In this document: positions 1-64,000 of the stretch, one piece after another | Layout: each line of letters begins with the position of its first letter | Position numbering within the stretch: position 1 is the first letter of the stretch | From: Clitopilus passeckerianus | Taxonomy: Eukaryota > Basidiomycota > Agaricomycetes > Agaricales > Entolomataceae | DNA: 64,000 nucleotides | NCBI GenBank assembly: GCA_944990035.1 | Contig: CALYLX010000082.1 | Coordinates: forward strand, 496,001 to 560,000 | Direction: 5' to 3' | Program-made: the position numbers and the translations under genes | Notes under the pieces: generated by a model | Databases searched by the model: none | The model's input: the letters and a program-made list of their open reading frames with translations, nothing else | What the model was told of the DNA's origin: nothing

Positions 1-417
1 AAACGCTTCACGAACACGAGTTGGTGACTGGGAAGCGCGCTTGGGATGAGGGGCAGATTCATACTTGGGCCAATACTGTCGTCGAAGCTGTTTCCGTCAC
101 GGAACATGTGCCCCAGAACATCCAACAATTCTGACAATATCGAGATTCTGACAATATCGAGACCAAGTAGATCCATGTGTTTCCGTACATCCCTTCATGA
201 ATTCTACACCGAATTATCATCACTTTTTTGCTTCGTTAAAAACAACATATTTTGGGAGGTCCTAGCTCCAGTTGAGTACACGGGGGCGTGGCTTAACATA
301 GCCGCCTTCGTTGCACAATGCCTCTTTCTGTCCTTTGCTGAGGTTATTAAGGCATAATTTGTATTTGCCCACAAGATCTACAGTACTGATAGTAAAATGG
401 CGGAAGTTCCTTACACC
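1..417. other. window edge, no gene recognised
   Basis: No reading frame here resembles a known family or joins a neighbouring gene by convincing splice sites. It lies downstream of the minus-strand HNH-like gene and probably holds its 3' flank and the edge of an unseen neighbour. Confidence 0.4.
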
Positions 418-1465
418 CTACCTCCTACGGGCTGGCGGTGGGGTAGAATTGCTACCGTCCCGTAGCTTGGCATTGGCTTCACCGTTTGCCGCCGGATCCG
501 AAGGGGCAGAGAGGAAGTCCGGATCTGGACAAGGTCGGGTCCATGCAGAATATATTTGACTAACCAGAGTCAAAACGGGATGTTCCTGTACGAAGTTTGC
601 CGCGTGGTCAGGAGAGAGCCCTGCCAATTTGCGACCAGCTTCAAGAATCACAAATTTGGGGTGGAGGTGACTCTCAAGCAGAGGAAGGTCCGGAAATGGA
701 TATGTATGAATGGTCAAGTTCGTACGAGAAGGAGGGCCATGACCACGATTGGTGTTTTTACGGGTGATAGCGAGGTCAGCCATACCCGTTTCAAAGCCGA
801 AAGCGAGGAACCTGTACAGGAACTTGCCGTTCTATGATATACTTGAGCGTCAAGGCAAGGGAAACAACGAGCTAGGAACCTTACTACAATCATGGGGAAG
901 GAATCTCGCTCTGCTATCCAGAGCTTCTCAGATCGCTGAATGAGAGAAGCGTGATATTGGTTGATGATATCATCCGGTGGTAGAAGAGTCCATGAGCCAG
1001 AGTTCTTGGGGCTCTTGTGTAGGTGATGGAGGTGCGGACGAGCTTAGACAAGGTTTCAAAGACCGTCCCTCGGCAAGCTGAGGCCATGTAAAGTAACTAC
1101 CTGGAAAGAGATTGTATCGGGTGTTGAGGTTCAGTGACCCTCTCGGCATATTCCAATACCACTCCAAGCTGGCTATCTGCAAAGTTACATAAGAGACTAG
1201 ATAGGACACAACAGCAGAAGCTCACTAATTCCTGGGTTTCAGCCATTCTTTTTGGAAAGCAGTGTGTAATGTCCACTATGCAGTCTTCGGGTACGTTTTC
1301 TATAAGGCAACGGCCTTTATTGGGATCGACTGAACGAACACGGCGTGTGAAGCTCTCGGGAGCCACATACAGCAGAGAGGGAGGTTGGAGATCTTCTCTT
1401 GAGTCTACCTGGTCTTTATTGCCGTCTGCGGTTTCGTTCAACATGACAGTATAAGTTGAGAACAA
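418..1465 (-). CDS. HNH-endonuclease-like domain protein
   Basis: Probable multi-exon gene starting at 1465. The first exon (about 1226-1465) encodes a stretch with RCLIENVPED followed by ITHCFPK, matching the layout of fungal HNH-nuclease domains (Cys before a His-containing 'CH.P' motif). After a 49-nt intron, the exon at about 1101-1176 reads LEWYWNMP and then LNLNTRYN, the 'N-D/T-R-N' element that follows the core histidine in this family. The last exon (about 418-783) contains HLHPKFVI and GRKLAG, typical of the C-terminal part of these basidiomycete proteins. The join between about 780 and 1100 was not resolved, so the middle may be incomplete or decayed. Proteins of this kind are abundant and mostly uncharacterised in mushroom genomes; nuclease activity is inferred only from the family. 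Two ACGCGT boxes (1505-1510, 1515-1520) lie just upstream of the start. Confidence 0.5.
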
Positions 1466-1676
1466 TAAGTGACGGGCCTGAAATCACGAATAGTCACAAC
1501 ATTTACGCGTGACGACGCGTCGCGTCCGTGTTGGGCGAGAAATCTTAAACTTGCAATTGAGAAAGCTAGGCAAAAAGCCTTGGATAGGTTGAAATTGAAA
1601 TCAAAATGGTTTATTACTATTAGACATATCATAGATCGTGCACCAATGTAGAATTTTCCATCACTTTACAAACAAC

Positions 1677-3344
1677 CTAGGCCACAAGACCATAAACTGG
1701 CGAGGGAATAACCGCGCCGAGAACCTCGGTTTCGTAATCTGGGTGAATCAGAAGCATTATCTTGCGGGACCAGGCTGACAGAACCAACGATGAGTGGCTG
1801 AGTCTCATAGAAGAAAAAGAGAGAGAATTACAAAACTGGAGATCAATTTCGCCCTGAGGAGGAACCAGCTCAGCCACAGCAATTTGGGTATGGCGGGGGT
1901 GGGGGCGTACCTGAACAAAATCGTTGCAATACCTCTCGTCGGGCTCTTCCTCTTCAAAGGCATCCTCCGGGGCAAATTCGTCGGGTTCAACAGTCATATA
2001 CCCGGCTATCTCGTTCCCCTGTAGGTCGCGAAGCGCAGAAAGGGTGATCTCGGTTTGCTCAACTTCGATACCAGTCCTTTGGAGTAAATCTTCGTTATGG
2101 TCATCCATATAGTGGTCGCTGGCATAGCAATCCGTGACGAAATTGTTTAGGGTGGATTTGCCCTCTTGGGTATACTCAAGTTTTCCTTGGAGAACCCGGA
2201 AACCTTGCTCTTGTGAGAGTTCGACCAAGTCGTCATGGTTGGACGCAATCCAGACGAGCTTCTTCGGGATCGTGTCATCATCGTCATACCCTCCCAGCTT
2301 CCAGCGACGAAGAACTGCTCGGAGTTCCGAGCGTGCGTGGGTCTCCGCCAAAGGAGTAGGCACTGGGAACCGGAAATTGTCGTGTATGAGGTCGTACCAC
2401 AAAATGATCTGATAGCCAGACGTCGTAGGAGAAAGATGGTGCGCCACTTCCGAATACCATGCGTGAACGGATGTTTCAATCAGGGAGTTCTGACCCAGAG
2501 GGATAGTAGAAGCTTGAGACTTATATGAAAGGCGAAGTTGGGCGCCTGCCGATACGGAAGGTAGAACGACCGCCAGTGTTGCGAAGCTGACAGCGAGTCA
2601 GCATGGTAGACCAAACATCCCGAACACAGGGGGACAAACCTGTTGCTTTGCGACGGCGAGCCCTTAGCCTGGCGATGGACCAATGGCACATTGGGTATGG
2701 TGGATGCCACGGGCCCATTGAGCGAAAGGCAACGTAGCTTGCACGCGGGCATGGCGCATTCCGGCTGGAGTGAGAGAGTTTTGCAAGCCTCATTGACCAC
2801 GGAGGACTTGAGGTATTTCCCTCAATCTGGATTGAGAAATTGTATCTTCGATGCCTCAATCTCGAAGTCGAGAGATGCTAGCTTGGTCATAAGCTTGGCA
2901 TCCCTAGGACTCAAGGGAAGACCAACAACGCCTACGCCCTTTACTTCGAGGCAAGGTGAAGGTGTCATGGTCAGAAATTTTGAGTGGAAGAAGTTCCCTC
3001 GATAATCGAAGTCGCCAGCCATCGCATCCTGGAAGTCATCCTGCGGCATAAGAGTGAGTGCAACCTTTCGTAGGGAGAATTTGGAGATCTACCAGCAGAA
3101 CTGGGACTTCTGAAGCAGGCTCCTGAACTGGCCCCGCTGGCTTGCGATTTGCAGCCGGGATTTGATATATAGAAGCTGTGGTCCTGCTGGACGTACGTTC
3201 AGTGCGAGTAGCAGGCATGACACCACGAACAGAGATGATACTGTTCTTAGATAACTTGAGAAATGCAGAGTATAAGTCGGGGTTTCTGATGTGCATTTCC
3301 CTCCCATTTGCTCCCACTATTTGTATGTCCGTAACGTTGTCCAT
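1677..3344 (-). pseudogene. decayed 2OG-Fe(II) oxygenase-like paralogue
   Basis: This is a diverged, broken copy of the family that forms the tandem array at 24822-53161. The exon near 2822-3049 carries the N-terminal domain (GDFDYRGNFF, GLPLSPRDAK). An in-frame TGA at 2822-2824 sits where the paralogues have Trp in 'NP(D/A)W'. Beyond it the frame continues (SSVVNEACKTL) to a region aligned with the iron-binding FLPHQD motif of the paralogues, read here as PLVHRQ, so the Asp ligand is Gln. The distal motif is AHHLSPTTSGYQ instead of HEVKPITSGYR, so the 2-oxoglutarate-binding Arg is replaced. The protein stops at 1677, hundreds of residues before the end of intact paralogues. A stop, lost ligands and a missing C-terminal half together point to a pseudogene. 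The extra N-terminal exon (about 3098-3344) is not recognised. Confidence 0.6.
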
Positions 3345-3844
3345 GAATGGCGTGCGTTGCCACTTGGAAATGTATTAGTTCTCTGGTAGATGCAACGAGA
3401 ACCAGCAGGCAACAATGGCCTCCCCCTCATTGTCTAATCTGACAACGAGCTGTTTCAGTGCATAACCAAGCCTTGACAACGAATGACATGGATCGACAGT
3501 GTTTTGTCCCAAGTTGGGTTAGTCCGACCCAAGGGCTTTAATTTTTCTGCTCTGCCAAAATTGGCTATTTCTCGTAGAGAATCGAAAGACCGGTGTGTTG
3601 TAAGGTCTGAATTATATGCAGGTTCGTCCGCATCAGCCACAAGAGCAGTGGACAAGCTGCGTTGCTACTCATGGTGGATCCGAGATAGACTCAGATTATC
3701 CCAGCACGAGGTTGTCAACTTTTTGATGAGTTTTGATCTGCCCTGATGACAGGCCGTCAAACAAACGGTGCCGCCGCTTTATGTCCTGCAAAACTTGCAC
3801 AGAAGGTCGTCCCTTGCTCTCAAACGCGACGTACAGCGAGCTCG
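3345..3844. other. intergenic, upstream of the glycosyltransferase
   Basis: Divergent spacer between the decayed oxygenase copy and the GT61 gene. An in-frame ATG at 3746 would add 33 residues to the GT61 protein, but no conserved feature was seen in them. Nothing else recognised. Confidence 0.4.
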
Positions 3845-5675
3845 ATGGGTCTTCCTGGACGACAACGATGGCTTCTGCTGGCCGCATCTCTGTTCGTGCT
3901 GGCATCAGTAGGATCCTGGAAGGTTGGCTATCTCGACGAAGAGTCAATTTGGCAGTTGCACAGTAAGCTGCAGTCAAGCTTCCCGAGCCTCAAACCTCTG
4001 GACCCGGAGATTTTGACCCAACCGAAGAGGTTTCAAACCACAATACCAACCTCAGAGCGCGTCCATGGATTCACGGTGTTGGACAACCTGTATCTGCGAG
4101 ATGGTGTTTTCTACATCCTGACGGACGACCAAACGAAGTTTCCGCCGAAGATAGAGATGTTGTCGAAACCGAAGGATCTGGGAACGGACGAGGACGTTAC
4201 ACCCACAGATCAGGTGTGTACCTAATGTCTCCTGTTGCTTAGCTGGGCGAAACTGACGGTGTTGTTGCAGGAACTACAATATTTGACCCCTGAAGAGGCG
4301 CCAACGATTTTGGGCGAGCATGACATACGTATCAGCGATACTTCTGTCATTCTGTACGACCCACCTCAGTACATGCACGTTAGTACTCTCTTCAAGTTCA
4401 TATATGTGCCCTTTGTTGAAGCATTCACAGCATTACTACCATTGGTGGGGAGAAATCATCCTCGGTGCATGGAGGGTTCTTTCAACCGTCTCGGACAGAG
4501 CATCAACGTCGCCTCATTTCGTTGAACCTCCAGCTCGGTTCCTGATGCCTGTATGCGCGACTTTCCTGCAATTGCTTTGCCGTGTGCTCACACCCTTCTT
4601 CCCAGTTCACGGACAAAAGTGCTTGGAGAGATGCTGCTGGCGTCGATGGTCCCTATATGCGCGCCGCCTTCCCAAATGCAGCCATCGAAGAGTCTGACTG
4701 GTGGAACGACCTAGTCAAGCTGAACGTCACCATCTCGTTCGACCGGGTCCTTCTCATCAACCGATACTCAGCTCACCTACAGTACGCCCATCCTTTATCT
4801 TGACACATTCTTCCCCAGTCTGATACAATTCAATTTCAGCCCGAACAATGGAAAATGGTACAAAATGATAGCAGGAACGATGGCTCTCACCGTATCCACC
4901 GACTTCTGGCTTCCTCTCCAACAAACTTTCGTCCGCAACATTCTAGGCTACCTGCCGGACCCGTCGCGGGCTGAGAAGCCTGTCGTGACGTACATCTCCC
5001 GCCAGGGCTCTGGCAGGAGACTGACCACTCAGGATCATGAGTCCCTGTTGTGGGAATTGCGCGAGCTCGAGAAGGAGGGACTCATCGAATTCAGAGCCCC
5101 ACAAATGGAGCTGTTGACTTTGAAGGAGCAGGTCGAGCTGGCTGCTAGCAGTATGGTTAGTGATAGTCCGGGTTATGACTGTGGTGTAACTATATGCTCA
5201 TTACCCCTTGCAGATCCTCGTTGGTGTGCATGGAAATGGACTCACGGTAGGTTATGCTCAGCCTCCAGGTTCTTCCCGCCCGAGCTGACTTACTCGTTCT
5301 AGCACGAACTGTGGATGCCCCGTTCCAATCGTTCAACAATCTACGAGATATTTGATCCCCAAGGTGAGTCCACAATGCTTTGACTCACGCATACGTCTAC
5401 TAACGCTTCCAACAAGGTTTCCTTTTCGACTATGAGATGTTGGCAAGAAATGTGGGACACCGACACTACATCGTATGGAATGACACGACCACTACATATC
5501 CGCCTGGAACATATCGTGAAGGCGTCAACATAACGGATAACTTCCATGGCAGTGAGTATTTCTGACGATTCCCCTCGCTGTGATCGCTCCATGCTGATAA
5601 ACTGTACCCCCAGCTTCAATACCTGTGCATGGACCGTCGGTTGCGAAGGCCATACGTGAACGCTTGACGGAGTAA
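3845..5675 (+). CDS. glycosyltransferase family 61 protein
   Basis: Predicted type II membrane glycosyltransferase of the Golgi/secretory pathway. Nine exons (about 3845-4213, 4271-4378, 4431-4550, 4606-4781, 4840-5155, 5214-5246, 5303-5363, 5417-5551, 5614-5675) join in frame to about 459 aa. The start at 3845 was chosen because it places a single hydrophobic anchor (LLLAASLFVLAS) directly after a short basic tail; an in-frame ATG at 3746 is the alternative. The C-terminal half has the GT61/DUF563 hallmark VGVHGNGLTHELWMP followed by YEIFDP, split over exons 6 and 7. Upstream, YYHWWGEIILGAWR matches the family's N-terminal catalytic-domain segment. GT61 enzymes include beta-1,2-xylosyltransferases and O-GlcNAc transferases of the EOGT type; the sugar and acceptor cannot be told from sequence. 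No internal stop or frameshift was seen. Confidence 0.8.
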
Positions 5676-6971
5676 AGGTTGTGCTTGATTTGGGTTTTTG
5701 AGTTGAGAAGGTAGGCATATTCTGACGGCGTTCGTCTGACGATCACTCATCTCTCGTCGATATCCATAGGGGTTGAGTGTAATTTATTGGGATATTTCGT
5801 CCATACCTAGGTATGGCATTAAAGGAATTAATGGGATCCTCTTTTTCGCCATTCGTCATGGTGTGGCGTGCTATTTGCTATCTCTTTTCTGTTCGGCTTC
5901 GCAGCTTCGAGAAGATGATATTGAGTGGTGCGTAGATCAGAGCCTTTCTGAACCACATGATAGCTGACGCACGTCTGGTGACAGGGCCAGTAGGTCCCGC
6001 TTGTCACGTTGCGTATGTATGTCCCCTGCTATCTCCTTGGACGGCTGTGAATTGAGTGAGCCGCGTTGAAACCATTTGGACCGTCTTGAGAGAATCTACC
6101 TGATATTTTCCTTGGTTCAAGATCACATTGACACGATCGCCCACAGCCCATTGATCTCTCATTTACGGCACGATCATTGGCTAAGTCCGGGTTAGGCCGT
6201 GTGGCTTTCTGTTGCTTGGTGTCAAGCAAGCTCGCGTTCACAAGACCACTTTTTACCTACTTGTCCGAGGAAGCCCATGTCACTCTCCGAAACTGAAAGA
6301 TTGAATTGGTGTCAGCGGGACGGAGGATTGGGTCGTTATTTTCTTCCGCGTCTAGGCTATCTCCTTATGGGTGTCCCCTTTTTCTCATATCGTTCATTTT
6401 CCCCACACTCCGTTTGACTGGCGCTCTACTGTGTTTCCAGGGTCGCTCACAGTTTGAAGGATGTCAACACAATCGCCCCTCACACTTGGAAGCAAGTTCG
6501 ATGATTGCTTACAACGGTGCCGTTTCGAGTATGCGCCGGATCACACGGTTGGACGTACGGCCAACACAGGCAATCTACATGCTTCAAGCAGACGTAAGGT
6601 AAGCGGAAGGCAGTCAGAACGTAATTCATTGCTGAGTTCTTTGCAGGCTTTTCTGAAGTTCTAGAGCATCCGTGCTTCCTTTCCGGGCAGCCTCAACGAC
6701 TTCCTCTTTGAAGGGATCTTTTTTTCGGCTCGGCCAATCAATCCAGGGACAAAAATGGCTAGAACGACGCGGGTAATCACTTTAACTGCCGGTGCCATCG
6801 CAGATCAAGCCACCGCAGGGCCCTTCCACACTATGTACCAGCACCCCGGTTCCTTAACCCATGAATCGTCATATAAGAAGGAAATCATACTCTACACGAG
6901 TTTTCCTTGGGATCGTTCCGCCGTTACGCCTCTACCTTTCTTGAACTTCTTCAACCGCTGCCGCTCATTAC
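5676..6971. other. intergenic, no gene recognised
   Basis: About 1.3 kb between the GT61 and amidase genes. Short frames in several phases carry no family signature. It presumably holds the GT61 terminator and the amidase promoter. Confidence 0.4.
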
Positions 6972-9089
6972 ATGGATTTCTCATTCTTCTCAAATGCCCA
7001 TGGGCGTAACTGGTGAGTTCTTCATTGGGGCAGATAAACATGTGGCACTCATTTCGATTACGTCTAGTGCTCGTAAACAGCAAGAGCGTCAGAATAAACT
7101 TGATTCACTCCCTAGCCTCTATTCATCACCTCTCAAAGACGAGGAGCAGAAGATCCATGCACTCCCTCTCTCAGAAATCGTCACCCAATGCAAATCCGGC
7201 TCTCTATCACCGTCAAGCATTCTCACACCCTTCGCCAAAAAGACCGTCGCAGCAAATAAACGGACGAACTGCTTGACGGATATCATGGTCGACGAAGCCC
7301 TCAAAACTCCCGCCGTCGCGAACTGGCCAGCCTCTGGAAGCTCCTCCAGTGAAGACCGTTCGCCTGAGAGATTGTTACTTGGTGTCCCGATCAGCATCAA
7401 AGGTACCCTCCTTCCCGCCGGCTTGGAACAGTCCCCCTGATGCTGATAATCACCTAGATACTACCGACATCATTGGACACGATACCACCGTTGGGTATTC
7501 CCGCCGGGTCGGAAAACCTGCCAAAAAGTCAGCCGCTATCGTTCGCCTCCTCCAAGACTCAGGAGCCATCATCCACGCGAAAACGACCATCCCCACTGGC
7601 CTCATTGCGCTTGAAACGTGGTCGGACCTTTTCGGCCGGACGAGCAACCCATATGACACAACACGAACATCTGCAGCCTCTGGCGGTGGCGGAGGTGCTC
7701 TTCTAGCCTGCGGAGGAAGCAAGATCGAGATTGGGTCGGATATAGCGGGAAGCGTCAGGATTCCTGCCCATTTCTGCGGCATATGGAGCTTGAAGGGCAG
7801 CGCTGGGAGGTTCCCGTCATGGGGCTGCGCTTCGTCCGTGGAGGGCATACAGGGTATTCCATTGGTCACCGCACCTATGGCTACTTCCCTGGCGGACTTG
7901 GAGGAGTTCTGGAAGAGAGTCGTTACCGCCGAACCCTGGACCTACGATCACACGGTTAGTATCTGCTCCAACTAAAGCCTCGTTGAAGTGTCCGTGTGCT
8001 AATTGTCTGTTCAGTGCCACCCTATCCCATGGAAGTCACTTAGCCTCCGTGAGGAAGGCCGAAAACTGAAATGGGGCTTGCTGATTGATCCCGGTACGTC
8101 TGATTATATGGAAGGTCGTCATCGTGGTTGTGCTGACAGTTGGTGCAAGCTTTACCTCCTACTCCGGCCTGCTCTCGTGCATTATCCATCGTTGCAAATG
8201 CTCTGCGCAAAAGTGGACATGAAGTTGCTGAATTGTAAGCCCATCGTCGACATCACTTCGAGGATCCTGCTCACTTCACCATTTCCAGCCACCCACCAGA
8301 CCTGGCACATGGCATCAAGATCGCTAACCAGCTCCTATTCTCCGATGGAGGTACGTTTCTCATAACCTTTGACTCGTCCAGACACTCATCTTGCTGAAGG
8401 GAAGCAACTCCGGGACAATCTCAGCCCGTCAGAGCGGGTCAACGACGCCTGCAAAGCTGTCCTCGATCTCCTCTCTCTCCCACGATTCCTCAAGCGAATC
8501 CTCTCAGTCATTGCAGGATGGACCGGAGATACCGCCTCTGCAGAAACTGTTAAAGTTCTGAATACCAAGACTGTCGTCCAGGAACGCGAACTTATGTCCT
8601 TAAGAGACTCTTATCGTGCCGCCTGGCATGAGAAGTGGGCTGAAAGTGGACTAGACTTCATCATTACGGTGCCACACCCCTTCCCTGCATTCAAGCATGG
8701 AGAGTCGGAGAAAGTCAACCTCATGACGGCCGAGTACACAGCCATTTTCAGTTTGGTAGGTTCTTACACCTATATACGTGGTCCAGGTGGCTGACTGTAT
8801 GCGTTCTTCTTTTTAGCTCGACTATACGGCCGGCGTCCTTCCGGTTACCTTCGTTGACAAGGAACTGGACCGCATGCCCAAGAACTTCTTGGCCGGAAAC
8901 ACCGCGATATCGCCTGCCATTCGACCAGCATACGGTGTCTATAACTCCGACGAGATGCATGGACTTCCCGTTGGTGTCCAGGTTGCTGGCCGTAGATTGG
9001 AGGAAGAACGGGTGTTGGAGGGCATGAAGATCATCGAGGACGCCATGAGGGACCAAGGGCTCTCTTTTGTACCCAAAGTGCTTTGTTGA
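6972..9089 (+). CDS. amidase-signature hydrolase (FAAH/general amidase type)
   Basis: Hydrolyses amide bonds; in fungi this family covers acetamidases, general amidases and fatty-acid-amide-hydrolase-like enzymes. Eight exons (about 6972-7012, 7068-7402, 7458-7954, 8015-8093, 8150-8234, 8289-8350, 8382-8755, 8817-9089) join to 581 aa, the usual family length. The Ser-cisSer-Lys triad is visible. The Lys is in GVPISIKDT, across the exon 2/3 junction. The cis-Ser is in AASGGGGGALLACGG, where the usual GGSSGGE is altered. The nucleophile Ser is in GSDIAGSVRIPA. The tail VLPVTFVD and MHGLPVGVQVAGRR is typical. The start at 6972 gives a 14-residue first exon that splices in frame. No targeting signal was obvious. 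The substrate cannot be assigned from sequence. Confidence 0.85.
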
Positions 9090-9630
9090 TTCCGTACTCT
9101 TTCACGTTTTCACTGGGTATTGGTCGTCGGGTTCTCTCTCTTTCATTTTACAGACTATTTTACATTCGTGCCTGAAATTAACATAATTGCGGTGTATATA
9201 GTTACGCACTTTACCATTCCTCTACTTTCGTTATTTTATATACCAATTTGTAAATAATATTGTATTATATCGCAATTCGTAGACCCTCTGTCAATAAACA
9301 TTTAGCTCATGCACATCTTGAGCATAATACGCTTTGACACAATCGCCGGTGCAGGTATGCCAGTACTTCCTCCCAATCTCCCCAGTACCTGCTCTCAAGC
9401 CCAATGATACATCTGCCGAGCAAGAATCTATATATGTCTCAATCTATATACACCGGATTACTGTACAACGCGGATTGACTAAATATTATACATTGCAAAT
9501 AGCTTAGTTTCTGTGTCCAAAAGACATATGGCGAACAAAATGGCAATAAATAATAGAACAGGGAAGAACGAGGCCAGACCGCTCTAGGTGTACCCTGAAC
9601 TTGAATATTCGAATAATCCTCAGCTCAAGC
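9090..9630. other. convergent 3' region
   Basis: AT-rich spacer between the convergent amidase and phosphotransferase genes. It includes an AATAAA-type element near 9293-9298 downstream of the amidase stop. No coding potential recognised. Confidence 0.5.
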
Positions 9631-11914
9631 CTACTCAACGAGGACCTCCCTAGGCTTCTCCATGTGGCTACCAAGGGGAGAATCTCTATGAGCACTGAGC
9701 GGAGAGTTGAGGGATTCGTGTTCCTTCTCCCACCTCTTCGCGATTGAATGTCCCTCCGGGATGCCGTTGATCGTCAACCACGCCTCGAGTCTCCTCCCAA
9801 GTTCTCCACCACGGCCACCGCAGAAGTCCCCATCGGTATTCAATAATCTCTCCCTCTCCTGTTCCTTGGCTAGTGGCAGAGGTAGCTTGGCCGTTTGACG
9901 ACGCTTGAAGGACGGGGCGATGCTGGTGACAGGAGATGTTCCGACTGCTCTTGTCAAAGCCGGTGTTGGTGAGAATGTCGAAGGTGGGATGAAAGGGCTG
10001 ATAACGCTTCCAGCTTCGAGGTCCCTGTACCAGTCATCCTCAACCTCCTCAGGTCCAAGAATGCTCTCTACCAGACCTTCCTCCCAGCCATCCCACTCCA
10101 CGAACCTATGCGCCATCCGGAGTCTTTGTCCTGCTGACTCGTAGAATAGCCATTCCCGAGAAAGTGCCGCCAAATCGATTTCCTTTCCGTTGCGGAACTT
10201 GGTGGTGGCGGAATCTGCTGCTGCCCTTCCGACTTTCACAAGTGCCTCGCGGAAGAGTTTTCCGATGAAAGGGCTAGATTGGACGAATGCGGGTAGATGT
10301 GCGCACTGCCAGAGTGGTCTTGTCGTTGTCGACTCCCAATCGATCATGCATGTCTGTAAGCGAAATGAGGGTCAATAACGATCGAGAGGGAGGGGAGGCA
10401 AAACGGAACACTGACGATCTTCCAGGGTTCCTTCGGATCAACAAAGATGTTCTCCAAGCTGAGATCGTGACAATCGAGGCCGAACTCCTCAACGCCAGGA
10501 TGGTCAGGCAAAGACGCCTTCTCGAGCCGATCCATCAGCTTCATCCATCGCTGCATCTCCTCCTTCACTCGATCCTCCCTCTTCGTCAGATGCGCAACCA
10601 AGAACGTCGTCCTCTGCATCCTTCTGTAATCCCTATACATCGCATCCCCAGGACCCTCCCACTCATCATCACTCTCCTCCGCATTATACTCATCACTGTC
10701 GTCACTCTCATCTCCAGGAACGGCTCGGAGCTTATGGTGTCGTGACGAATGGATCTCGTCTGGGTCGAGATGCAGCCTATGCGGGGCAGATCGGCCTTCG
10801 TTTTCCAAAACGACACCCGTGATTTCCCTCTGCGCACATGATTCGAAGTACGCCTTCGTCGTTGGCCATGGTCCGCGATTCAATTCATCGGGATGGGCGA
10901 GTTCGCCCCTATTGGTGCCAAAGAAGGGCCATGAGATTATGGGCCCGACGTGGAATTCACGTTTCGAAGCGGGTGCGGTCGTAGTTGGTTTTCCGGACGG
11001 GTGGCCGTTTAGGGCTTTTGGCACGGTAAGACTCGTCATGCTGAGGGTAGGAGAGAACGGGATTGCGGAGTAGGGAGTTTGGATTGCCTTTGGCGTAGGG
11101 GAGGATGAGGAGAGCACGCGTGGATTGGGTCCGAAATAGATGGACCCTATCTCAGAGAATCGATGTGCGAAAAGGGGCAGGATTTTGGACGCCAGATCTT
11201 CCAGGAGCTTGACTAGGTCAGTGTAGGACAGTGAATGGAATATAGTTCCTAGTTGTATTCCAGGGGCCTTAGATCGGACATTAGTCAATTATATTATTAC
11301 CGAGGGAGATACGATTGGGAAGTGTAAATACCTTTGACATGATGATGAACTCGCCCCCTAGACGGTTGAAGGGGTTTGAGTCGTAGTGGTAAACCTTAGG
11401 AACAGGGATGTTCGTGTATTCACGAAGATATTCCATGGTCGCCACCTCAGATTCTGTCTTCAGGCGTGGCATGTACCTGCGCGCAACAGTGGCCACGAGT
11501 TCTGTATAATCAGCCAGTGTGACTTGGTATCCCTATACTGGGTATAAGAACCTGCAAGAATAAACGTGTAGCGATTCAATCACCTTGTGAAACGTGCCTG
11601 ATAACGATAACGTTCATTAATACACAAGATGGGCGTCATGGGCCGGTGGGAGGCTTACCGGCACCAAGAAACTTGATACGTCCTACTTCGACGCCCATCT
11701 TTTCCCGTACTACGTCTTTGAGAACCTTTCTGTCGACTTGGAAAGGTATCGAGGCTTGCAGAGAACCATGAAGTGCAGAGTCTGCCTTCGCTTCCAGTTT
11801 TCTGTCCGCATGTTCAGTTGGCCAATCCCATGCTAGGGGTGGCCTGTCGGATGAAGCTCCTTTGACGGTACTACCATTCCTCTGCAGCCCTGGTCGTTTT
11901 TCTTCCAAATGCAT
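9631..11914 (-). CDS. APH-family (protein-kinase-like) phosphotransferase
   Basis: Aminoglycoside-phosphotransferase/AIM9-like kinase fold. Five exons (about 11659-11914, 11584-11597, 11332-11532, 10416-11267, 9631-10353) give 681 aa. A 14-nt exon is needed to keep the frame through the glycine-rich loop (FLGAGTFHK). The N-lobe then reads VATVARRYMPRLKTESEVATMEYL, with a candidate ATP-binding segment and the ESEVATM helix usual for fungal APH proteins. The catalytic loop is CHDLSLENIFVD (HD....N), and the metal-binding Asp is in MIDWES, just after the last intron. A roughly 200-residue insert rich in Ser, Pro, Asp and Glu (including a DESDDSDEYNAEESDDEWE-type acidic run) separates the lobes, as in many basidiomycete members. 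The substrate is unknown. The family mostly phosphorylates small molecules, so an antibiotic-resistance role should not be inferred. Confidence 0.75.
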
Positions 11915-14729
11915 TGCAAAAATCCGTGGTTACGAGTATCCGGTATATGTTTGAGGTATGTCGAGAAAGCCTAGTCTGATCAGCGGCACAAATGCTGGGT
12001 AATGAGCGTCGCCAACGTCTGTAGCAGCCTCCAGAGATAGACCAGTACCCTTTCCAAAGATTTCTTGGAGGTGATGGTGGTAGCAGTTCAAGCTTGAAAG
12101 CCGCGATATTGTTTGGGCCTGGGGAGACTCAGAGCTACGCCTCCGCTTCGGCTATAATTTGCCAAGTGACTGACGAACGAATCTCTGATCTATTACGTAA
12201 ATCAGAGCGCACGTGTTCTTCCTAAATTTAGAAGGACCAGGGTTGCATTCAACGCCGCCGCCAAAAGTTCTGGTTTTCTCCACATTTCCATGGTGTAAAA
12301 ATACGGTTTTGGCTCGTAAACGTAACTCAAACTTGGGGTAGATATATACGTCTAACACTCCGTGAATGGGTTCTACGACGAGCGCGCAGTGTAAATCTGG
12401 TGAGCCTGGACTGCGGACTCCATATCATCTCCAGACTCCTCCAGATGGGTCCCTGGTCGCCTGGAGCTCTGGAGGCGACTTCCCTGAGACGAATTGATAA
12501 TGATGCTGGCAAGCGAGGTAGTGGGTGCCAAGGCCCAAGGTACACAGAACCCTGATAATTGACGGCACCATCCAATCCGTCATACCGATCAGAAGTGGTG
12601 AATGTTCAGGAAATGCAGGACTCCTTGCGCCCTCTTATTGTAATATTGTGCGTACTGCTGCACCCTTTGCCCACGCCTACCACGCCTAAAACATCCGCCC
12701 AGTTGAGAATGTAGAAGATTGTCGGAATCCAGTCGGTATAAGTAGTACTGGTGATCCATTCACGTTACGCTATCGTTCACTTGTCGGTCACCCACGTTTC
12801 AACCACTCTGACAACATAATCATTCCGCCTCATTCCTCGGGCTTGGCGTTATAAACAAACTTCCTCGAATCCTTTCTAGGCCCTTGGGCTGTGCAGTTGC
12901 TAGCTTAACCGACTCACTAGTACATACTTGGCCCCTTTCAAGCTCGGGCACGAATAAGGTTTTTGGTCGAGTCTCTGGGTATTGCTGGGCAGAAGCGTCA
13001 TAAGCCGAATACCGATACGGGTGTCATGTCGCACGTCCTGTGGATCCTTGGCTGGATGTAAAATCACTCGATGGAAAATCACTGTATGGAAGAAGACAGG
13101 TAGATGAAGGTGGCACCGTATCTCGGAGTCACTCGAGAGTCACTCGACCATTCCATCTGTTCTTGGCGTAGGGGAATCCTCTGAGGTTGATTCGAAGAAG
13201 TTGTCTGGTAGTAACCTGCAACAGATTTTCGCGCTCCGGTTCCAATGGTATAGCAAAGGTTGCCCCACCCTCCCAGTCAGAGCACGGTTACGGTACCCAG
13301 AGTCAAATCACGAACGCCTCGACCTCGAGCCAAACTCAGCGCCAACATCATCCTTCGGACAGCAAGCGTTCACCATCTTTCCAATCAAGTCACCTCCTTC
13401 CTTCTTCAACCTCATCATCACGAGAGCCCCTCCGAGAATCACGGCTGGCTGTGGATCGAAGTCTCTCTGCATGGTGGTACACGGGACCACCTCGCTCTTC
13501 ACACTGAATCTACTAAATCACAGGAACAACGGAAGTTGATCAAGTGACACTTGAGCGCTTGAGCCTACCAATACGGCGACTAACCAGTGACATGATCAAG
13601 CCGTATCCGCGTATATGGGATGGGATGCTTGGATGGTGCCATTATGACTTCCAGGGAGTTGGGCCTTGGGTGGAAAGGGCTGGTATGCATGGGAAATCGG
13701 GAATGATGATTGTGTACGATGAAACTTGTAGAAATGTCGAAAGCGAAGTATTGGCACGCCATACGTTCTTTGAATGACACCTAAACTTTGTTCCTGGTTT
13801 TTTGGCCACAAACTCGGATGAACGAATCTCTTGAGCGACAACAGGATGCTCACCAACGTAGCAAGAATGTCTGCAAAGCACCCCTCTGTTGATCTCGGCC
13901 ATACCCAATCAACCCTCTGAGGCAGTCTCGGCCTTAGCTTGAGCCTTGAGAAGACTCACTGTGACAGCCCTCATAGCGGGCGGTTTTCACTCAGCTCGTC
14001 AACTCACCCACCCTCACCGGGATACCGCAGCACCTTCAACGGTCTTTCAGCTCCTCCGATGACAAACCTCAGTGTGTCAGACGGTCAAAAGAAGAACAGG
14101 CTCAGCGGGGAGCAGCTGATGGTCAATTCAATTCGGCATAGGACGGCAGGACCTCGCGGGGTTGATTAATGAGAAGCTGAAGCAGATGAGCATAGTCTGA
14201 GATCTGAGTAAAGGGTGTCATAGGATGTGTGTGAGAACCCTCGAAATGTTGTTTCGGGGTCAGAGGGGACAGAGAGACAAAGAGCGGCCCGACAGCGGAT
14301 GGGAAAGTTGACCAGCCAGTGTTGGTGAGCGTCAGAGGCCTGGCCATCACCAATCCCAAGGTATACGTGTTCACGCCAGGCTAGACCATACTCAGTATCC
14401 TTCCGCTGGTATGCCTTTGTGCAAGCGCTGAAGGCTTCCAGTGGTCTCCGAGTCGAACTTTAAGTTAGAAGACCTTGAGTAGTGGCGCCGAGATGCCGAG
14501 CAACCTCGAAGCAGAAGCCAAATGCCGCGGTAGATGATGAGTCAGCAAGATAAGGTGATAAGATTACGAGATGGAGGCGTCAGGATTATCAGGAACGATA
14601 TCGATCATCTGTCGGTTGGCTTCACGAAATGAAGAATGCAAAAACTACAAACGATCCAGAATTCATTTTCATTTCGAGACAAACTAAATACAAAATAATG
14701 ATGTTTGTGTTGTCCGTGTTACATTTTAT
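11915..14729. other. long gene-poor stretch
   Basis: About 2.8 kb with only short, mutually overlapping frames on both strands, none with a family signature or linking splice sites. It could hold a non-coding transcript, regulatory DNA or an unrecognised orphan gene; no repeat structure or transposon end was seen. Confidence 0.4.
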
Positions 14730-15374
14730 TTAGACGGTTCCACAGCCGGCGATGGTAATCGTTGCGGAGGGCTTGCCAGATTGACTGCCGTAAGTCTCGA
14801 TCTTCTTGACGAGGTCGAAACCTTCAACGACCTCACCTGCAAAACAATCAGCAATGATTCAAATCAAATTGAAGTTCACCCCATACCAAAGACGACGTGA
14901 GCACCATCGAGCCAAGAAGTGACGACAGTGGTGATGAAGAACTGGGAACCGTTGGTGTTCTTTCCGGCATTGGCCATAGAGAGGAGACCAGGTTTATCGT
15001 GCTTCTTCGTGAAGTTCTCATCTAAGAGTAGAAGATTTGAGGTCAAAACCGAAACGAAACATATGAGACTCGTACCTGCGAACTTCTCGCCGTAGATGGA
15101 CTTTCCACCAGTGCCGTTGCCCCTGGTGAAGTCACCACCCTGAAGCATGAAATTGGGGATGATGCGGTGGAAAGAAGAGTCCTGGTATCCGAAACCGTTC
15201 TGGCGGGTGCAGAGCTCACGGAAATTCCTTGCGGTTTTGGGGACAACATCGTCATAAAGCTTGAAGACGATACGGCCAGAAGCGGCTTCGCCGATCTTGA
15301 TATCGAACTATCCAGATATGTCAGTGCTTGCCGCAGCAGTTCATAGACACCTCTCTTACGAAAACGTTGGCCAT
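14730..15374 (-). CDS. cyclophilin-type peptidyl-prolyl isomerase (CypA-like)
   Basis: Cytosolic prolyl cis-trans isomerase and cyclosporin A target family. Four exons (about 15360-15374, 15076-15307, 14887-15021, 14730-14836) encode 162 aa, the standard single-domain length. The first exon is just five codons (MANVF). Signature stretches are [23 protein letters not shown], with the catalytic Arg and the FMLQGGDF core; [16 protein letters not shown]; and [12 protein letters not shown], whose Trp is the cyclosporin-binding residue. No signal peptide or extra domain is present. The gene ends in GCGTV and lies about 1.1 kb downstream of a second cyclophilin on the same strand with the same exon lengths, indicating an old tandem duplication. 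Confidence 0.93.
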
Positions 15375-16457
15375 GATGACTGTAAAAAAGATGTGGGCGA
15401 TTGAAAGATGGGAGTGAACGAACAAGTGATGATCGCGTTATTTATCTTCTCGGGTATTCCCGAGGTGGTGAACATCAGCGCCGTGACGTTCTTTGTGTGG
15501 CACCATGGCTCAGTGGTCAACAGCATTTCACAGCCTCTGTCCTTCGATTCGTCTTTCTGGCCCTAACAGCAACCGTGCTTGACAACGACATGATGCAGAC
15601 CACCCATCTGTTCATTCCATAGATCTTATTTCCAGAAAGATAATAGATTCCTCGAATAATAGATACGGAAACGAGAGGACTAACATAAGGTACATGTAAG
15701 CTGTCCCGTTCTCTTCGTTCGTGCCTGTTTTATGATAACATTCAAGCCTTCGAAAAATCTACGCAATGGAAGTAGCTCGGTTATAGCGTTAGATCGTTGA
15801 TGGATCTTGCGTGAACGCCGTCTCTTCGCCAGGCCGCACTGTCAATGTCGACGCTTTTGATACACGTGGTTGATCAAATTGTTGGTGATTTGGAGGAATC
15901 TCATGTCGAATACGTGTAAGACGAGTGGTTCACGGATGTTTTCCTTTGGTTTTCCTAGAAAAAGTTTGTCCAAATACTCTGGTGCCGGGTGAAGGCTCGC
16001 AAAGCTTGCCGGATGCGTCTTGGCGGCCGGTCAGTCCCAAGTGCCCATTTACTGCTTAGCATGATCCTGACAGGTCGGAATGACACGAATTGCCAGCAGC
16101 TATGCAGAGGGAACCAGACGATCTTATCTAAATGAATAGTTTTGATTGGCTCCGAAGATTAGATAATTAATCGTTACTTCAAGCGCCACCGAGGTTCGCG
16201 GGTGGACTTCGCATAATCCAGGCTTCGAGTCAAGTCACCGTTACCCGCGTTGTAGTCACCAAGAAACTTGGGAAAGTAATATTGGAGGCATGATGTTTCG
16301 TAAAAACAAATGGCGGAGATGATGTCGGTGCCTGTGTGGCCCAACACCACTCCATGAGGTAGTAAGTACATTATTGGAAACTAAATCGTCGAGGCAGTGA
16401 TCCTACGTATGCGTGGGTGATGTTACAAAAGAGTATTATAAATGACAGCTAACAGGA
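15375..16457. other. intergenic between cyclophilins
   Basis: About 1.1 kb spacer holding the promoter of the downstream cyclophilin and the 3' flank of the upstream one. No coding feature recognised. Confidence 0.45.
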
Positions 16458-17127
16458 TTATACCGTTCCGGATTTGGAGATGACTACCTTGCCTTTGGGC
16501 GTGCCGGCAGCAGTGCCGAGTGATTCGATTTGCTTGACAAGGTCCATATTCTCCACGACTTCACCTATTATTATCGATGAGCATGGCTTCTATATCGGTG
16601 GAGACGACGCTCGAGGCATGGAACATACCAAATACAACGTGAGACCCATCGAGCCATGTGGTCGAGATCGTCGTTATAAAGAACTGCGACCCGTTCGTAT
16701 TCCTGCCTGCATTGGCCATCGACAAGAGACCAGGTTTCGCGTGCTTTATATTGAAGTTCTCGTCTACGAGATTCGGTCGTTAACGATGGTTAACACAAAC
16801 AGTGGGGAGGGTAACAATCTCACCATCAAAATGCTCCCCGTAAACTGACTTCCCTCCGGTCCCGTCACCCTTCGTGAAGTCGCCGCCTTGGAGGATGAAT
16901 CCAGGGATGATACGGTGGAAGCGAGACCCCTTATATCCAAAGCCATGCTTGCCAGTAGCGAGCTCCCTGAAATTTCTCGCGGTTATGGGGACAACATCAT
17001 CGTAGAGGTGCATGATTATGCGACCCGCGGGTTTGTCGTTGATCTCGATGTCGAACTGTATGGGGGTCATTTCAGTCAGTAATTTCGACATCGGGGTAGC
17101 GAGGAGGCTCACATAGACGTCTGCCAT
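16458..17127 (-). CDS. second cyclophilin-type peptidyl-prolyl isomerase
   Basis: Paralogue of the cyclophilin at 14730-15374. Four exons (about 17113-17127, 16824-17055, 16629-16763, 16458-16564) have lengths 15, 232, 135 and 107 nt, identical to its neighbour, and encode 162 aa. It begins MADVY and then [20 protein letters not shown]. The core is [40 protein letters not shown] and [12 protein letters not shown], so the catalytic Arg and drug-binding Trp are kept. It ends KSGTV. All expected active-site residues are present, so it should be a functional, soluble isomerase. How it differs from its twin in expression or partner choice cannot be told from sequence. Confidence 0.92.
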
Positions 17128-17724
17128 GTTAAGAGGCTCGAGGAGGCGGAAAAGAGGGGGTGAACTGAGATTGAAGTTGGTACCAGCATGGCTAGATATA
17201 CCACGGCAGTAGCGACGGATATCACACAGCAATCGATGATGATTTTCTCTTTCCGGATCAATGAGCCACGAAACGAAATGCTATTGCCTCCGACGGTGGT
17301 CTCATGGCGGATAACTCTTGATACTCAGACAGTGTGTCCAGATTCAAGGGCAGATAGTCAAACGATGAATTTGTCAGATGACAAAATATGTTTGGTTGGA
17401 TATTAGACGCACTAGTCACCTTGGACACCGGCGCGCACTGGAGGCGCACATTTCAGAGGTCATATGACGGGAACGACGGACGCTTTTGCAACGTAAAAGT
17501 GCTTCCTGGGCCAAGTAACTGGCTGTCGGCGTATCAGACGCGCTTAACCAGCTGTAAATGTCGTCATTCTGGAGATACGATTTCAGCGGTTACAATTCTT
17601 ATGGGAAGTTCTTGTGGCTGAAAATTGTGCGATTGCTTGGTTCTTGAACCGGTCGAAAATCGATAAAACACATTCAATTTCATGAACGAAGAGCTGTCAA
17701 ACAAAACTAGGAACATTAATGCCA
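17128..17724. other. intergenic
   Basis: Spacer between the second cyclophilin's start and the 3' end of the MFS permease, probably holding the cyclophilin promoter. No gene recognised. Confidence 0.45.
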
Positions 17725-19984
17725 CTAGACCAAATCTTGACGTGATTTATGATACTCCAAATGCGATGAGTTCTGCTTCTCCTCCTGCTTGACACCTGGA
17801 TTGTCTGTATTGAGGCTTGAAACGTTTTGTAAAGGCTGACCCATGACTTCGGCATGCGCTCGCCATGGCCGAAGACCTGGTGCAAAGAGTTCGTCCATGC
17901 GCTCCAAAGGCACTTGTTTAGTTTCCGGGAGTACGAACTGTAGTGTTGAGTCAGAGGGAAACAAAAGGAGAACATGGCAGATATAGGACGAACAAATACA
18001 TAGAAGATTGACAGTATCATGAGGGTGGCAAAGAAGAGATAGACCCCATAGCCCATCTCATTAAACATCTGGGGTGTAAAGCGTGCGATAAGGAAGCTTG
18101 AGACGATTAAAAATAATTCACCGAGTGCGTAAGTTCTGCCGAAGCGGCCGAAGCGATGGGAAGAGTTTGACTCACCCGAAGAGCCAGTTGGAAGCGGCCA
18201 TACAGGCTTGTGTAAAGGTGCGAACATGTTGGGGGAAGAACTCCGCGCCGACAACCCATGGAGTACCATTCCAGGTCGGAGAATAGAACACAGTCCAGAT
18301 GTAAAAGAAAGCGACTACCATGGAAGGCGCACCGAGTTAGCCGGTCGTTGGGAACACGTGGAACAGAACCAAAACCACGCACTTGCACTCTTGCCGGCGG
18401 GTGATAGAGATACTGAGCCCGCCGCGTCTGGTTTCGAGATGGCTACGAATGCCGCGATGTAGTACATTGATACCGCGCCCCCGAGTGAACCTATCATCAG
18501 TAGGTTTCTACGACCCATGGTGTCGACCAGCCAGAGTAACCAGATAAGCGCGCCAACTAGCTTGACTGCGAGAGTCCATCAGTAGTTTGGTCACGAGTAA
18601 GCGAGAAAAGTACCGACTTATGCCATAGACACCTGTCGTTAGCAGCGCAGTACTAGTTCCTGTGACCCCGATCGAGCGAAAGATTGTTGGGCTGAAAGCG
18701 TGTTAAATGATGAAATGGAAGAAAACTTGAAGTCCCCACGAATAGTAATTAATTGCATTAATGCCGGTGGCATTCTGCCATGCGAACAAGCTTGCCCCAA
18801 TGAGCAACCTCTGAACAAGTGCACTGCTAGCAAATACGGTCTTCAGTGGGCCCAGAAAACCAGCTCCGGCCAAACTTCTCTCATGAGTAATCGTTTTCTG
18901 AATGGCAGCGTACTCCTTCTTGATGTATTCATGGTCCGGTGAAAGATTTCGAATACGACAGAGATTGTATACCGCCTCTTTGTCTCGATCGCGAGAAATG
19001 AGCCACCGAGGAGATTCAATCAAGAAGAAAGAGCCGAGGAACAAGATTCCGCTTGGCTAAAGCGGCTGTCATTAGCAAGGTCATGCTACCCGTCGTTACC
19101 TCTAAGCATACCACGAGTTGAACGGCAAAAGCGATAAGCCACTGGCTTCTTCCTGCCTTGATATGGCGAGTGACTCCGTAGTTAATCCAGAAACCTGACT
19201 GGCCATCAACTTCAGCATTATCCAAGAAAAACTCAACGACTAACCGATCACACCGCCTATTTGCCAACATAACTCATACAAGCCGATGAGTCTCCCTCGG
19301 ATGGCGGGAGGAGCGATCTCGGCAACATAGATGGGCTGCGCGGGGAATGAACCTTATTTCTGTCATCACACAACAAAGTACCTACAGCTAGATTGGAAGC
19401 AGAGCCTATTGCGAGCCCAACAATGACACGACCGGCATATACTATCCCCAGACCCGTTGATGAGCTGTAAGAGTTCAGTCCCGGACTCGGTATAGCCATG
19501 AGCCGGGAAGACATACGATGCGACGATTTGCAAAATTGCGCCAACACAGAAGACGATGGAAGCAAGACATAGGCCCCATCTCCTGCCGAAGAAATAACCA
19601 AGAGGGTATCCAAGAAAGGCCCCGAAGAAGCATCTACCAGAGCATGAAGCCGTCTGAATTGCTAGATGTGTGTGATCTTTTCACGCACCCAGCTTGGTAG
19701 CAAGAGACAATGTTCGCCGAGAGAAGCGCAAACTGGCTAGATGTTTTCTTATCGAGACCAAACTCCTTCTGAAAACTAGGCAGAGCAATCGAGGTTCCAA
19801 TAAAGGCGGAATCATAGCTTTACAGAAAGAAGGGTCAAGGACGTGGTTAAGGGAACGAAACCGTCAAAACACCGTACCCAATCATCACAGCCGCCCAAGA
19901 TGCGACCATTGCGGCAGAATAAACTTTCCAATTGTATATTTGTCGGGGAACAGCTGTCTCGTACCCATGTGCATTGGGTACCAT
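17725..19984 (-). CDS. MFS sugar/quinate-type permease
   Basis: Plasma-membrane H+-symporter of the sugar porter family. Twelve exons (about 19878-19984, 19689-19817, 19517-19633, 19386-19464, 19245-19335, 19112-19194, 18740-19056, 18618-18691, 18383-18565, 18176-18314, 17994-18135, 17725-17937) join in frame to about 557 aa with around 12 hydrophobic segments. Family motifs: GYFFGRRWG after TM2/3, PIYVAEIAPPAIRGR, IESPRWLISRD, QNATGINAINYYSP, DTMGRRNLLMIGS and the closing VLPETKQVPLERMDELF. The NATGINAINYYSP type and the fungal quinate-permease-like layout suit a quinate or hexose substrate. The gene diverges from a shikimate/quinate dehydrogenase about 350 bp away, which supports quinate uptake, but this is an inference from context. 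The start MVPNAHGYETAVP at 19984 was chosen because it splices in frame into the first TM segment. Confidence 0.85.
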
Positions 19985-20330
19985 TTTGTGCGGACAATTT
20001 TCGATGTCAAAGAGGTTCTAGTCAAGGCTGAAATTTTCCACGTAGCAGCCCAAACGTATTACGGTTCCAATGATTCCGTAACATCATTACTTATGTTGAA
20101 CCCGAATACGTTGGAGGCCGTTCAAACGGACGTCGTGGTGCAACTTGAATGGTTTAAACGAAAGGAGGTCATGGGACCGAAACTTTTCACATTCCGGACC
20201 TACCGCCATTTCTTCCCGGTGCGTCAGCTCGTACTCAGCTGACCGGTCGTAAGGAACGATCTAATGGATCTGCGAGTCCTTTCACTTTCTGAAGCGCTAG
20301 CACGCGGATTTCTGACGTTCGACAGTCAGC
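19985..20330. promoter_or_regulatory. shared promoter region of permease and dehydrogenase
   Basis: The roughly 350 bp between two divergently transcribed start codons must contain both promoters. Such head-to-head pairing is common for co-regulated catabolic genes in fungi. No specific activator site could be named with confidence. Confidence 0.5.
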
Positions 20331-21678
20331 ATGACATCCCCAGCTGGCAAAAAATTCTATCTGTTTGGCTTTCCAATCGCTCATTCGGCAGCGCCCGCCC
20401 TGCATAACCACTGTTTCTCTGCATTGAATTCGTCTGGAACATCAAATACCTACGAACTCTGGTCGACGAGTAGGGTAACGGATGCAGTTATACAGTTGCT
20501 CGTGAGCGACGGTTGTGGAGGTGCTGCGTTGGTCCATTCACAATCCAGCTTTTAAACCCTAGTAACTCATTTGGTTCCCTGGCAGGGTCACGATGCCTCT
20601 CAAGACCGAGATCCTTTCTCATTTGGACGAGATATCACCTGAGAGTAAAGCCACCGGTGCGTGTAATACGGTAGTGAAGGTCCCAACCGAAAGTGGCTGG
20701 CGTTTAGTTGGCCAGAATACGGATAGTATGGAACATCCAATTCCTTATCAACAGCGACTGACGAGAGATTAGTTCTCGGTGTGCGAAACGCTCTACTTCG
20801 AGCCCTTCGCACCCAGTTTGCAGGGGTCGACATACCGTCGGATGTTTCTTACCCTCGAACACTGCAAGGCGCTGGCCTTGTCATCGGCGGTGGTGCCACA
20901 ACGCGTTCAGCTGCATATGCCTTAACTATGCTTGGGCTTTCGCCCATCTTCTTGGTCAACCGCGATACCGAAGAAGTCAAACTTGTGGAGAAATCACTCC
21001 CTATGATCGTGTTCAGACATCTGACTGGCCCACAAGATGTCGAGGAACATCTTGCCCAGACGGACTCTTCCAAAATTCTGATGGCTGTCGGCGCAATACG
21101 TTCGTAACCAGAGTCCTGGGTACTGTAGATCGCAAGCTGAAGAGGCTATATAGCTGCTATTCCTCCGAGAACGGCTGAAGAACGCAATGTTTACACCACA
21201 GTGTCTGCAATACTTACGATTCCGTATACAAGGCCTGAAATGGCGTCGAAGGCACCACCTGCTCCACAAAAACGTATTTTTTTGGAGATGGCCGTGAGTT
21301 CTGAAAGATAGTCGTTATCCAGCCAATTCTGACCCAGCGCTAGTATAAACCACGCCTCACGCCGATGCTCCAAGTAGCCATGGCGCATGACTGGCACGGC
21401 CTTGATGGTATACAGGTATGGTAGTCCGCTGGAGAGGCTGAACGTTGAACTTCCAAGTACTGAAGTAACATTTGTAGGCTATGATCGAGCAAGGGCTGGC
21501 ACAGCAGCGCATGTGGTACACTGGAGATCCATCTGTAGCAGCTGGAAGTGACCCCAACATCCTCCCTCGCTCTGTTGAGCAAAAAGCCAGGGAGGTGTGT
21601 GAAGGAATGACGGACGTTCTCGTCGTTGGGACTGAAGTTGATAGAGCTCTGGTTCAGGTGCCTGTGCCTCGCTCGTAG
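20331..21678 (+). CDS. shikimate/quinate 5-dehydrogenase family protein
   Basis: NAD(P)-dependent dehydrogenase acting on shikimate/dehydroshikimate or quinate. Six exons (about 20331-20527, 20586-20725, 20773-21099, 21154-21293, 21344-21415, 21478-21678) join to 358 aa. The substrate-binding domain has FGFPIAHSAAPALHN. The catalytic Lys is in GGAAVTMPLK, whose codons cross the first intron. NTACN is read as GACNTVV, and the catalytic Asp is in QNTD. The Rossmann domain shows GGGATTRSAAYAL and VNRDTEE. The C-terminus has YKPRLTPML and GLDGIQAMIEQGLAQQRMW, as in fungal stand-alone members related to the last domain of the pentafunctional AROM protein. Next to an MFS permease it most likely serves quinate utilisation rather than aromatic biosynthesis; this is inferred. 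Confidence 0.85.
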
Positions 21679-21977
21679 TCTTTCTCTGTAATATGATAGA
21701 AATCTGTTGTATCGGTTTGTCTTTATACGCACGTAGGAGTAGCGGCACAACCTGCATTATCCCCAGTCAGCCTCGAGAGCAACTGGATGCTCGGATGCAG
21801 TGACATTTGCGGTCATCATGATTGGCCAACTCCGGTTACACGAACCGCAAACCGTTATGATTTCGCGCTTATATTCACAAGCTCTTGCGGCCTCCAGCGT
21901 CTCCGTATTCACCAGCCCTCCGCTTTCTTGTTTTTATCCCTAACTTCCTCCTTGGCGGGTAAAGCTCCAGTTACAAG

Positions 21978-22793
21978 ATGGCCGACCCCGTAGCAGAGAA
22001 ATCAGGGTTCCTGAAGGTGTACATGTCCAGCCATCCGGACACTTTGGTGGCTTATGCCAAATGGTTCGGCAAAGTCACAGAACCCATGAAGGGTGCAGAA
22101 ATGACTGCCATCGACACGAAGGTGCGTTCATACCCACTATTACAGCAAGAACCGGGCTGGATGTTCTGTCCCTGTAGAGCATGACTTTGACCTGCACACT
22201 GAAGTCTGGCGGTAAGAAGGCGGTCGTGGTGCCAATCGAACCACCCATGAAGGGTTATGAGGATGTTAAGCCACGACTACTAGAGATGAAAGCTATTGCC
22301 CAGGAGAAACTTGGAATGGTGAGTATCCCCACGCGTTTACCGTTGACCAGGAGGTTCACACCATAACGCGCAGATCAAAGCACCCAAACTCAATGGCTTC
22401 TCGCTGTCCCCTGACGCCTTCGTTTCACTTCTTATCTGCGCTCCGATATTCTATAGTGCATTCGCGCCCTTGGACAACCCATCCCCGGTCTTCGACGTAG
22501 CCCGCTATGCTCACGCATCACTGGGCACCAAGCTTGTGCACAATATCGGAGTTGGTTTGGTCGGAATTCATTTCCTGGAGAGCCTGTACAGTGCACGCCT
22601 GTGTTGGAAACACAGTACAGGCTTCATAACTGGAGTGAGTATTTATTGTTTATTCTGCATTCCCCAGGCTAATGGACCTTCGCATCAGGCTGCGTACTTC
22701 CTCTCGACTATGCTTATGGGCTTCCCTATCTGGAAACATTTGACGAAGCGTATTCAAAATGCACGTATTGATTCTGTGATGAAGGTTGAGTAG
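21978..22793 (+). CDS. DUF2470 domain membrane protein
   Basis: Four exons (about 21978-22121, 22178-22318, 22374-22634, 22668-22793) encode 223 aa. The N-terminal third has the DUF2470 layout: MSSHPDTLVAYAKWFG, then a short beta-rich stretch ending MTLTCTLKSGGKK and VKPRLLEMKAIAQEKLG. DUF2470 is known from haem-binding and haem-degradation proteins. The C-terminal part has several hydrophobic segments (LSPDAFVSLLICAPIFYSAF, LVHNIGVGLVGIHFLESLYSA, AAYFLSTMLMGFPIW) resembling the small TMEM254/DUF4499 type. A fused, membrane-anchored DUF2470 is common in fungi but its role is unknown. Frame and splice sites are clean. Confidence 0.7.
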
Positions 22794-22890
22794 AGGAGAC
22801 AGTTGACTTGCGTCGTTCGTGTATGATATGATGTATGTATTTTTCGGATATATCCAATATAGTAGCCTTCTCCGCACCAGAAGTTACAAA

Positions 22891-23442
22891 CTAAGCCTCC
22901 TCTTCACCATCCTCAGCGTCCACTGCTTCGACCACTAGAGTTGTCTGGTTGAGCTCAGGGAACCATCCGTAGGTCCTGAAGTCTACCTTCATTTCGCCAG
23001 TTCGGCCGGTTATAACCTCAACTCCTTCCGCAACAAGTTCATCCCTTTGTCGAGCTGCTCCCTGAGTGCCTGGTCCGCGAGATGAAATGGCACCAGAGGA
23101 ACCAATGACCCGATACCAAGGGACTGGAGGATTCACGTCTGGCGATAGGAATTTGAGGGCTATGGTGGAAATGTGAGCCTCCAGCCACGATCAAGAAATT
23201 CATATAGTCACCTTGACCAACATGCCTGGAGTGCCTCGGCATCCCTATCATCTTCGCTATGTGTCCTTTCCTGATATTCAGCAGGCTGAAGGATTGCAAA
23301 GATTCCAGCCGTTCGTACCATAACTAGTGACTCTGCAGGGGGGAATCAACCGCACTGTCTCGTATACCTGACATCAGGCGTCAGTAAATACCGTTTCTTA
23401 CTTCAATATACGTACAGCTGCATGAAATTCAGCACTATCCAT
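22891..23442 (-). CDS. Atl1-like alkyltransferase-like DNA repair protein
   Basis: Member of the O6-methylguanine-DNA methyltransferase superfamily that binds O6-alkylguanine but cannot transfer the alkyl group. Four exons (about 23416-23442, 23319-23367, 23212-23265, 22891-23159) encode 132 aa. After MDSAEFHAAVYETVRLIPP comes the helix-turn-helix region (VTSYGHIAKMIG, SRHVGQALKFL) with the Arg finger region. The active-site PCHRV of true methyltransferases is VPWYRVIGSSG, so Trp replaces the acceptor Cys, as in fission yeast Atl1. Such proteins flag alkyl lesions for nucleotide excision repair in the nucleus. The acidic C-terminus ends AEDGEEEA. It converges with the DUF2470 gene with under 100 bp between them. 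Confidence 0.85.
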
Positions 23443-24821
23443 GACTTCGTCCAGTGCCAAGGACGAGCATGATCATGTTCCTCCTCAGCCGGCAGTGTAA
23501 ACGGCACCGAGACCGAAATGGGAAGGATTTGAGCAACAAAGCCAAATAGCACGTGACCATAAACCTATATAAACCGATCAGCCAGAAATTTTGGTTCTTC
23601 ACTCATTCCGGGTTCGCATTATTGTCCCCCTGCGATGGTTTTTCATTCTGCTCGCAGGAGCCTACAGCGGATTCTAGAGAGAAGATTCCCCTCAGCTGGA
23701 GCCCATTCTCGCTATCTGATAGCAGTCTTTGACATGGAGTGACGTTCCTTACCGGAGGTGCTACATATCAAGTTGAACTATCGTACTATCGTGTAGTACA
23801 TACTGCAATAGAAGTTCCAAGTCTTCGACATATCCTTTTCGTCCTGTAAGCAAGCAATCGCAAGAATTCCCCGCCTGATACGGGGAAGCAAAGTTCGATG
23901 CAAGACAGAAATGATCCTTCAAGGCCAGGCTGTAGGCAACTGCTTCGCACTCTGGCAAGTTCGTGGTGCACTGTCTACGTACATTGCCCGATAGGCATGA
24001 CTTTCCACACGATCCTCAAATGGTTGAGAAGTTTCGCCTTCGTTCGTCATGGTTTCGTCAACGCTTTGCAGTCAACACATTCGATCACATCCAGTGATAT
24101 TTCCGCACACTACACCAGTTTCTTTCACCCAGTTCCCGACGCTTTCAGGTAAGGAGCAGACTTCGGCTTCCTAGATCAACTATTTTACTAGTCGCCTTTG
24201 ACCGATGATCACGGATGGGCACCTCAACCTCTGGGGAAGTTGGTGATGACAACAAGTTTTGGAGCGGCTATCAAATGGCACTCAATGAGCGCCGTGCGTT
24301 CCCCTGCAACCTTTTGTTCTTTTGTTGCAATACAGAGACACCAGTCGCTTATTCGAGAGCTCGGTGTCCCAAACAGTGATATTTGGGAACGGTTCGGTTG
24401 ACAAATTCCCCTTTACCTGCCAGACGTTTCAAGGATTGGGCTGTCCTCATCGAAGTCCTGCACCAAAATCCTCCAGCTGATGGTTGTATCAAATCCAATA
24501 TATCAACAACAAGATTAACAACAATGCGACCTTGGCTATCCAAGTGTTACTTTGAAGCTTCCTGCTCCAGAAATTTGTGCTGCAACAGCCTGCAGCCTGA
24601 GGCTGGTCACATTGACGAGCACAAGTCTCCAATTGCCAGTGCAAATTTCATTTCTGCTTTCTTTACGTGTCGCGACGCGTTGTAACAGTCACTTCCGTGA
24701 CGCCTCGTGTTTCCTTCCTCTTCTCAATTTGCACTCAAGCATCCGCCAACTATAGCCTAGCTGCGATAGCTACACGGGAAAAAAGAAAAAAGAAAAAGCC
24801 AGCAAAACAAAGGCCTTGCGA
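23443..24821. other. intergenic, upstream of the oxygenase array
   Basis: About 1.4 kb with no recognised gene. An ACGCGT box lies at about 24675-24680, roughly 145 bp before the first oxygenase start, and a short A-rich run (AAAAAGAAAAAAG type) lies just before it. Confidence 0.4.
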
Positions 24822-27800
24822 ATGGAGATCGATAGACTTCTGTCAGATGAGGGCCGTTATACCCCACCGTCACCACCACAGAGGCAACTGTTCTCGATCG
24901 AGCAAATTAGGGTACTTGTTTTACGCAGCATTCGTTCAAATCGTTAAATTTACTCACCCGTTTGTTGAAAGGAAGAACTTCAAGATGCTCTGGACTCTGA
25001 CTTCGAATTTACTGGCAACTTCTACTACTCTGAGCATGAGAGTGCTGCACCCAATCCATGTCTCTACGTCGACGGCCCTGGACCCATAGGATTGCCTCTG
25101 AACGAAAGGGACGCAAGGGCTACAATTGAACACTCTTCTCATGCACCATTTGGGCGCAGAGACCAGACTATTGTCGACACGCATGTCCGAGACACCTGGG
25201 AGATCGACCCTGCCAATTTCAGATTTGAGAACCCGGCTTGGCAACCCTTCATCGATGGCGTGGTTGTGAAGAAAGTCTGGTCTGCTTTGGGAGTCGCAGA
25301 GCCCAACACACCTCCCAGATGTGAACTCTACAAGCTTCTCCTATATGAAAGCGGCTCTCAGTATGTGATTTCAATGAGCAGCAAAATTACGTGTACTAAA
25401 CATTTTCTTTTAGCTTTCTCCCGCATCAAGAGTACGTGGCCGCTGGCACTGTTGTTCCAACACAAACGCTCATTCTAAATCAGCACCGAAAAGACCAAAG
25501 GGATGTTTGCAACGATAATAATTATCCTCCCATCAGCATATACAGGCGGCCAAGTACACCTGCAGCACGATGGGAAGACTGAAATTCTCGACATGTCCCA
25601 CCATTCACACTTCGACACATCGGTTCTTGCGTGGTATACCGACGTCATGCATGAAGTCAAACCAATCACGTCCGGTTATCGCCTCGCCCTCTCTTACAAT
25701 CTCATCCATTCCTCGTTGACCGCCGTACCTCAAGCGTCTGGTCCAAACCCCGCGACATCCAGGCTTCGTGCTGTGCTTAGCAAATGGAGTACGTCTTCAC
25801 CGCCAAGCGGCGAGTCGAACCTCCTCTTGAATCTGCTCAAGCACCAGTATACGGAATCGAATCTCAAGGACGGCGTGAAGACCCTGAAAGGCGAGGATGC
25901 CCACCTTATGACGCATCTCAAACCTATCCTCGACGAGCTGGGGTTTTCTGCCTTCCTTGGGCAACTCGTGTATCATCTGTCCGGACCAAGCGCCTCCGGC
26001 CCTTGGGATAATTACTCCGGCTATGGGAAGAGGGGAAGATACGACGACTATTACGACGACGAGGAAGACGATGGAGATGAGGATGACGAGGGCTCAAACG
26101 CTGCACCCACACCATCAGACAGCAGTGATGGACTGTCTGGCTTCGTGGAGATCGACGAAAAGGAGCTCAAGATCGAACATTTGGTCGATTTAGAGGGGAA
26201 TGAAGTCCAGCTCTGTGATGATCCCATTGAGATCGAAGATATCAACATGATTCCGAAGCTTCCGTTCCACAAGGTTGGACCGGATGAGGAAGAGGATGAA
26301 GGATACACCGGAAATGTTCGTTTTCTTTTTTCCCGCAGGCAAACACCTACTGACTCTCTGAGCAGGAAGGTGGGACCCTGGAACACTGTAAGTGGCCTTC
26401 TGTCATATGAGAGAACCATTGCTAACATCCAACAGGGTATCATCGGACTGTCCTTCTCTTAATCCCGGAGTGCAGTGCGGACGAAATAATATTCTCCAGC
26501 GCCGGGTTTTCCTACGCCCTAACTCGTCTAAATCGCTCAAGCCCGAGCTTTCCGACTGCCAGAGAAAGGAAGGCGGTGGATGGGATCGTGGACATTCTGG
26601 TGGGACGTGACAAGAAGGCGGCAACTATGATGGCGGACCTTGCCGTAGAATGGAACGACCTTGCTATGTGGCGTAGGGTTATGAAAGAAGCCTTCGATTC
26701 GTTTGAGGCTCTGGGTGTCGAAAGGCTAGTGCAAGCCTGGAGAAAATTTGGCTTCAGTAATGTCCAATCAAGGTATCTCCCTCTAGCTATTTGTAAAGGA
26801 GCTCTTACTTATCGCCCTTGCCAGCTTCGAAGCCCTCATGACGTTGTCTCACAAGTCTCTTAAGAATCGGATGGACACGCTCCATACGTTGGTGTCGCAT
26901 GCTACACCAGAGGAGCATGAAGCGATGAAAGGGTGGTGCGCTATCCAGGAAGATCGGATCCTAAAGTGCTTTGCGAGCCCGAACGTGGATGACATACCCT
27001 ATCTTCTGGATGCTGGAAGGAGCCGAGGTTCGGAGTTACTATACCAAAAGTGCGTTCTTCAGCTCTGTGCCAAAGTTTGTGAAGCTAATTTGCCATCCAG
27101 CATATTACCCCAGTTGGTTGGGAAAACGTCAACCCCATTCGATTTCATGATAAAATTCGTCACAGTCATACATGAAAACAGGAAAGCTATCTCACGAGCT
27201 GACGGCCGAGAATCCTTTGGGACCTCCGAAACCGAGATTAACACCGTCATCGGTCGATGTCTCGACACGGCCTGGACCGAGTGGAACAAGGTCATTGCAC
27301 CATCCGACACCTCAGATTACTACCGACGAGCCGCTGCGAGCAGGTCACCTACTACAGTCAACTTGCGCATTGACCGGGTTGTTACCGTGCTTGATCTCTA
27401 TCTAACGACCAACCACACGGCCAGCTGCACAAAGCTTCATGCCTTGCTGGAAGAGCAAGAAAGCGACAAGCAAACGCTCTTCCGTGTTCTGCACATTCCA
27501 CTCTTCAAGAAGATCATCCCTATGCTTCACAAGCACAACCTCAGGATAACCACCCCTCCTTTTGACCATTTCTTTCGAACCCTCTCCCAGAAGTACCTGG
27601 AAGGGCTACTCCCACTAGCGCCGACCTCCGGGTGGTTGGAGCCCAGGGTGTTTGGCTGTGGCTGCGAAGATTGCCAAACTGTCAACGCTTTCATAGCAGA
27701 CCAGAACTCGTCCGAGCAGCTCTTCCGGATGGTCCAAAAACGCCGCCTTCACATTGAGCACGGCCTTTACGGATTCAGCGATCTAGCCACGTTCGCCACT

Positions 27801-28124
27801 GTGCGCACTGGGAGCCCCCACGGCGTGCAGGTGAAGAAGATCTCGGCGAAAGAGAAGCGCCAGGCTCAGATCCTGGATGCGAGGTCATTCCTTCGGAATC
27901 TGGGTGGGGAAAAGGACGTCCTGGAGCTTTTGGGCGAGCAGACGCCTGATCTGCGGGTTGTCCTACAAGGGGCCAGTGGCCAAGGTGCAACTTCGGGTTC
28001 GAAGCCTGCTCCTTCCGCAGGAAAGCCAACTTTACCAGTCGCAGGGCAAAAGAGGAAGAAGGCTGCGATCAAACCCACCGCCTCGAAGAACTTGGGCGTG
28101 ATCGACCTGACTCTGAGCGACTAG
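24822..28124 (+). CDS. 2OG-Fe(II) oxygenase-like large protein (intact copy)
   Basis: Fungal prolyl-4-hydroxylase-like dioxygenase family; substrate unknown. Eight exons (about 24822-24911, 24972-25360, 25414-25431, 25484-26315, 26366-26387, 26436-26772, 26825-27049, 27101-28124) join to 978 aa. An N-terminal module (FTGNFYYSE, GPIGLPLNERDAR) leads into the oxygenase domain. The iron ligands His and Asp lie in FLPHQD, encoded almost alone by an 18-nt exon. GGQVHL follows, and the distal His and the 2-oxoglutarate Arg are in HEVKPITSGYRLALSYN. An acidic linker (DDYYDDEEDDGDEDDEG) precedes an alpha-helical C-terminal half with a conserved GCGCEDC motif, and a basic tail (KRKKAAIKP) suggests nuclear location. 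The intron near 27050-27100 has no stop in frame and could be missed. It is the only unbroken member of the array here. Confidence 0.75.
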
Positions 28125-28757
28125 CTGCGTCCGCCCCGTTTAGCTACATACCCTTCGTCCTTACATTTCGAGGATGCGGGCTTTTCTCGTTCACCAGCTT
28201 CGAGCGTCCGATGCTCAAACTGACTTGATAATACACCTCATATAATACCATTCCCCACACGATCTCGCCTCTTTTTTTGTACGATAGCGGGCTCATGGCT
28301 ATTCTGATTTTATTTATTTATTCTAAATGCATTTTTATCTCCCTTCGTGTATCTACCCCTCGATCAGATATTGAACATGATTGTTGAGGCTTTGCGTGAG
28401 GCTTTTCCCAAACTTCTGAGGACTCATCAGTTTAGGGTCGGTTTATCATCAGTTCAGGGTAGGTTTACCCACAAACCGTGGTCTCGCCGCTTGATTTGTC
28501 GGCGATCATCAATCAAGCGCTGTCCGTCGCTGACGAAATCATCTCATGGACACTTGCGCTGAAGCCTCCGTGGGCTCGCAAAAGCCAGCAAGAACCTACA
28601 ACGATGACAGCCTGTTGCGGAAGGTCACGCTAAAAGCGTTACGCTAGTCAGCTGATTTGTGACAGGCGTGTCTAGCCATTTAAAGGCAAATTACTTGCAC
28701 AGGCTTTCGTGAAGTGTACGATCAACAAGCCACGAAAAACTGCACAAAGCATCTACC
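28125..28757. other. intergenic between oxygenase paralogues
   Basis: About 630 bp holding the terminator of the intact copy and the promoter of the next. A 13-mer-like phrase (TCAG/TTTAGGGT..GGTTTA) occurs twice near 28430-28470. No gene recognised. Confidence 0.4.
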
Positions 28758-30728
28758 ATGGCCACTCAAACAGATATAGGGTGAGTGTTATTCCATGGGA
28801 CGCGTGAATATCAACAATAACGCAAGCCTCATGGTTAGGATGAACTCAACTCTGCCTTGCAAGGTGGCTTTTGCTTCGATGGAGAGGCCTATTGTGTGCA
28901 ACAGCTGGCAATGACGCCCAACATTAGTATTGAAGGCATCGGCCAAATTGCGCTACCCCTCTCCGAAGATCATGCAAAAGCTATCATTCAGGCCGTGGAC
29001 AAGCCTGTGCTCGGACGTGGACGAGGAAAGAAAGGACGAGGAAAGAAAACCGCTGCAAAGAAGAAAGTTGACCATGTCCGGGAGATAGAAGCCAGCCACC
29101 TCTCCTTTGGGGACCACGAATGGACGAACTACCTCAATAAGAGTGTTCTGAAATTTCTTTGGTCCCAGCTTGCTGGGCGCGTATCCTCTACCCTACCAAA
29201 GTGCGAGCTTGACAAACTCTTACTCTACAAACCCAGTTCACAGTAGGTCCCTGTTCCTTTGACACTTTGGCACATAATAACCACATCCTGTGACCATCCA
29301 GACCGCTTCTTCGCGAAAAGTACGTATAAATTTAAAGTCATTCCCATTCGTGACTCTCATTACAATACAGCACAAAAATAGCTGATGGGGCTGTTGCTAC
29401 CTTGGTCGTCCTTCTACCATCTTCTTATAAAGGTGGCCAGATTCATCTCACGCACGGAGGGCAAACGAAAGTCATCGATCAATCGCGGACGTCGGAGCAA
29501 CATTCATCTATCGTGGCTTGGTATAACGAAGTCGAGCACGAGGTCTGACCCATCGACTCGGGATATTGCCTAGCGCTATCCTATAGCCTTATTCATACGG
29601 GTTCCCCGGACACGCTACCTCACCTCCCCACCATGGATGATGATATATCAAGATTCCGGGCTGTACTGCAAAGATGGAAGAGTTCGCCTGCCGAAGTTGA
29701 AACGCGCAAGCCGAACCTCTTCGCCTACCTTTTGAAAGGTCGCTACTTCGGCAACTGTTTCTGGGGAGCTCATGGTCTCACAGGACAAGACCATCATCTT
29801 ATCAACTATATCGGAACTCCAGCTGAGGAGCTCGGATTCATGGTCCTTGTTGGTCTGTTGAATTACGACCCAATGTATTCCGATAATTCCGAAGACGACG
29901 AGGACGAGGATTGCTATTACTTCAGCAAGCGCCGCCGTTACAGCTACCACAGTGGTAGTCGCAACACGAAGTCTAGAGGCGGAAGCGCGAAGAACTTCAG
30001 GGTTGAAGGCCTGGTTGACTTGCAAGGCAACTGTATGATCGGCGATTGCTCGCTGCCCTTGCAGGAAGAAAATATTGTTCCTAAGAACCCTTTCTTGGAA
30101 GAACATGAGCGTGATCTGATAGATGCAAGTCGTCCCTCTTTGGTTTATTCTTACTTTACTGATGACTCTCTAGGGCCCAACACTGGACTCCTGTGAGCTC
30201 CCTTCGTCCAAGGGAAGGCTTCCGTATCTGATTTCCAACAGCCAACCGACAAGCAGTCATTATTCTTATTCCCAACAGCGAAGCCGACGGCGTCTTCTTT
30301 AAAATCAACGGCGTTTCATACGCTCTGGCGAAGCTACAACGATCAAGATCAGACCATCCAATGGAGGAAGAAAAGAAGATGATGAGGATGGTTATTCAGA
30401 GCCTCAAATCGGAGGATGACGTGACGGCGAAGTCGCTTCTTAGACATGCCTTGCGATGGAGCGCATTGGACAGCTGCAAGGAAATAATCCTGAAGGAAGG
30501 CTGTACCATCGCAACTTTTGGCCCAGAGGCACTTGCTTCATCGGTCCGAAGGTTTACATTGGAAGATATACATACCTGGTACATGCATTTGCCCCCCTTC
30601 AATTGGGCCCAAACTAATTCTACTTCGTCCAGCTTTGAGGATCTATTGCAGAGACAGCAGCCGTTAAAGGATCGTCTCGAATTCATCGAGGCTATCGAAG
30701 CACAGAGCAGCGGACAAGACGTAAACAT
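28758..30728 (+). pseudogene. 2OG oxygenase-like paralogue, 5' part, split by the KDZ element
   Basis: Second array member, already decayed before the insertion. The short first exon (28758-28780) is one base out of phase with the next (28839-29242), which has GLPLS-like ALPLSEDHAK and a basic insert (GRGRGKKGRGKK) absent from the paralogues. The 18-nt exon (29302-29319) reads PLLREN where active copies have FLPHQD, so both iron ligands are lost. In HEV.PI an in-frame TGA replaces Lys, and SGYR is SGYC. Downstream exons (AWNRQAVIILIPNSEADGV region, and FEDLLQRQQPLKDRLEFIEA) are still recognisable up to GQDVN at about 30725, where the KDZ transposon begins. The 3' half resumes at 46310. Confidence 0.75.
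30718..30728. repeat. direct repeat flanking the KDZ element, left copy
   Basis: GACGTAAACAT, repeated exactly at 46310-46320. It is the presumed target-site duplication. KDZ/Zisupton elements are usually reported with 8-bp duplications, so up to three of the 11 bases may be shared by chance. Confidence 0.75.
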
Positions 30729-31954
30729 TCCGTACAGTCATTCAACACGTTGAAGTACGTGACAGCGGACGAAAATAAGACGTTAAAGTACGTACCAGCG
30801 GACGTCGGCCGACGTACATAGAGTTACATGTCGGCTCATCGAAGATTTTGGTACACGTCAGCTGAGAGTATTGAGGATGTACGTGTCGGCGGAGGCTTGC
30901 ATGTCTCGGCTGACATGTACACTGACGGTATGAGTACACACATGTCGGCCGACCTTTTATCAGCCCACACATAAAGATAAGGAACAGTATTGACATAGCC
31001 TTATGTGTCGGCTGAAGGTGAATACTTCAAACGGAATCGGCCAACACGTACCAGTATGTACGAAACCATATGGCTTGGCCAAGAGTGCTCGTAGGCATAT
31101 GTGTCTGCCGAAGAGTCAGTGATGCTCCCGCACGTGTCGGCCTTGGCTAACAGCAATCGCTTATATATGTGTCGGCCGATTCTCTTCTCTTTCTCTCTTA
31201 TCAGCCAACACATACCCCTACGCATTGTAGGGGTATGTGTCGGCTGAGATATCAGCATTCAGTCACGTATCGGCCCATTAGCTCCTCATCAATTACTGTC
31301 GGCTGACACATACACATACGGCACTATCAGTTACGTGTCGGCCCACCCGCCCATGCAAGTACGTGTCGGCCCACAACTTCCTTGCTGAGCATCATCAGCC
31401 GACACATACCTGTAAGCTACTCTGAGGTACGTGTCAGCCGACAGCCTTCACTACTTTACGTGTCGGCCGATTTGTTTACCACCAATTGCCCTCGGCCAAC
31501 ACGTAGCTCTATGATACACATGCCCATGTGTCGGCTGGCTTATACATGTACTCACATATCAGCCGATCCCTTTCCTGCTCATTAACCTTGGCCGACACAC
31601 TCGTTCACGTCTGACCCACGTACGTGTCAGCCGACGCCCACCGTTCTTGTATGTGTCGGCCCAGAAGCTTGACTCCCACCCCCACTCGCCCTGCTCTACT
31701 AGGTTTCAGCCATACAACTCGATTCCCACTCCCTCTCGCCCTGTCCTACTACACTTCATTCCTACAGCTTGATTCCCACCCCCTCTCGCCCTGTCCTACT
31801 ACACTTCATCCCTACAGCTCGATTCCCACCCCCACTCGTTCTGTTCTACTAGGTTTCAGCCATACAACTCAATTCCCACCCCCCCCCCCTCGTCCTGTCC
31901 TACTACTTTCAGCCGTACGACTCGATTCCCACCCCCACTCGCCCTGTTCTACTA
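30729..31954. repeat. left terminal inverted repeat of the KDZ element
   Basis: About 1.2 kb, inverted copy of 45118-46309. The outer end reads CACGTTGAAGTACGTGACAG from 30746. The arm is filled with dozens of degenerate motifs around ACGTGTCGGCCGA in both orientations and irregular spacing, then a minisatellite at its inner end. Apparent reading frames in it are mirrored in the other arm and are not considered genes. Confidence 0.9.
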
Positions 31955-31955
31955 G
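31670..31955 (+). repeat. minisatellite in left inverted repeat
   Basis: About six imperfect tandem units of roughly 48-50 bp, each with a TCGATTCCCACCCCCACTCG-like core and then a CCTGTYCTACTA-like segment. The matching right arm has about four units. Confidence 0.85.
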
Positions 31956-32166
31956 GTACTCCTCAAATGCCCAATGCTGACTACCATCATAATGAAATTA
32001 GAGAGGAATTTCGCTATCAAATTACCTGTACATTGATATGCATATGCTGTACAACAATAGAAGAATGAATTCTAAAATTGATATAAGATGTAATATTACA
32101 AATTCTGTGATTGTAGGTCAAAAAGTGTCAACAGAAGAAAAGAGATCAACGGGGTTAAGGAGCAAG

Positions 32167-35100
32167 CTAATGCTTGTATTTGGAAGGAGGCTTGATTCGA
32201 CGAAGCCCTCTGCCCAGTGGAGCCTCTTCCTCCTCCTGGTCCTCTTCCGGCTCCTCTTCAACTCTAGCAATCTTGAACTTCTTTGTCTTCTTCGCCTTTC
32301 CAGGGGAGGCCTGAGGTGAGCTCTTTGGCTTACGCTTCATGCTTGCCCGCTGAGAGGGCTTGTTGCAAGAGCCTGACGATCCACCCCTACTCTTGGTTGT
32401 CCCCTGTTCTCGTGCCTTGCTGATGGCCCCGGCCTCTGACACCTCACCATCTTCCAACTCTCCGTCCATGTCCATAGCATTGTCTTCATTATTCCCACTC
32501 CATACTGGCACCCTCTCCTTCATTTCCGCCTGCAAAAGCTCCATCAGGGTAAGGAGGCCATCCAGAAAGAGAGGAGATGTTATCTCAGAGACTCTCAGAT
32601 ATGCAGGGGCATCTACCGGCCAAGTTTCAGGCTCTGACTCCAGCACTAACCGGACGTTGTAATATAGAATGCCCAGACCCAAAATCAAGCACTCGATGGC
32701 TTGACGGGACTTCAGAGCTGTACCAGACTTGATCAGCTTCTCACAGGTAGTCCACAGGGACTTGAACTCGTCCTCGTCGTGATACTTTGCGGGAAGATAG
32801 AGGCTACTAGTCGGGCACCAGCCCTTCCCGGGAGAAAACTTGGGGGCTGAGGGCTGCCAAACAAAGTCAAAAGTGCTAAACGCAGAGATACTTCACAATT
32901 ACGCACCAGAACAAACACTAAGTCTTTGTAGAGCTCAACCAGAGCAGTGAAGGAGCCATTGGAAACCAGTTGCTGAAGAGTATTCATGGTTGCATGAGTT
33001 GCTTCGGCATCAGAGGGAGTGAATCCATCCTCCTCCTCATCGCCAGACTGAATAAAACCATCATCCTCATTGTCACGCTCATTCCCATCCTCCTCCTTTG
33101 CCTTCTGCTTTCCTTTCCCTTCTGATGCTCCCTTCTGAGGATCCTCTCTGGTGGCTTTCGTCTTCTTCAACACTTGTTTGCCCTTACTCTTCTCGTCGTC
33201 GCTAGAGTGTACCGAAGGTATAGCCTTCTTCGTTCTTTTCCTTTCTTTCTTGGCAGTATCCTTCGTCGCGCTCTGCTTTGAACCCTTTTCTTCCACATCC
33301 TCGGCCCCCTCATCTACCCTTTCATCTTCGCTTGCACTACTTCCAATCTCGACGTACCCTGGGTATTTTCTGTCGGGGACTCGGGGAACAGGAAGACCAA
33401 TTTTTGTACCTGCAGGTCTATGGCCTGTTTTCGCTGCTATGAATTCGATAAGAGGCATTCCTTTTGCTTGGTTGCGTTCCCATTCATCCCAGATTCTTGA
33501 GCATGCCTTTCGCTTGAGGCGAGAGGGCTCTACGTACTGAGCCCACTGCTTCTCATCGCTATCGCGAGGTATTGACTCAGACGTCAAAAACTTGTGATTC
33601 CTGGATGCCAAAAGGCTCCATGGTACAGCAACCACTGAGTTTCCTGTGTATTTTGCTACCCCTCCTTAGCCAAGAAGCTTAAATAAATAGAATCTGGCTT
33701 ACCGTAGGCATCTTGTATCACCATTCTAATAACTCTCTTCTGGTCTGCCAGCTTGTAGCCCTTGATTGGGGGCAGAATAAACTGACCGGCATCGTTCCGA
33801 GGAAGCACAATGGTCTCTCCTTTGCCATCAGGCTTTGCTGTTGCATCTTCGTTGCCACCCTCTACACCTGAAAGCTATATTAGGCTCGATTGCACAGAGA
33901 AGCTGGAAGTTGTACCGAGGTCCACTGTTAGGTACTTCTGATAAGATGTACCCAACTTCTGAACGCCTTTTCGTATTTCCGCATTGAAGTCACCGAACTT
34001 CACCTCCTGTTTACTAGGGTCACTTTCGGAGCTATAGGTACTAGAGCCTCAGTGCTCAAGGGTCCGAAAGATTTGTAGTAGAAGCACGTACACGCCCACT
34101 GTTACCTCATTTCCCTCCACAAATCCCCAGAATATGACTGCTCGAACGCCCATCTTCTTCTCGAATTCGTCTAGCATAGCCGCAAGACGTTTCGGAAAGT
34201 ACTTCCGCCGGAAGCTGGACAGCCATCAGCCACAAAGCTGTGTCAATCTGTAAATGGGCCTTACTCGTCTCTGAACTGCTCAGCGATACCTTCCTTATTC
34301 CACTTCTTGAGCGTCTGAGCAACCAGCGACTGCTTCTCTGGACTCGCCATGTAGACCTCCTTCTTCCATCGGGCGAAATTCTGTTGATATTGGCCAAAGT
34401 TCTTTCTGTCATGCGTGTTTCGGAGCTTGGCGTCAAACTCTGCAATCTCGGTTTTGAACAGCGTATTGATGACATGTCTCTCCGGGATTGAACCAAAATT
34501 AGGGGCTGCGTTGGCGCCTTCATCGTCATCTTCACCCCTTTCTTCATTGTCTTCACCCTCCGGTCCATCCTCTCCCGATCTAGTGTTTGCTCCCTGCCCT
34601 CCCTTGCCCACACCAATGGACTTCTCTTCACCTTCCGGTTCATCTTCTCCCGATCCCCTAACCTCATCAACTAACTTTTGTTTCCCCTCCGTAACTCTGT
34701 CCTCCTTCCTTTCGTCCTCCTCACCTGGCTTCGCCCGTCCCTTGCTAGGCTCGTCCCGCTTCTGATTCTCTGGCAGGATTAAATTCATTGGAGCCCGATT
34801 CTTCTTGTCTTCGCCATTGCTCTCAAACATGTTTGGGTCTACAACTGTAATGGGACCCGTGACTATATTGCGTGGAATATAGATATGTCTATGCAGATGG
34901 CAGTGAAAACGCACATTCTGGCACAGTACCTCCCTGCTTCCTGATCCATTGAGCTTCCCTTGCTCGGTCGTCCTCGTCTTTGATGTCTTGATAGTAGTGA
35001 GTACGGATAGCCTGTTTTTTATTTCAACAAAAAGAAGCTTAGACATGTTGTATGACATACAACGCGCAGATTGTTGGGAAGTTGAATTTTTTTGGTTTCG

Positions 35101-35228
35101 TTGTTTTTCTTGATGATATCCCGGATATTATTCAAGGTCCGCGCACGGGCCTTCATATCCGCTTCTACAAATGTCTGACGGAACTCGTCCAGAGCAGTGC
35201 GAAAAGACGCAATCCAGTTGTTAGACAT
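32167..35228 (-). CDS. KDZ-cargo large charged protein, function unknown
   Basis: Eight exons (about 35064-35228, 34930-35011, 34265-34862, 34092-34214, 33916-34040, 33703-33867, 32907-33655, 32167-32853) join in frame to about 897 aa. No catalytic domain was recognised. Visible parts: an N-terminal helical segment (FRTALDEFRQTFVEADMKARAR); an acidic Ser/Glu/Gly-rich linker; a conserved-looking block with FARWKKEVYMASPEKQ, KYFPKRLAAMLDEFEKKMGV and VIFWGFVEGNEVTVG; a second block with VVAVPWSLLASR; then long alternating acidic and Lys-rich stretches (KKERKRTKKA, KGKQKAKEE) ending in KPPSKYKH. Such proteins recur in mushroom genomes near KDZ-type elements as far as I recall. Charge pattern suggests a nuclear, DNA- or chromatin-associated role, which is inference. 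It is the outermost left gene and is transcribed toward the left inverted repeat. Confidence 0.65.
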
Positions 35229-35495
35229 TGTAGAGATAGATTACACGACAGATGGTGGTTGAGTAGACGATGCACTGGTGTCGGCTGGCCCGTGTCTAAT
35301 CGATGCAGCGAGCTTCGGCTGATTTGTTTTTTCTTATCGATCAACTCAAATCCGGTAAAATGTCGATATATTTGGTACACATAGAGATCATACAGACACA
35401 AACAAAAAACAACGTAAAGTACATGTAGTCATCACGATCAAAATAGAAACATGGGGCAGAGGGGACAACTTTGAACGACGGATGTGCATAGTTAC

Positions 35496-37582
35496 CTAAA
35501 GTTCCATTTCCTCGCTGTACCAAGCGACTCTCTCTTCATCATCGCAAATACACATCCAATCGAATGGCTCGTTAACGTCCCAATTCCATAGTAAGAGAAA
35601 GTCGTCGTTCGTGTAGACCTTGTGCTGCTGGGCGATCCACCCATGCCAAGAACCCTTCAGGCCGCCTGTGTTTGTCGTCACAAAGCTACCTTCATCGGGC
35701 TCGACGACCTGATATGTGTTGGAGCAGTTGCGTTCCATGCACCGGAAGTTGGCCACCTTGCGCATTGACGATCTAGAAGGGCCAGCATGTCGATCGTTCT
35801 TCTTGGCGATAACTTTCTGCTCGCCCTTTGCACGTGCTGCCTTGTCGATTGGCCGGGTTTGCTTGACGCGAGACCAGCCTTGGAGGGCCCCACAGTCTGG
35901 GCATTGGGTTGGGAGGCGGTGACCCCACGGACAAGTATCAGGATCAAAGTAAGAGTACTTGAATGCCCACGTGGTGTCTCCCAAAATGTCGGAAGAGCAT
36001 AGCAGAGGCCGACGAGCAGGTAGATTCTCGGGACCCATGCCCAAGAGGAATACGTTGGCGTGGTTTTCGAGTCGAGCGGAATGGGAGAGGAGGGTGAAGA
36101 TCACGGTCGAGAGTTGTGAATCCTCGGTGATGCAGTAAGTTCCGTACGAAGTTATGAAAGCGTTGGCTGTCGAAGGGTGGAAGTTCAAGGCATCAAAGGC
36201 GACAATCTGGTGAGCTTTCAATCTATAAGAGTACGGTAAGCAGAAAGAAAGGACAAGCTGTTCCAAGAGATCCTTACAATTGCAGTGATGCCATGAGGCG
36301 CGTGAGTGAATCCTCTTTACGAACAGTTGCACCACAGGTGAGCAACCAAATAGTAGCCTCTTCAAAGAGAGGGCCCAGCGAGCCGGCAATCAGGTATTGA
36401 AAAAACTAACAAAACAAGGCTGAGGACGACAATTAACTTCATAGTAATACGTATGAAACTTACTTTATTAGCATAGGTAGCACACTCTTCGTTCTCTCCG
36501 TTGGCCAGTTTAGATCGTCCTATGAAAAGGTCGCCACGATCCTCCTCGGCATGAGTCGTAATGAATATTTCCTTTCGATCCCAGGTAATTCCCATACCGG
36601 CGACTTGATTTGCGAGAGTTCTTGCCGTTTTGGTCCACCTGGCAAAAAGTGTATTGTTCCCCATGTTGAAAGATACCTCGATCAGAGCCAAGTGCTTGGC
36701 TATAAGTCAATCGGTCAATCGCCGCTAGAGTGCTCAACTCAGAGATACTCACGTTTATCGAGGTAATAGGCCTTGAGATGTTCATGGAGAACTCGGGGAG
36801 GCGATCCTTCGATGTTGTGGCCTTCAATGTAGAAATGGACCATAAGAGTTTTTGGCGACTCACTCACGCTCGACGTTTCAAAGCCGCGCGTGAGTTTTGG
36901 ACGATTAGAGAGGACTGGAATTTCCTTGCCGCCCTCGCCGCGACGAAAGAAAGCCTGAAAATGGTTTCATTAGATATAGGATATTGCAATTGAGACGCGT
37001 CTTACCCAATATGGGACCACCACACGGTCCCCTTTCCTTTCAGCCGTTTTGCCTCTAGCAGCACGAGAAGCCCCGATTTCTGTGTAGATATGGCAGCCTG
37101 GGCATCGGAATAAAACATCCGGCTTGGAGATCAGATCTATTGCAGAGGAGGGAACCACAAGGCATCGAGTGCAGACAACCCGCATACAGAAGTCGCAGGC
37201 GTACTGCACCGAGCCGCTGGTACATAATTCACAGTGCTAGTAGTGCGATTAGACCCTAAGCAACTTCATGTTACGCTAGAGTACTCACGTCGTTTTGGGC
37301 ATCCACTGATGCACTCTCATCGTCCATCGAAACATCTTCTTCTGAAGATGTGAGCTCCGGAAGCGGACTAGAGGCCTTCTTCGGGGTACTAGCACGCGAG
37401 GCAAAGCAAGAAGATGATCGCGAGGATTTGGATGCGTCCCCGGCCAGGATTTTGGCTTGGGGAGCGAGGAAAGTTCGAGTTGCAACGCCGCCAGTGGACT
37501 TCCGGTACCTTTCCTTCTCCTTCTTCGTCAATGTTTTCCCGGAGGCGAGCTTAGCCTGAATTGTAGCATCGAGACCACCCAT
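35496..37582 (-). CDS. KDZ-cargo Cys-rich PHD-like zinc protein
   Basis: Six exons (about 37289-37582, 37006-37236, 36753-36954, 36464-36699, 36278-36405, 35496-36231) give about 608 aa. A basic, Ser-rich N-terminus is followed across the first intron by HCELC, then YACDFCMRVVCTRC and RCPGC, a PHD/RING-like spacing of Cys and His. The middle is globular (VHFYIEGHNIEGSPP, HLALIEVSFNMG, VAFDALNFHPSTANAF, LGMGPENLP). A second cluster near the C-terminus (CPWGHRLPTQCPDCGALQGW, then NFRCMERNCSNTYQV) looks like a zinc ribbon. It ends with a Trp-rich stretch (LLWNWDVNEPFDWMC). No enzyme motif was found. The PHD-like part could read histone marks or bind the element's ends; this is inference. It sits head-to-head, across about 1.4 kb, with the SET gene. 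Confidence 0.6.
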
Positions 37583-38973
37583 GTTGGCTGCAAAAAGGGA
37601 GGGATGAACGTTGAATGGCTGGACTGATTGTTATCGGCTGATTCGTACATGAACGTGGTTCACGTGCGGCTGGCGGTCCTACCGGCCCGACCGATTTGGG
37701 AAGTCATCAAAGATACCCCGATGGGGAAGGGAAGTACCGGCAACTTGGAAATTCCACGGTGCCGCCCAAAAGGAGGTTGTCAAGGTGGCAGGTGACTCGG
37801 GGATCACCGGCATAACAAGCACAAATATGCCACATATTTGTTGCGTTCGTCGTCGCTTAACTCCCTTCTGTCTTCTCCACCATCATGCCACATGCCACCA
37901 ATGTGGCATGTGTTGCCTTCCGATCCTTGCCGCGCGACATTGAGAGCCACCAGACTGCAGCTGGTGGCTGTCGAGAGAGCAAAGCAAGGGTTAGGGACTT
38001 TGCTTTTTAACTCGCGGTATCGCCGTTGGGGTTCGGGGGATACATTGGGTCTGGGGGATCTCGCTCGTGCACGGCATGGTTGAAAGACCAGACCAGTGCT
38101 GAGCAAACTACGTGTCTCTGACGCGCTTGTCTGTTTTCAGACATCTGGAATGTGTTGGGGCGCATGGGCTCCCCCCTTCCGCTGTTTTCGTTGCTGGGAG
38201 AGGTGTTTGGTGCCACGTCACCACCTGGAATGTGTTGGGGCGCATGGGCTCCCCCCTTCCACTGGTGTTTGGTGCTCGGAATGTGTTGGGGCGCATAGGC
38301 TCCCCCCTTCCGCTGGTTTTCGCCGCTTGGAGTGGATGTTTGGTGCCACATCACCACTTGGAATGTGTTGGGGCGCATGGGCTCCCCCCTTCCATGTGTT
38401 TTGGGTTCTTGTTCCTTTGCGCCACACCCAACTGGCCTTTCTGTGCAGGGCCTAACTGATTTCCACCTACAGGCATTCCAGTGGGTTGAATTTTGACTTG
38501 GTACGTGGCTGCAATGTAGTTGACTTTGTTACTAATTCATTTTGTTTGATATGCTCAGATTTTACAGGTTATATTCGTTATTGAAATTAGTATGTGCTTC
38601 CAACGTAGGCGGCTTCGTTACTAATATTCTTCATAGGTTTCGGAAGGTATATTTCGATGTATTTCTTACACTTATTTATATTTAAATTTAATGTACCAAC
38701 TTATGCCGGACGTGCTCCGGTTCAGCAGGACGAGAGGCTGGCCACCTCTGGTTCAACCACTGAACTCGGGGCACCTCTGGTAAACTATAATGCCTTGTAT
38801 TATTTATTAATGCTCTGTAGTAATTGTTAGTATACTCATGAATATTATTTTGAGTAAAGAGAGCTTTTGAAACTATCGACATCGTGCTCACGCGCTTTGA
38901 AATGGTCACGTGATCATGCGTAACCAGATGCAACGCAAAGTTGTTGCAGAACCCTGATTACCTCCTTATTGTT
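37583..38973. other. divergent promoter interval of the KDZ element
   Basis: The only sizeable non-coding interval inside the element, between the two oppositely transcribed cargo blocks, so it should carry both promoters. It contains a GC-rich tandem repeat (38149-38396) followed by an AT-rich stretch (about 38500-38900). Confidence 0.5.
38149..38396 (+). repeat. four-copy GC-rich repeat
   Basis: Four copies of a 35-37 bp phrase beginning GGAATGTGTTGGGGCGCATG and continuing GGCTCCCCCCTTCC, starting near 38149, 38229, 38279 and 38361, separated by variable 14-45 bp spacers (two contain GGTGCCACRTCACCAC). Confidence 0.85.
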
Positions 38974-40024
38974 ATGCCTCGGGCGAAGCGACAGTCTAGA
39001 ACTCAGCCATTCTCGGGCTTCCCTGCCCCGTCATATCCCGATGGTCGAGCATGCAACAGATTTGAACAAGAAATCGCCCAACTGAACAAAGAAAGCTTCC
39101 CAGCGAAAGATTTCGCTCGTGTTGATGATTTACTTGTGTGGTCACTGTTTGGGACCAAACGCCGAAATAACAAAGCCTGGATACCTCAGCCGGCCTTCAG
39201 CAACACAGCATCCGCTTCATCGCTATTGACATCTGAGCAGGGAGCATTCATCGCCAGCATGTTCGGTGTTGCTAAATCTAACAAACCCTTGGACGGCGGC
39301 ATTGCAAGAATGGCCCAGGATCTGATTTTACAGTTTCCTGCACAGTTTCAATCAGGGGACATCCCCCTTCTAATGCAGTAAGTTACTCTTAGCTGTTACC
39401 GTAGCAACTTACCTTTCATTTGTTAGTTTACTAAAGAGATATTACTTCTTGTTTGGAGAAAATAGTCCCATTTCTCTTCAAAAAGTGCGATTTGATGGCT
39501 CTGACATCGTCGCAGGGCTGAAAACCACGCAACATATTCCAGCGTCAACGCCTCTGTTAGTCACATGCAGCTCTCTGTCTTCCAACTGTGTTGATCATCG
39601 GCTGGCCATTTCTGCCATCCGGTCTTCACCTGGCCACATGGGAGTGTCGGGCACACGCTTAGTCCTTGGTCCCTTTCGATTCGCAAACCACGACTGTAGC
39701 CCCAATGCACAGGTAGGCCTTGAATGTTTCAAGAAAGCTTTTGCTGAAGGATCTCTGCAGTTCCGTCCCATCTCAGGCACTCACGCTGTCATAATTTGGT
39801 CCCTTGTTGACATCGATCCGGGCCAACCGGTGACCGTTTCGTATGCATCAGACAATAGCTATTTTGGTCCAGGTTCTTGCTTGTGTACCACATGCACTGG
39901 TCGATCAACTGACCTGCCAAGTAACCTGGGTCCGGAACAACCGCGCAAGAAGATCAGGAGAGGCGGCGAAAAGGCCAGAGCACAGAGAGCACGAAAGAAA
40001 CATCGGAATATGGAAGGAAAGTGA
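38974..40024 (+). CDS. SET-domain protein carried by the KDZ element
   Basis: Putative protein-lysine methyltransferase. Two exons (about 38974-39377, 39427-40024) give 333 aa. The start MPRAKRQSRTQ gives a basic N-terminus. In the C-terminal half the SET core is clear: GPFRFANHDCSPNAQ is the NHxCxPN pseudoknot motif, VTVSYASDNSYFG provides the second half with Tyr, and CLCTTC is a short post-SET zinc cluster. The order (I-SET, NHDCSPN, then post-SET CxCxxC) resembles the compact Suv4-20-like SET proteins, but the class is not certain. The tail is strongly basic (RKKIRRGGEKARAQRARKKHR). The stop lies only about 73 bp before the TET/JBP start. Target, histone or otherwise, is unknown. Confidence 0.8.
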
Positions 40025-40097
40025 GATTATCCACAGGATGACGTACGTACATAATAGCACATTTAAATCAAGCAGTCTGTGTTTGATCACAACTGTC

Positions 40098-41369
40098 ATG
40101 AAATCTGAAAGCCTTCTTTCATACGTCAAACGCTTGCTACGTGATGTAGCGTCTCAGTCTCAGTCTAATCAAAACAGAATACTTCAGGAAGCATGGGAGA
40201 GTATGATGAAGGCTGCCTCAGTTTGCACAGGAAGCCTGATAACGGAGCATGAGCGTGAGCGTGCAGCAACGACAATTGCAGCTGCTCTGGCCAACAAAAG
40301 TGCGCTAATTTCAAAGTGATGGACTGTTCAGCTGACTCCAACATATGACTAGAGCATCTTCCGTTTGACGCTTATCGATATGGGAATCAGGTCAAAATCT
40401 GTCCTATTTCCGAGGGGAATACCCATATCCATAGGAATATCGAACAGTTGGCCAAGTTTTTTGATCTCCCCACACTCGGAGCTATTGCTACGCCGTGCAC
40501 TATCATTGACCAGCATGACCACATTCTGGTCTGGTATCTCCCTGGGATAGTGGCGCCTCACAGAGCAGTGTGTACCACTATGCCCCTCTATTTGTTCCGT
40601 CCGACTGATTCCTCCAAAAAGCTTAGTCTGGATGCTGTGACCAGAAACTTGCAGCCCGTCTTCAATCGGAGTAGAGATAATCAGAGCTGGCGCCAGGCAG
40701 GATTCCGTGAAGACACCGACTTAGCTGGTTGCTTGACCATTTCTCCAGGGTACCACATGGCAGCCCAAGAGGTGAGTCCAATTTTACTTGATGAAATGTA
40801 TACGTGTCTAATGTATAATCTGTCGATTCTTCCAGAGGATGAATGATCCTATAGTCCCGTCTGGGACAATGAAAGACAGCCGGGTACAGGCCTGGCTGAA
40901 GGCAATGTGGACTGCTGAAGAGTTCTGGAATGAAGTATTGGGTGTGGTGCATCCAAACCTCTATAATGCCTCTATCCTAGCTGAGAAGGCCCTTCCTGGC
41001 TTGCTCAGCTCGCCGGCAACAAATATCCCCCTCTTCAAAAAATGGAATTCACTATTCAATGGCCTGGACATCATTGTGAATCGTGTGACCCCAGCTCATC
41101 GGGATAGAGGTGGATCACATACGTCATACGATATGTTGGTTAGCCTAGGATATGGCCATGACGCACAACTGATCATCCACGATCTGTCAGCCTCACTGGC
41201 CTACTCTCCAGGAACCATGGTGTTTTTAACGGGTCGGATTTTGGCACACGAAGTACCTAGATGGAAGGGAGGTGATCGAATCTGTCTGGCACATTACATG
41301 AAAGATAGAATTCATCAGTATGCAAATGCACCTACAGCAGTACTGCCTTGTAGTTATGCATACTATTAG
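40098..41369 (+). CDS. TET/JBP-family 2OG dioxygenase (predicted 5mC oxidase)
   Basis: Three exons (about 40098-40299, 40353-40771, 40836-41369) give 384 aa, typical of the compact fungal TET/JBP proteins. The C-terminal double-stranded beta helix is complete. Iron ligands His and Asp are in TPAHRDRGG, the following strand is YDMLVSLGYG, and PGTMVFLTGRILAHEVP gives the distal His. The 2-oxoglutarate-binding Arg is in DRICLAHYMKD. The upstream region (TIIDQHDHILVWYLPGI, and the PGYHMAAQE segment) also follows the fungal family pattern. Members oxidise 5-methylcytosine in DNA to hydroxymethyl and further forms; activity of this copy is inferred from intact residues. It sits between the SET gene and the transposase. 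It has no CXXC DNA-binding domain. Confidence 0.85.
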
Positions 41370-41457
41370 ATGAGCTGACATGTAGTCAACCATATCTATA
41401 TCCTCTTAATGATATATAAGGGTTTTATGAGAGTATCCTTACTGTAATCTACACGCT

Positions 41458-44400
41458 ATGGCACCTCGAGGAGCTTTGTCATTGACCCCTCAGCCCAATC
41501 TTGCAGAGATAAAGATGAAGACAGCCAAAGATGGCCGCAAGCTTTTCAGGAAAGGCAGCCGCTACAGAGATCCACCTCCTGATGATTATGATACTGAGAC
41601 TACTCCAGCACCATCTCGTGCTACATCCAGGAGCCTTTCCCCAGAAAAGGCTCGCTTTAGCCCCAGCCTTGATGGTTTAGTGACCAACCTGGTCTCTACG
41701 GATCTTCAGGACGACAATGATCTCAAATACTCTTCTACTGCAAAAGAAGACGGGCACAGACAAACCAAGGTTAGTACATATCATCATCAATATACCCTGG
41801 GGACCACCTAACGCTATTTCATGTCCAGACTCAGAACAACTTTCTAACTGAATGGTTGGAAGTTCGACCTGAGTATATTAGTGCCATCCTTGAGCTAGAG
41901 CTGCTTCCACATCCTACCGGTCCCTGTCACGGGTGCAAGAAAGCAGTTGATGAGGGCTTCCGCTGTCTTGACTGCTTTGGAGGGTTTCGATGGTGCCAAG
42001 CCTGCGTGCTAAGCACTCACACTAGCCATCCCTTCCACCACGTGCAGAAGTGGAATCTCGAATGCTATGAGAATATCGACCTTATCACCCTGGGATATGT
42101 TCTGGATCTGACTCCTGCCGAACACCAGTGCAGCAATACCAGGCTTATCGGCCTCACCATTGTTCATGTATCCGGGATATTCAGCCATCAAGCTCTGTGC
42201 TGTCACTGCAACAACACTCCTCCCCTACATCTACAGCTTTTGCAACACCAGCTAATTTCAGCAAGCATGGCACGTCCTCAAACGGTGTTTACGTTTGAGG
42301 TGATGACACATTATGCAATGGAGTCACTCAAATGCAAAACAACTAGTCAGGCCTTTTATACAAAGCTACGTCGCCTGACAGACAAATATTTTCCGCAACG
42401 TCTACCGGTACAGTCTACTGCGTTCTATTTTTTGCTGGCGGCTAACCTACTGGAACAGGATCGATATCGCGAACTCATGCGAGTTGGGTGTATGTGGAAT
42501 AACATAGTATCTATAATGGAGTCTGGCGATCCGTTCCGAGACCCAGCACCAGGCGATCTGGCCACATTCTGCGTTGCTTGCCCACAACCCTCAATAAATC
42601 TGCCGCATGACTGGAAGAAGCTTTATCCCAAGCACCCGTGAGTTTTCTTGCTATACCTATCCGTATCCGCTTTGTCAACTCCATTGAGAACAGGTGGCTA
42701 GTCAAGGTGCAATACGTGGTGGACGGCAACTTTTCCGCTCAGCACATGAACCTAAAAAGGGCAGATGAGGATGTTTTCCTGTCCGACGGAAGAGGGTATA
42801 TGGTCACCGACGCACCATATCAGGAACACCTTGCAGTTGCCAAGGAGAATACTCAGGTATGTCAATCCGGGTGTAATATCAATGTATGCAAGCTGAAGGG
42901 CAGTGCAGAAATCAACCTGCACAAATCATCGCGCAGTCAATGGAGCCAATACAAGCAGGGTGAATCTGAGAGTGACTGGTGTCGGTGCAACAGCGTGCGC
43001 ACGGCACGGGTGCTTTGTCCCTCATTCCGTTGTAGACTTTCAAAAAGGCGAAAGGTACATGCTTTCAGAGATGCTTGAACAAAATACTCACTTGGTTACT
43101 CGTCAGGCAGATGAACATTGACTATTCAATTACGCAGGCGCTTGCCCATAACTCGGACGGAATTCGGGATGCATTGATCATCTACGATGTGGCGTGCCAA
43201 TGGAATATCAACTTCAAGAAACGAGTAAAAGACAGCAACTACCTGGAAATTCCCAAAGGAATGAAGATTACTCCTGCAGTGGGAAAGTTTCACCTAAGCG
43301 CGCACATCCTTTCTTGCTTTCCGCGATACAGCCTGAGCTTTGTCGAAGGTGCAGGCCAGGTGGATGGCGAGATTTTGGAAACTCTCTGGGCTCCATTCAA
43401 CAAGATTGCCGATACAGCTAGGCCTAAGTCCAAGGCATTTCGCCAGGAGTCTTACGATATGTTTATGGCGGACTCCAACTTTAAAAAAATGGTTGGCATG
43501 GGTGAGCATTCCATATGAAAGGGACTTCATTAAGCTAACTTGGATGCTTGATGATTAGTTGAAACATTGCTATGGAAGCACAAGAGGGCTGTCAAAGGGT
43601 TAGACGAGTGCAGTGGAAAGGAGGCAACTATAGTGCCTGAGTCAAGTATCAAAAGATGGACTGAGGAGGAAGCAAAGGCCAATATGCTTCGAGGAGAGGC
43701 ACTGGATATATATCAGGTACAGGCTAAACTGGGTATGCTTTATACAACTTTTCCTTTGCTTTTGAACATTGAATGCTAAAGGACACTCATCTAGCTCCTA
43801 CTTTGGCCCAAATACGGAAGGACCTTACTTCCCCCAAATCGACCCAGGTGAAGGAGACAGGGCCCCTTGTAGCATGGCTGGTAGATGGAATTGAGATTGA
43901 AGATGATCAGTAAGGCGCATCTTCTGAGTTGAGTTCAGAATGCTGAACCAAAGAACAGAGAGGATCTTCGGTTTGATTTGAAGATTCTTGGGAAAAGGCC
44001 CACAGCTAAGCAACTGCACGACTTGGAGAAGAAGAGGGCCAAGCTTCTGGACCGCATCGCCGAATTTCATGAGAAAAGCTTACGGTACATGCCAGACCTT
44101 CAGCCGGACGCAGATCTATCACCTCCACCTCAGGATCACATGGCATTTGTAGAGGGGTGGACAGAAATGCTGCAAGACATGGATGCTTTGGAGGAGCCAG
44201 GGGCACCAAATAGTGACGATGAAGGTAGTGATGATGAAGGCAGTTCTGTGGGTGCTGAAGAGGTTGTTTTATGGTTGCCCTCAACAGTATCAAAGGAAAG
44301 GATTCAGGGAGCCGGATGGGACAACCTGGCCACAGCTGAAAGAGAACTTAGGATTGGACAGGCTAACGATCGGCTGGAGGGACTCAGGCAGGCTTTGGGA

Positions 44401-45029
44401 GCCCTGGCATGCTTGATTCAAAACGTAGGTCGCAATGCACAGACCACACGGAACAAAACACGCACCAGAAAGCCGATTGACCTAAGCAAGATCGCCGCCC
44501 AGAAGCATGTCAAATCGTACGAGCGGGCCAGAGCTGCCATGATACATCTAGGCGCATCCGAAGCTCTATTAAAGATGTACCGCCCAATAGACTCCAGAGA
44601 TCTCACTGTCAACAAGGATATAACAGAGGAAAATCGTTATGGGCAGAATAGCTATCAAATGCCTTGGATATGGAAGGGAGGGGAAACTATGAGTCAGGAC
44701 AAGTGGAATATGGAAGGTACGGATATCGATTTTGGAGCACATGCTTTTTGTTGATCTAAAGAAATCCAGTCATCAGAATAGGGTGGCTTCGAGAACGTGC
44801 AAGAGACGCAAGGTGGAATGAGGAGCTGATTAAGGTGAAGCATGAGATGCGCTGGACAGTTAATGGGTTGGCTCATTTCCAAGTGAAATGGAGGAAGTGT
44901 GCTAAAGAGAACCTAGGAGACAAGGGACAAAGCGGTCTGTCAACATATGCTGCCAGGATGAGCGCTATCTATGGAAGGCTGAAGGAAAGTGCTGAAGTGG
45001 CGTTTGCAGGGATCATGACTTCGCAGTAG
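41458..45029 (+). CDS. KDZ-superfamily DDE transposase
   Basis: Nine exons (about 41458-41769, 41829-42637, 42694-42856, 42909-43054, 43107-43501, 43559-43732, 43795-43909, 43939-44716, 44770-45029), roughly 1,050 aa. The N-terminal Cys cluster (CHGCKKAVDEGFRCLDC, WCQAC, then HPFHHVQKW) is the DNA-binding CxC type of fungal KDZ transposases. The RNase H-like core has all three acids: Asp in YVVDGNFSAQHM, Asp in IIYDVACQWN and Glu in GAGQVDGEILETLW. Short Cys/His inserts (GCFVPHSVVDFQKGER region) lie between them. The helical C-terminus (LEKKRAKLLDRI, ELIKVKHEMRWTV) matches the family. The join of exons 7 and 8 is one base out of frame as read (CA|GTAAGG); a lost G before the donor would explain it. 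Otherwise the gene looks functional. Confidence 0.85.
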
Positions 45030-45117
45030 CATAGAGGAGAAAAGTTTATAACGGACAAGACTATAAAATTTTGTTGCTGAAGTAGGTCACCATACATTCA
45101 GGTGTTTCAGTGCTACA

Positions 45118-46309
45118 TAGTAGAACAGGGCAAGAGGGGGGTGGGAATCGAGTTGTATGGCTGAAAGCTAGTAGCACAGGACAAGTGGGGATGGGAAGCG
45201 AGCTGTAGGGATGAAGTGTAGTAGGACAGGGCGAGAGGGAGTGGGAATCGAGTTGTATGGCTGAAACCTAGTAGAGCAGGGCGAGTGGGGTGGGAGTCAA
45301 GCTGTAGGGCCGACGCGTAGATGTGTGTACCTGGAGGTATGTGTGAGCTGAAGGCAATCAAACAGGAAGTCTCTGGGCTGACACATACAAGAACGGTGGG
45401 CGTCGGCTGACACGTACGTGGGTCAGACGTGAACGAGTGTGTCGGCCAAGGTTAATGAGCAGGAAAGGGATCGGCTGATATGTGAGTACATGTATAAGCC
45501 AGCCGACACATGGGCATGTGTATCATAGAGCTACGTGTTGGCCGAGGGCAATTGGTGGTAAACAAATCGGCCGACACGTAAAGTAGTGAAGGCTGTCGGC
45601 TGACACGTACCTCAGAGTAGCTTACAGGTATGTGTCGGCTGATGATGCTCAGCAAGGAAGTTGTGGGCCGACACGTACTTGCATGGGCGGGTGGGCCGAC
45701 ACGTAACTGATAGTGCCGTATGTGTATGTGTCAGCCGACAGTAATTGATGAGGAGCTAATGGGCCGATACGTGACTGAATGCTGATATCTCAGCCGACAC
45801 ATACCCCTACAATGCGTAGGGGTATGTGTTGGCTGATAAGAGAGAAAGAGAAGAGAATCGGCCGACACATATATAAGCGATTGCTGTTAGCCAAGGCCGA
45901 CACGTGCGGGAGCATCACTGACTCTTCGGCAGACACATATGCCTACGAGCACTCTTGGCCAAGCCATATGGTTTCGTACATACTGGTACGTGTTGGCCGA
46001 TTCCGTTTGAAGTATTCACCTTCAGCCGACACATAAGGCTATGTCAATACTGTTCCTTATCTTTATGTGTGGGCTGATAAAAGGTCGGCCGACATGTGTG
46101 TACTCATACCGTCAGTGTACATGTCAGCCGAGACATGCAAGCCTCCGCCGACACGTACATCCTCAATACTCTCAGCTGACGCGTACCAAAATCTTCGATG
46201 AGCCGACACGTAACTCTATGTACGTCGGCCGACGTCCGCTGGTATGTACTTCAACGTCTTATTTTCGTCCGCTGTCACGTACTTCAACGTGAGTTTGACT
46301 GAAGGGTCT
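45118..46309. repeat. right terminal inverted repeat of the KDZ element
   Basis: Inverted copy of 30729-31954, near-identical over most of its length. The inner part carries about four minisatellite units (45118-45310) instead of six, plus about 70 bp near 45311-45395 lacking in the left arm. The outer end CTTCAACGTG near 46283-46292 mirrors the left CACGTTGAAG. Confidence 0.9.
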
Positions 46310-46320
46310 GACGTAAACAT
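46310..46320. repeat. direct repeat flanking the KDZ element, right copy
   Basis: GACGTAAACAT, identical to 30718-30728. It encodes the same Asp-Val-Asn in the same frame of the interrupted gene on both sides. Confidence 0.75.
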
Positions 46321-47505
46321 GTCTACTTGGTGTAACAAGTGGTCTCAGCAGGCCCTCAGTACCTTTACCAAGCCTAAGGCGGCAGACATTCCGATGCTAA
46401 TCAAAGTCGCTAAACAGCGAGGTACACCGTTCCTTAAAGAGTAAGATTCGCAATCCACTCTGAGACGTATCAGAGCCGCTTACCCGTATGCAGGATACTA
46501 CCCCAAGTAGCTTCAAATAACGACTCGTTTTCCTCGTTCATCACTGCCTTCACCGAATCTCTTCACGAGAACCGGGACCTTATTCCGACTTCCTCCTCTG
46601 ACGACACCCCTCCTTTGGAATGGCTGGCATTCATCAACGAATCCTTAACTATTGCTGCCAACCAATGCGATAACCTCAGGCTTGAAAGTCTGCGCTTCCA
46701 TTCGCTCGGACAACTTTTTGACTATCAGGTTAGGAAGTACGCCAAGGTCTTCGAATTGGGCATCGTGACTGGTCAACTTGGACCCTGTTCAAAACTATCG
46801 GAGCGTTTGCTCGCCACGCCCGGCCAAATTGAGGCAAAATTCGATGCAATATATATTCCATTTGTCTCTCAATTGGGTGAAGCCTGCCGAAAAACCAAAT
46901 TTGATATCCTCACCCCTCCCCTTCGTAACCTCTTGCGGCAACTGGTGTCATCATACCTCCATAACATCCTTGCGTCATCGTCGCAACAATACATATCAAG
47001 AATCAGGAAAATTGGATGCGGATGCAACGAATGTAAAGAGCTGGACGCCTTCATAATCGACGCCAAATCGACCCAACACTCATTCAAAGAAAATTCTCAG
47101 ACTCGAGATCATTTGGAGGATCGCCTTCAGCCAGCTGCCGACCTCCTTCGCTTTGGGACCATCAAGGCTGGGAGCCCATATACCCTCCAAATCACGAAGC
47201 GTCCTGATATTGTTTCCGCTCAACAGTGGACAATGCGCTTGGCGAGCGCTAAAGCATTCCTTGCGAGTATCGGGGACGACGCAACCATTGCTCGACTGAT
47301 GGGTGATCGCTACCCAGACGTGCAGCTGGCTCTCAGGGGGGCTCAACGCTTCTCTGAAACATCGACTGCAACTGTGGCCAAGACCGCAATACCTGTGACC
47401 CAGGCTAGGAGAACGGGCCTGAGTGTAGCTGCTACAAACGCGACCCAACCGTCGAGCGCCAGAACGAAGAGAAAGAGAACCATCCCTTCCATTCCCCCCA
47501 AGTAA
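46310..47505 (+). pseudogene. 2OG oxygenase-like paralogue, 3' part
   Basis: The C-terminal half of the gene whose 5' part is at 28758-30728. It resumes with DVNMSTWCNKWSQQA in the same frame. Two exons are seen (about 46310-46440, 46494-47505), with the splice junction KE|ILPQ at the same place as in the paralogues. The helical domain keeps SSFITAFTESLHEN, LTPPLRNLLRQLVSSYLHNIL and the conserved GCGCNECKELDAFI. It ends with a basic tail (RTKRKRTIPSIPPK). This half has no stops, in contrast to the damaged catalytic half. Confidence 0.8.
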
Positions 47506-48542
47506 TTGATTTGACGAAGTAATGCCCTACGCCCTATAACTCTTCTATTTACTCTCGATTTATCGATAATCTATCTAACTTCGCACGTATGAATCAAATC
47601 ACTTAGGCTTGGTGATCAGAAAACCCATAGCTCTAATATTGCGGTAGAGTATGGTACAAACAAGGTGCTCGCTAATGGCGAAAATCGAAAAGTACACTAA
47701 GATGATAATATTACCCGCCCAATAACTGAATTAACGTGTTCATGTTCCCCATTGACTTCGGGTGCAGGAACAACTTGAATTGCGGAAGGCACGGATAGCA
47801 GGTGGAGTAGGATTCGTATGGTGGCGTATGTAATCGGAACCTCCAGCAAGACAGGAGGCGATTTGGAATGAACCCTCCAGCATCATGAGTAATGTCTTGA
47901 AAATTGAAATAAAGTGATTGCAGTTGAATCAGGCTGTGCAGTGGAGAGCATATCCTGCTGTTCAAAGCTCCACAGCCTCTGCTGTTTGAGCTATTTGAAC
48001 AAACGTACAGTAGGAGGGATAAGCGATTACCAGTCAACTTGAACAAACCATCGGTGGTTTGTCAGAGCGTGGGCGAAGTACTTTAGGGCAGGCCTCGATC
48101 ATCTGCAACTCCGAGTCTCCGGAGGGACAGGTGAAACCAATGTCAACGATGGCCGCATTCAAATTGAAACCGCTCCTCCTTTGCTTAACTGCGAGTATCC
48201 CGCAGTCTCTGTACTGGTTGACGTGGGCAGTATGCTAGACCCGAAGGCACCTCCCTCGGAAATTCAGAAGGCCATGAAACCTGACAGAAAATTCGAGCAA
48301 TTGCCAAATATTGTATCTGCTCAAGATCGCGCAATCTGCGAGCTACTAGGGCGATTTCTTCACCTTTTTGCCTACCTTTGGCTGTGGTACCACTCGTGGC
48401 ATCAGACTCGGACGAGGGTCGGGAGGGTCACGCCTGAGTGACTCAGGCCATGATTCTGTGACGAACGCGTTCCGACCGCACCATCGGGCCACGACCTATC
48501 GCCTGAGTGTCGCGTCTTTGAAGCTCGGGTTCTACGGTCTCA
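47506..48542. other. intergenic between oxygenase paralogues
   Basis: About 1 kb with the 3' flank of the split gene and the promoter of the next copy. No gene or repeat recognised. Confidence 0.4.
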
Positions 48543-51500
48543 ATGACCACGCATTACAAGAAATCTGCCAAGAAACCAATTGCAGCGAAAGATATCAGGG
48601 TGAGCTCGGGATCCCGGGTTGCTGGACCCTTTATTGAATTTGACAAACAATTATAGGATGAGCTCGATGCTGCTCTACAAGGAGACTTCCAATTCAACGG
48701 AAGCTTCTATTGTGCTCAAAAGCTGTCAACGGCCCCAAATGCCTGCTTAAATATTGAGGGCGCAGGCCCAGTTGGTCTTCCTCTCAGCGAACGTGATGCT
48801 AAAGCCATTATTCAAGTAGCAAAGCAAGCACCGTTCGGGCACGGAACAGAAACTCTGGTCGATAAAAATGTTTGGGATACTTGGGAAATTGAACCTAGCC
48901 AACTTAATTTCGATAACCCAGAATGGGTCAAATTCGTTGAGACGACGGTTGTAAACACCGTTTGGGCGGGCCTTGGCGTAACGAAGCCCACTTCAACGCC
49001 CAAATGCGAACTCTACAAGCTGCTTGTATACGAACCAGGCTCACAGTACGTGTTTGGTCTACTCAACGCAAATTCGATATTAATGACACCTTCCAATAGT
49101 TTCTTGCCTCATCAAGAGTACGCTCACTTTTGGTAACACTGATTCCTGTTACTCATTACCTGCCAGTACGGAAAAGGCGGCTGGCATGTTTGCTACCATT
49201 GTGATCCTTCTTCCGTCACCATACGAAGGCGGCCAAGTACATGTCACCCATGCGTCAAAGACGGATGTCATTGACCTCTCGCAGAACTCACATCTGTCAA
49301 CGTCTGTTCTTGCCTGGTATACGGACATCACCCACGAAGTGAAGCCCATAACGTCAGGCTACCGCCTTGCCCTATCATACAACCTCATTCATACCTCCCA
49401 TCCCGACACGATACCCCATCTCCCAAGGATGGACGACGCGATCTCGAAGGTCCGAACAGTCTTAGAAAAATGGCGGCAGTCCCCGTTCAAGGACGAGAAG
49501 CGGAAATTGAATCTCCTTGCCTACCTCCTGAAGCACCAGTACAACAATCATAACCTGCGAGTGGGGGCGAGGGTTCTGAAGGGGCAAGACGCTCATCTTG
49601 TCGCTCATGTCCGGGCGGCCGCTGAGGGTGTGGGTTACATGGTCCTCCTTGGAGCTCTGGAGTATCATCTGCAAGGCTCTGGAGACGACGAAGGGTATGG
49701 TGATACTTGGGGGAAGAGGGGCCGCTACAATGACTACGAGGAAGAACACAATGATGACGATGTTGGGTTCCTGTCATGACCCACCTTTTAGGGGGTTCTT
49801 ACATCGATCCCCATCGCTCTAGAACCCCCGCATTTTGCCTAGAACCATGTATCCATGTTCCATGGACTCCCTGGTTACCCCCTAGCGATGCACAGTCATG
49901 CACAGTTCTTGGTTGTCCCCCAACTGTCCCCCCATGACTCTACCTGACTCACTTACCTCCCTGACTCTTACTGACTCATATGGCCTCTAGTAGAGTATTC
50001 TACAGTATATATACCATCTCTAGACATCGTATTTCCTTACCCTTGATATACTAGTAAACCCACCTGTCTTGTTCTTGTCTCTTTTCTCTCCTCTCGCTTT
50101 TCTGCACAGCCACAGCATCAGAGGTCTTCTACCTTCGCTTTGGCACACTGTATACTATCTAGAACACCCAATAGACCCCCGGATCTGGTGTCAGACCATT
50201 TCCCTTTGTATTCCACCGCTTCCCAGACCCCCTAGAAGGTTCTACAACCCCTAAACCCCCCCAAAACTCCGGTCACTTCCTGCATACCTGCCTAGTGGGA
50301 TCTCTCAGAAGGTCTTGTCTATCCAGGAATAGTCGGGTCCTTACAGTTCCTGGAGATCTACGAGAGGGAGCTCAAGGTTGAGAATGTTGTCGACTTGGAT
50401 GGTCACGATATGATTGGTGGCCATGCCTTGGAGCTTGGCGAAGACAGTCTGGTGCCCAAGGATCCGTTTGAAGATGCGGATCCCGACGAACGACAGTATG
50501 AAGGCTACATGGGGAACGTAAGTAATTGTCATTGCTGCATTCTACCACAGCTTGCTCATAAACCTCCAGGGTGCTGGTGAATTGGATCACTGTACGCAAT
50601 TGCCACCCCGTACTGCATAATATATTACTGACTCATTTCTCTTAGGGTACAGGCGAACGGTGCTCATCTTGGTCCATAAAGATGATGCCGACGGGATATT
50701 CCTCGACGTTGGGGGAATATCATACGCTATGGCCAAGATACGAGAAACGGACCCAGACCAACCCACCGAGGACAACAAGAAGTTGATGGAATTCATAATC
50801 AAGGGGCTGAAGCCTTCAGACGCCCAGATAGCAAGAGAGGCCATGTCTTACGCTGTTCGTTGGAGGTCACTCGATACCTGGAATGCAATCATCCAGAAGG
50901 AAGGCTTGTTGATTACAAGCCTCACTCCTGATCAGCTGGTCACTGCGCTTGACGCCTTTACGTTCGAAGAGATTCGGTCAAGGTTTGTATATTATTCAAC
51001 TTCACATCTGGTCTCCCGAAATAACACCTCGTTGCTAGCTTCGAACGCCTTCTCCGGAGGCCTCAACCCCTGAAAGACAGGATTCAGCTCATTGATGCCA
51101 TACATGCGAAGGCGGACAGCGAAGATGCAGAAACGGTCGCTGGATGGTGCGACACCTGGTCCCTCCAAGCCTCGCGTGCTTTCACAACTCCGAGGGAGGA
51201 TGACATCCCATCCCTGATCGGCGTCGCAAAAAGGCGGGGCCTGCCATTTTTGGCTACAGAGTGCGTTCTTTGGTGTTGACATGATCCATGATACTGACAC
51301 GTTAAATTCTCAGGATACTGCCTCAGTTATCAAGGAATGCAAATATGTTTGGCTTCATGATCGCCTTCATCAAGTCGCTGCAGCAGAACCGTGAAGCCAT
51401 AGCAAGCTCTGCTGACTCGGCCTCACCACCCGTCAAATGGGTTACATTCATGAACCAATGCTTGGAGATCATTTCCAATCAATGCGAGGCTATTCAAATA

Positions 51501-52304
51501 CAGGCCCAGAACAGATGGACCCCCGACCATACGACCGAGCAGCTCAAGAAATACTTTCAAGTAGTGACCCTTTGCGTCACGACTCAGCAGGTTGGACCCT
51601 GTGTCAAGCTCTGCCAGAACTTGCTCGCTATCTCTGGCGATATTCATACGAAATTCAGCAAAGTCTACATTCCATTTGTCGCCTCCTTCGCGATGCTTTG
51701 TCGGAAAAATAACTTCGACATTCTCACCCCTCCCTTTGACGACCTTCTGCGACGTCTAGTGTCGTCCTACCTTCATTCCATACTCAAATCGTCATCAACT
51801 CAACACCTGTTGAAGGTCAGGAAGTTGGGATGCGGATGCAGCGATTGCGAGCAGCTGGATAGCTTCATAACCGATTCTAACAAGAAGCAGCACTCTTTCA
51901 AGGCCCACCAGAGTGTTCGAAGCCATATCGAAGGCCGCATCAGGGCCGCGCCCGATCTCCTCACCTACGATACCATCCGTTCCGGTGTTCCTCATACGCT
52001 GGAGGTCAAGAAACACGCAGGTGTTGTCTCGGCCCAGCAGTGGGCCACTCGCCTTGCAAATGCCAAAGCATTCATCACAAGCATTGGTGACGCCGCTGTC
52101 ATTGCACGGCTAATGGGCAACCGCTTCCCCGATGTTCAAGCTGCACTAAGTGGAACGCTGCATTTTGCCGACACCCCGCCAACGCCCGGCAGCGCTCCTG
52201 CAACGACATCCACAACAACTTCTAGCATGCCTACAGCAAGCACGGGACAGAAGAGGAAGCAGCCTGATCATGTCGTGGATCATGGGGTCATCTATCTGAC
52301 CTGA
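48543..52304 (+). pseudogene. 2OG oxygenase-like paralogue interrupted by a solo LTR
   Basis: Third array member. Exons (about 48543-48599, 48657-49045, 49100-49117, 49167-49771 plus 50351-50517, 50570-50591, 50646-50982, 51039-51260, 51314-52304) total 2,808 nt once the LTR and one target copy are left out, an exact multiple of three (935 aa). The 18-nt and 22-nt exons match the intact paralogue in length. Iron ligands are present (FLPHQD), as are GGQVHV and HEVKPITSGYRLALSYN, so the catalytic part was sound before the hit. The LTR in the fourth coding exon causes a stop shortly after residues NDDDVGFL. The C-terminal half keeps GCGCSDCEQLDSFI and ends in a KRKQPDHVVDHGVIYLT tail. A truncated catalytic protein could still be made. 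Confidence 0.8.
49772..50345. mobile_element. solo LTR with 5-bp target-site duplication
   Basis: 574 bp beginning TGTCATGACC and ending GGGTCCTTACA, i.e. the TG..CA ends of an LTR, with TGT/ACA as the short inverted tips. It is flanked by GTTCC at 49767-49771 and again at 50346-50350. It has no internal coding sequence and a TATA-like ACAGTATATATACC near 50003, as expected for an LTR promoter. It is unlike the 462-bp LTRs at 53162 and 59689, so it comes from a different retrotransposon family. Confidence 0.9.
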
Positions 52305-52577
52305 ACGGACTTGGGGCAAGATTTCGGGTACTGAGGCGTGGTTGGTATTGGGACTTCTAGGAACATGCCGTACGTTCTGCTACGATTATTTACACCATAC
52401 TTTAACATGAAAATAATAGTAAAAGTAATCTCACACATTGAGCGAGAATCACTGGTTGACGCGTCTGGCCATGTGGTCGTCGCGTCAGTCGCGTCCGGAA
52501 TCTGGATGCCGTTGTTGGGGTTGGACGCGCAATACCCGGGTCCAGGAGCTCAGTTATCTCTACCTTCGACGACCTGT

Positions 52578-53161
52578 ATGAGTGAGGGAGAAAATGCAGC
52601 ACTGGCCAAGCCTGGCGCAGTACAGATTAGTCGTGGACCGGTTTATGGGAAGGACTTGGTTGTGCGTCGCTTCCTTACTAATACATACCATTCAAAATTC
52701 AAATTTTCAATACCGGCAGTGCGATCTTGAAGACGTTCTTCAAGGGGATTTAGACTTCAAGGGAAAATTCTACCATTCCTCCAATCAAACATTGACCCCA
52801 AATCCCGGCCTGAGTATCGAGGGTCTGGGATCAATCGGACTTCCCCTCAGTTCCAGAGAGGCAAGGACTCTCATCGGCTATGCTTCTGCAAATATTTCGA
52901 CCGTGCAAGGTGACCAAGCTTATCCCAGTTTCTGGGAGATCCAGCCTGAACGCGTCAAGTTCCTCAATCAAGATTGGGAAGGTGCCATCCAAAGCTCTGT
53001 TTTGGCGGTCTGTAAATCTTTGGGCGTACTCCCCTGGATTTCCCCTATCAAGTGCCGATTGCATCGACTACTTATACTCGATAATGGCGCTCAGTAAGTT
53101 CCCGAACAGTCCTTTTCAGGCTTCGTACACCTAATAATTCACAAATGATCTAGGTCAACGC
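52578..53161 (+). pseudogene. 2OG oxygenase-like paralogue truncated by a retrotransposon
   Basis: Fourth array member, 5' part only. Exon 1 (about 52578-52658, MSEGENAALAKPG) splices in frame to exon 2 (52720-53093). That exon holds the N-terminal module (LQGDLDFKGKFYHSS, GSIGLPLSSREAR, FLNQDWEGAIQSS), ending at the same splice position before the iron-binding mini-exon as in the paralogues. After the next acceptor (CTAG at about 53149-53152) only nine bases remain before the LTR at 53162. The rest of the gene is beyond the retrotransposon block, outside the window or lost. As exon 2 is open, the truncation may be the only damage. Confidence 0.7.
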
Positions 53162-53623
53162 TGTTAAGCTAGTATCGCTACGTGCTCAACCAAGTATCAA
53201 GAGTTCAGCTGCTTAGTCCTCTACCAGCCTTTGTAGAGATGAGCGAGAGTAATCGAGCGAGTCAAAGTTAAAGCAAATAGCGATGTATAGGCTTTTAGGT
53301 CAAGCTGGGGAAGCAAGACCGAAAGCGTGAAAGTATTTATACATGAAGAGTAGGGCTAAGGGTTGGGCATTGCGCAGCAATGCTAAGTAAGCAAAAGTAA
53401 GTATGACTCGGAGTGAGTCAGAGTAAGAGTCACAACGAGTCATGGTAAGTAAATATAGTACAAGTATCCCACGATCGTGAGAACACTGAGTAATCGTAGC
53501 TAAAGGGATGAGTAATGCGCAGCAGTACTGAGTAATTGTATAAACGTAAGCGGGGCGGGGATAGTAATGGTAGATGAGTAAAAGGAAAAAGAGTCCGGGT
53601 GCGTATCCAAGGTAACTGTAACA
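53162..53623 (-). repeat. LTR (3' LTR of copy A)
   Basis: 462 bp, TGTTAAGC at the left edge and GTAACA at the right, TGTTA/TAACA inverted tips. It contains repeated GAGTA/AGTAA-rich segments and the same sequence as 59689-60150. Confidence 0.9.
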
Positions 53624-53637
53624 TTACCCTCTCGCTA
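53624..53637 (-). other. polypurine tract
   Basis: On the minus strand AGCGAGAGGGTAA directly precedes the 3' LTR, the position and composition expected of the plus-strand primer. The same stretch lies next to the middle LTR at 60151. Confidence 0.55.
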
Positions 53638-53654
53638 GCGTTGAAGTCACCTGA

Positions 53655-54591
53655 CTTCAATTCTTCTTCTTGCCCCAGAAATGGCGGTCTATGTTCTTCC
53701 AATAGCGTTGTGGACAGTTAACCGGGTAATGGCCTGGGCCGCGATGATGACACAGACGACAAACAAAACAAAAGCAATGGTATTGTCGATGTCTGCCTCC
53801 GCAAACATAGCATCGGAAGTGTCGGGGCGGTGGTGGCTGGTTGGCAAGGTATCCGGTACGCAGCGCCTTCTGTGACGAGATCGTTGAGGAAGAGGGTTCA
53901 CCAGAGTTGGCGAATCTGACTCTGGTGGGCTTTCGAATGCGGAGAGGTAAGGTGTCGGTGGGTTTGACATTTGGGTTGACGTTTTCCTTGTCGCTATCTT
54001 GATCCTCGGGTGTAGTTTGAATGAAGGGATTGTGCTTTATCTTGGCAGCGGTAGCAAGGTTGGTGACGGGGGGAATTCTTGGAGGGTTCCTCGAACCTGA
54101 CGTGCCGTGAGAATCGTCGGTTCTTCGGTGGTTTGATCTTCCTCAGGCCCCCAGGGATTGGCGGCAAGGGTTTCGAAATCTGTCTCCTTCGGGTTGGGGA
54201 ACCAACTTCGTCGTTCAGGATAGTGCTGATCAAGGAAGGCTGTACCTCCGGCAGCGAAGAAGAGGTCGGTGAGGGTTTCCTCCGTGCGTTGGTCAGAGCT
54301 GTCAAGAGCTCGATCAAGTTCTTCAAGGGTTTTCGAATATAGGTGGCGTAGACGAGCCACTTCGTTGCGGAATTCGGTTCTTCGGTCGTGGTAGGCTGAG
54401 CCCCGCTCTGCCACTTCGGTGAGGAGGTTGTCGTTGCTGCTCCAGGCAGTGTTCGTACGGAGCGCCGTAACAGCGGAATCGGTTTTGAAGGTGTTAAGGA
54501 TGATGGTGCGGTCGTAGGAGGAGACATTGGAGGACATTATAAGCAAGATGTGTTTGCTTCGGCAAAGTGCTGTGGGTTGATGGAGATTCAC
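53655..54591 (-). CDS. extra retrotransposon ORF with Cys-knuckles, copy A
   Basis: Third coding region downstream of pol, overlapping its stop by four bases. It starts at 54591; about 180 codons of charged, helical sequence (FRNEVARLRHLYSKTLEELD) run to a GGGGGG run at about 54068-54073. There the frame must shift by one to continue (VTNLATAAKIKHNPF) into a C-terminal part with two Cys motifs, CYVCGGRHRQYHC and CRLCHHRGPGHYPVNC, ending KKKN at about 53655. The homopolymer site makes a sequencing error or programmed slippage equally possible. Both copies share it. The knuckles suggest nucleic-acid binding; no envelope features (signal peptide, clear TM) were seen. Confidence 0.5.
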
Positions 54592-57500
54592 CGAATGTTC
54601 TTCCTCTTCTTATATGCTTCAAGGGTCTTCTTGGCGTTCTGGAGGTTTCTCACAGGTTCCCATGAGTTCTCCGATGTCGGATATCCTTTCCACTTGATCT
54701 TGTAAAGGATCTTCCCACGATGTCGTTTGTGTGCGACAATTTCTTCCACTTCCCATTCTTCTTCTTGATTGATGAGGTCAGGTGGCGGTTCTAGGAAATT
54801 GGGCCCATGTGTCTCGGTTTCCTTGTATGGTGTGAGGAGGGTGGCGTGGAACACAGGGTGAATTTTCCATGCTCGGGGTAGGTCTAATCTGTAGGTCAGC
54901 GGACCTAGAACTTCTTTGATCGTGAAGGGCCTTCTCGTCGTGGCGTGAACTTCTTTGAGTAGTATGCCAGTTTTAGGTTAGTTGTTTCCAACCAAACCTT
55001 CTGTCCTTGTTCAAATGGTTTGAAGTTACTTCGGACACGTTCGGCCATCTTTCGTCTCGCAAGTTCATGGGCAGCCGCAGCTTCGTCTCGTGCCTGTTGG
55101 AGTTCTTTCATTCGGGTTTCCGCAGCAGGGACATTGGTCTTCTGATATGGAAGGGGAATAGCACGTGGTTCTGCTCCGTTCATTAGGTAGAATGGAGTTT
55201 GTGCGGTGACGGCATGAACACGTTTGTTATGGGCGAATTCCATTAGGGGAATTAGTTCTAGCCATTTCTCGGGGTTGTTGGCGCAGAATAGTCAGAGATA
55301 AGCGCCAATGTCTTGGTTGACGCGTTCGGTTTCTCCATCTGCTTGTGGGTGATATGCGGTTGTCAGGGAAAGCTTGATTCCTAGGAGTCGTCCTAGTTCT
55401 TGGAATACTTTGGATGCGAATTGTGGACCTCTATCGGATATCAGTTTATCAGGAAGTCCGAATCTTCTGTAGACAGCATCCAGGTAGTTGTTGGCAGTGC
55501 CTAGGGCGTCAATGGTCTTCTTGCAAGGGATCAAAATTACCCCCTTACTAAGGCCATGGTCTACCACGACCATGAGTGAGTCGTAACCGTTAACCTCAGG
55601 AAGATCAGTGATGAAATCTGTAGAGGCAAGTTCGAAGGGTCGTGTGGCGGTAAATTTGACTGGGTTCAGGGGAGGTGCCGTGGGGTGTGTATTGACCTTC
55701 ATCTGTTGGCAAAGGGCACATCCATCAACGTAGGATTTGACAGTTCCAAACATTCTGGGCCACCAGTAGTGTTCGGAAATTAACTCCATCGTCTTGAATG
55801 CTCCTGGGTGCCCGGCCATAGGTGTGTCATGATACTTCTGTATGAGGCTTCGTCGTAGGGTAGCGTCATTAGGGACGTAGCATCGCCCTCGGAAGAAGAG
55901 GAGAGAGTCCTCTACTTTCCAGTCGGCTAAAGCCGATTTGATGGGGGTAGAGTGGTTCTTCAGGTGTCGTATTGCTTCCGTGAAGAATTCGTCTTTCATC
56001 ATGTGTTCGGCAAATTCCGCCTTAAGTTCGGTGTCTATTGTTCGGATGAAGAGTTTATCAGGTAGCATGGTGATGTCTTCGTTGTCGGTGTCGTGGTCTA
56101 GAATGTGATCTGCTCGTCGGGATAGTTCGTCAGATTGGACCATCTGAGTTCCTGGTACATGGACTAGGTTTAGGTCATATTGGGAGAGGAGTAAACTCCA
56201 TCGTGCTTGTCGTCGGCTAAGTTTCTGTGGCGTTCGGTAGTAGGTCAGGTTCTTATGGTCGGAGAATACCGTGACAGGGTGGGCTGATCCTTGTAGATAG
56301 TGTCGCCAAGTCTCCAGTGCTCTGACTATAGCGAGTAGTTCCCTGTCGTAGATTTCGTAGTTCCGTTCGGTTGGGGTGAAGGAGTGAGAGATGTATCCAC
56401 AAGGGTGCCAGTCGTTATTTTCGTCTCGTTGGCGTAGCACTGCTCCTGTTGCCCACTTGGATGCATCACATTCAATGGTGAATGGTTTCGTTGGATCGGG
56501 CATCGTGAGTACGGGTGTCTCCGCGAACCTTTTCTTTAGGGCTTCAAATGCTTCTTCTTGTTCCTTTCCCCATGTAAAGGGCTGATCTTTCTTGGTGAGA
56601 TTGTTCAGGGGTCGGGCTAGTTCCGCATATTTCCCTATGAACCTTCGGTAGAAGTTGCCAAATCCCAAAAGGACCGAACTTCTTTACGGTGGTCGGGGTT
56701 GGCCATTTCTTTATCCCATCGAGTTTAGTCGGGTCCATGTGGATCTTGTCTGGTGATATGATCATTCCAAGGAACTCGACTTCTGTCACGTTGAATTTGC
56801 ATTTTTCAGCTTTGAGGAACAGGTTGTGTTCCATCAGCCTTTGGAGTACCCGTTTGGTGCGCTTCTCATGTTCTCTTGGGTCTTTAGAGAAGAGTAACAT
56901 GTCATCCATGTAGATGATTAACCATCCTTCATCGATCATGTCTCTGAAGATGTGGTTCATCATTGCTTGAAACGTGGCTGGGGAGTTGCATAGTCCAAAG
57001 AACATGACGGTGGGTTCAAACAAGCCTCGATTTGTTTTGAAGGCTGCTTTCCACTCGTCTCCTTCTTTGATCCGGACATTATGATATCCCCATCGGATGT
57101 CTAGTTTTGTGAAAATCTTTGCTCCTCTGAGTTTGTCGAGTAGGTCGCTGACTAGTGGTAAGGGTAGGCATTCTTGACAGTTCCACTGTTGAGATATCGG
57201 TAATCTTGGCAGGGTCGTAGTGCGTTTGCTTCTTTTTTCGCTACAAAGAAGAAGGGTGATGCTTGAGGTGATTTCGAGGGTCGGATGTATCCTTTCCGTA
57301 AGTTTTCTTCGAGAAATTTGTCCATTTCGGCTTGCTCCTTTGGGTTGAGAGGGTAGACCTTGCAGTCTTTCGGAACAAAGTCTGGTTTGAGATCAATGGC
57401 GTGATCCCAAGGCCGAGATGGAGGAAATCGTTCTGATGCTTCTTTCTCGAAGACTTTCTTGAATTCGTGGTATTCGGGGGGAATGAGGTCTTCAAGTTTC

Positions 57501-58318
57501 TTCTTGACTTCTTCAGTTTTCTGATGTTCTAGGGTCTGGGAGATGGACGTCTTGGCGCGGATCCAGACGTTCTGGGTCGGGACAAATCGCAGTGATCCTC
57601 TGTCTCGGGTGATTCGGGAGATATTTGCGGCTCGGATTCTTCTGATTTCTGGTTCTCGATGTTCATTCGTCAATGGGGAATTGGCTCGTTCGAATATCCC
57701 CATCACTGGTTCTCCTTTCACATAGGCAATAACCAGGTCTTGTTCGTCATTGGGTTCTTCTAAGGGTGTTTCAATGGGTTTGGGTTCATCGGGTACGTTG
57801 GAAATGTCTGGGCGTGATTCCTCTGTTGCAGCTAGTCGTCTGATCTGGACTCGGGCAAGGGCCGTGCGTAGCGGGGATGTCTTGACGCGTTTGGGATTAA
57901 TGAATAGTGTCCCTTTTTGCCAGTTGATTTCTGGATTCGTTCGCTTCAGCCATGGGAGTCCGAGGATCAGGTGTTCATTCCCTAATCCGGTGACCAGGCA
58001 CCGTTCTGACGCCTTGTGTTTCCCTATCCCTATATCGACCCAGGTGTAATGGGTGATTTGCCCTGTTTTGTTGATAGTGCCATCAACATTCTTGGCAGTG
58101 AGAGGTTGTCGAAGGGGATGTGTTTTGATTCGATGGCGGGCGACGAATTCTTTGTCGATGAATAGTCCTTGAGCACCTGAGTCGACTAGTGCTTTGGTTT
58201 CAACGGTTCTTTCTTCATTCGGAGCAGAGACCTTAATGGGTAGACGCATAGATTTATCAAAAGGTTCTGCATACGACATAGAAGAAATCAGTATTGTGGC
58301 GGATTCAGACGTTGACAC
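54588..58318 (-). pseudogene. gypsy pol polyprotein, copy A (broken frame)
   Basis: Domains in order: aspartic protease (ALVDSGAQGLFID near 58190), reverse transcriptase ([13 protein letters not shown], then [12 protein letters not shown] with the YMDD box near 56910), RNase H (FTIECDASKWATGAVL), integrase with zinc-binding HPGAFKTMELISEHYWWPR and CALCQQMK and DDE residues ([28 protein letters not shown]), then a chromodomain (VEEIVAHKRHRGKILYKIKWKGYP). Frame breaks lie near 57155, 56680 and 54927, and an in-frame TGA at 55292-55294 follows DIGAYL in the integrase. The first part is in the +1 phase relative to gag and overlaps its end by 14 nt. As it stands no full pol could be made. Confidence 0.85.
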
Positions 58319-59471
58319 TGGCCGCCGTTCTAAAAATCCTCGTCGAGCTCATTCCAGAAGCTCTCCAATTCTTCCGCTTCCAACGCTCTAATGGTTCTAA
58401 CAAGATCTTTGATGTTTTTCTTGCCATAGGAGTTGGTGCTGGACTGCTTTCTCCTCTGCGTTCAGGGCATTCTCGAGAGCGATGCCCTTTCTTGAAACAG
58501 CGGAAGCATTTCCCTTCCTTCATTAACTCCTTTCTCTTTTCAAAAGATAGGGCGTCAATGTCCATGGTGTTAGGGTCTGCCGTGGTGTGGGTATTGCGGG
58601 GATTTGCGTGGGAAATAGGAGGGAGTCCTCTGTTGCGGCGGATGACGTTCTGTCCTCTACGCCATTGCGCATCAAATCGGGCAGCATGGTCGTACCATCC
58701 GTTAATGGTGACGGGAAGAGTGGGGAGGTTATAGATCTTTTCGATGATCTTGGAGTTGAGTCCTTTCTGGAAGAATTCAATCTTCGCTTTTTCATCGGTG
58801 ATCCCGGAGGCGGAGATAAGGACTTTGAATTGAGATATGTAATCGTCAATTGGTCCTTTCTGCGTGAGAGCATCAAGGGATGCAAATGCCTGTCCCTCTC
58901 CGTCTACTGGGTAGAAGGCGTTGATGAATTCTTTCTCGAATTGTTTGAACTCGGGGAGGATGATGTCGTTATCTTCGTTTGCGTAGTTCTGGCAGAAAGA
59001 TCGTTTCCATGCCAAAGCGGTTCCTTTCTTCAAAAAGGAAAGTGCAAAAGCGATTTGCTTGTTGTTGTTGTCGTAGATGTGGTCGTTCAGGCTTAGGTAC
59101 ATCTTGACTTCCAACAACCAAACTTCGGCATTTCTTCGGTCACCATCATATTCAAATGGTTGTCCCATTCGGAGTTCGGCGAGTTTCTTTGGTTCAGGGT
59201 TGGTTGGAGCCATTTCTGGTGGTTCTTGTTTCGGGGTTTGTGCGGGTGTCGGAGTCTGGGTCTGTCTGGGGGGTTCTGGTTCTGTTTCCGATTCTCCTTC
59301 GGGTTCTTGCTCCGTTTCCAATTCTTCTTCGGGTTCTTGCTCTGGTTCTGATTCTGGTTCGAGGTCTGGTTGTGGTTCTGGTTCTGGGTTCTTTACTTCT
59401 TCGGTGAAGTAGGCGCTGCTAAGGTAGTCGCCAAATCGATATTGTCGCGGGTCTTCGTCTTTCGGTACCAA
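58305..59471 (-). CDS. gypsy gag protein, copy A
   Basis: Open frame of 388 codons. After a Glu/Pro-rich N-terminal segment (about residues 25-85) comes the retrotransposon gag core (GDRRNAEVWLLEVKMYL, LKKGTALAWKRSF, QFEKEFINAFYP, GPIDDYISQFKVL). A single zinc knuckle CFRCFKKGHRSREC near the C-terminus has CX2CX4HX4C spacing. It should form the particle that packages the element RNA. No stop or frameshift is present, unlike pol. Confidence 0.85.
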   Translation of the reverse strand: MVPKDEDPRQYRFGDYLSSAYFTEEVKNPEPEPQPDLEPESEPEQEPEEELETEQEPEGESETEPEPPRQTQTPTPAQTPKQEPPEMAPTNPEPKKLAELRMGQPFEYDGDRRNAEVWLLEVKMYLSLNDHIYDNNNKQIAFALSFLKKGTALAWKRSFCQNYANEDNDIILPEFKQFEKEFINAFYPVDGEGQAFASLDALTQKGPIDDYISQFKVLISASGITDEKAKIEFFQKGLNSKIIEKIYNLPTLPVTINGWYDHAARFDAQWRRGQNVIRRNRGLPPISHANPRNTHTTADPNTMDIDALSFEKRKELMKEGKCFRCFKKGHRSRECPERRGESSPAPTPMARKTSKILLEPLERWKRKNWRASGMSSTRIFRTAASVNV

Positions 59472-59688
59472 ATGTCTCCAACGGTTTGTTTTAAGGTCGA
59501 ATTCTGAGTAAGTACCGTCGTCAAGTTGTACTACTCTCTCTGTCCCGGTGGGAGTTGAGGCGTTTGGCGGTCTTGAGGAGACGTGGTTCCGGTCAATTCT
59601 GCAAGGGTAGTTGACCTCTTGCAGTCGGGTGGTTTGGTGGTTGTGGCCTACGCTTGCGATGAGCGGGCTATCAGATCAGCTTGACCTT
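59472..59688 (-). other. gypsy 5' leader with primer-binding region
   Basis: Untranslated leader between the 5' LTR and gag. In the coding direction it starts AAGGTCAAGCTGATCTGATA right after the LTR. No TGG-initial complement to a tRNA 3' end is adjacent, so the usual tRNA primer site was not recognised. Confidence 0.45.
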
Positions 59689-60150
59689 TGTTAAGCTAGT
59701 ATCGCTACGTGCTCAACCAAGTATCAAGAGTTCAGCTGCTTAGTCCTCTACCAGCCTTTGTAGAGACGAGCGAGAGTAATCGAGCGAGTCAAAGTTAAAG
59801 CAAATAGCGATGTATAGGCTTTTAGGTCAAGCTGGGGAAGCAAGACCGAAAGCGTGAAAGTATTTATACATGAAGAGTAGGGCTAAGGGTTGGGCATTGC
59901 GCAGCAATGCTAAGTAAGCAAAAGTAAGTATGACTCGGAGTGAGTCAGAGTAAGAGTCACAACGAGTCATGGTAAGTAAATATAGTACAAGTATCCCACG
60001 ATCGTGAGAACACTGAGTAATCGTAGCTAAAGGGATGAGTAATGCGCAGCAGTACTGAGTAATTGTATAAACGTAAGCGGGGCGGGGATAGTAATGGTAG
60101 ATGAGTAAAAGGAAAAAGAGTCCGGGTGCGTATCCAAGGTAACTGTAACA
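59689..60150 (-). repeat. LTR shared by copies A and B
   Basis: 462 bp, the same as 53162-53623 apart from one base. It acts as the 5' LTR of copy A and the 3' LTR of copy B. Confidence 0.9.
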
Positions 60151-60181
60151 TTACCCTCTCGCTAGCGTTGAAGTCACCTGA

Positions 60182-61118
60182 CTTCAATTCTTCTTCTTGC
60201 CCCAGAAATGGCGGTCTATGTTCTTCCAATAGCGTTGTGGACAGTTAACCGGGTAATGGCCTGGGCCGCGATGATGACACAGACGACAAACAAAACAAAA
60301 GCAATGGTATTGTCGATGTCTGCCTCCGCAAACATAGCATCGGAAGTGTCGGGGCGGTGGTGGCTGGTTGGCAAGGTATCCGGTACGCAGCGCCTTCTGT
60401 GACGAGATCGTTGAGGAAGAGGGTTCACCAGAGTTGGCGAATCTGACTCTGGTGGGCTTTCGAATGCGGAGAGGTAAGGTGTCGGTGGGTTTGACATTTG
60501 GGTTGACGTTTTCCTTGTCGCTATCTTGATCCTCGGGTGTAGTTTGAATGAAGGGATTGTGCTTTATCTTGGCAGCGGTAGCAAGGTTGGTGACGGGGGG
60601 AATTCTTGGAGGGTTCCTCGAACCTGACGTGCCGTGAGAATCGTCGGTTCTTCGGTGGTTTGATCTTCCTCAGGCCCCCAGGGATTGGCGGCAAGGGTTT
60701 CGAAATCTGTCTCCTTCGGGTTGGGGAACCAACTTCGTCGTTCAGGATAGTGCTGATCAAGGAAGGCTGTACCTCCGGCAGCGAAGAAGAGGTCGGTGAG
60801 GGTTTCCTCCGTGCGTTGGTCAGAGCTGTCAAGAGCTCGATCAAGTTCTTCAAGGGTTTTCGAATATAGGTGGCGTAGACGAGCCACTTCGTTGCGGAAT
60901 TCGGTTCTTCGGTCGTGGTAGGCTGAGCCCCGCTCTGCCACTTCGGTGAGGAGGTTGTCGTTGCTGCTCCAGGCAGTGTTCGTACGGAGCGCCGTAACAG
61001 CGGAATCGGTTTTGAAGGTGTTAAGGATGATGGTGCGGTCGTAGGAGGAGACATTGGAGGACATTATAAGCAAGATGTGTTTGCTTCGGCAAAGTGCTGT
61101 GGGTTGATGGAGATTCAC
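60182..61118 (-). CDS. extra retrotransposon ORF with Cys-knuckles, copy B
   Basis: Same sequence as the 53655-54591 ORF of copy A, including the one-base phase change at the six-G run near 60595-60600 and the two Cys motifs near its end. It overlaps the chromodomain stop by four bases. Confidence 0.5.
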
Positions 61119-64000
61119 CGAATGTTCTTCCTCTTCTTATATGCTTCAAGGGTCTTCTTGGCGTTCTGGAGGTTTCTCACAGGTTCCCATGAGTTCTCCG
61201 ATGTCGGATATCCTTTCCACTTGATCTTGTAAAGGATCTTCCCACGATGTCGTTTGTGTGCGACAATTTCTTCCACTTCCCATTCTTCTTCTTGATTGAT
61301 GAGGTCAGGTGGCGGTTCTAGGAAATTGGGCCCATGTGTCTCGGTTTCCTTGTATGGTGTGAGGAGGGTGGCGTGGAACACAGGGTGAATTTTCCATGCT
61401 CGGGGTAGGTCTAATCTGTAGGTCAGCGGACCTAGAACTTCTTTGATCGTGAAGGGGCCTTCTCGTCGTGGCGTGAACTTCTTTGAGTAGTATGCCAGTT
61501 TTAGGTTAGTTGTTTCCAACCAAACCTTCTGTCCTTGTTCAAATGGTTTGAAGTTACTTCGGACACGTTCGGCCATCTTTCGTCTCGCAAGTTCATGGGC
61601 AGCCGCAGCTTCGTCTCGTGCCTGTTGGAGTTCTTTCATTCGGGTTTCCGCAGCAGGGACATTGGTCTTCTGATATGGAAGGGAATAGCACGTGGTTCTG
61701 CTCCGTTCATTAGGTAGAATGGAGTTTGTGCGGTGACGGCATGAACACGTTTGTTATGGGCGAATTCCATTAGGGAATTAGTTCTAGCCATTTCTCGGGG
61801 TTGTTGGCGCAGAATAGTCAGAGATAAGCGCCAATGTCTTGGTTGACGCGTTCGGTTTCTCCATCTGCTTGTGGGTGATATGCGGTTGTCAGGAAAGCTT
61901 GATTCCTAGGAGTCGTCCTAGTTCTTGGAATACTTTGGATGCGAATTGTGGACCTCTATCGGATATCAGTTTATCAGGAAGTCCGAATCTTCTGTAGACA
62001 GCATCCAGGTAGTTGTTGGCAGTGCCTAGGGCGTCAATGGTCTTCTTGCAAGGGATCAAAATTACCCCTTACTAAGGCCATGGTCTACCACGACCATGAG
62101 TGAGTCGTAACCGTTAACCTCAGGAAGATCAGTGATGAAATCTGTAGAGGCAAGTTCGAAGGGTCGTGTGGCGGTAAATTTGACTGGGTTCAGGGGAGGT
62201 GCCGTGGGGTGTGTATTGACCTTCATCTGTTGGCAAAGGGCACATCCATCAACGTAGGATTTGACAGTTCCAAACATTCTGGGCCACCAGTAGTGTTCGG
62301 AAATTAACTCCATCGTCTTGAATGCTCCTGGGTGCCCGGCCATAGGTGTGTCATGATACTTCTGTATGAGGCTTCGTCGTAGGGTAGCGTCATTAGGGAC
62401 GTAGCATCGCCCTCGGAAGAAGAGGAGAGAGTCCTCTACTTTCCAGTCGGCTAAAGCCGATTTGATGGGGGTAGAGTGGTTCTTCAGGTGTCGTATTGCT
62501 TCCGTGAAGAATTCGTCTTTCATCATGTGTTCGGCAAATTCCGCCTTAAGTTCGGTGTCTATTGTTCGGATGAAGAGTTTATCAGGTAGCATGGTGATGT
62601 CTTCGTTGTCGGTGTCGTGGTCTAGAATGTGATCTGCTCGTCGGGATAGTTCGTCAGATTGGACCATCTGAGTTCCTGGTACATGGACTAGGTTTAGGTC
62701 ATATTGGGAGAGGAGTAAACTCCATCGTGCTTGTCGTCGGCTAAGTTTCTGTGGCGTTCGGTAGTAGGTCAGGTTCTTATGGTCGGAGAATACCGTGACA
62801 GGGTGGGCTGATCCTTGTAGATAGTGTCGCCAAGTCTCCAGTGCTCTGACTATAGCGAGTAGTTCCCTGTCGTAGATTTCGTAGTTCCGTTCGGTTGGGG
62901 TGAAGGAGTGAGAGATGTATCCACAAGGGTGCCAGTCGTTATTTTCGTCTCGTTGGCGTAGCACTGCTCCTGTTGCCCACTTGGATGCATCACATTCAAT
63001 GGTGAATGGTTTCGTTGGATCGGGCATCGTGAGTACGGGTGTCTCCGCGAACCTTTTCTTTAGGGCTTCAAATGCTTCTTCTTGTTCCTTTCCCCATGTA
63101 AAGGGCTGATCTTTCTTGGTGAGATTGTTCAGGGTCGGGCTAGTTCCGCATATTTCCTATGAACCTTCGGTAGAAGTTGCCAAATCCCAAAAGGACCGAA
63201 CTTCTTTTACGGTGGTCGGGGTTGGCCATTTCTTTATCCCATCGAGTTTAGTCGGGTCCATGTGGATCTTGTCTGGTGATATGATCATTCCAAGGAACTC
63301 GACTTCTGTCACGTTGAATTTGCATTTTTCAGCTTTGAGGAACAGGTTGTGTTCCATCAGCCTTTGGAGTACCCGTTTGGTGCGCTTCTCATGTTCTCTT
63401 GGGTCTTTAGAGAAGAGTAACATGTCATCCATGTAGATGATTAACCATCCTTCATCGATCATGTCTCTGAAGATGTGGTTCATCATTGCTTGAAACGTGG
63501 CTGGGGAGTTGCATAGTCCAAAGAACATGACGGTGGGTTCAAACAAGCCTCGATTTGTTTTGAAGGCTGCTTTCCACTCGTCTCCTTCTTTGATCCGGAC
63601 ATTATGATATCCCCATCGGATGTCTAGTTTTGTGAAAATCTTTGCTCCTCTGAGTTTGTCGAGTAGGTCGCTGACTAGTGGTAAGGGGTAGGCATTCTTG
63701 ACAGTTCCACTGTTGAGATATCGGTAATCTTGGCAGGGTCGTAGTGCGTTTGCTTCTTTTTTCGCTACAAAGAAGAAGGGTGATGCTTGAGGTGATTTCG
63801 AGGGTCGGATGTATCCTTTCCGTAAGTTTTCTTCGAGAAATTTGTCCATTTCGGCTTGCTCCTTTGGGTTGAGAGGGTAGACCTTGCAGTCTTTCGGAAC
63901 AAAGTCTGGTTTGAGATCAATGGCGTGATCCCAAGGCCGAGATGGAGGAAATCGTTCTGATGCTTCTTTCTCGAAGACTTTCTTGAATTCGTGGTATTCG
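61115..64000 (-). pseudogene. gypsy pol polyprotein, copy B (partial, broken frame)
   Basis: Contains the protease/RT junction to the chromodomain. The chromodomain, its linker and the integrase tail form one frame here (61115-61639), showing what copy A lost by a single base. The RT frame 63157-63849 includes the YMDD box and extends through VKEVRSF before breaking at an AAAA run also present in copy A. The protease and gag portions are outside the window. The shared stop and several breaks make it non-autonomous as sequenced. Confidence 0.85.

Follow-up and report, generated by a model that had tools for sequence, protein, structure and literature searches.

The window analysed here, a stretch of 64,000 nucleotides from the basidiomycete Clitopilus passeckerianus, contains a KDZ transposon of 15,585 bp (30726-46310) holding five genes between one pair of inverted repeats. 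These encode a KDZ transposase, a TET/JBP dioxygenase, a protein with a SET domain, a Cys-rich PHD-like protein (gene A) and a large charged protein (gene B). With a probability of roughly 0.6, the gene content and repeat structure are read as those of a recently mobile, Kyakuja-like KDZ transposon whose chromatin-modifying genes would form a kit for resetting the element's own epigenetic state around transposition. The role of TET in TET-bearing transposons is unproven, and finding enzymes predicted to oxidise DNA and to methylate histones inside one proven boundary makes such a role testable. Gene models were predicted from sequence alone with a splice-site script of our own, the exons of the SET and PHD-like genes being corrected by hand.

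The span of the element is defined by alignment with a second genomic copy and by exact target site duplications (TSDs). This second full copy, in the same genome (G000 C125:1714786-1731984), is 98.9% identical to the window copy over 15.2 kb, a figure that includes all five genes, and retains all five between its inverted repeats. Exact 7-bp TSDs flank both insertions, ACGTAAA at 30719-30725 and 46311-46317 in the window and CTATATG at the C125 copy, and both copies (2/2) have 5'-CA...TG-3' termini, the window copy reading 5'-CATTCCG...GGGTCTG-3'. An earlier note on this DNA had placed the ends at 30729-46309, implying an 11-bp direct repeat, GACGTAAACAT, as TSD; the TSD of the second copy is only 7 bp long, so the ends are corrected to 30726-46310, and the extra matching bases beyond the 7 bp are chance. 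Its central claim, that five genes lie inside one inverted-repeat pair, is confirmed, since one bounded KDZ transposon holds them all. The arrangement it had named as speaking against such a unit, a transposase alone between the repeats, was not seen in the one other full copy, where the five genes are kept. That the cluster arose through misassembly, or that unrelated genes merely happen to be neighbours here, has almost no probability and is refuted by the second copy: the two insertions differ in their flanks, each has its own exact TSD, and the identity runs through all five genes.

The inverted repeats match over 925 nt at 99% complementarity (30746-31670 and 45367-46291), and with gapped BLAST the match reaches about 1.16-1.18 kb at 94-95%. 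The left terminal inverted repeat (TIR; 30726-31670, plus strand), of which the outer ~20 nt are unlike the right end, carries the motif YGTGTCRGC 15 times, both strands counted, and the right TIR (45367-46310, minus strand) carries it 16 times. On the inner side of each TIR lies a 50-bp tandem repeat array, with 5.6 copies on the left (31674-31957) and 3.9 copies on the right (45118-45310). TIR matches across the genome occur at the two copies of the element only.

The transposase gene (41458-44995, plus strand; 982-aa model, 11 exons) encodes an N-terminal CxC2 Cys cluster followed by the KDZ domain, the spliced model matching Pfam KDZ at E 7e-33 and CxC2 at E 3e-18. KDZ is the sole transposase family found by Pfam in the element. 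Comparison with 64 homologues demonstrates conservation of the acidic residues D363 (60/61), D475 (61/61) and E536 (53/55), counted among those homologues with a residue at the position, and the proposal of a DDE transposase of the KDZ superfamily is borne out. In a tree of the homologues, in which subtypes are unnamed, the window transposase was not placed with strong support.

Directly associated with it is the TET/JBP gene (40098-41369, plus strand; 384-aa model, 3 exons), which matches Pfam Tet_JBP at E 4e-11 as a spliced model and aligns with CcTet (8jkk) at E 1e-20. The main-text sections of Kojima 2025 (PMC12730594) name a Gly and an Asp, at the positions of Gly331 and Asp337, as substrate residues. 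In the CcTet alignment these correspond to G300 and D306, and the iron ligands previously claimed for the protein are present as H295-x-D297 plus a downstream His. Judged from this alignment, the predicted protein has the features of the AG type, namely the HxD...H iron triad and the equivalents of Asp337 and Gly331. A match of the TET protein to SMC6 was dropped as weak or chance. Seven of the 64 KDZ homologues, from Suillus, contain TET and KDZ in a single gene model, and in all seven TET immediately precedes KDZ and is read in the same direction, the order seen in the window element. The TET-KDZ part of the element is ordinary.

Fungal KDZ elements bearing TET genes, named Kyakuja, were reportedly described by Iyer et al. 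in 2014. TET-bearing Kyakuja DNA transposons of Agaricomycetes are likewise treated as known in the main-text sections of Kojima 2025 (PMC12730594). The window element resembles these TET-positive Kyakuja in its KDZ transposase, its AG-type TET with HxD and the Asp337/Gly331 equivalents, its 7-bp TSD and its 5'-CA..TG-3' ends. However, the two Laccaria bicolor Kyakuja families covered there have no TIRs (PMC12730594), whereas the window element has TIRs of 925 nt at 99%. Because this absence of TIRs, stated for two families, does not hold here, the element is termed Kyakuja-like on its sequence features and not a certain Kyakuja member. The SET, PHD-like and charged genes find no mention for Kyakuja in the main-text sections of Kojima 2025 (PMC12730594), and the literature looked at, those sections included, did not describe a SET gene in any KDZ element. 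What is apparently new in the element are these three genes together with the long repeats, in keeping with the earlier suggestion that a five-gene unit was less described.

The SET gene (38974-40024, plus strand; exons 38974-39377 and 39466-40024) encodes a 320-aa model that matches Pfam SET at E 1.7e-6. It contains the core FANHDCSPN (39680-39706, plus strand), in which the NHDCSPN noted earlier is indeed present, and a post-SET CLCTTC. We take an NHDC core with post-SET zinc cysteines to be marks of the SUV4-20/Set9 family, and NHDCSPN with CLCTTC was found in the SET protein. Ten PDB entries match at E<=1, every one of them KMT5B/C (E 0.001-0.013, best E 0.0012). As in SUV4-20, KMT5B-C and fungal Set9-Kmt5 enzymes, the NHDCxPN core, the post-SET Cys cluster and an FG-containing stretch align to KMT5B. 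Unlike those enzymes, the window SET protein is encoded by a transposon and has an insertion after NHDCSPN, and the alignment is partial, the best KMT5B match spanning residues 198-294 only. Sequence comparison suggests that the SET protein is probably an H4K20 methyltransferase of the SUV4-20/Set9 type. NCBIfam assigns it no family, and single-sequence AlphaFold prediction of the SET exon gave an unusable model (pLDDT 41.5). Two script-made introns in the SET exon were rejected as false, as was a SET-TET fusion from the script, which required an intron skipping the SET stop as well as introns within the SET domain. DNA transposons coding for SET histone methyltransferases are known in Phytophthora, as HarbingerS and MuDR (PMC12730594, main-text sections). 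They resemble the window element in this respect but have Harbinger and MuDR transposases in place of KDZ and oomycete hosts, with no TET mentioned in those sections.

On the opposite strand lie the two remaining genes. Gene A (35496-37707, minus strand; 627-aa model, 7 exons) contains, in the exon 37236-37006 (minus strand), an eight-Cys finger of the pattern C-x2-C-x8-C-x2-C-x4-C-x2-C-x19-C-x2-C, with additional Cys pairs (CPDC, CMERNC) close to the C-terminus. The zinc ligands of PHD fingers are C4-H-C3. The finger falls outside this definition, with Cys at the position where PHD has His, and has no Pfam PHD match at E<=10. Its weak PDB matches (E 0.22-4.5) are, in five of five cases, PHD or ADD proteins (SP140, CHD4, ATRX). 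The earlier description as a Cys-rich PHD-like protein therefore holds for the eight-Cys pattern but not for the His ligand or for a PHD family match. A script intron in the PHD-like exon was rejected as false, and a CK_II_beta match to the finger was considered weak or chance. Motifs which we presumed to be caspase-like were considered for the middle of gene A, a reading dropped after Pfam gave nothing and PDB one chance match. Gene B (32167-34830, minus strand; 752-aa model, 7 exons), the large charged protein expected inside the element, has no Pfam family over cut-off, a CDC27 match being weak or chance.

It is possible, if on the whole rather improbable, that SET, gene A and gene B are passengers that contribute nothing to the element, having become enclosed by the TIRs through chance in two recent copies, with only TET-KDZ functional. 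Only two copies were found, differing by 91 substitutions in 15.2 kb aligned. The kit reading is weakened by the coding differences, which amount to 10 synonymous changes and 23 in residue-changing codons (five models summed, gene A uncorrected); these few substitutions do not show purifying selection. It is weakened, too, by two frame-shifting indels in the C125 copy, where SET exon 1 lacks 1 nt and one TET exon lacks 2 nt; the SET frameshift also favours the passenger explanation. Further support for passengers comes from two loci in the same genome, C43 and C106 (L060, L061), where TET is linked to a KDZ core 48-49% identical to that of the window element. There, TET and KDZ stand tail to tail without long inverted repeats, and no match to SET, gene A or gene B at E<=1e-3 lies within 10 kb around each; the C106 TET match is under the Pfam cut-off and contains a stop. 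In addition, neither the SET protein (1,309 candidates) nor gene A (uncorrected 597-aa query, 7,991 candidates sharing most words) has a match at E<=0.001 in the protein collection. Because the collection includes Agaricomycete proteins, close relatives of the two are at least rare in it, while distant ones would miss E 0.001 given the collection size.

Base composition bears on the same question. CpG observed/expected is 0.615 over the SET-TET-KDZ stretch against 0.87-0.90 in the flanks, with TpG/CpA raised, a depletion such as past CpG methylation would leave and one that speaks for the kit reading. Gene A has a host-like ratio of 0.94 and SET is depleted only mildly, both in line with passengers, and the TIRs are not depleted (1.05-1.08). 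As gene A is not CpG-depleted, the five genes share no single methylation footprint; this and the undepleted TIRs count against the kit reading. Against passengers, no donor of SET, gene A or gene B is seen elsewhere in this genome, close SET matches being confined to the two copies along with all 14 gene A matches and all 12 gene B matches. The three genes are thus not a recent capture from this genome, although capture from another species is possible. Furthermore, the window copy retains open multi-exon frames and catalytic motifs, and SET, TET and KDZ stand in tandem on one strand.

Under the preferred reading, a kit resetting the element's epigenetic state, the transposase would act at the TIRs, with the YGTGTCRGC array as its likely binding platform. 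TET would oxidise 5mC on the element (possibly also 6mA, like CcTet), which would keep CpG methylation from locking the element in an inactive state. If the SET protein is of the predicted H4K20 type, its targets would be nucleosomes within the element or at the sites of breakage, and help in binding chromatin may come from the PHD-like protein. An anti-silencing role is plausible. Simple chromatin opening or escape from silencing is nevertheless not the obvious prediction for a SUV4-20-type SET, because the H4K20 mark is tied in fungi to silencing and to DNA-damage signalling. In the parts of these reports drawn on here, Zymoseptoria Kmt5 H4K20 methylation is repressive, with Kmt5/H4K20me3 required for transcriptional silencing in facultative heterochromatin (PMC10553808), and S. 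pombe Crb2 is able to bind H4K20me2 (PMC6240467). If the SET protein is such an enzyme, a mobile element encodes the mark that fungi use for both processes.

The Zymoseptoria requirement also lends something to an unlikely alternative, in which SET acts as restraint: an H4K20 methyltransferase would place the transposon under facultative heterochromatin, a reversible state, and curb its copy number, while TET would prevent permanent methylation and mutation. The KMT5B/C matches and the confinement of TIR matches to two copies are consistent with this, yet H4K20 specificity is deduced from weak sequence matches, and there are many further reasons why an element may be present in few copies. More speculative is a variant in which the SET protein as H4K20 methyltransferase, gene A as PHD-like reader and TET as eraser work as a single unit setting chromatin at the ends and the break, H4K20me at the cut recruiting Crb2/53BP1-type repair and TET clearing 5mC from the TIRs. 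If this long shot were true, a DNA transposon able both to erase a DNA mark and to write a histone mark would control the repair of its own breaks. The second copy and the TET-only KDZ loci of the same genome provide natural comparisons.

The window insertion interrupts a host gene, whose 5' half lies at 29633-30725 and 3' half at 46318-47505 (both plus strand). An empty allele of the site was not found in the assembly. With the flanks joined, the host gene is open and in frame across the site, and it aligns over 721 columns, at 26% identity, with an adjoining intact paralogue (25345-28124, plus strand).

The element is a Kyakuja-like KDZ transposon, a 15.6 kb stretch delimited by 925-nt inverted repeats (TIRs) of 99% identity. 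A search of the genome assembly (64.8 Mb in 160 contigs, the window being C82:496001-560000) finds a second copy on contig C125, with 98.9% identity across 15.2 kb. Comparison of both copies fixes the ends as 5'-CA...TG-3' and the span as 30726-46310. Exact 7-bp target duplications are present at both sites, and the C125 flanks and target duplication are both unlike those of the window copy. Once rejoined, the window flanks read as an open host gene and align with the neighbouring intact paralogue at 25345-28124 (721 columns, 26% identity), and therefore the element has split a host gene, the 5' part of which lies at 29633-30725. An allele of the insertion site lacking the element was not found in the assembly. 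The anatomy, boundaries and recent mobility of the element are established. The large host genes around it (25345-28124, 29633-30725 and 46318-53172) form a tandem family composed of the intact paralogue, the split gene and, as judged by eye, at least one more model of this kind at 50410-53172; 0/3 ORFs tested from this family gave a Pfam match above cut-off.

The element harbors SET (320 aa), TET (384 aa) and KDZ transposase (982 aa, with CxC2) genes in tandem on the plus strand, and on the minus strand gene A, whose 627-aa product has a PHD-like finger, and gene B, which encodes a charged protein of 752 aa. These models are predictions from a custom script, hand-corrected in three places, with Pfam E-values of 1.7e-6 for SET, 4e-11 for Tet_JBP, 7e-33 for KDZ and 3e-18 for CxC2. 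The earlier note counted five genes correctly, as the CxC2 cluster lies within the transposase model and a gene of its own, gene A, encodes the PHD-like protein. A 133-bp tandem repeat (38147-38401; 1.9 copies, 91% matches) lies between gene A and the divergently oriented SET gene, at the place expected for their promoters.

The catalytic motifs of the window copy appear intact. TET residues 113-374 align with the solved CcTet (E 1e-20), placing H295/D297 on CcTet positions 326/328 and G300/D306 on 331/337. Of these, His326/Asp328 are named as the iron ligands and Gly331/Asp337 as residues handling 6mA/5mC (Kojima 2025, PMC12730594). The SET protein matches KMT5B/C (SUV4-20) in 10/10 PDB matches at E<=1 (best E 0.0012), and its NHDCSPN motif and post-SET CLCTTC are consistent with that family. 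The DNA pattern F-x-NHDC-x-x-N, which would miss a host Set9 with a variant or intron-split motif, matches the genome only at the two element copies. The genome contains 35 SET matches, 33 of them outside the element copies; the 28 of these that were fetched compare with the element SET at a best E of 0.12, and by coordinates 0/33 lie within 100 kb of a KDZ match among those listed. The finger of gene A (C-x2-C-x8-C-x2-C-x4-C-x2-C-x19-C-x2-C) has PHD-type spacing with Cys replacing His. A Pfam search of gene A gave no PHD at E<=10, the best weak match being CK_II_beta (0.0045, under cut-off), and its weak PDB matches are PHD/ADD proteins in 5/5; the finger is labelled here as PHD-like only, not as PHD.

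CpG observed/expected is 0.615 across SET-TET-KDZ, 0.71 in the interior, 0.87–0.90 in the flanks and 1.05–1.08 in the TIRs, with TpG/CpA of 1.25 in SET-TET-KDZ, 1.26 also in the TIRs and 1.05–1.10 in the flanks. By coding sequence the CpG values are 0.56 (TET), 0.58 (KDZ), 0.70 (B), 0.78 (SET) and 0.94 (A), compared with 0.81–1.01 in 17 flank gene models. Synonymous-codon shuffles, run on the five element genes alone, give z-scores of -3.8 (TET), -3.6 (B), -3.4 (KDZ), -2.2 (SET) and -0.1 (A). We read the element core as bearing a trace of past CpG methylation, with gene A free of it. The motif YGTGTCRGC occurs in 15 and 16 copies in the TIRs, with none in the interior (31971-45100) or in 48 kb of flanks, and this array is likely a transposase platform.

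Between the copies, 91 substitutions occur over the aligned 15.2 kb (75 transitions; 38 at CpG/TpG/CpA sites), 35 of them concentrated in 45000-45367, adjoining the right tandem repeats. Coding substitutions comprise 10 synonymous and 23 within residue-changing codons. The C125 copy carries frame-shifting indels in SET exon 1 (1 nt) and a TET exon (2 nt), a 2-nt gap within an exon of gene B and an in-frame 6-nt insertion in gene A, reflecting either decay or assembly error. Relative to the unique outer tips, the interior is flipped between the copies (30726-46310 against C125:1714786-1731984), suggesting TIR-TIR recombination, of which this is the expected outcome. The left TIR of the C125 copy also contains a 1,604-bp insertion (C125:1715159-1716762; 2660-4263 of the fetched locus L018) with inverted ends identical over at least 80 nt, TA at both sides and no open frame >80 aa found; we take it to be a nonautonomous Tc1/mariner-like element nested in the transposon.

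The assembly holds 30 KDZ matches, grouped by us into at least about 14 loci, and five TET matches: the two element copies and one each on contigs C157, C43 and C106. At C43 and C106, TET and KDZ lie side by side, tail to tail; the C106 TET match scores below Pfam's threshold. In the 10 kb retrieved per locus, neither long inverted repeats nor matches to SET, gene A or gene B at E<=1e-3 were seen. KDZ core identity to the element is 48–49% at C43/C106 and 28–33% in 5/7 other KDZ loci compared, the remaining two giving no match. The C157 contig has no KDZ match among those listed, and its TET gene (locus L062, C157:124001-132000), with an open 310-aa frame, reads as a solo or stranded copy; nearby models are presumably gag and integrase/chromodomain pieces. 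Counting from HxD in the predicted models puts Ser at position 331 and D at position 337 in the TETs of C43, C106 and C157. The public protein collection yielded 64 KDZ homologues (best Hydnomerulius pinastri, 43%), all from fungi classified as Agaricomycetes. Seven of the 64, all Suillus, join TET and KDZ within one model, TET ahead in 7/7 as in the element, and thus the TET-KDZ pair is an established unit. SET, gene A and gene B look like additions to this unit, or were lost elsewhere; none matched the 64 homologue proteins at E<=0.01, nor did SET and gene A match the public collection at E<=0.001 among candidates compared.

TET+ Kyakuja are already known, as are the SET-bearing transposons HarbingerS/MuDR (Kojima 2025, PMC12730594), which resemble the element in housing SET in a transposon. 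The five-gene combination with long TIRs is apparently undescribed in the literature consulted. TET would oxidise methylated bases on the element, an action proposed for TET+ transposons and stated as experimentally unvalidated by Kojima 2025 (PMC12730594), and the SET protein would probably methylate H4K20. Surveys of fungi assign Set9 to a Suv4-20 group that occurs across most fungal lineages (PMC9692433). The SET gene need not open chromatin, because Kmt5/H4K20me3 supports silencing in Zymoseptoria (PMC10553808) and H4K20me2 can be bound by Crb2 in S. pombe (PMC6240467). The earlier note held that the element sets its own methylation and histone state to escape silencing or open its ends. 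This explanation is only partly supported, since SET may instead maintain a reversible chromatin state or steer break repair.

Elsewhere in the window, predicted minus-strand models at 55292-63849 resemble parts of a Ty3/Gypsy polyprotein, with stretches suggestive of reverse transcriptase, RNase H and protease.
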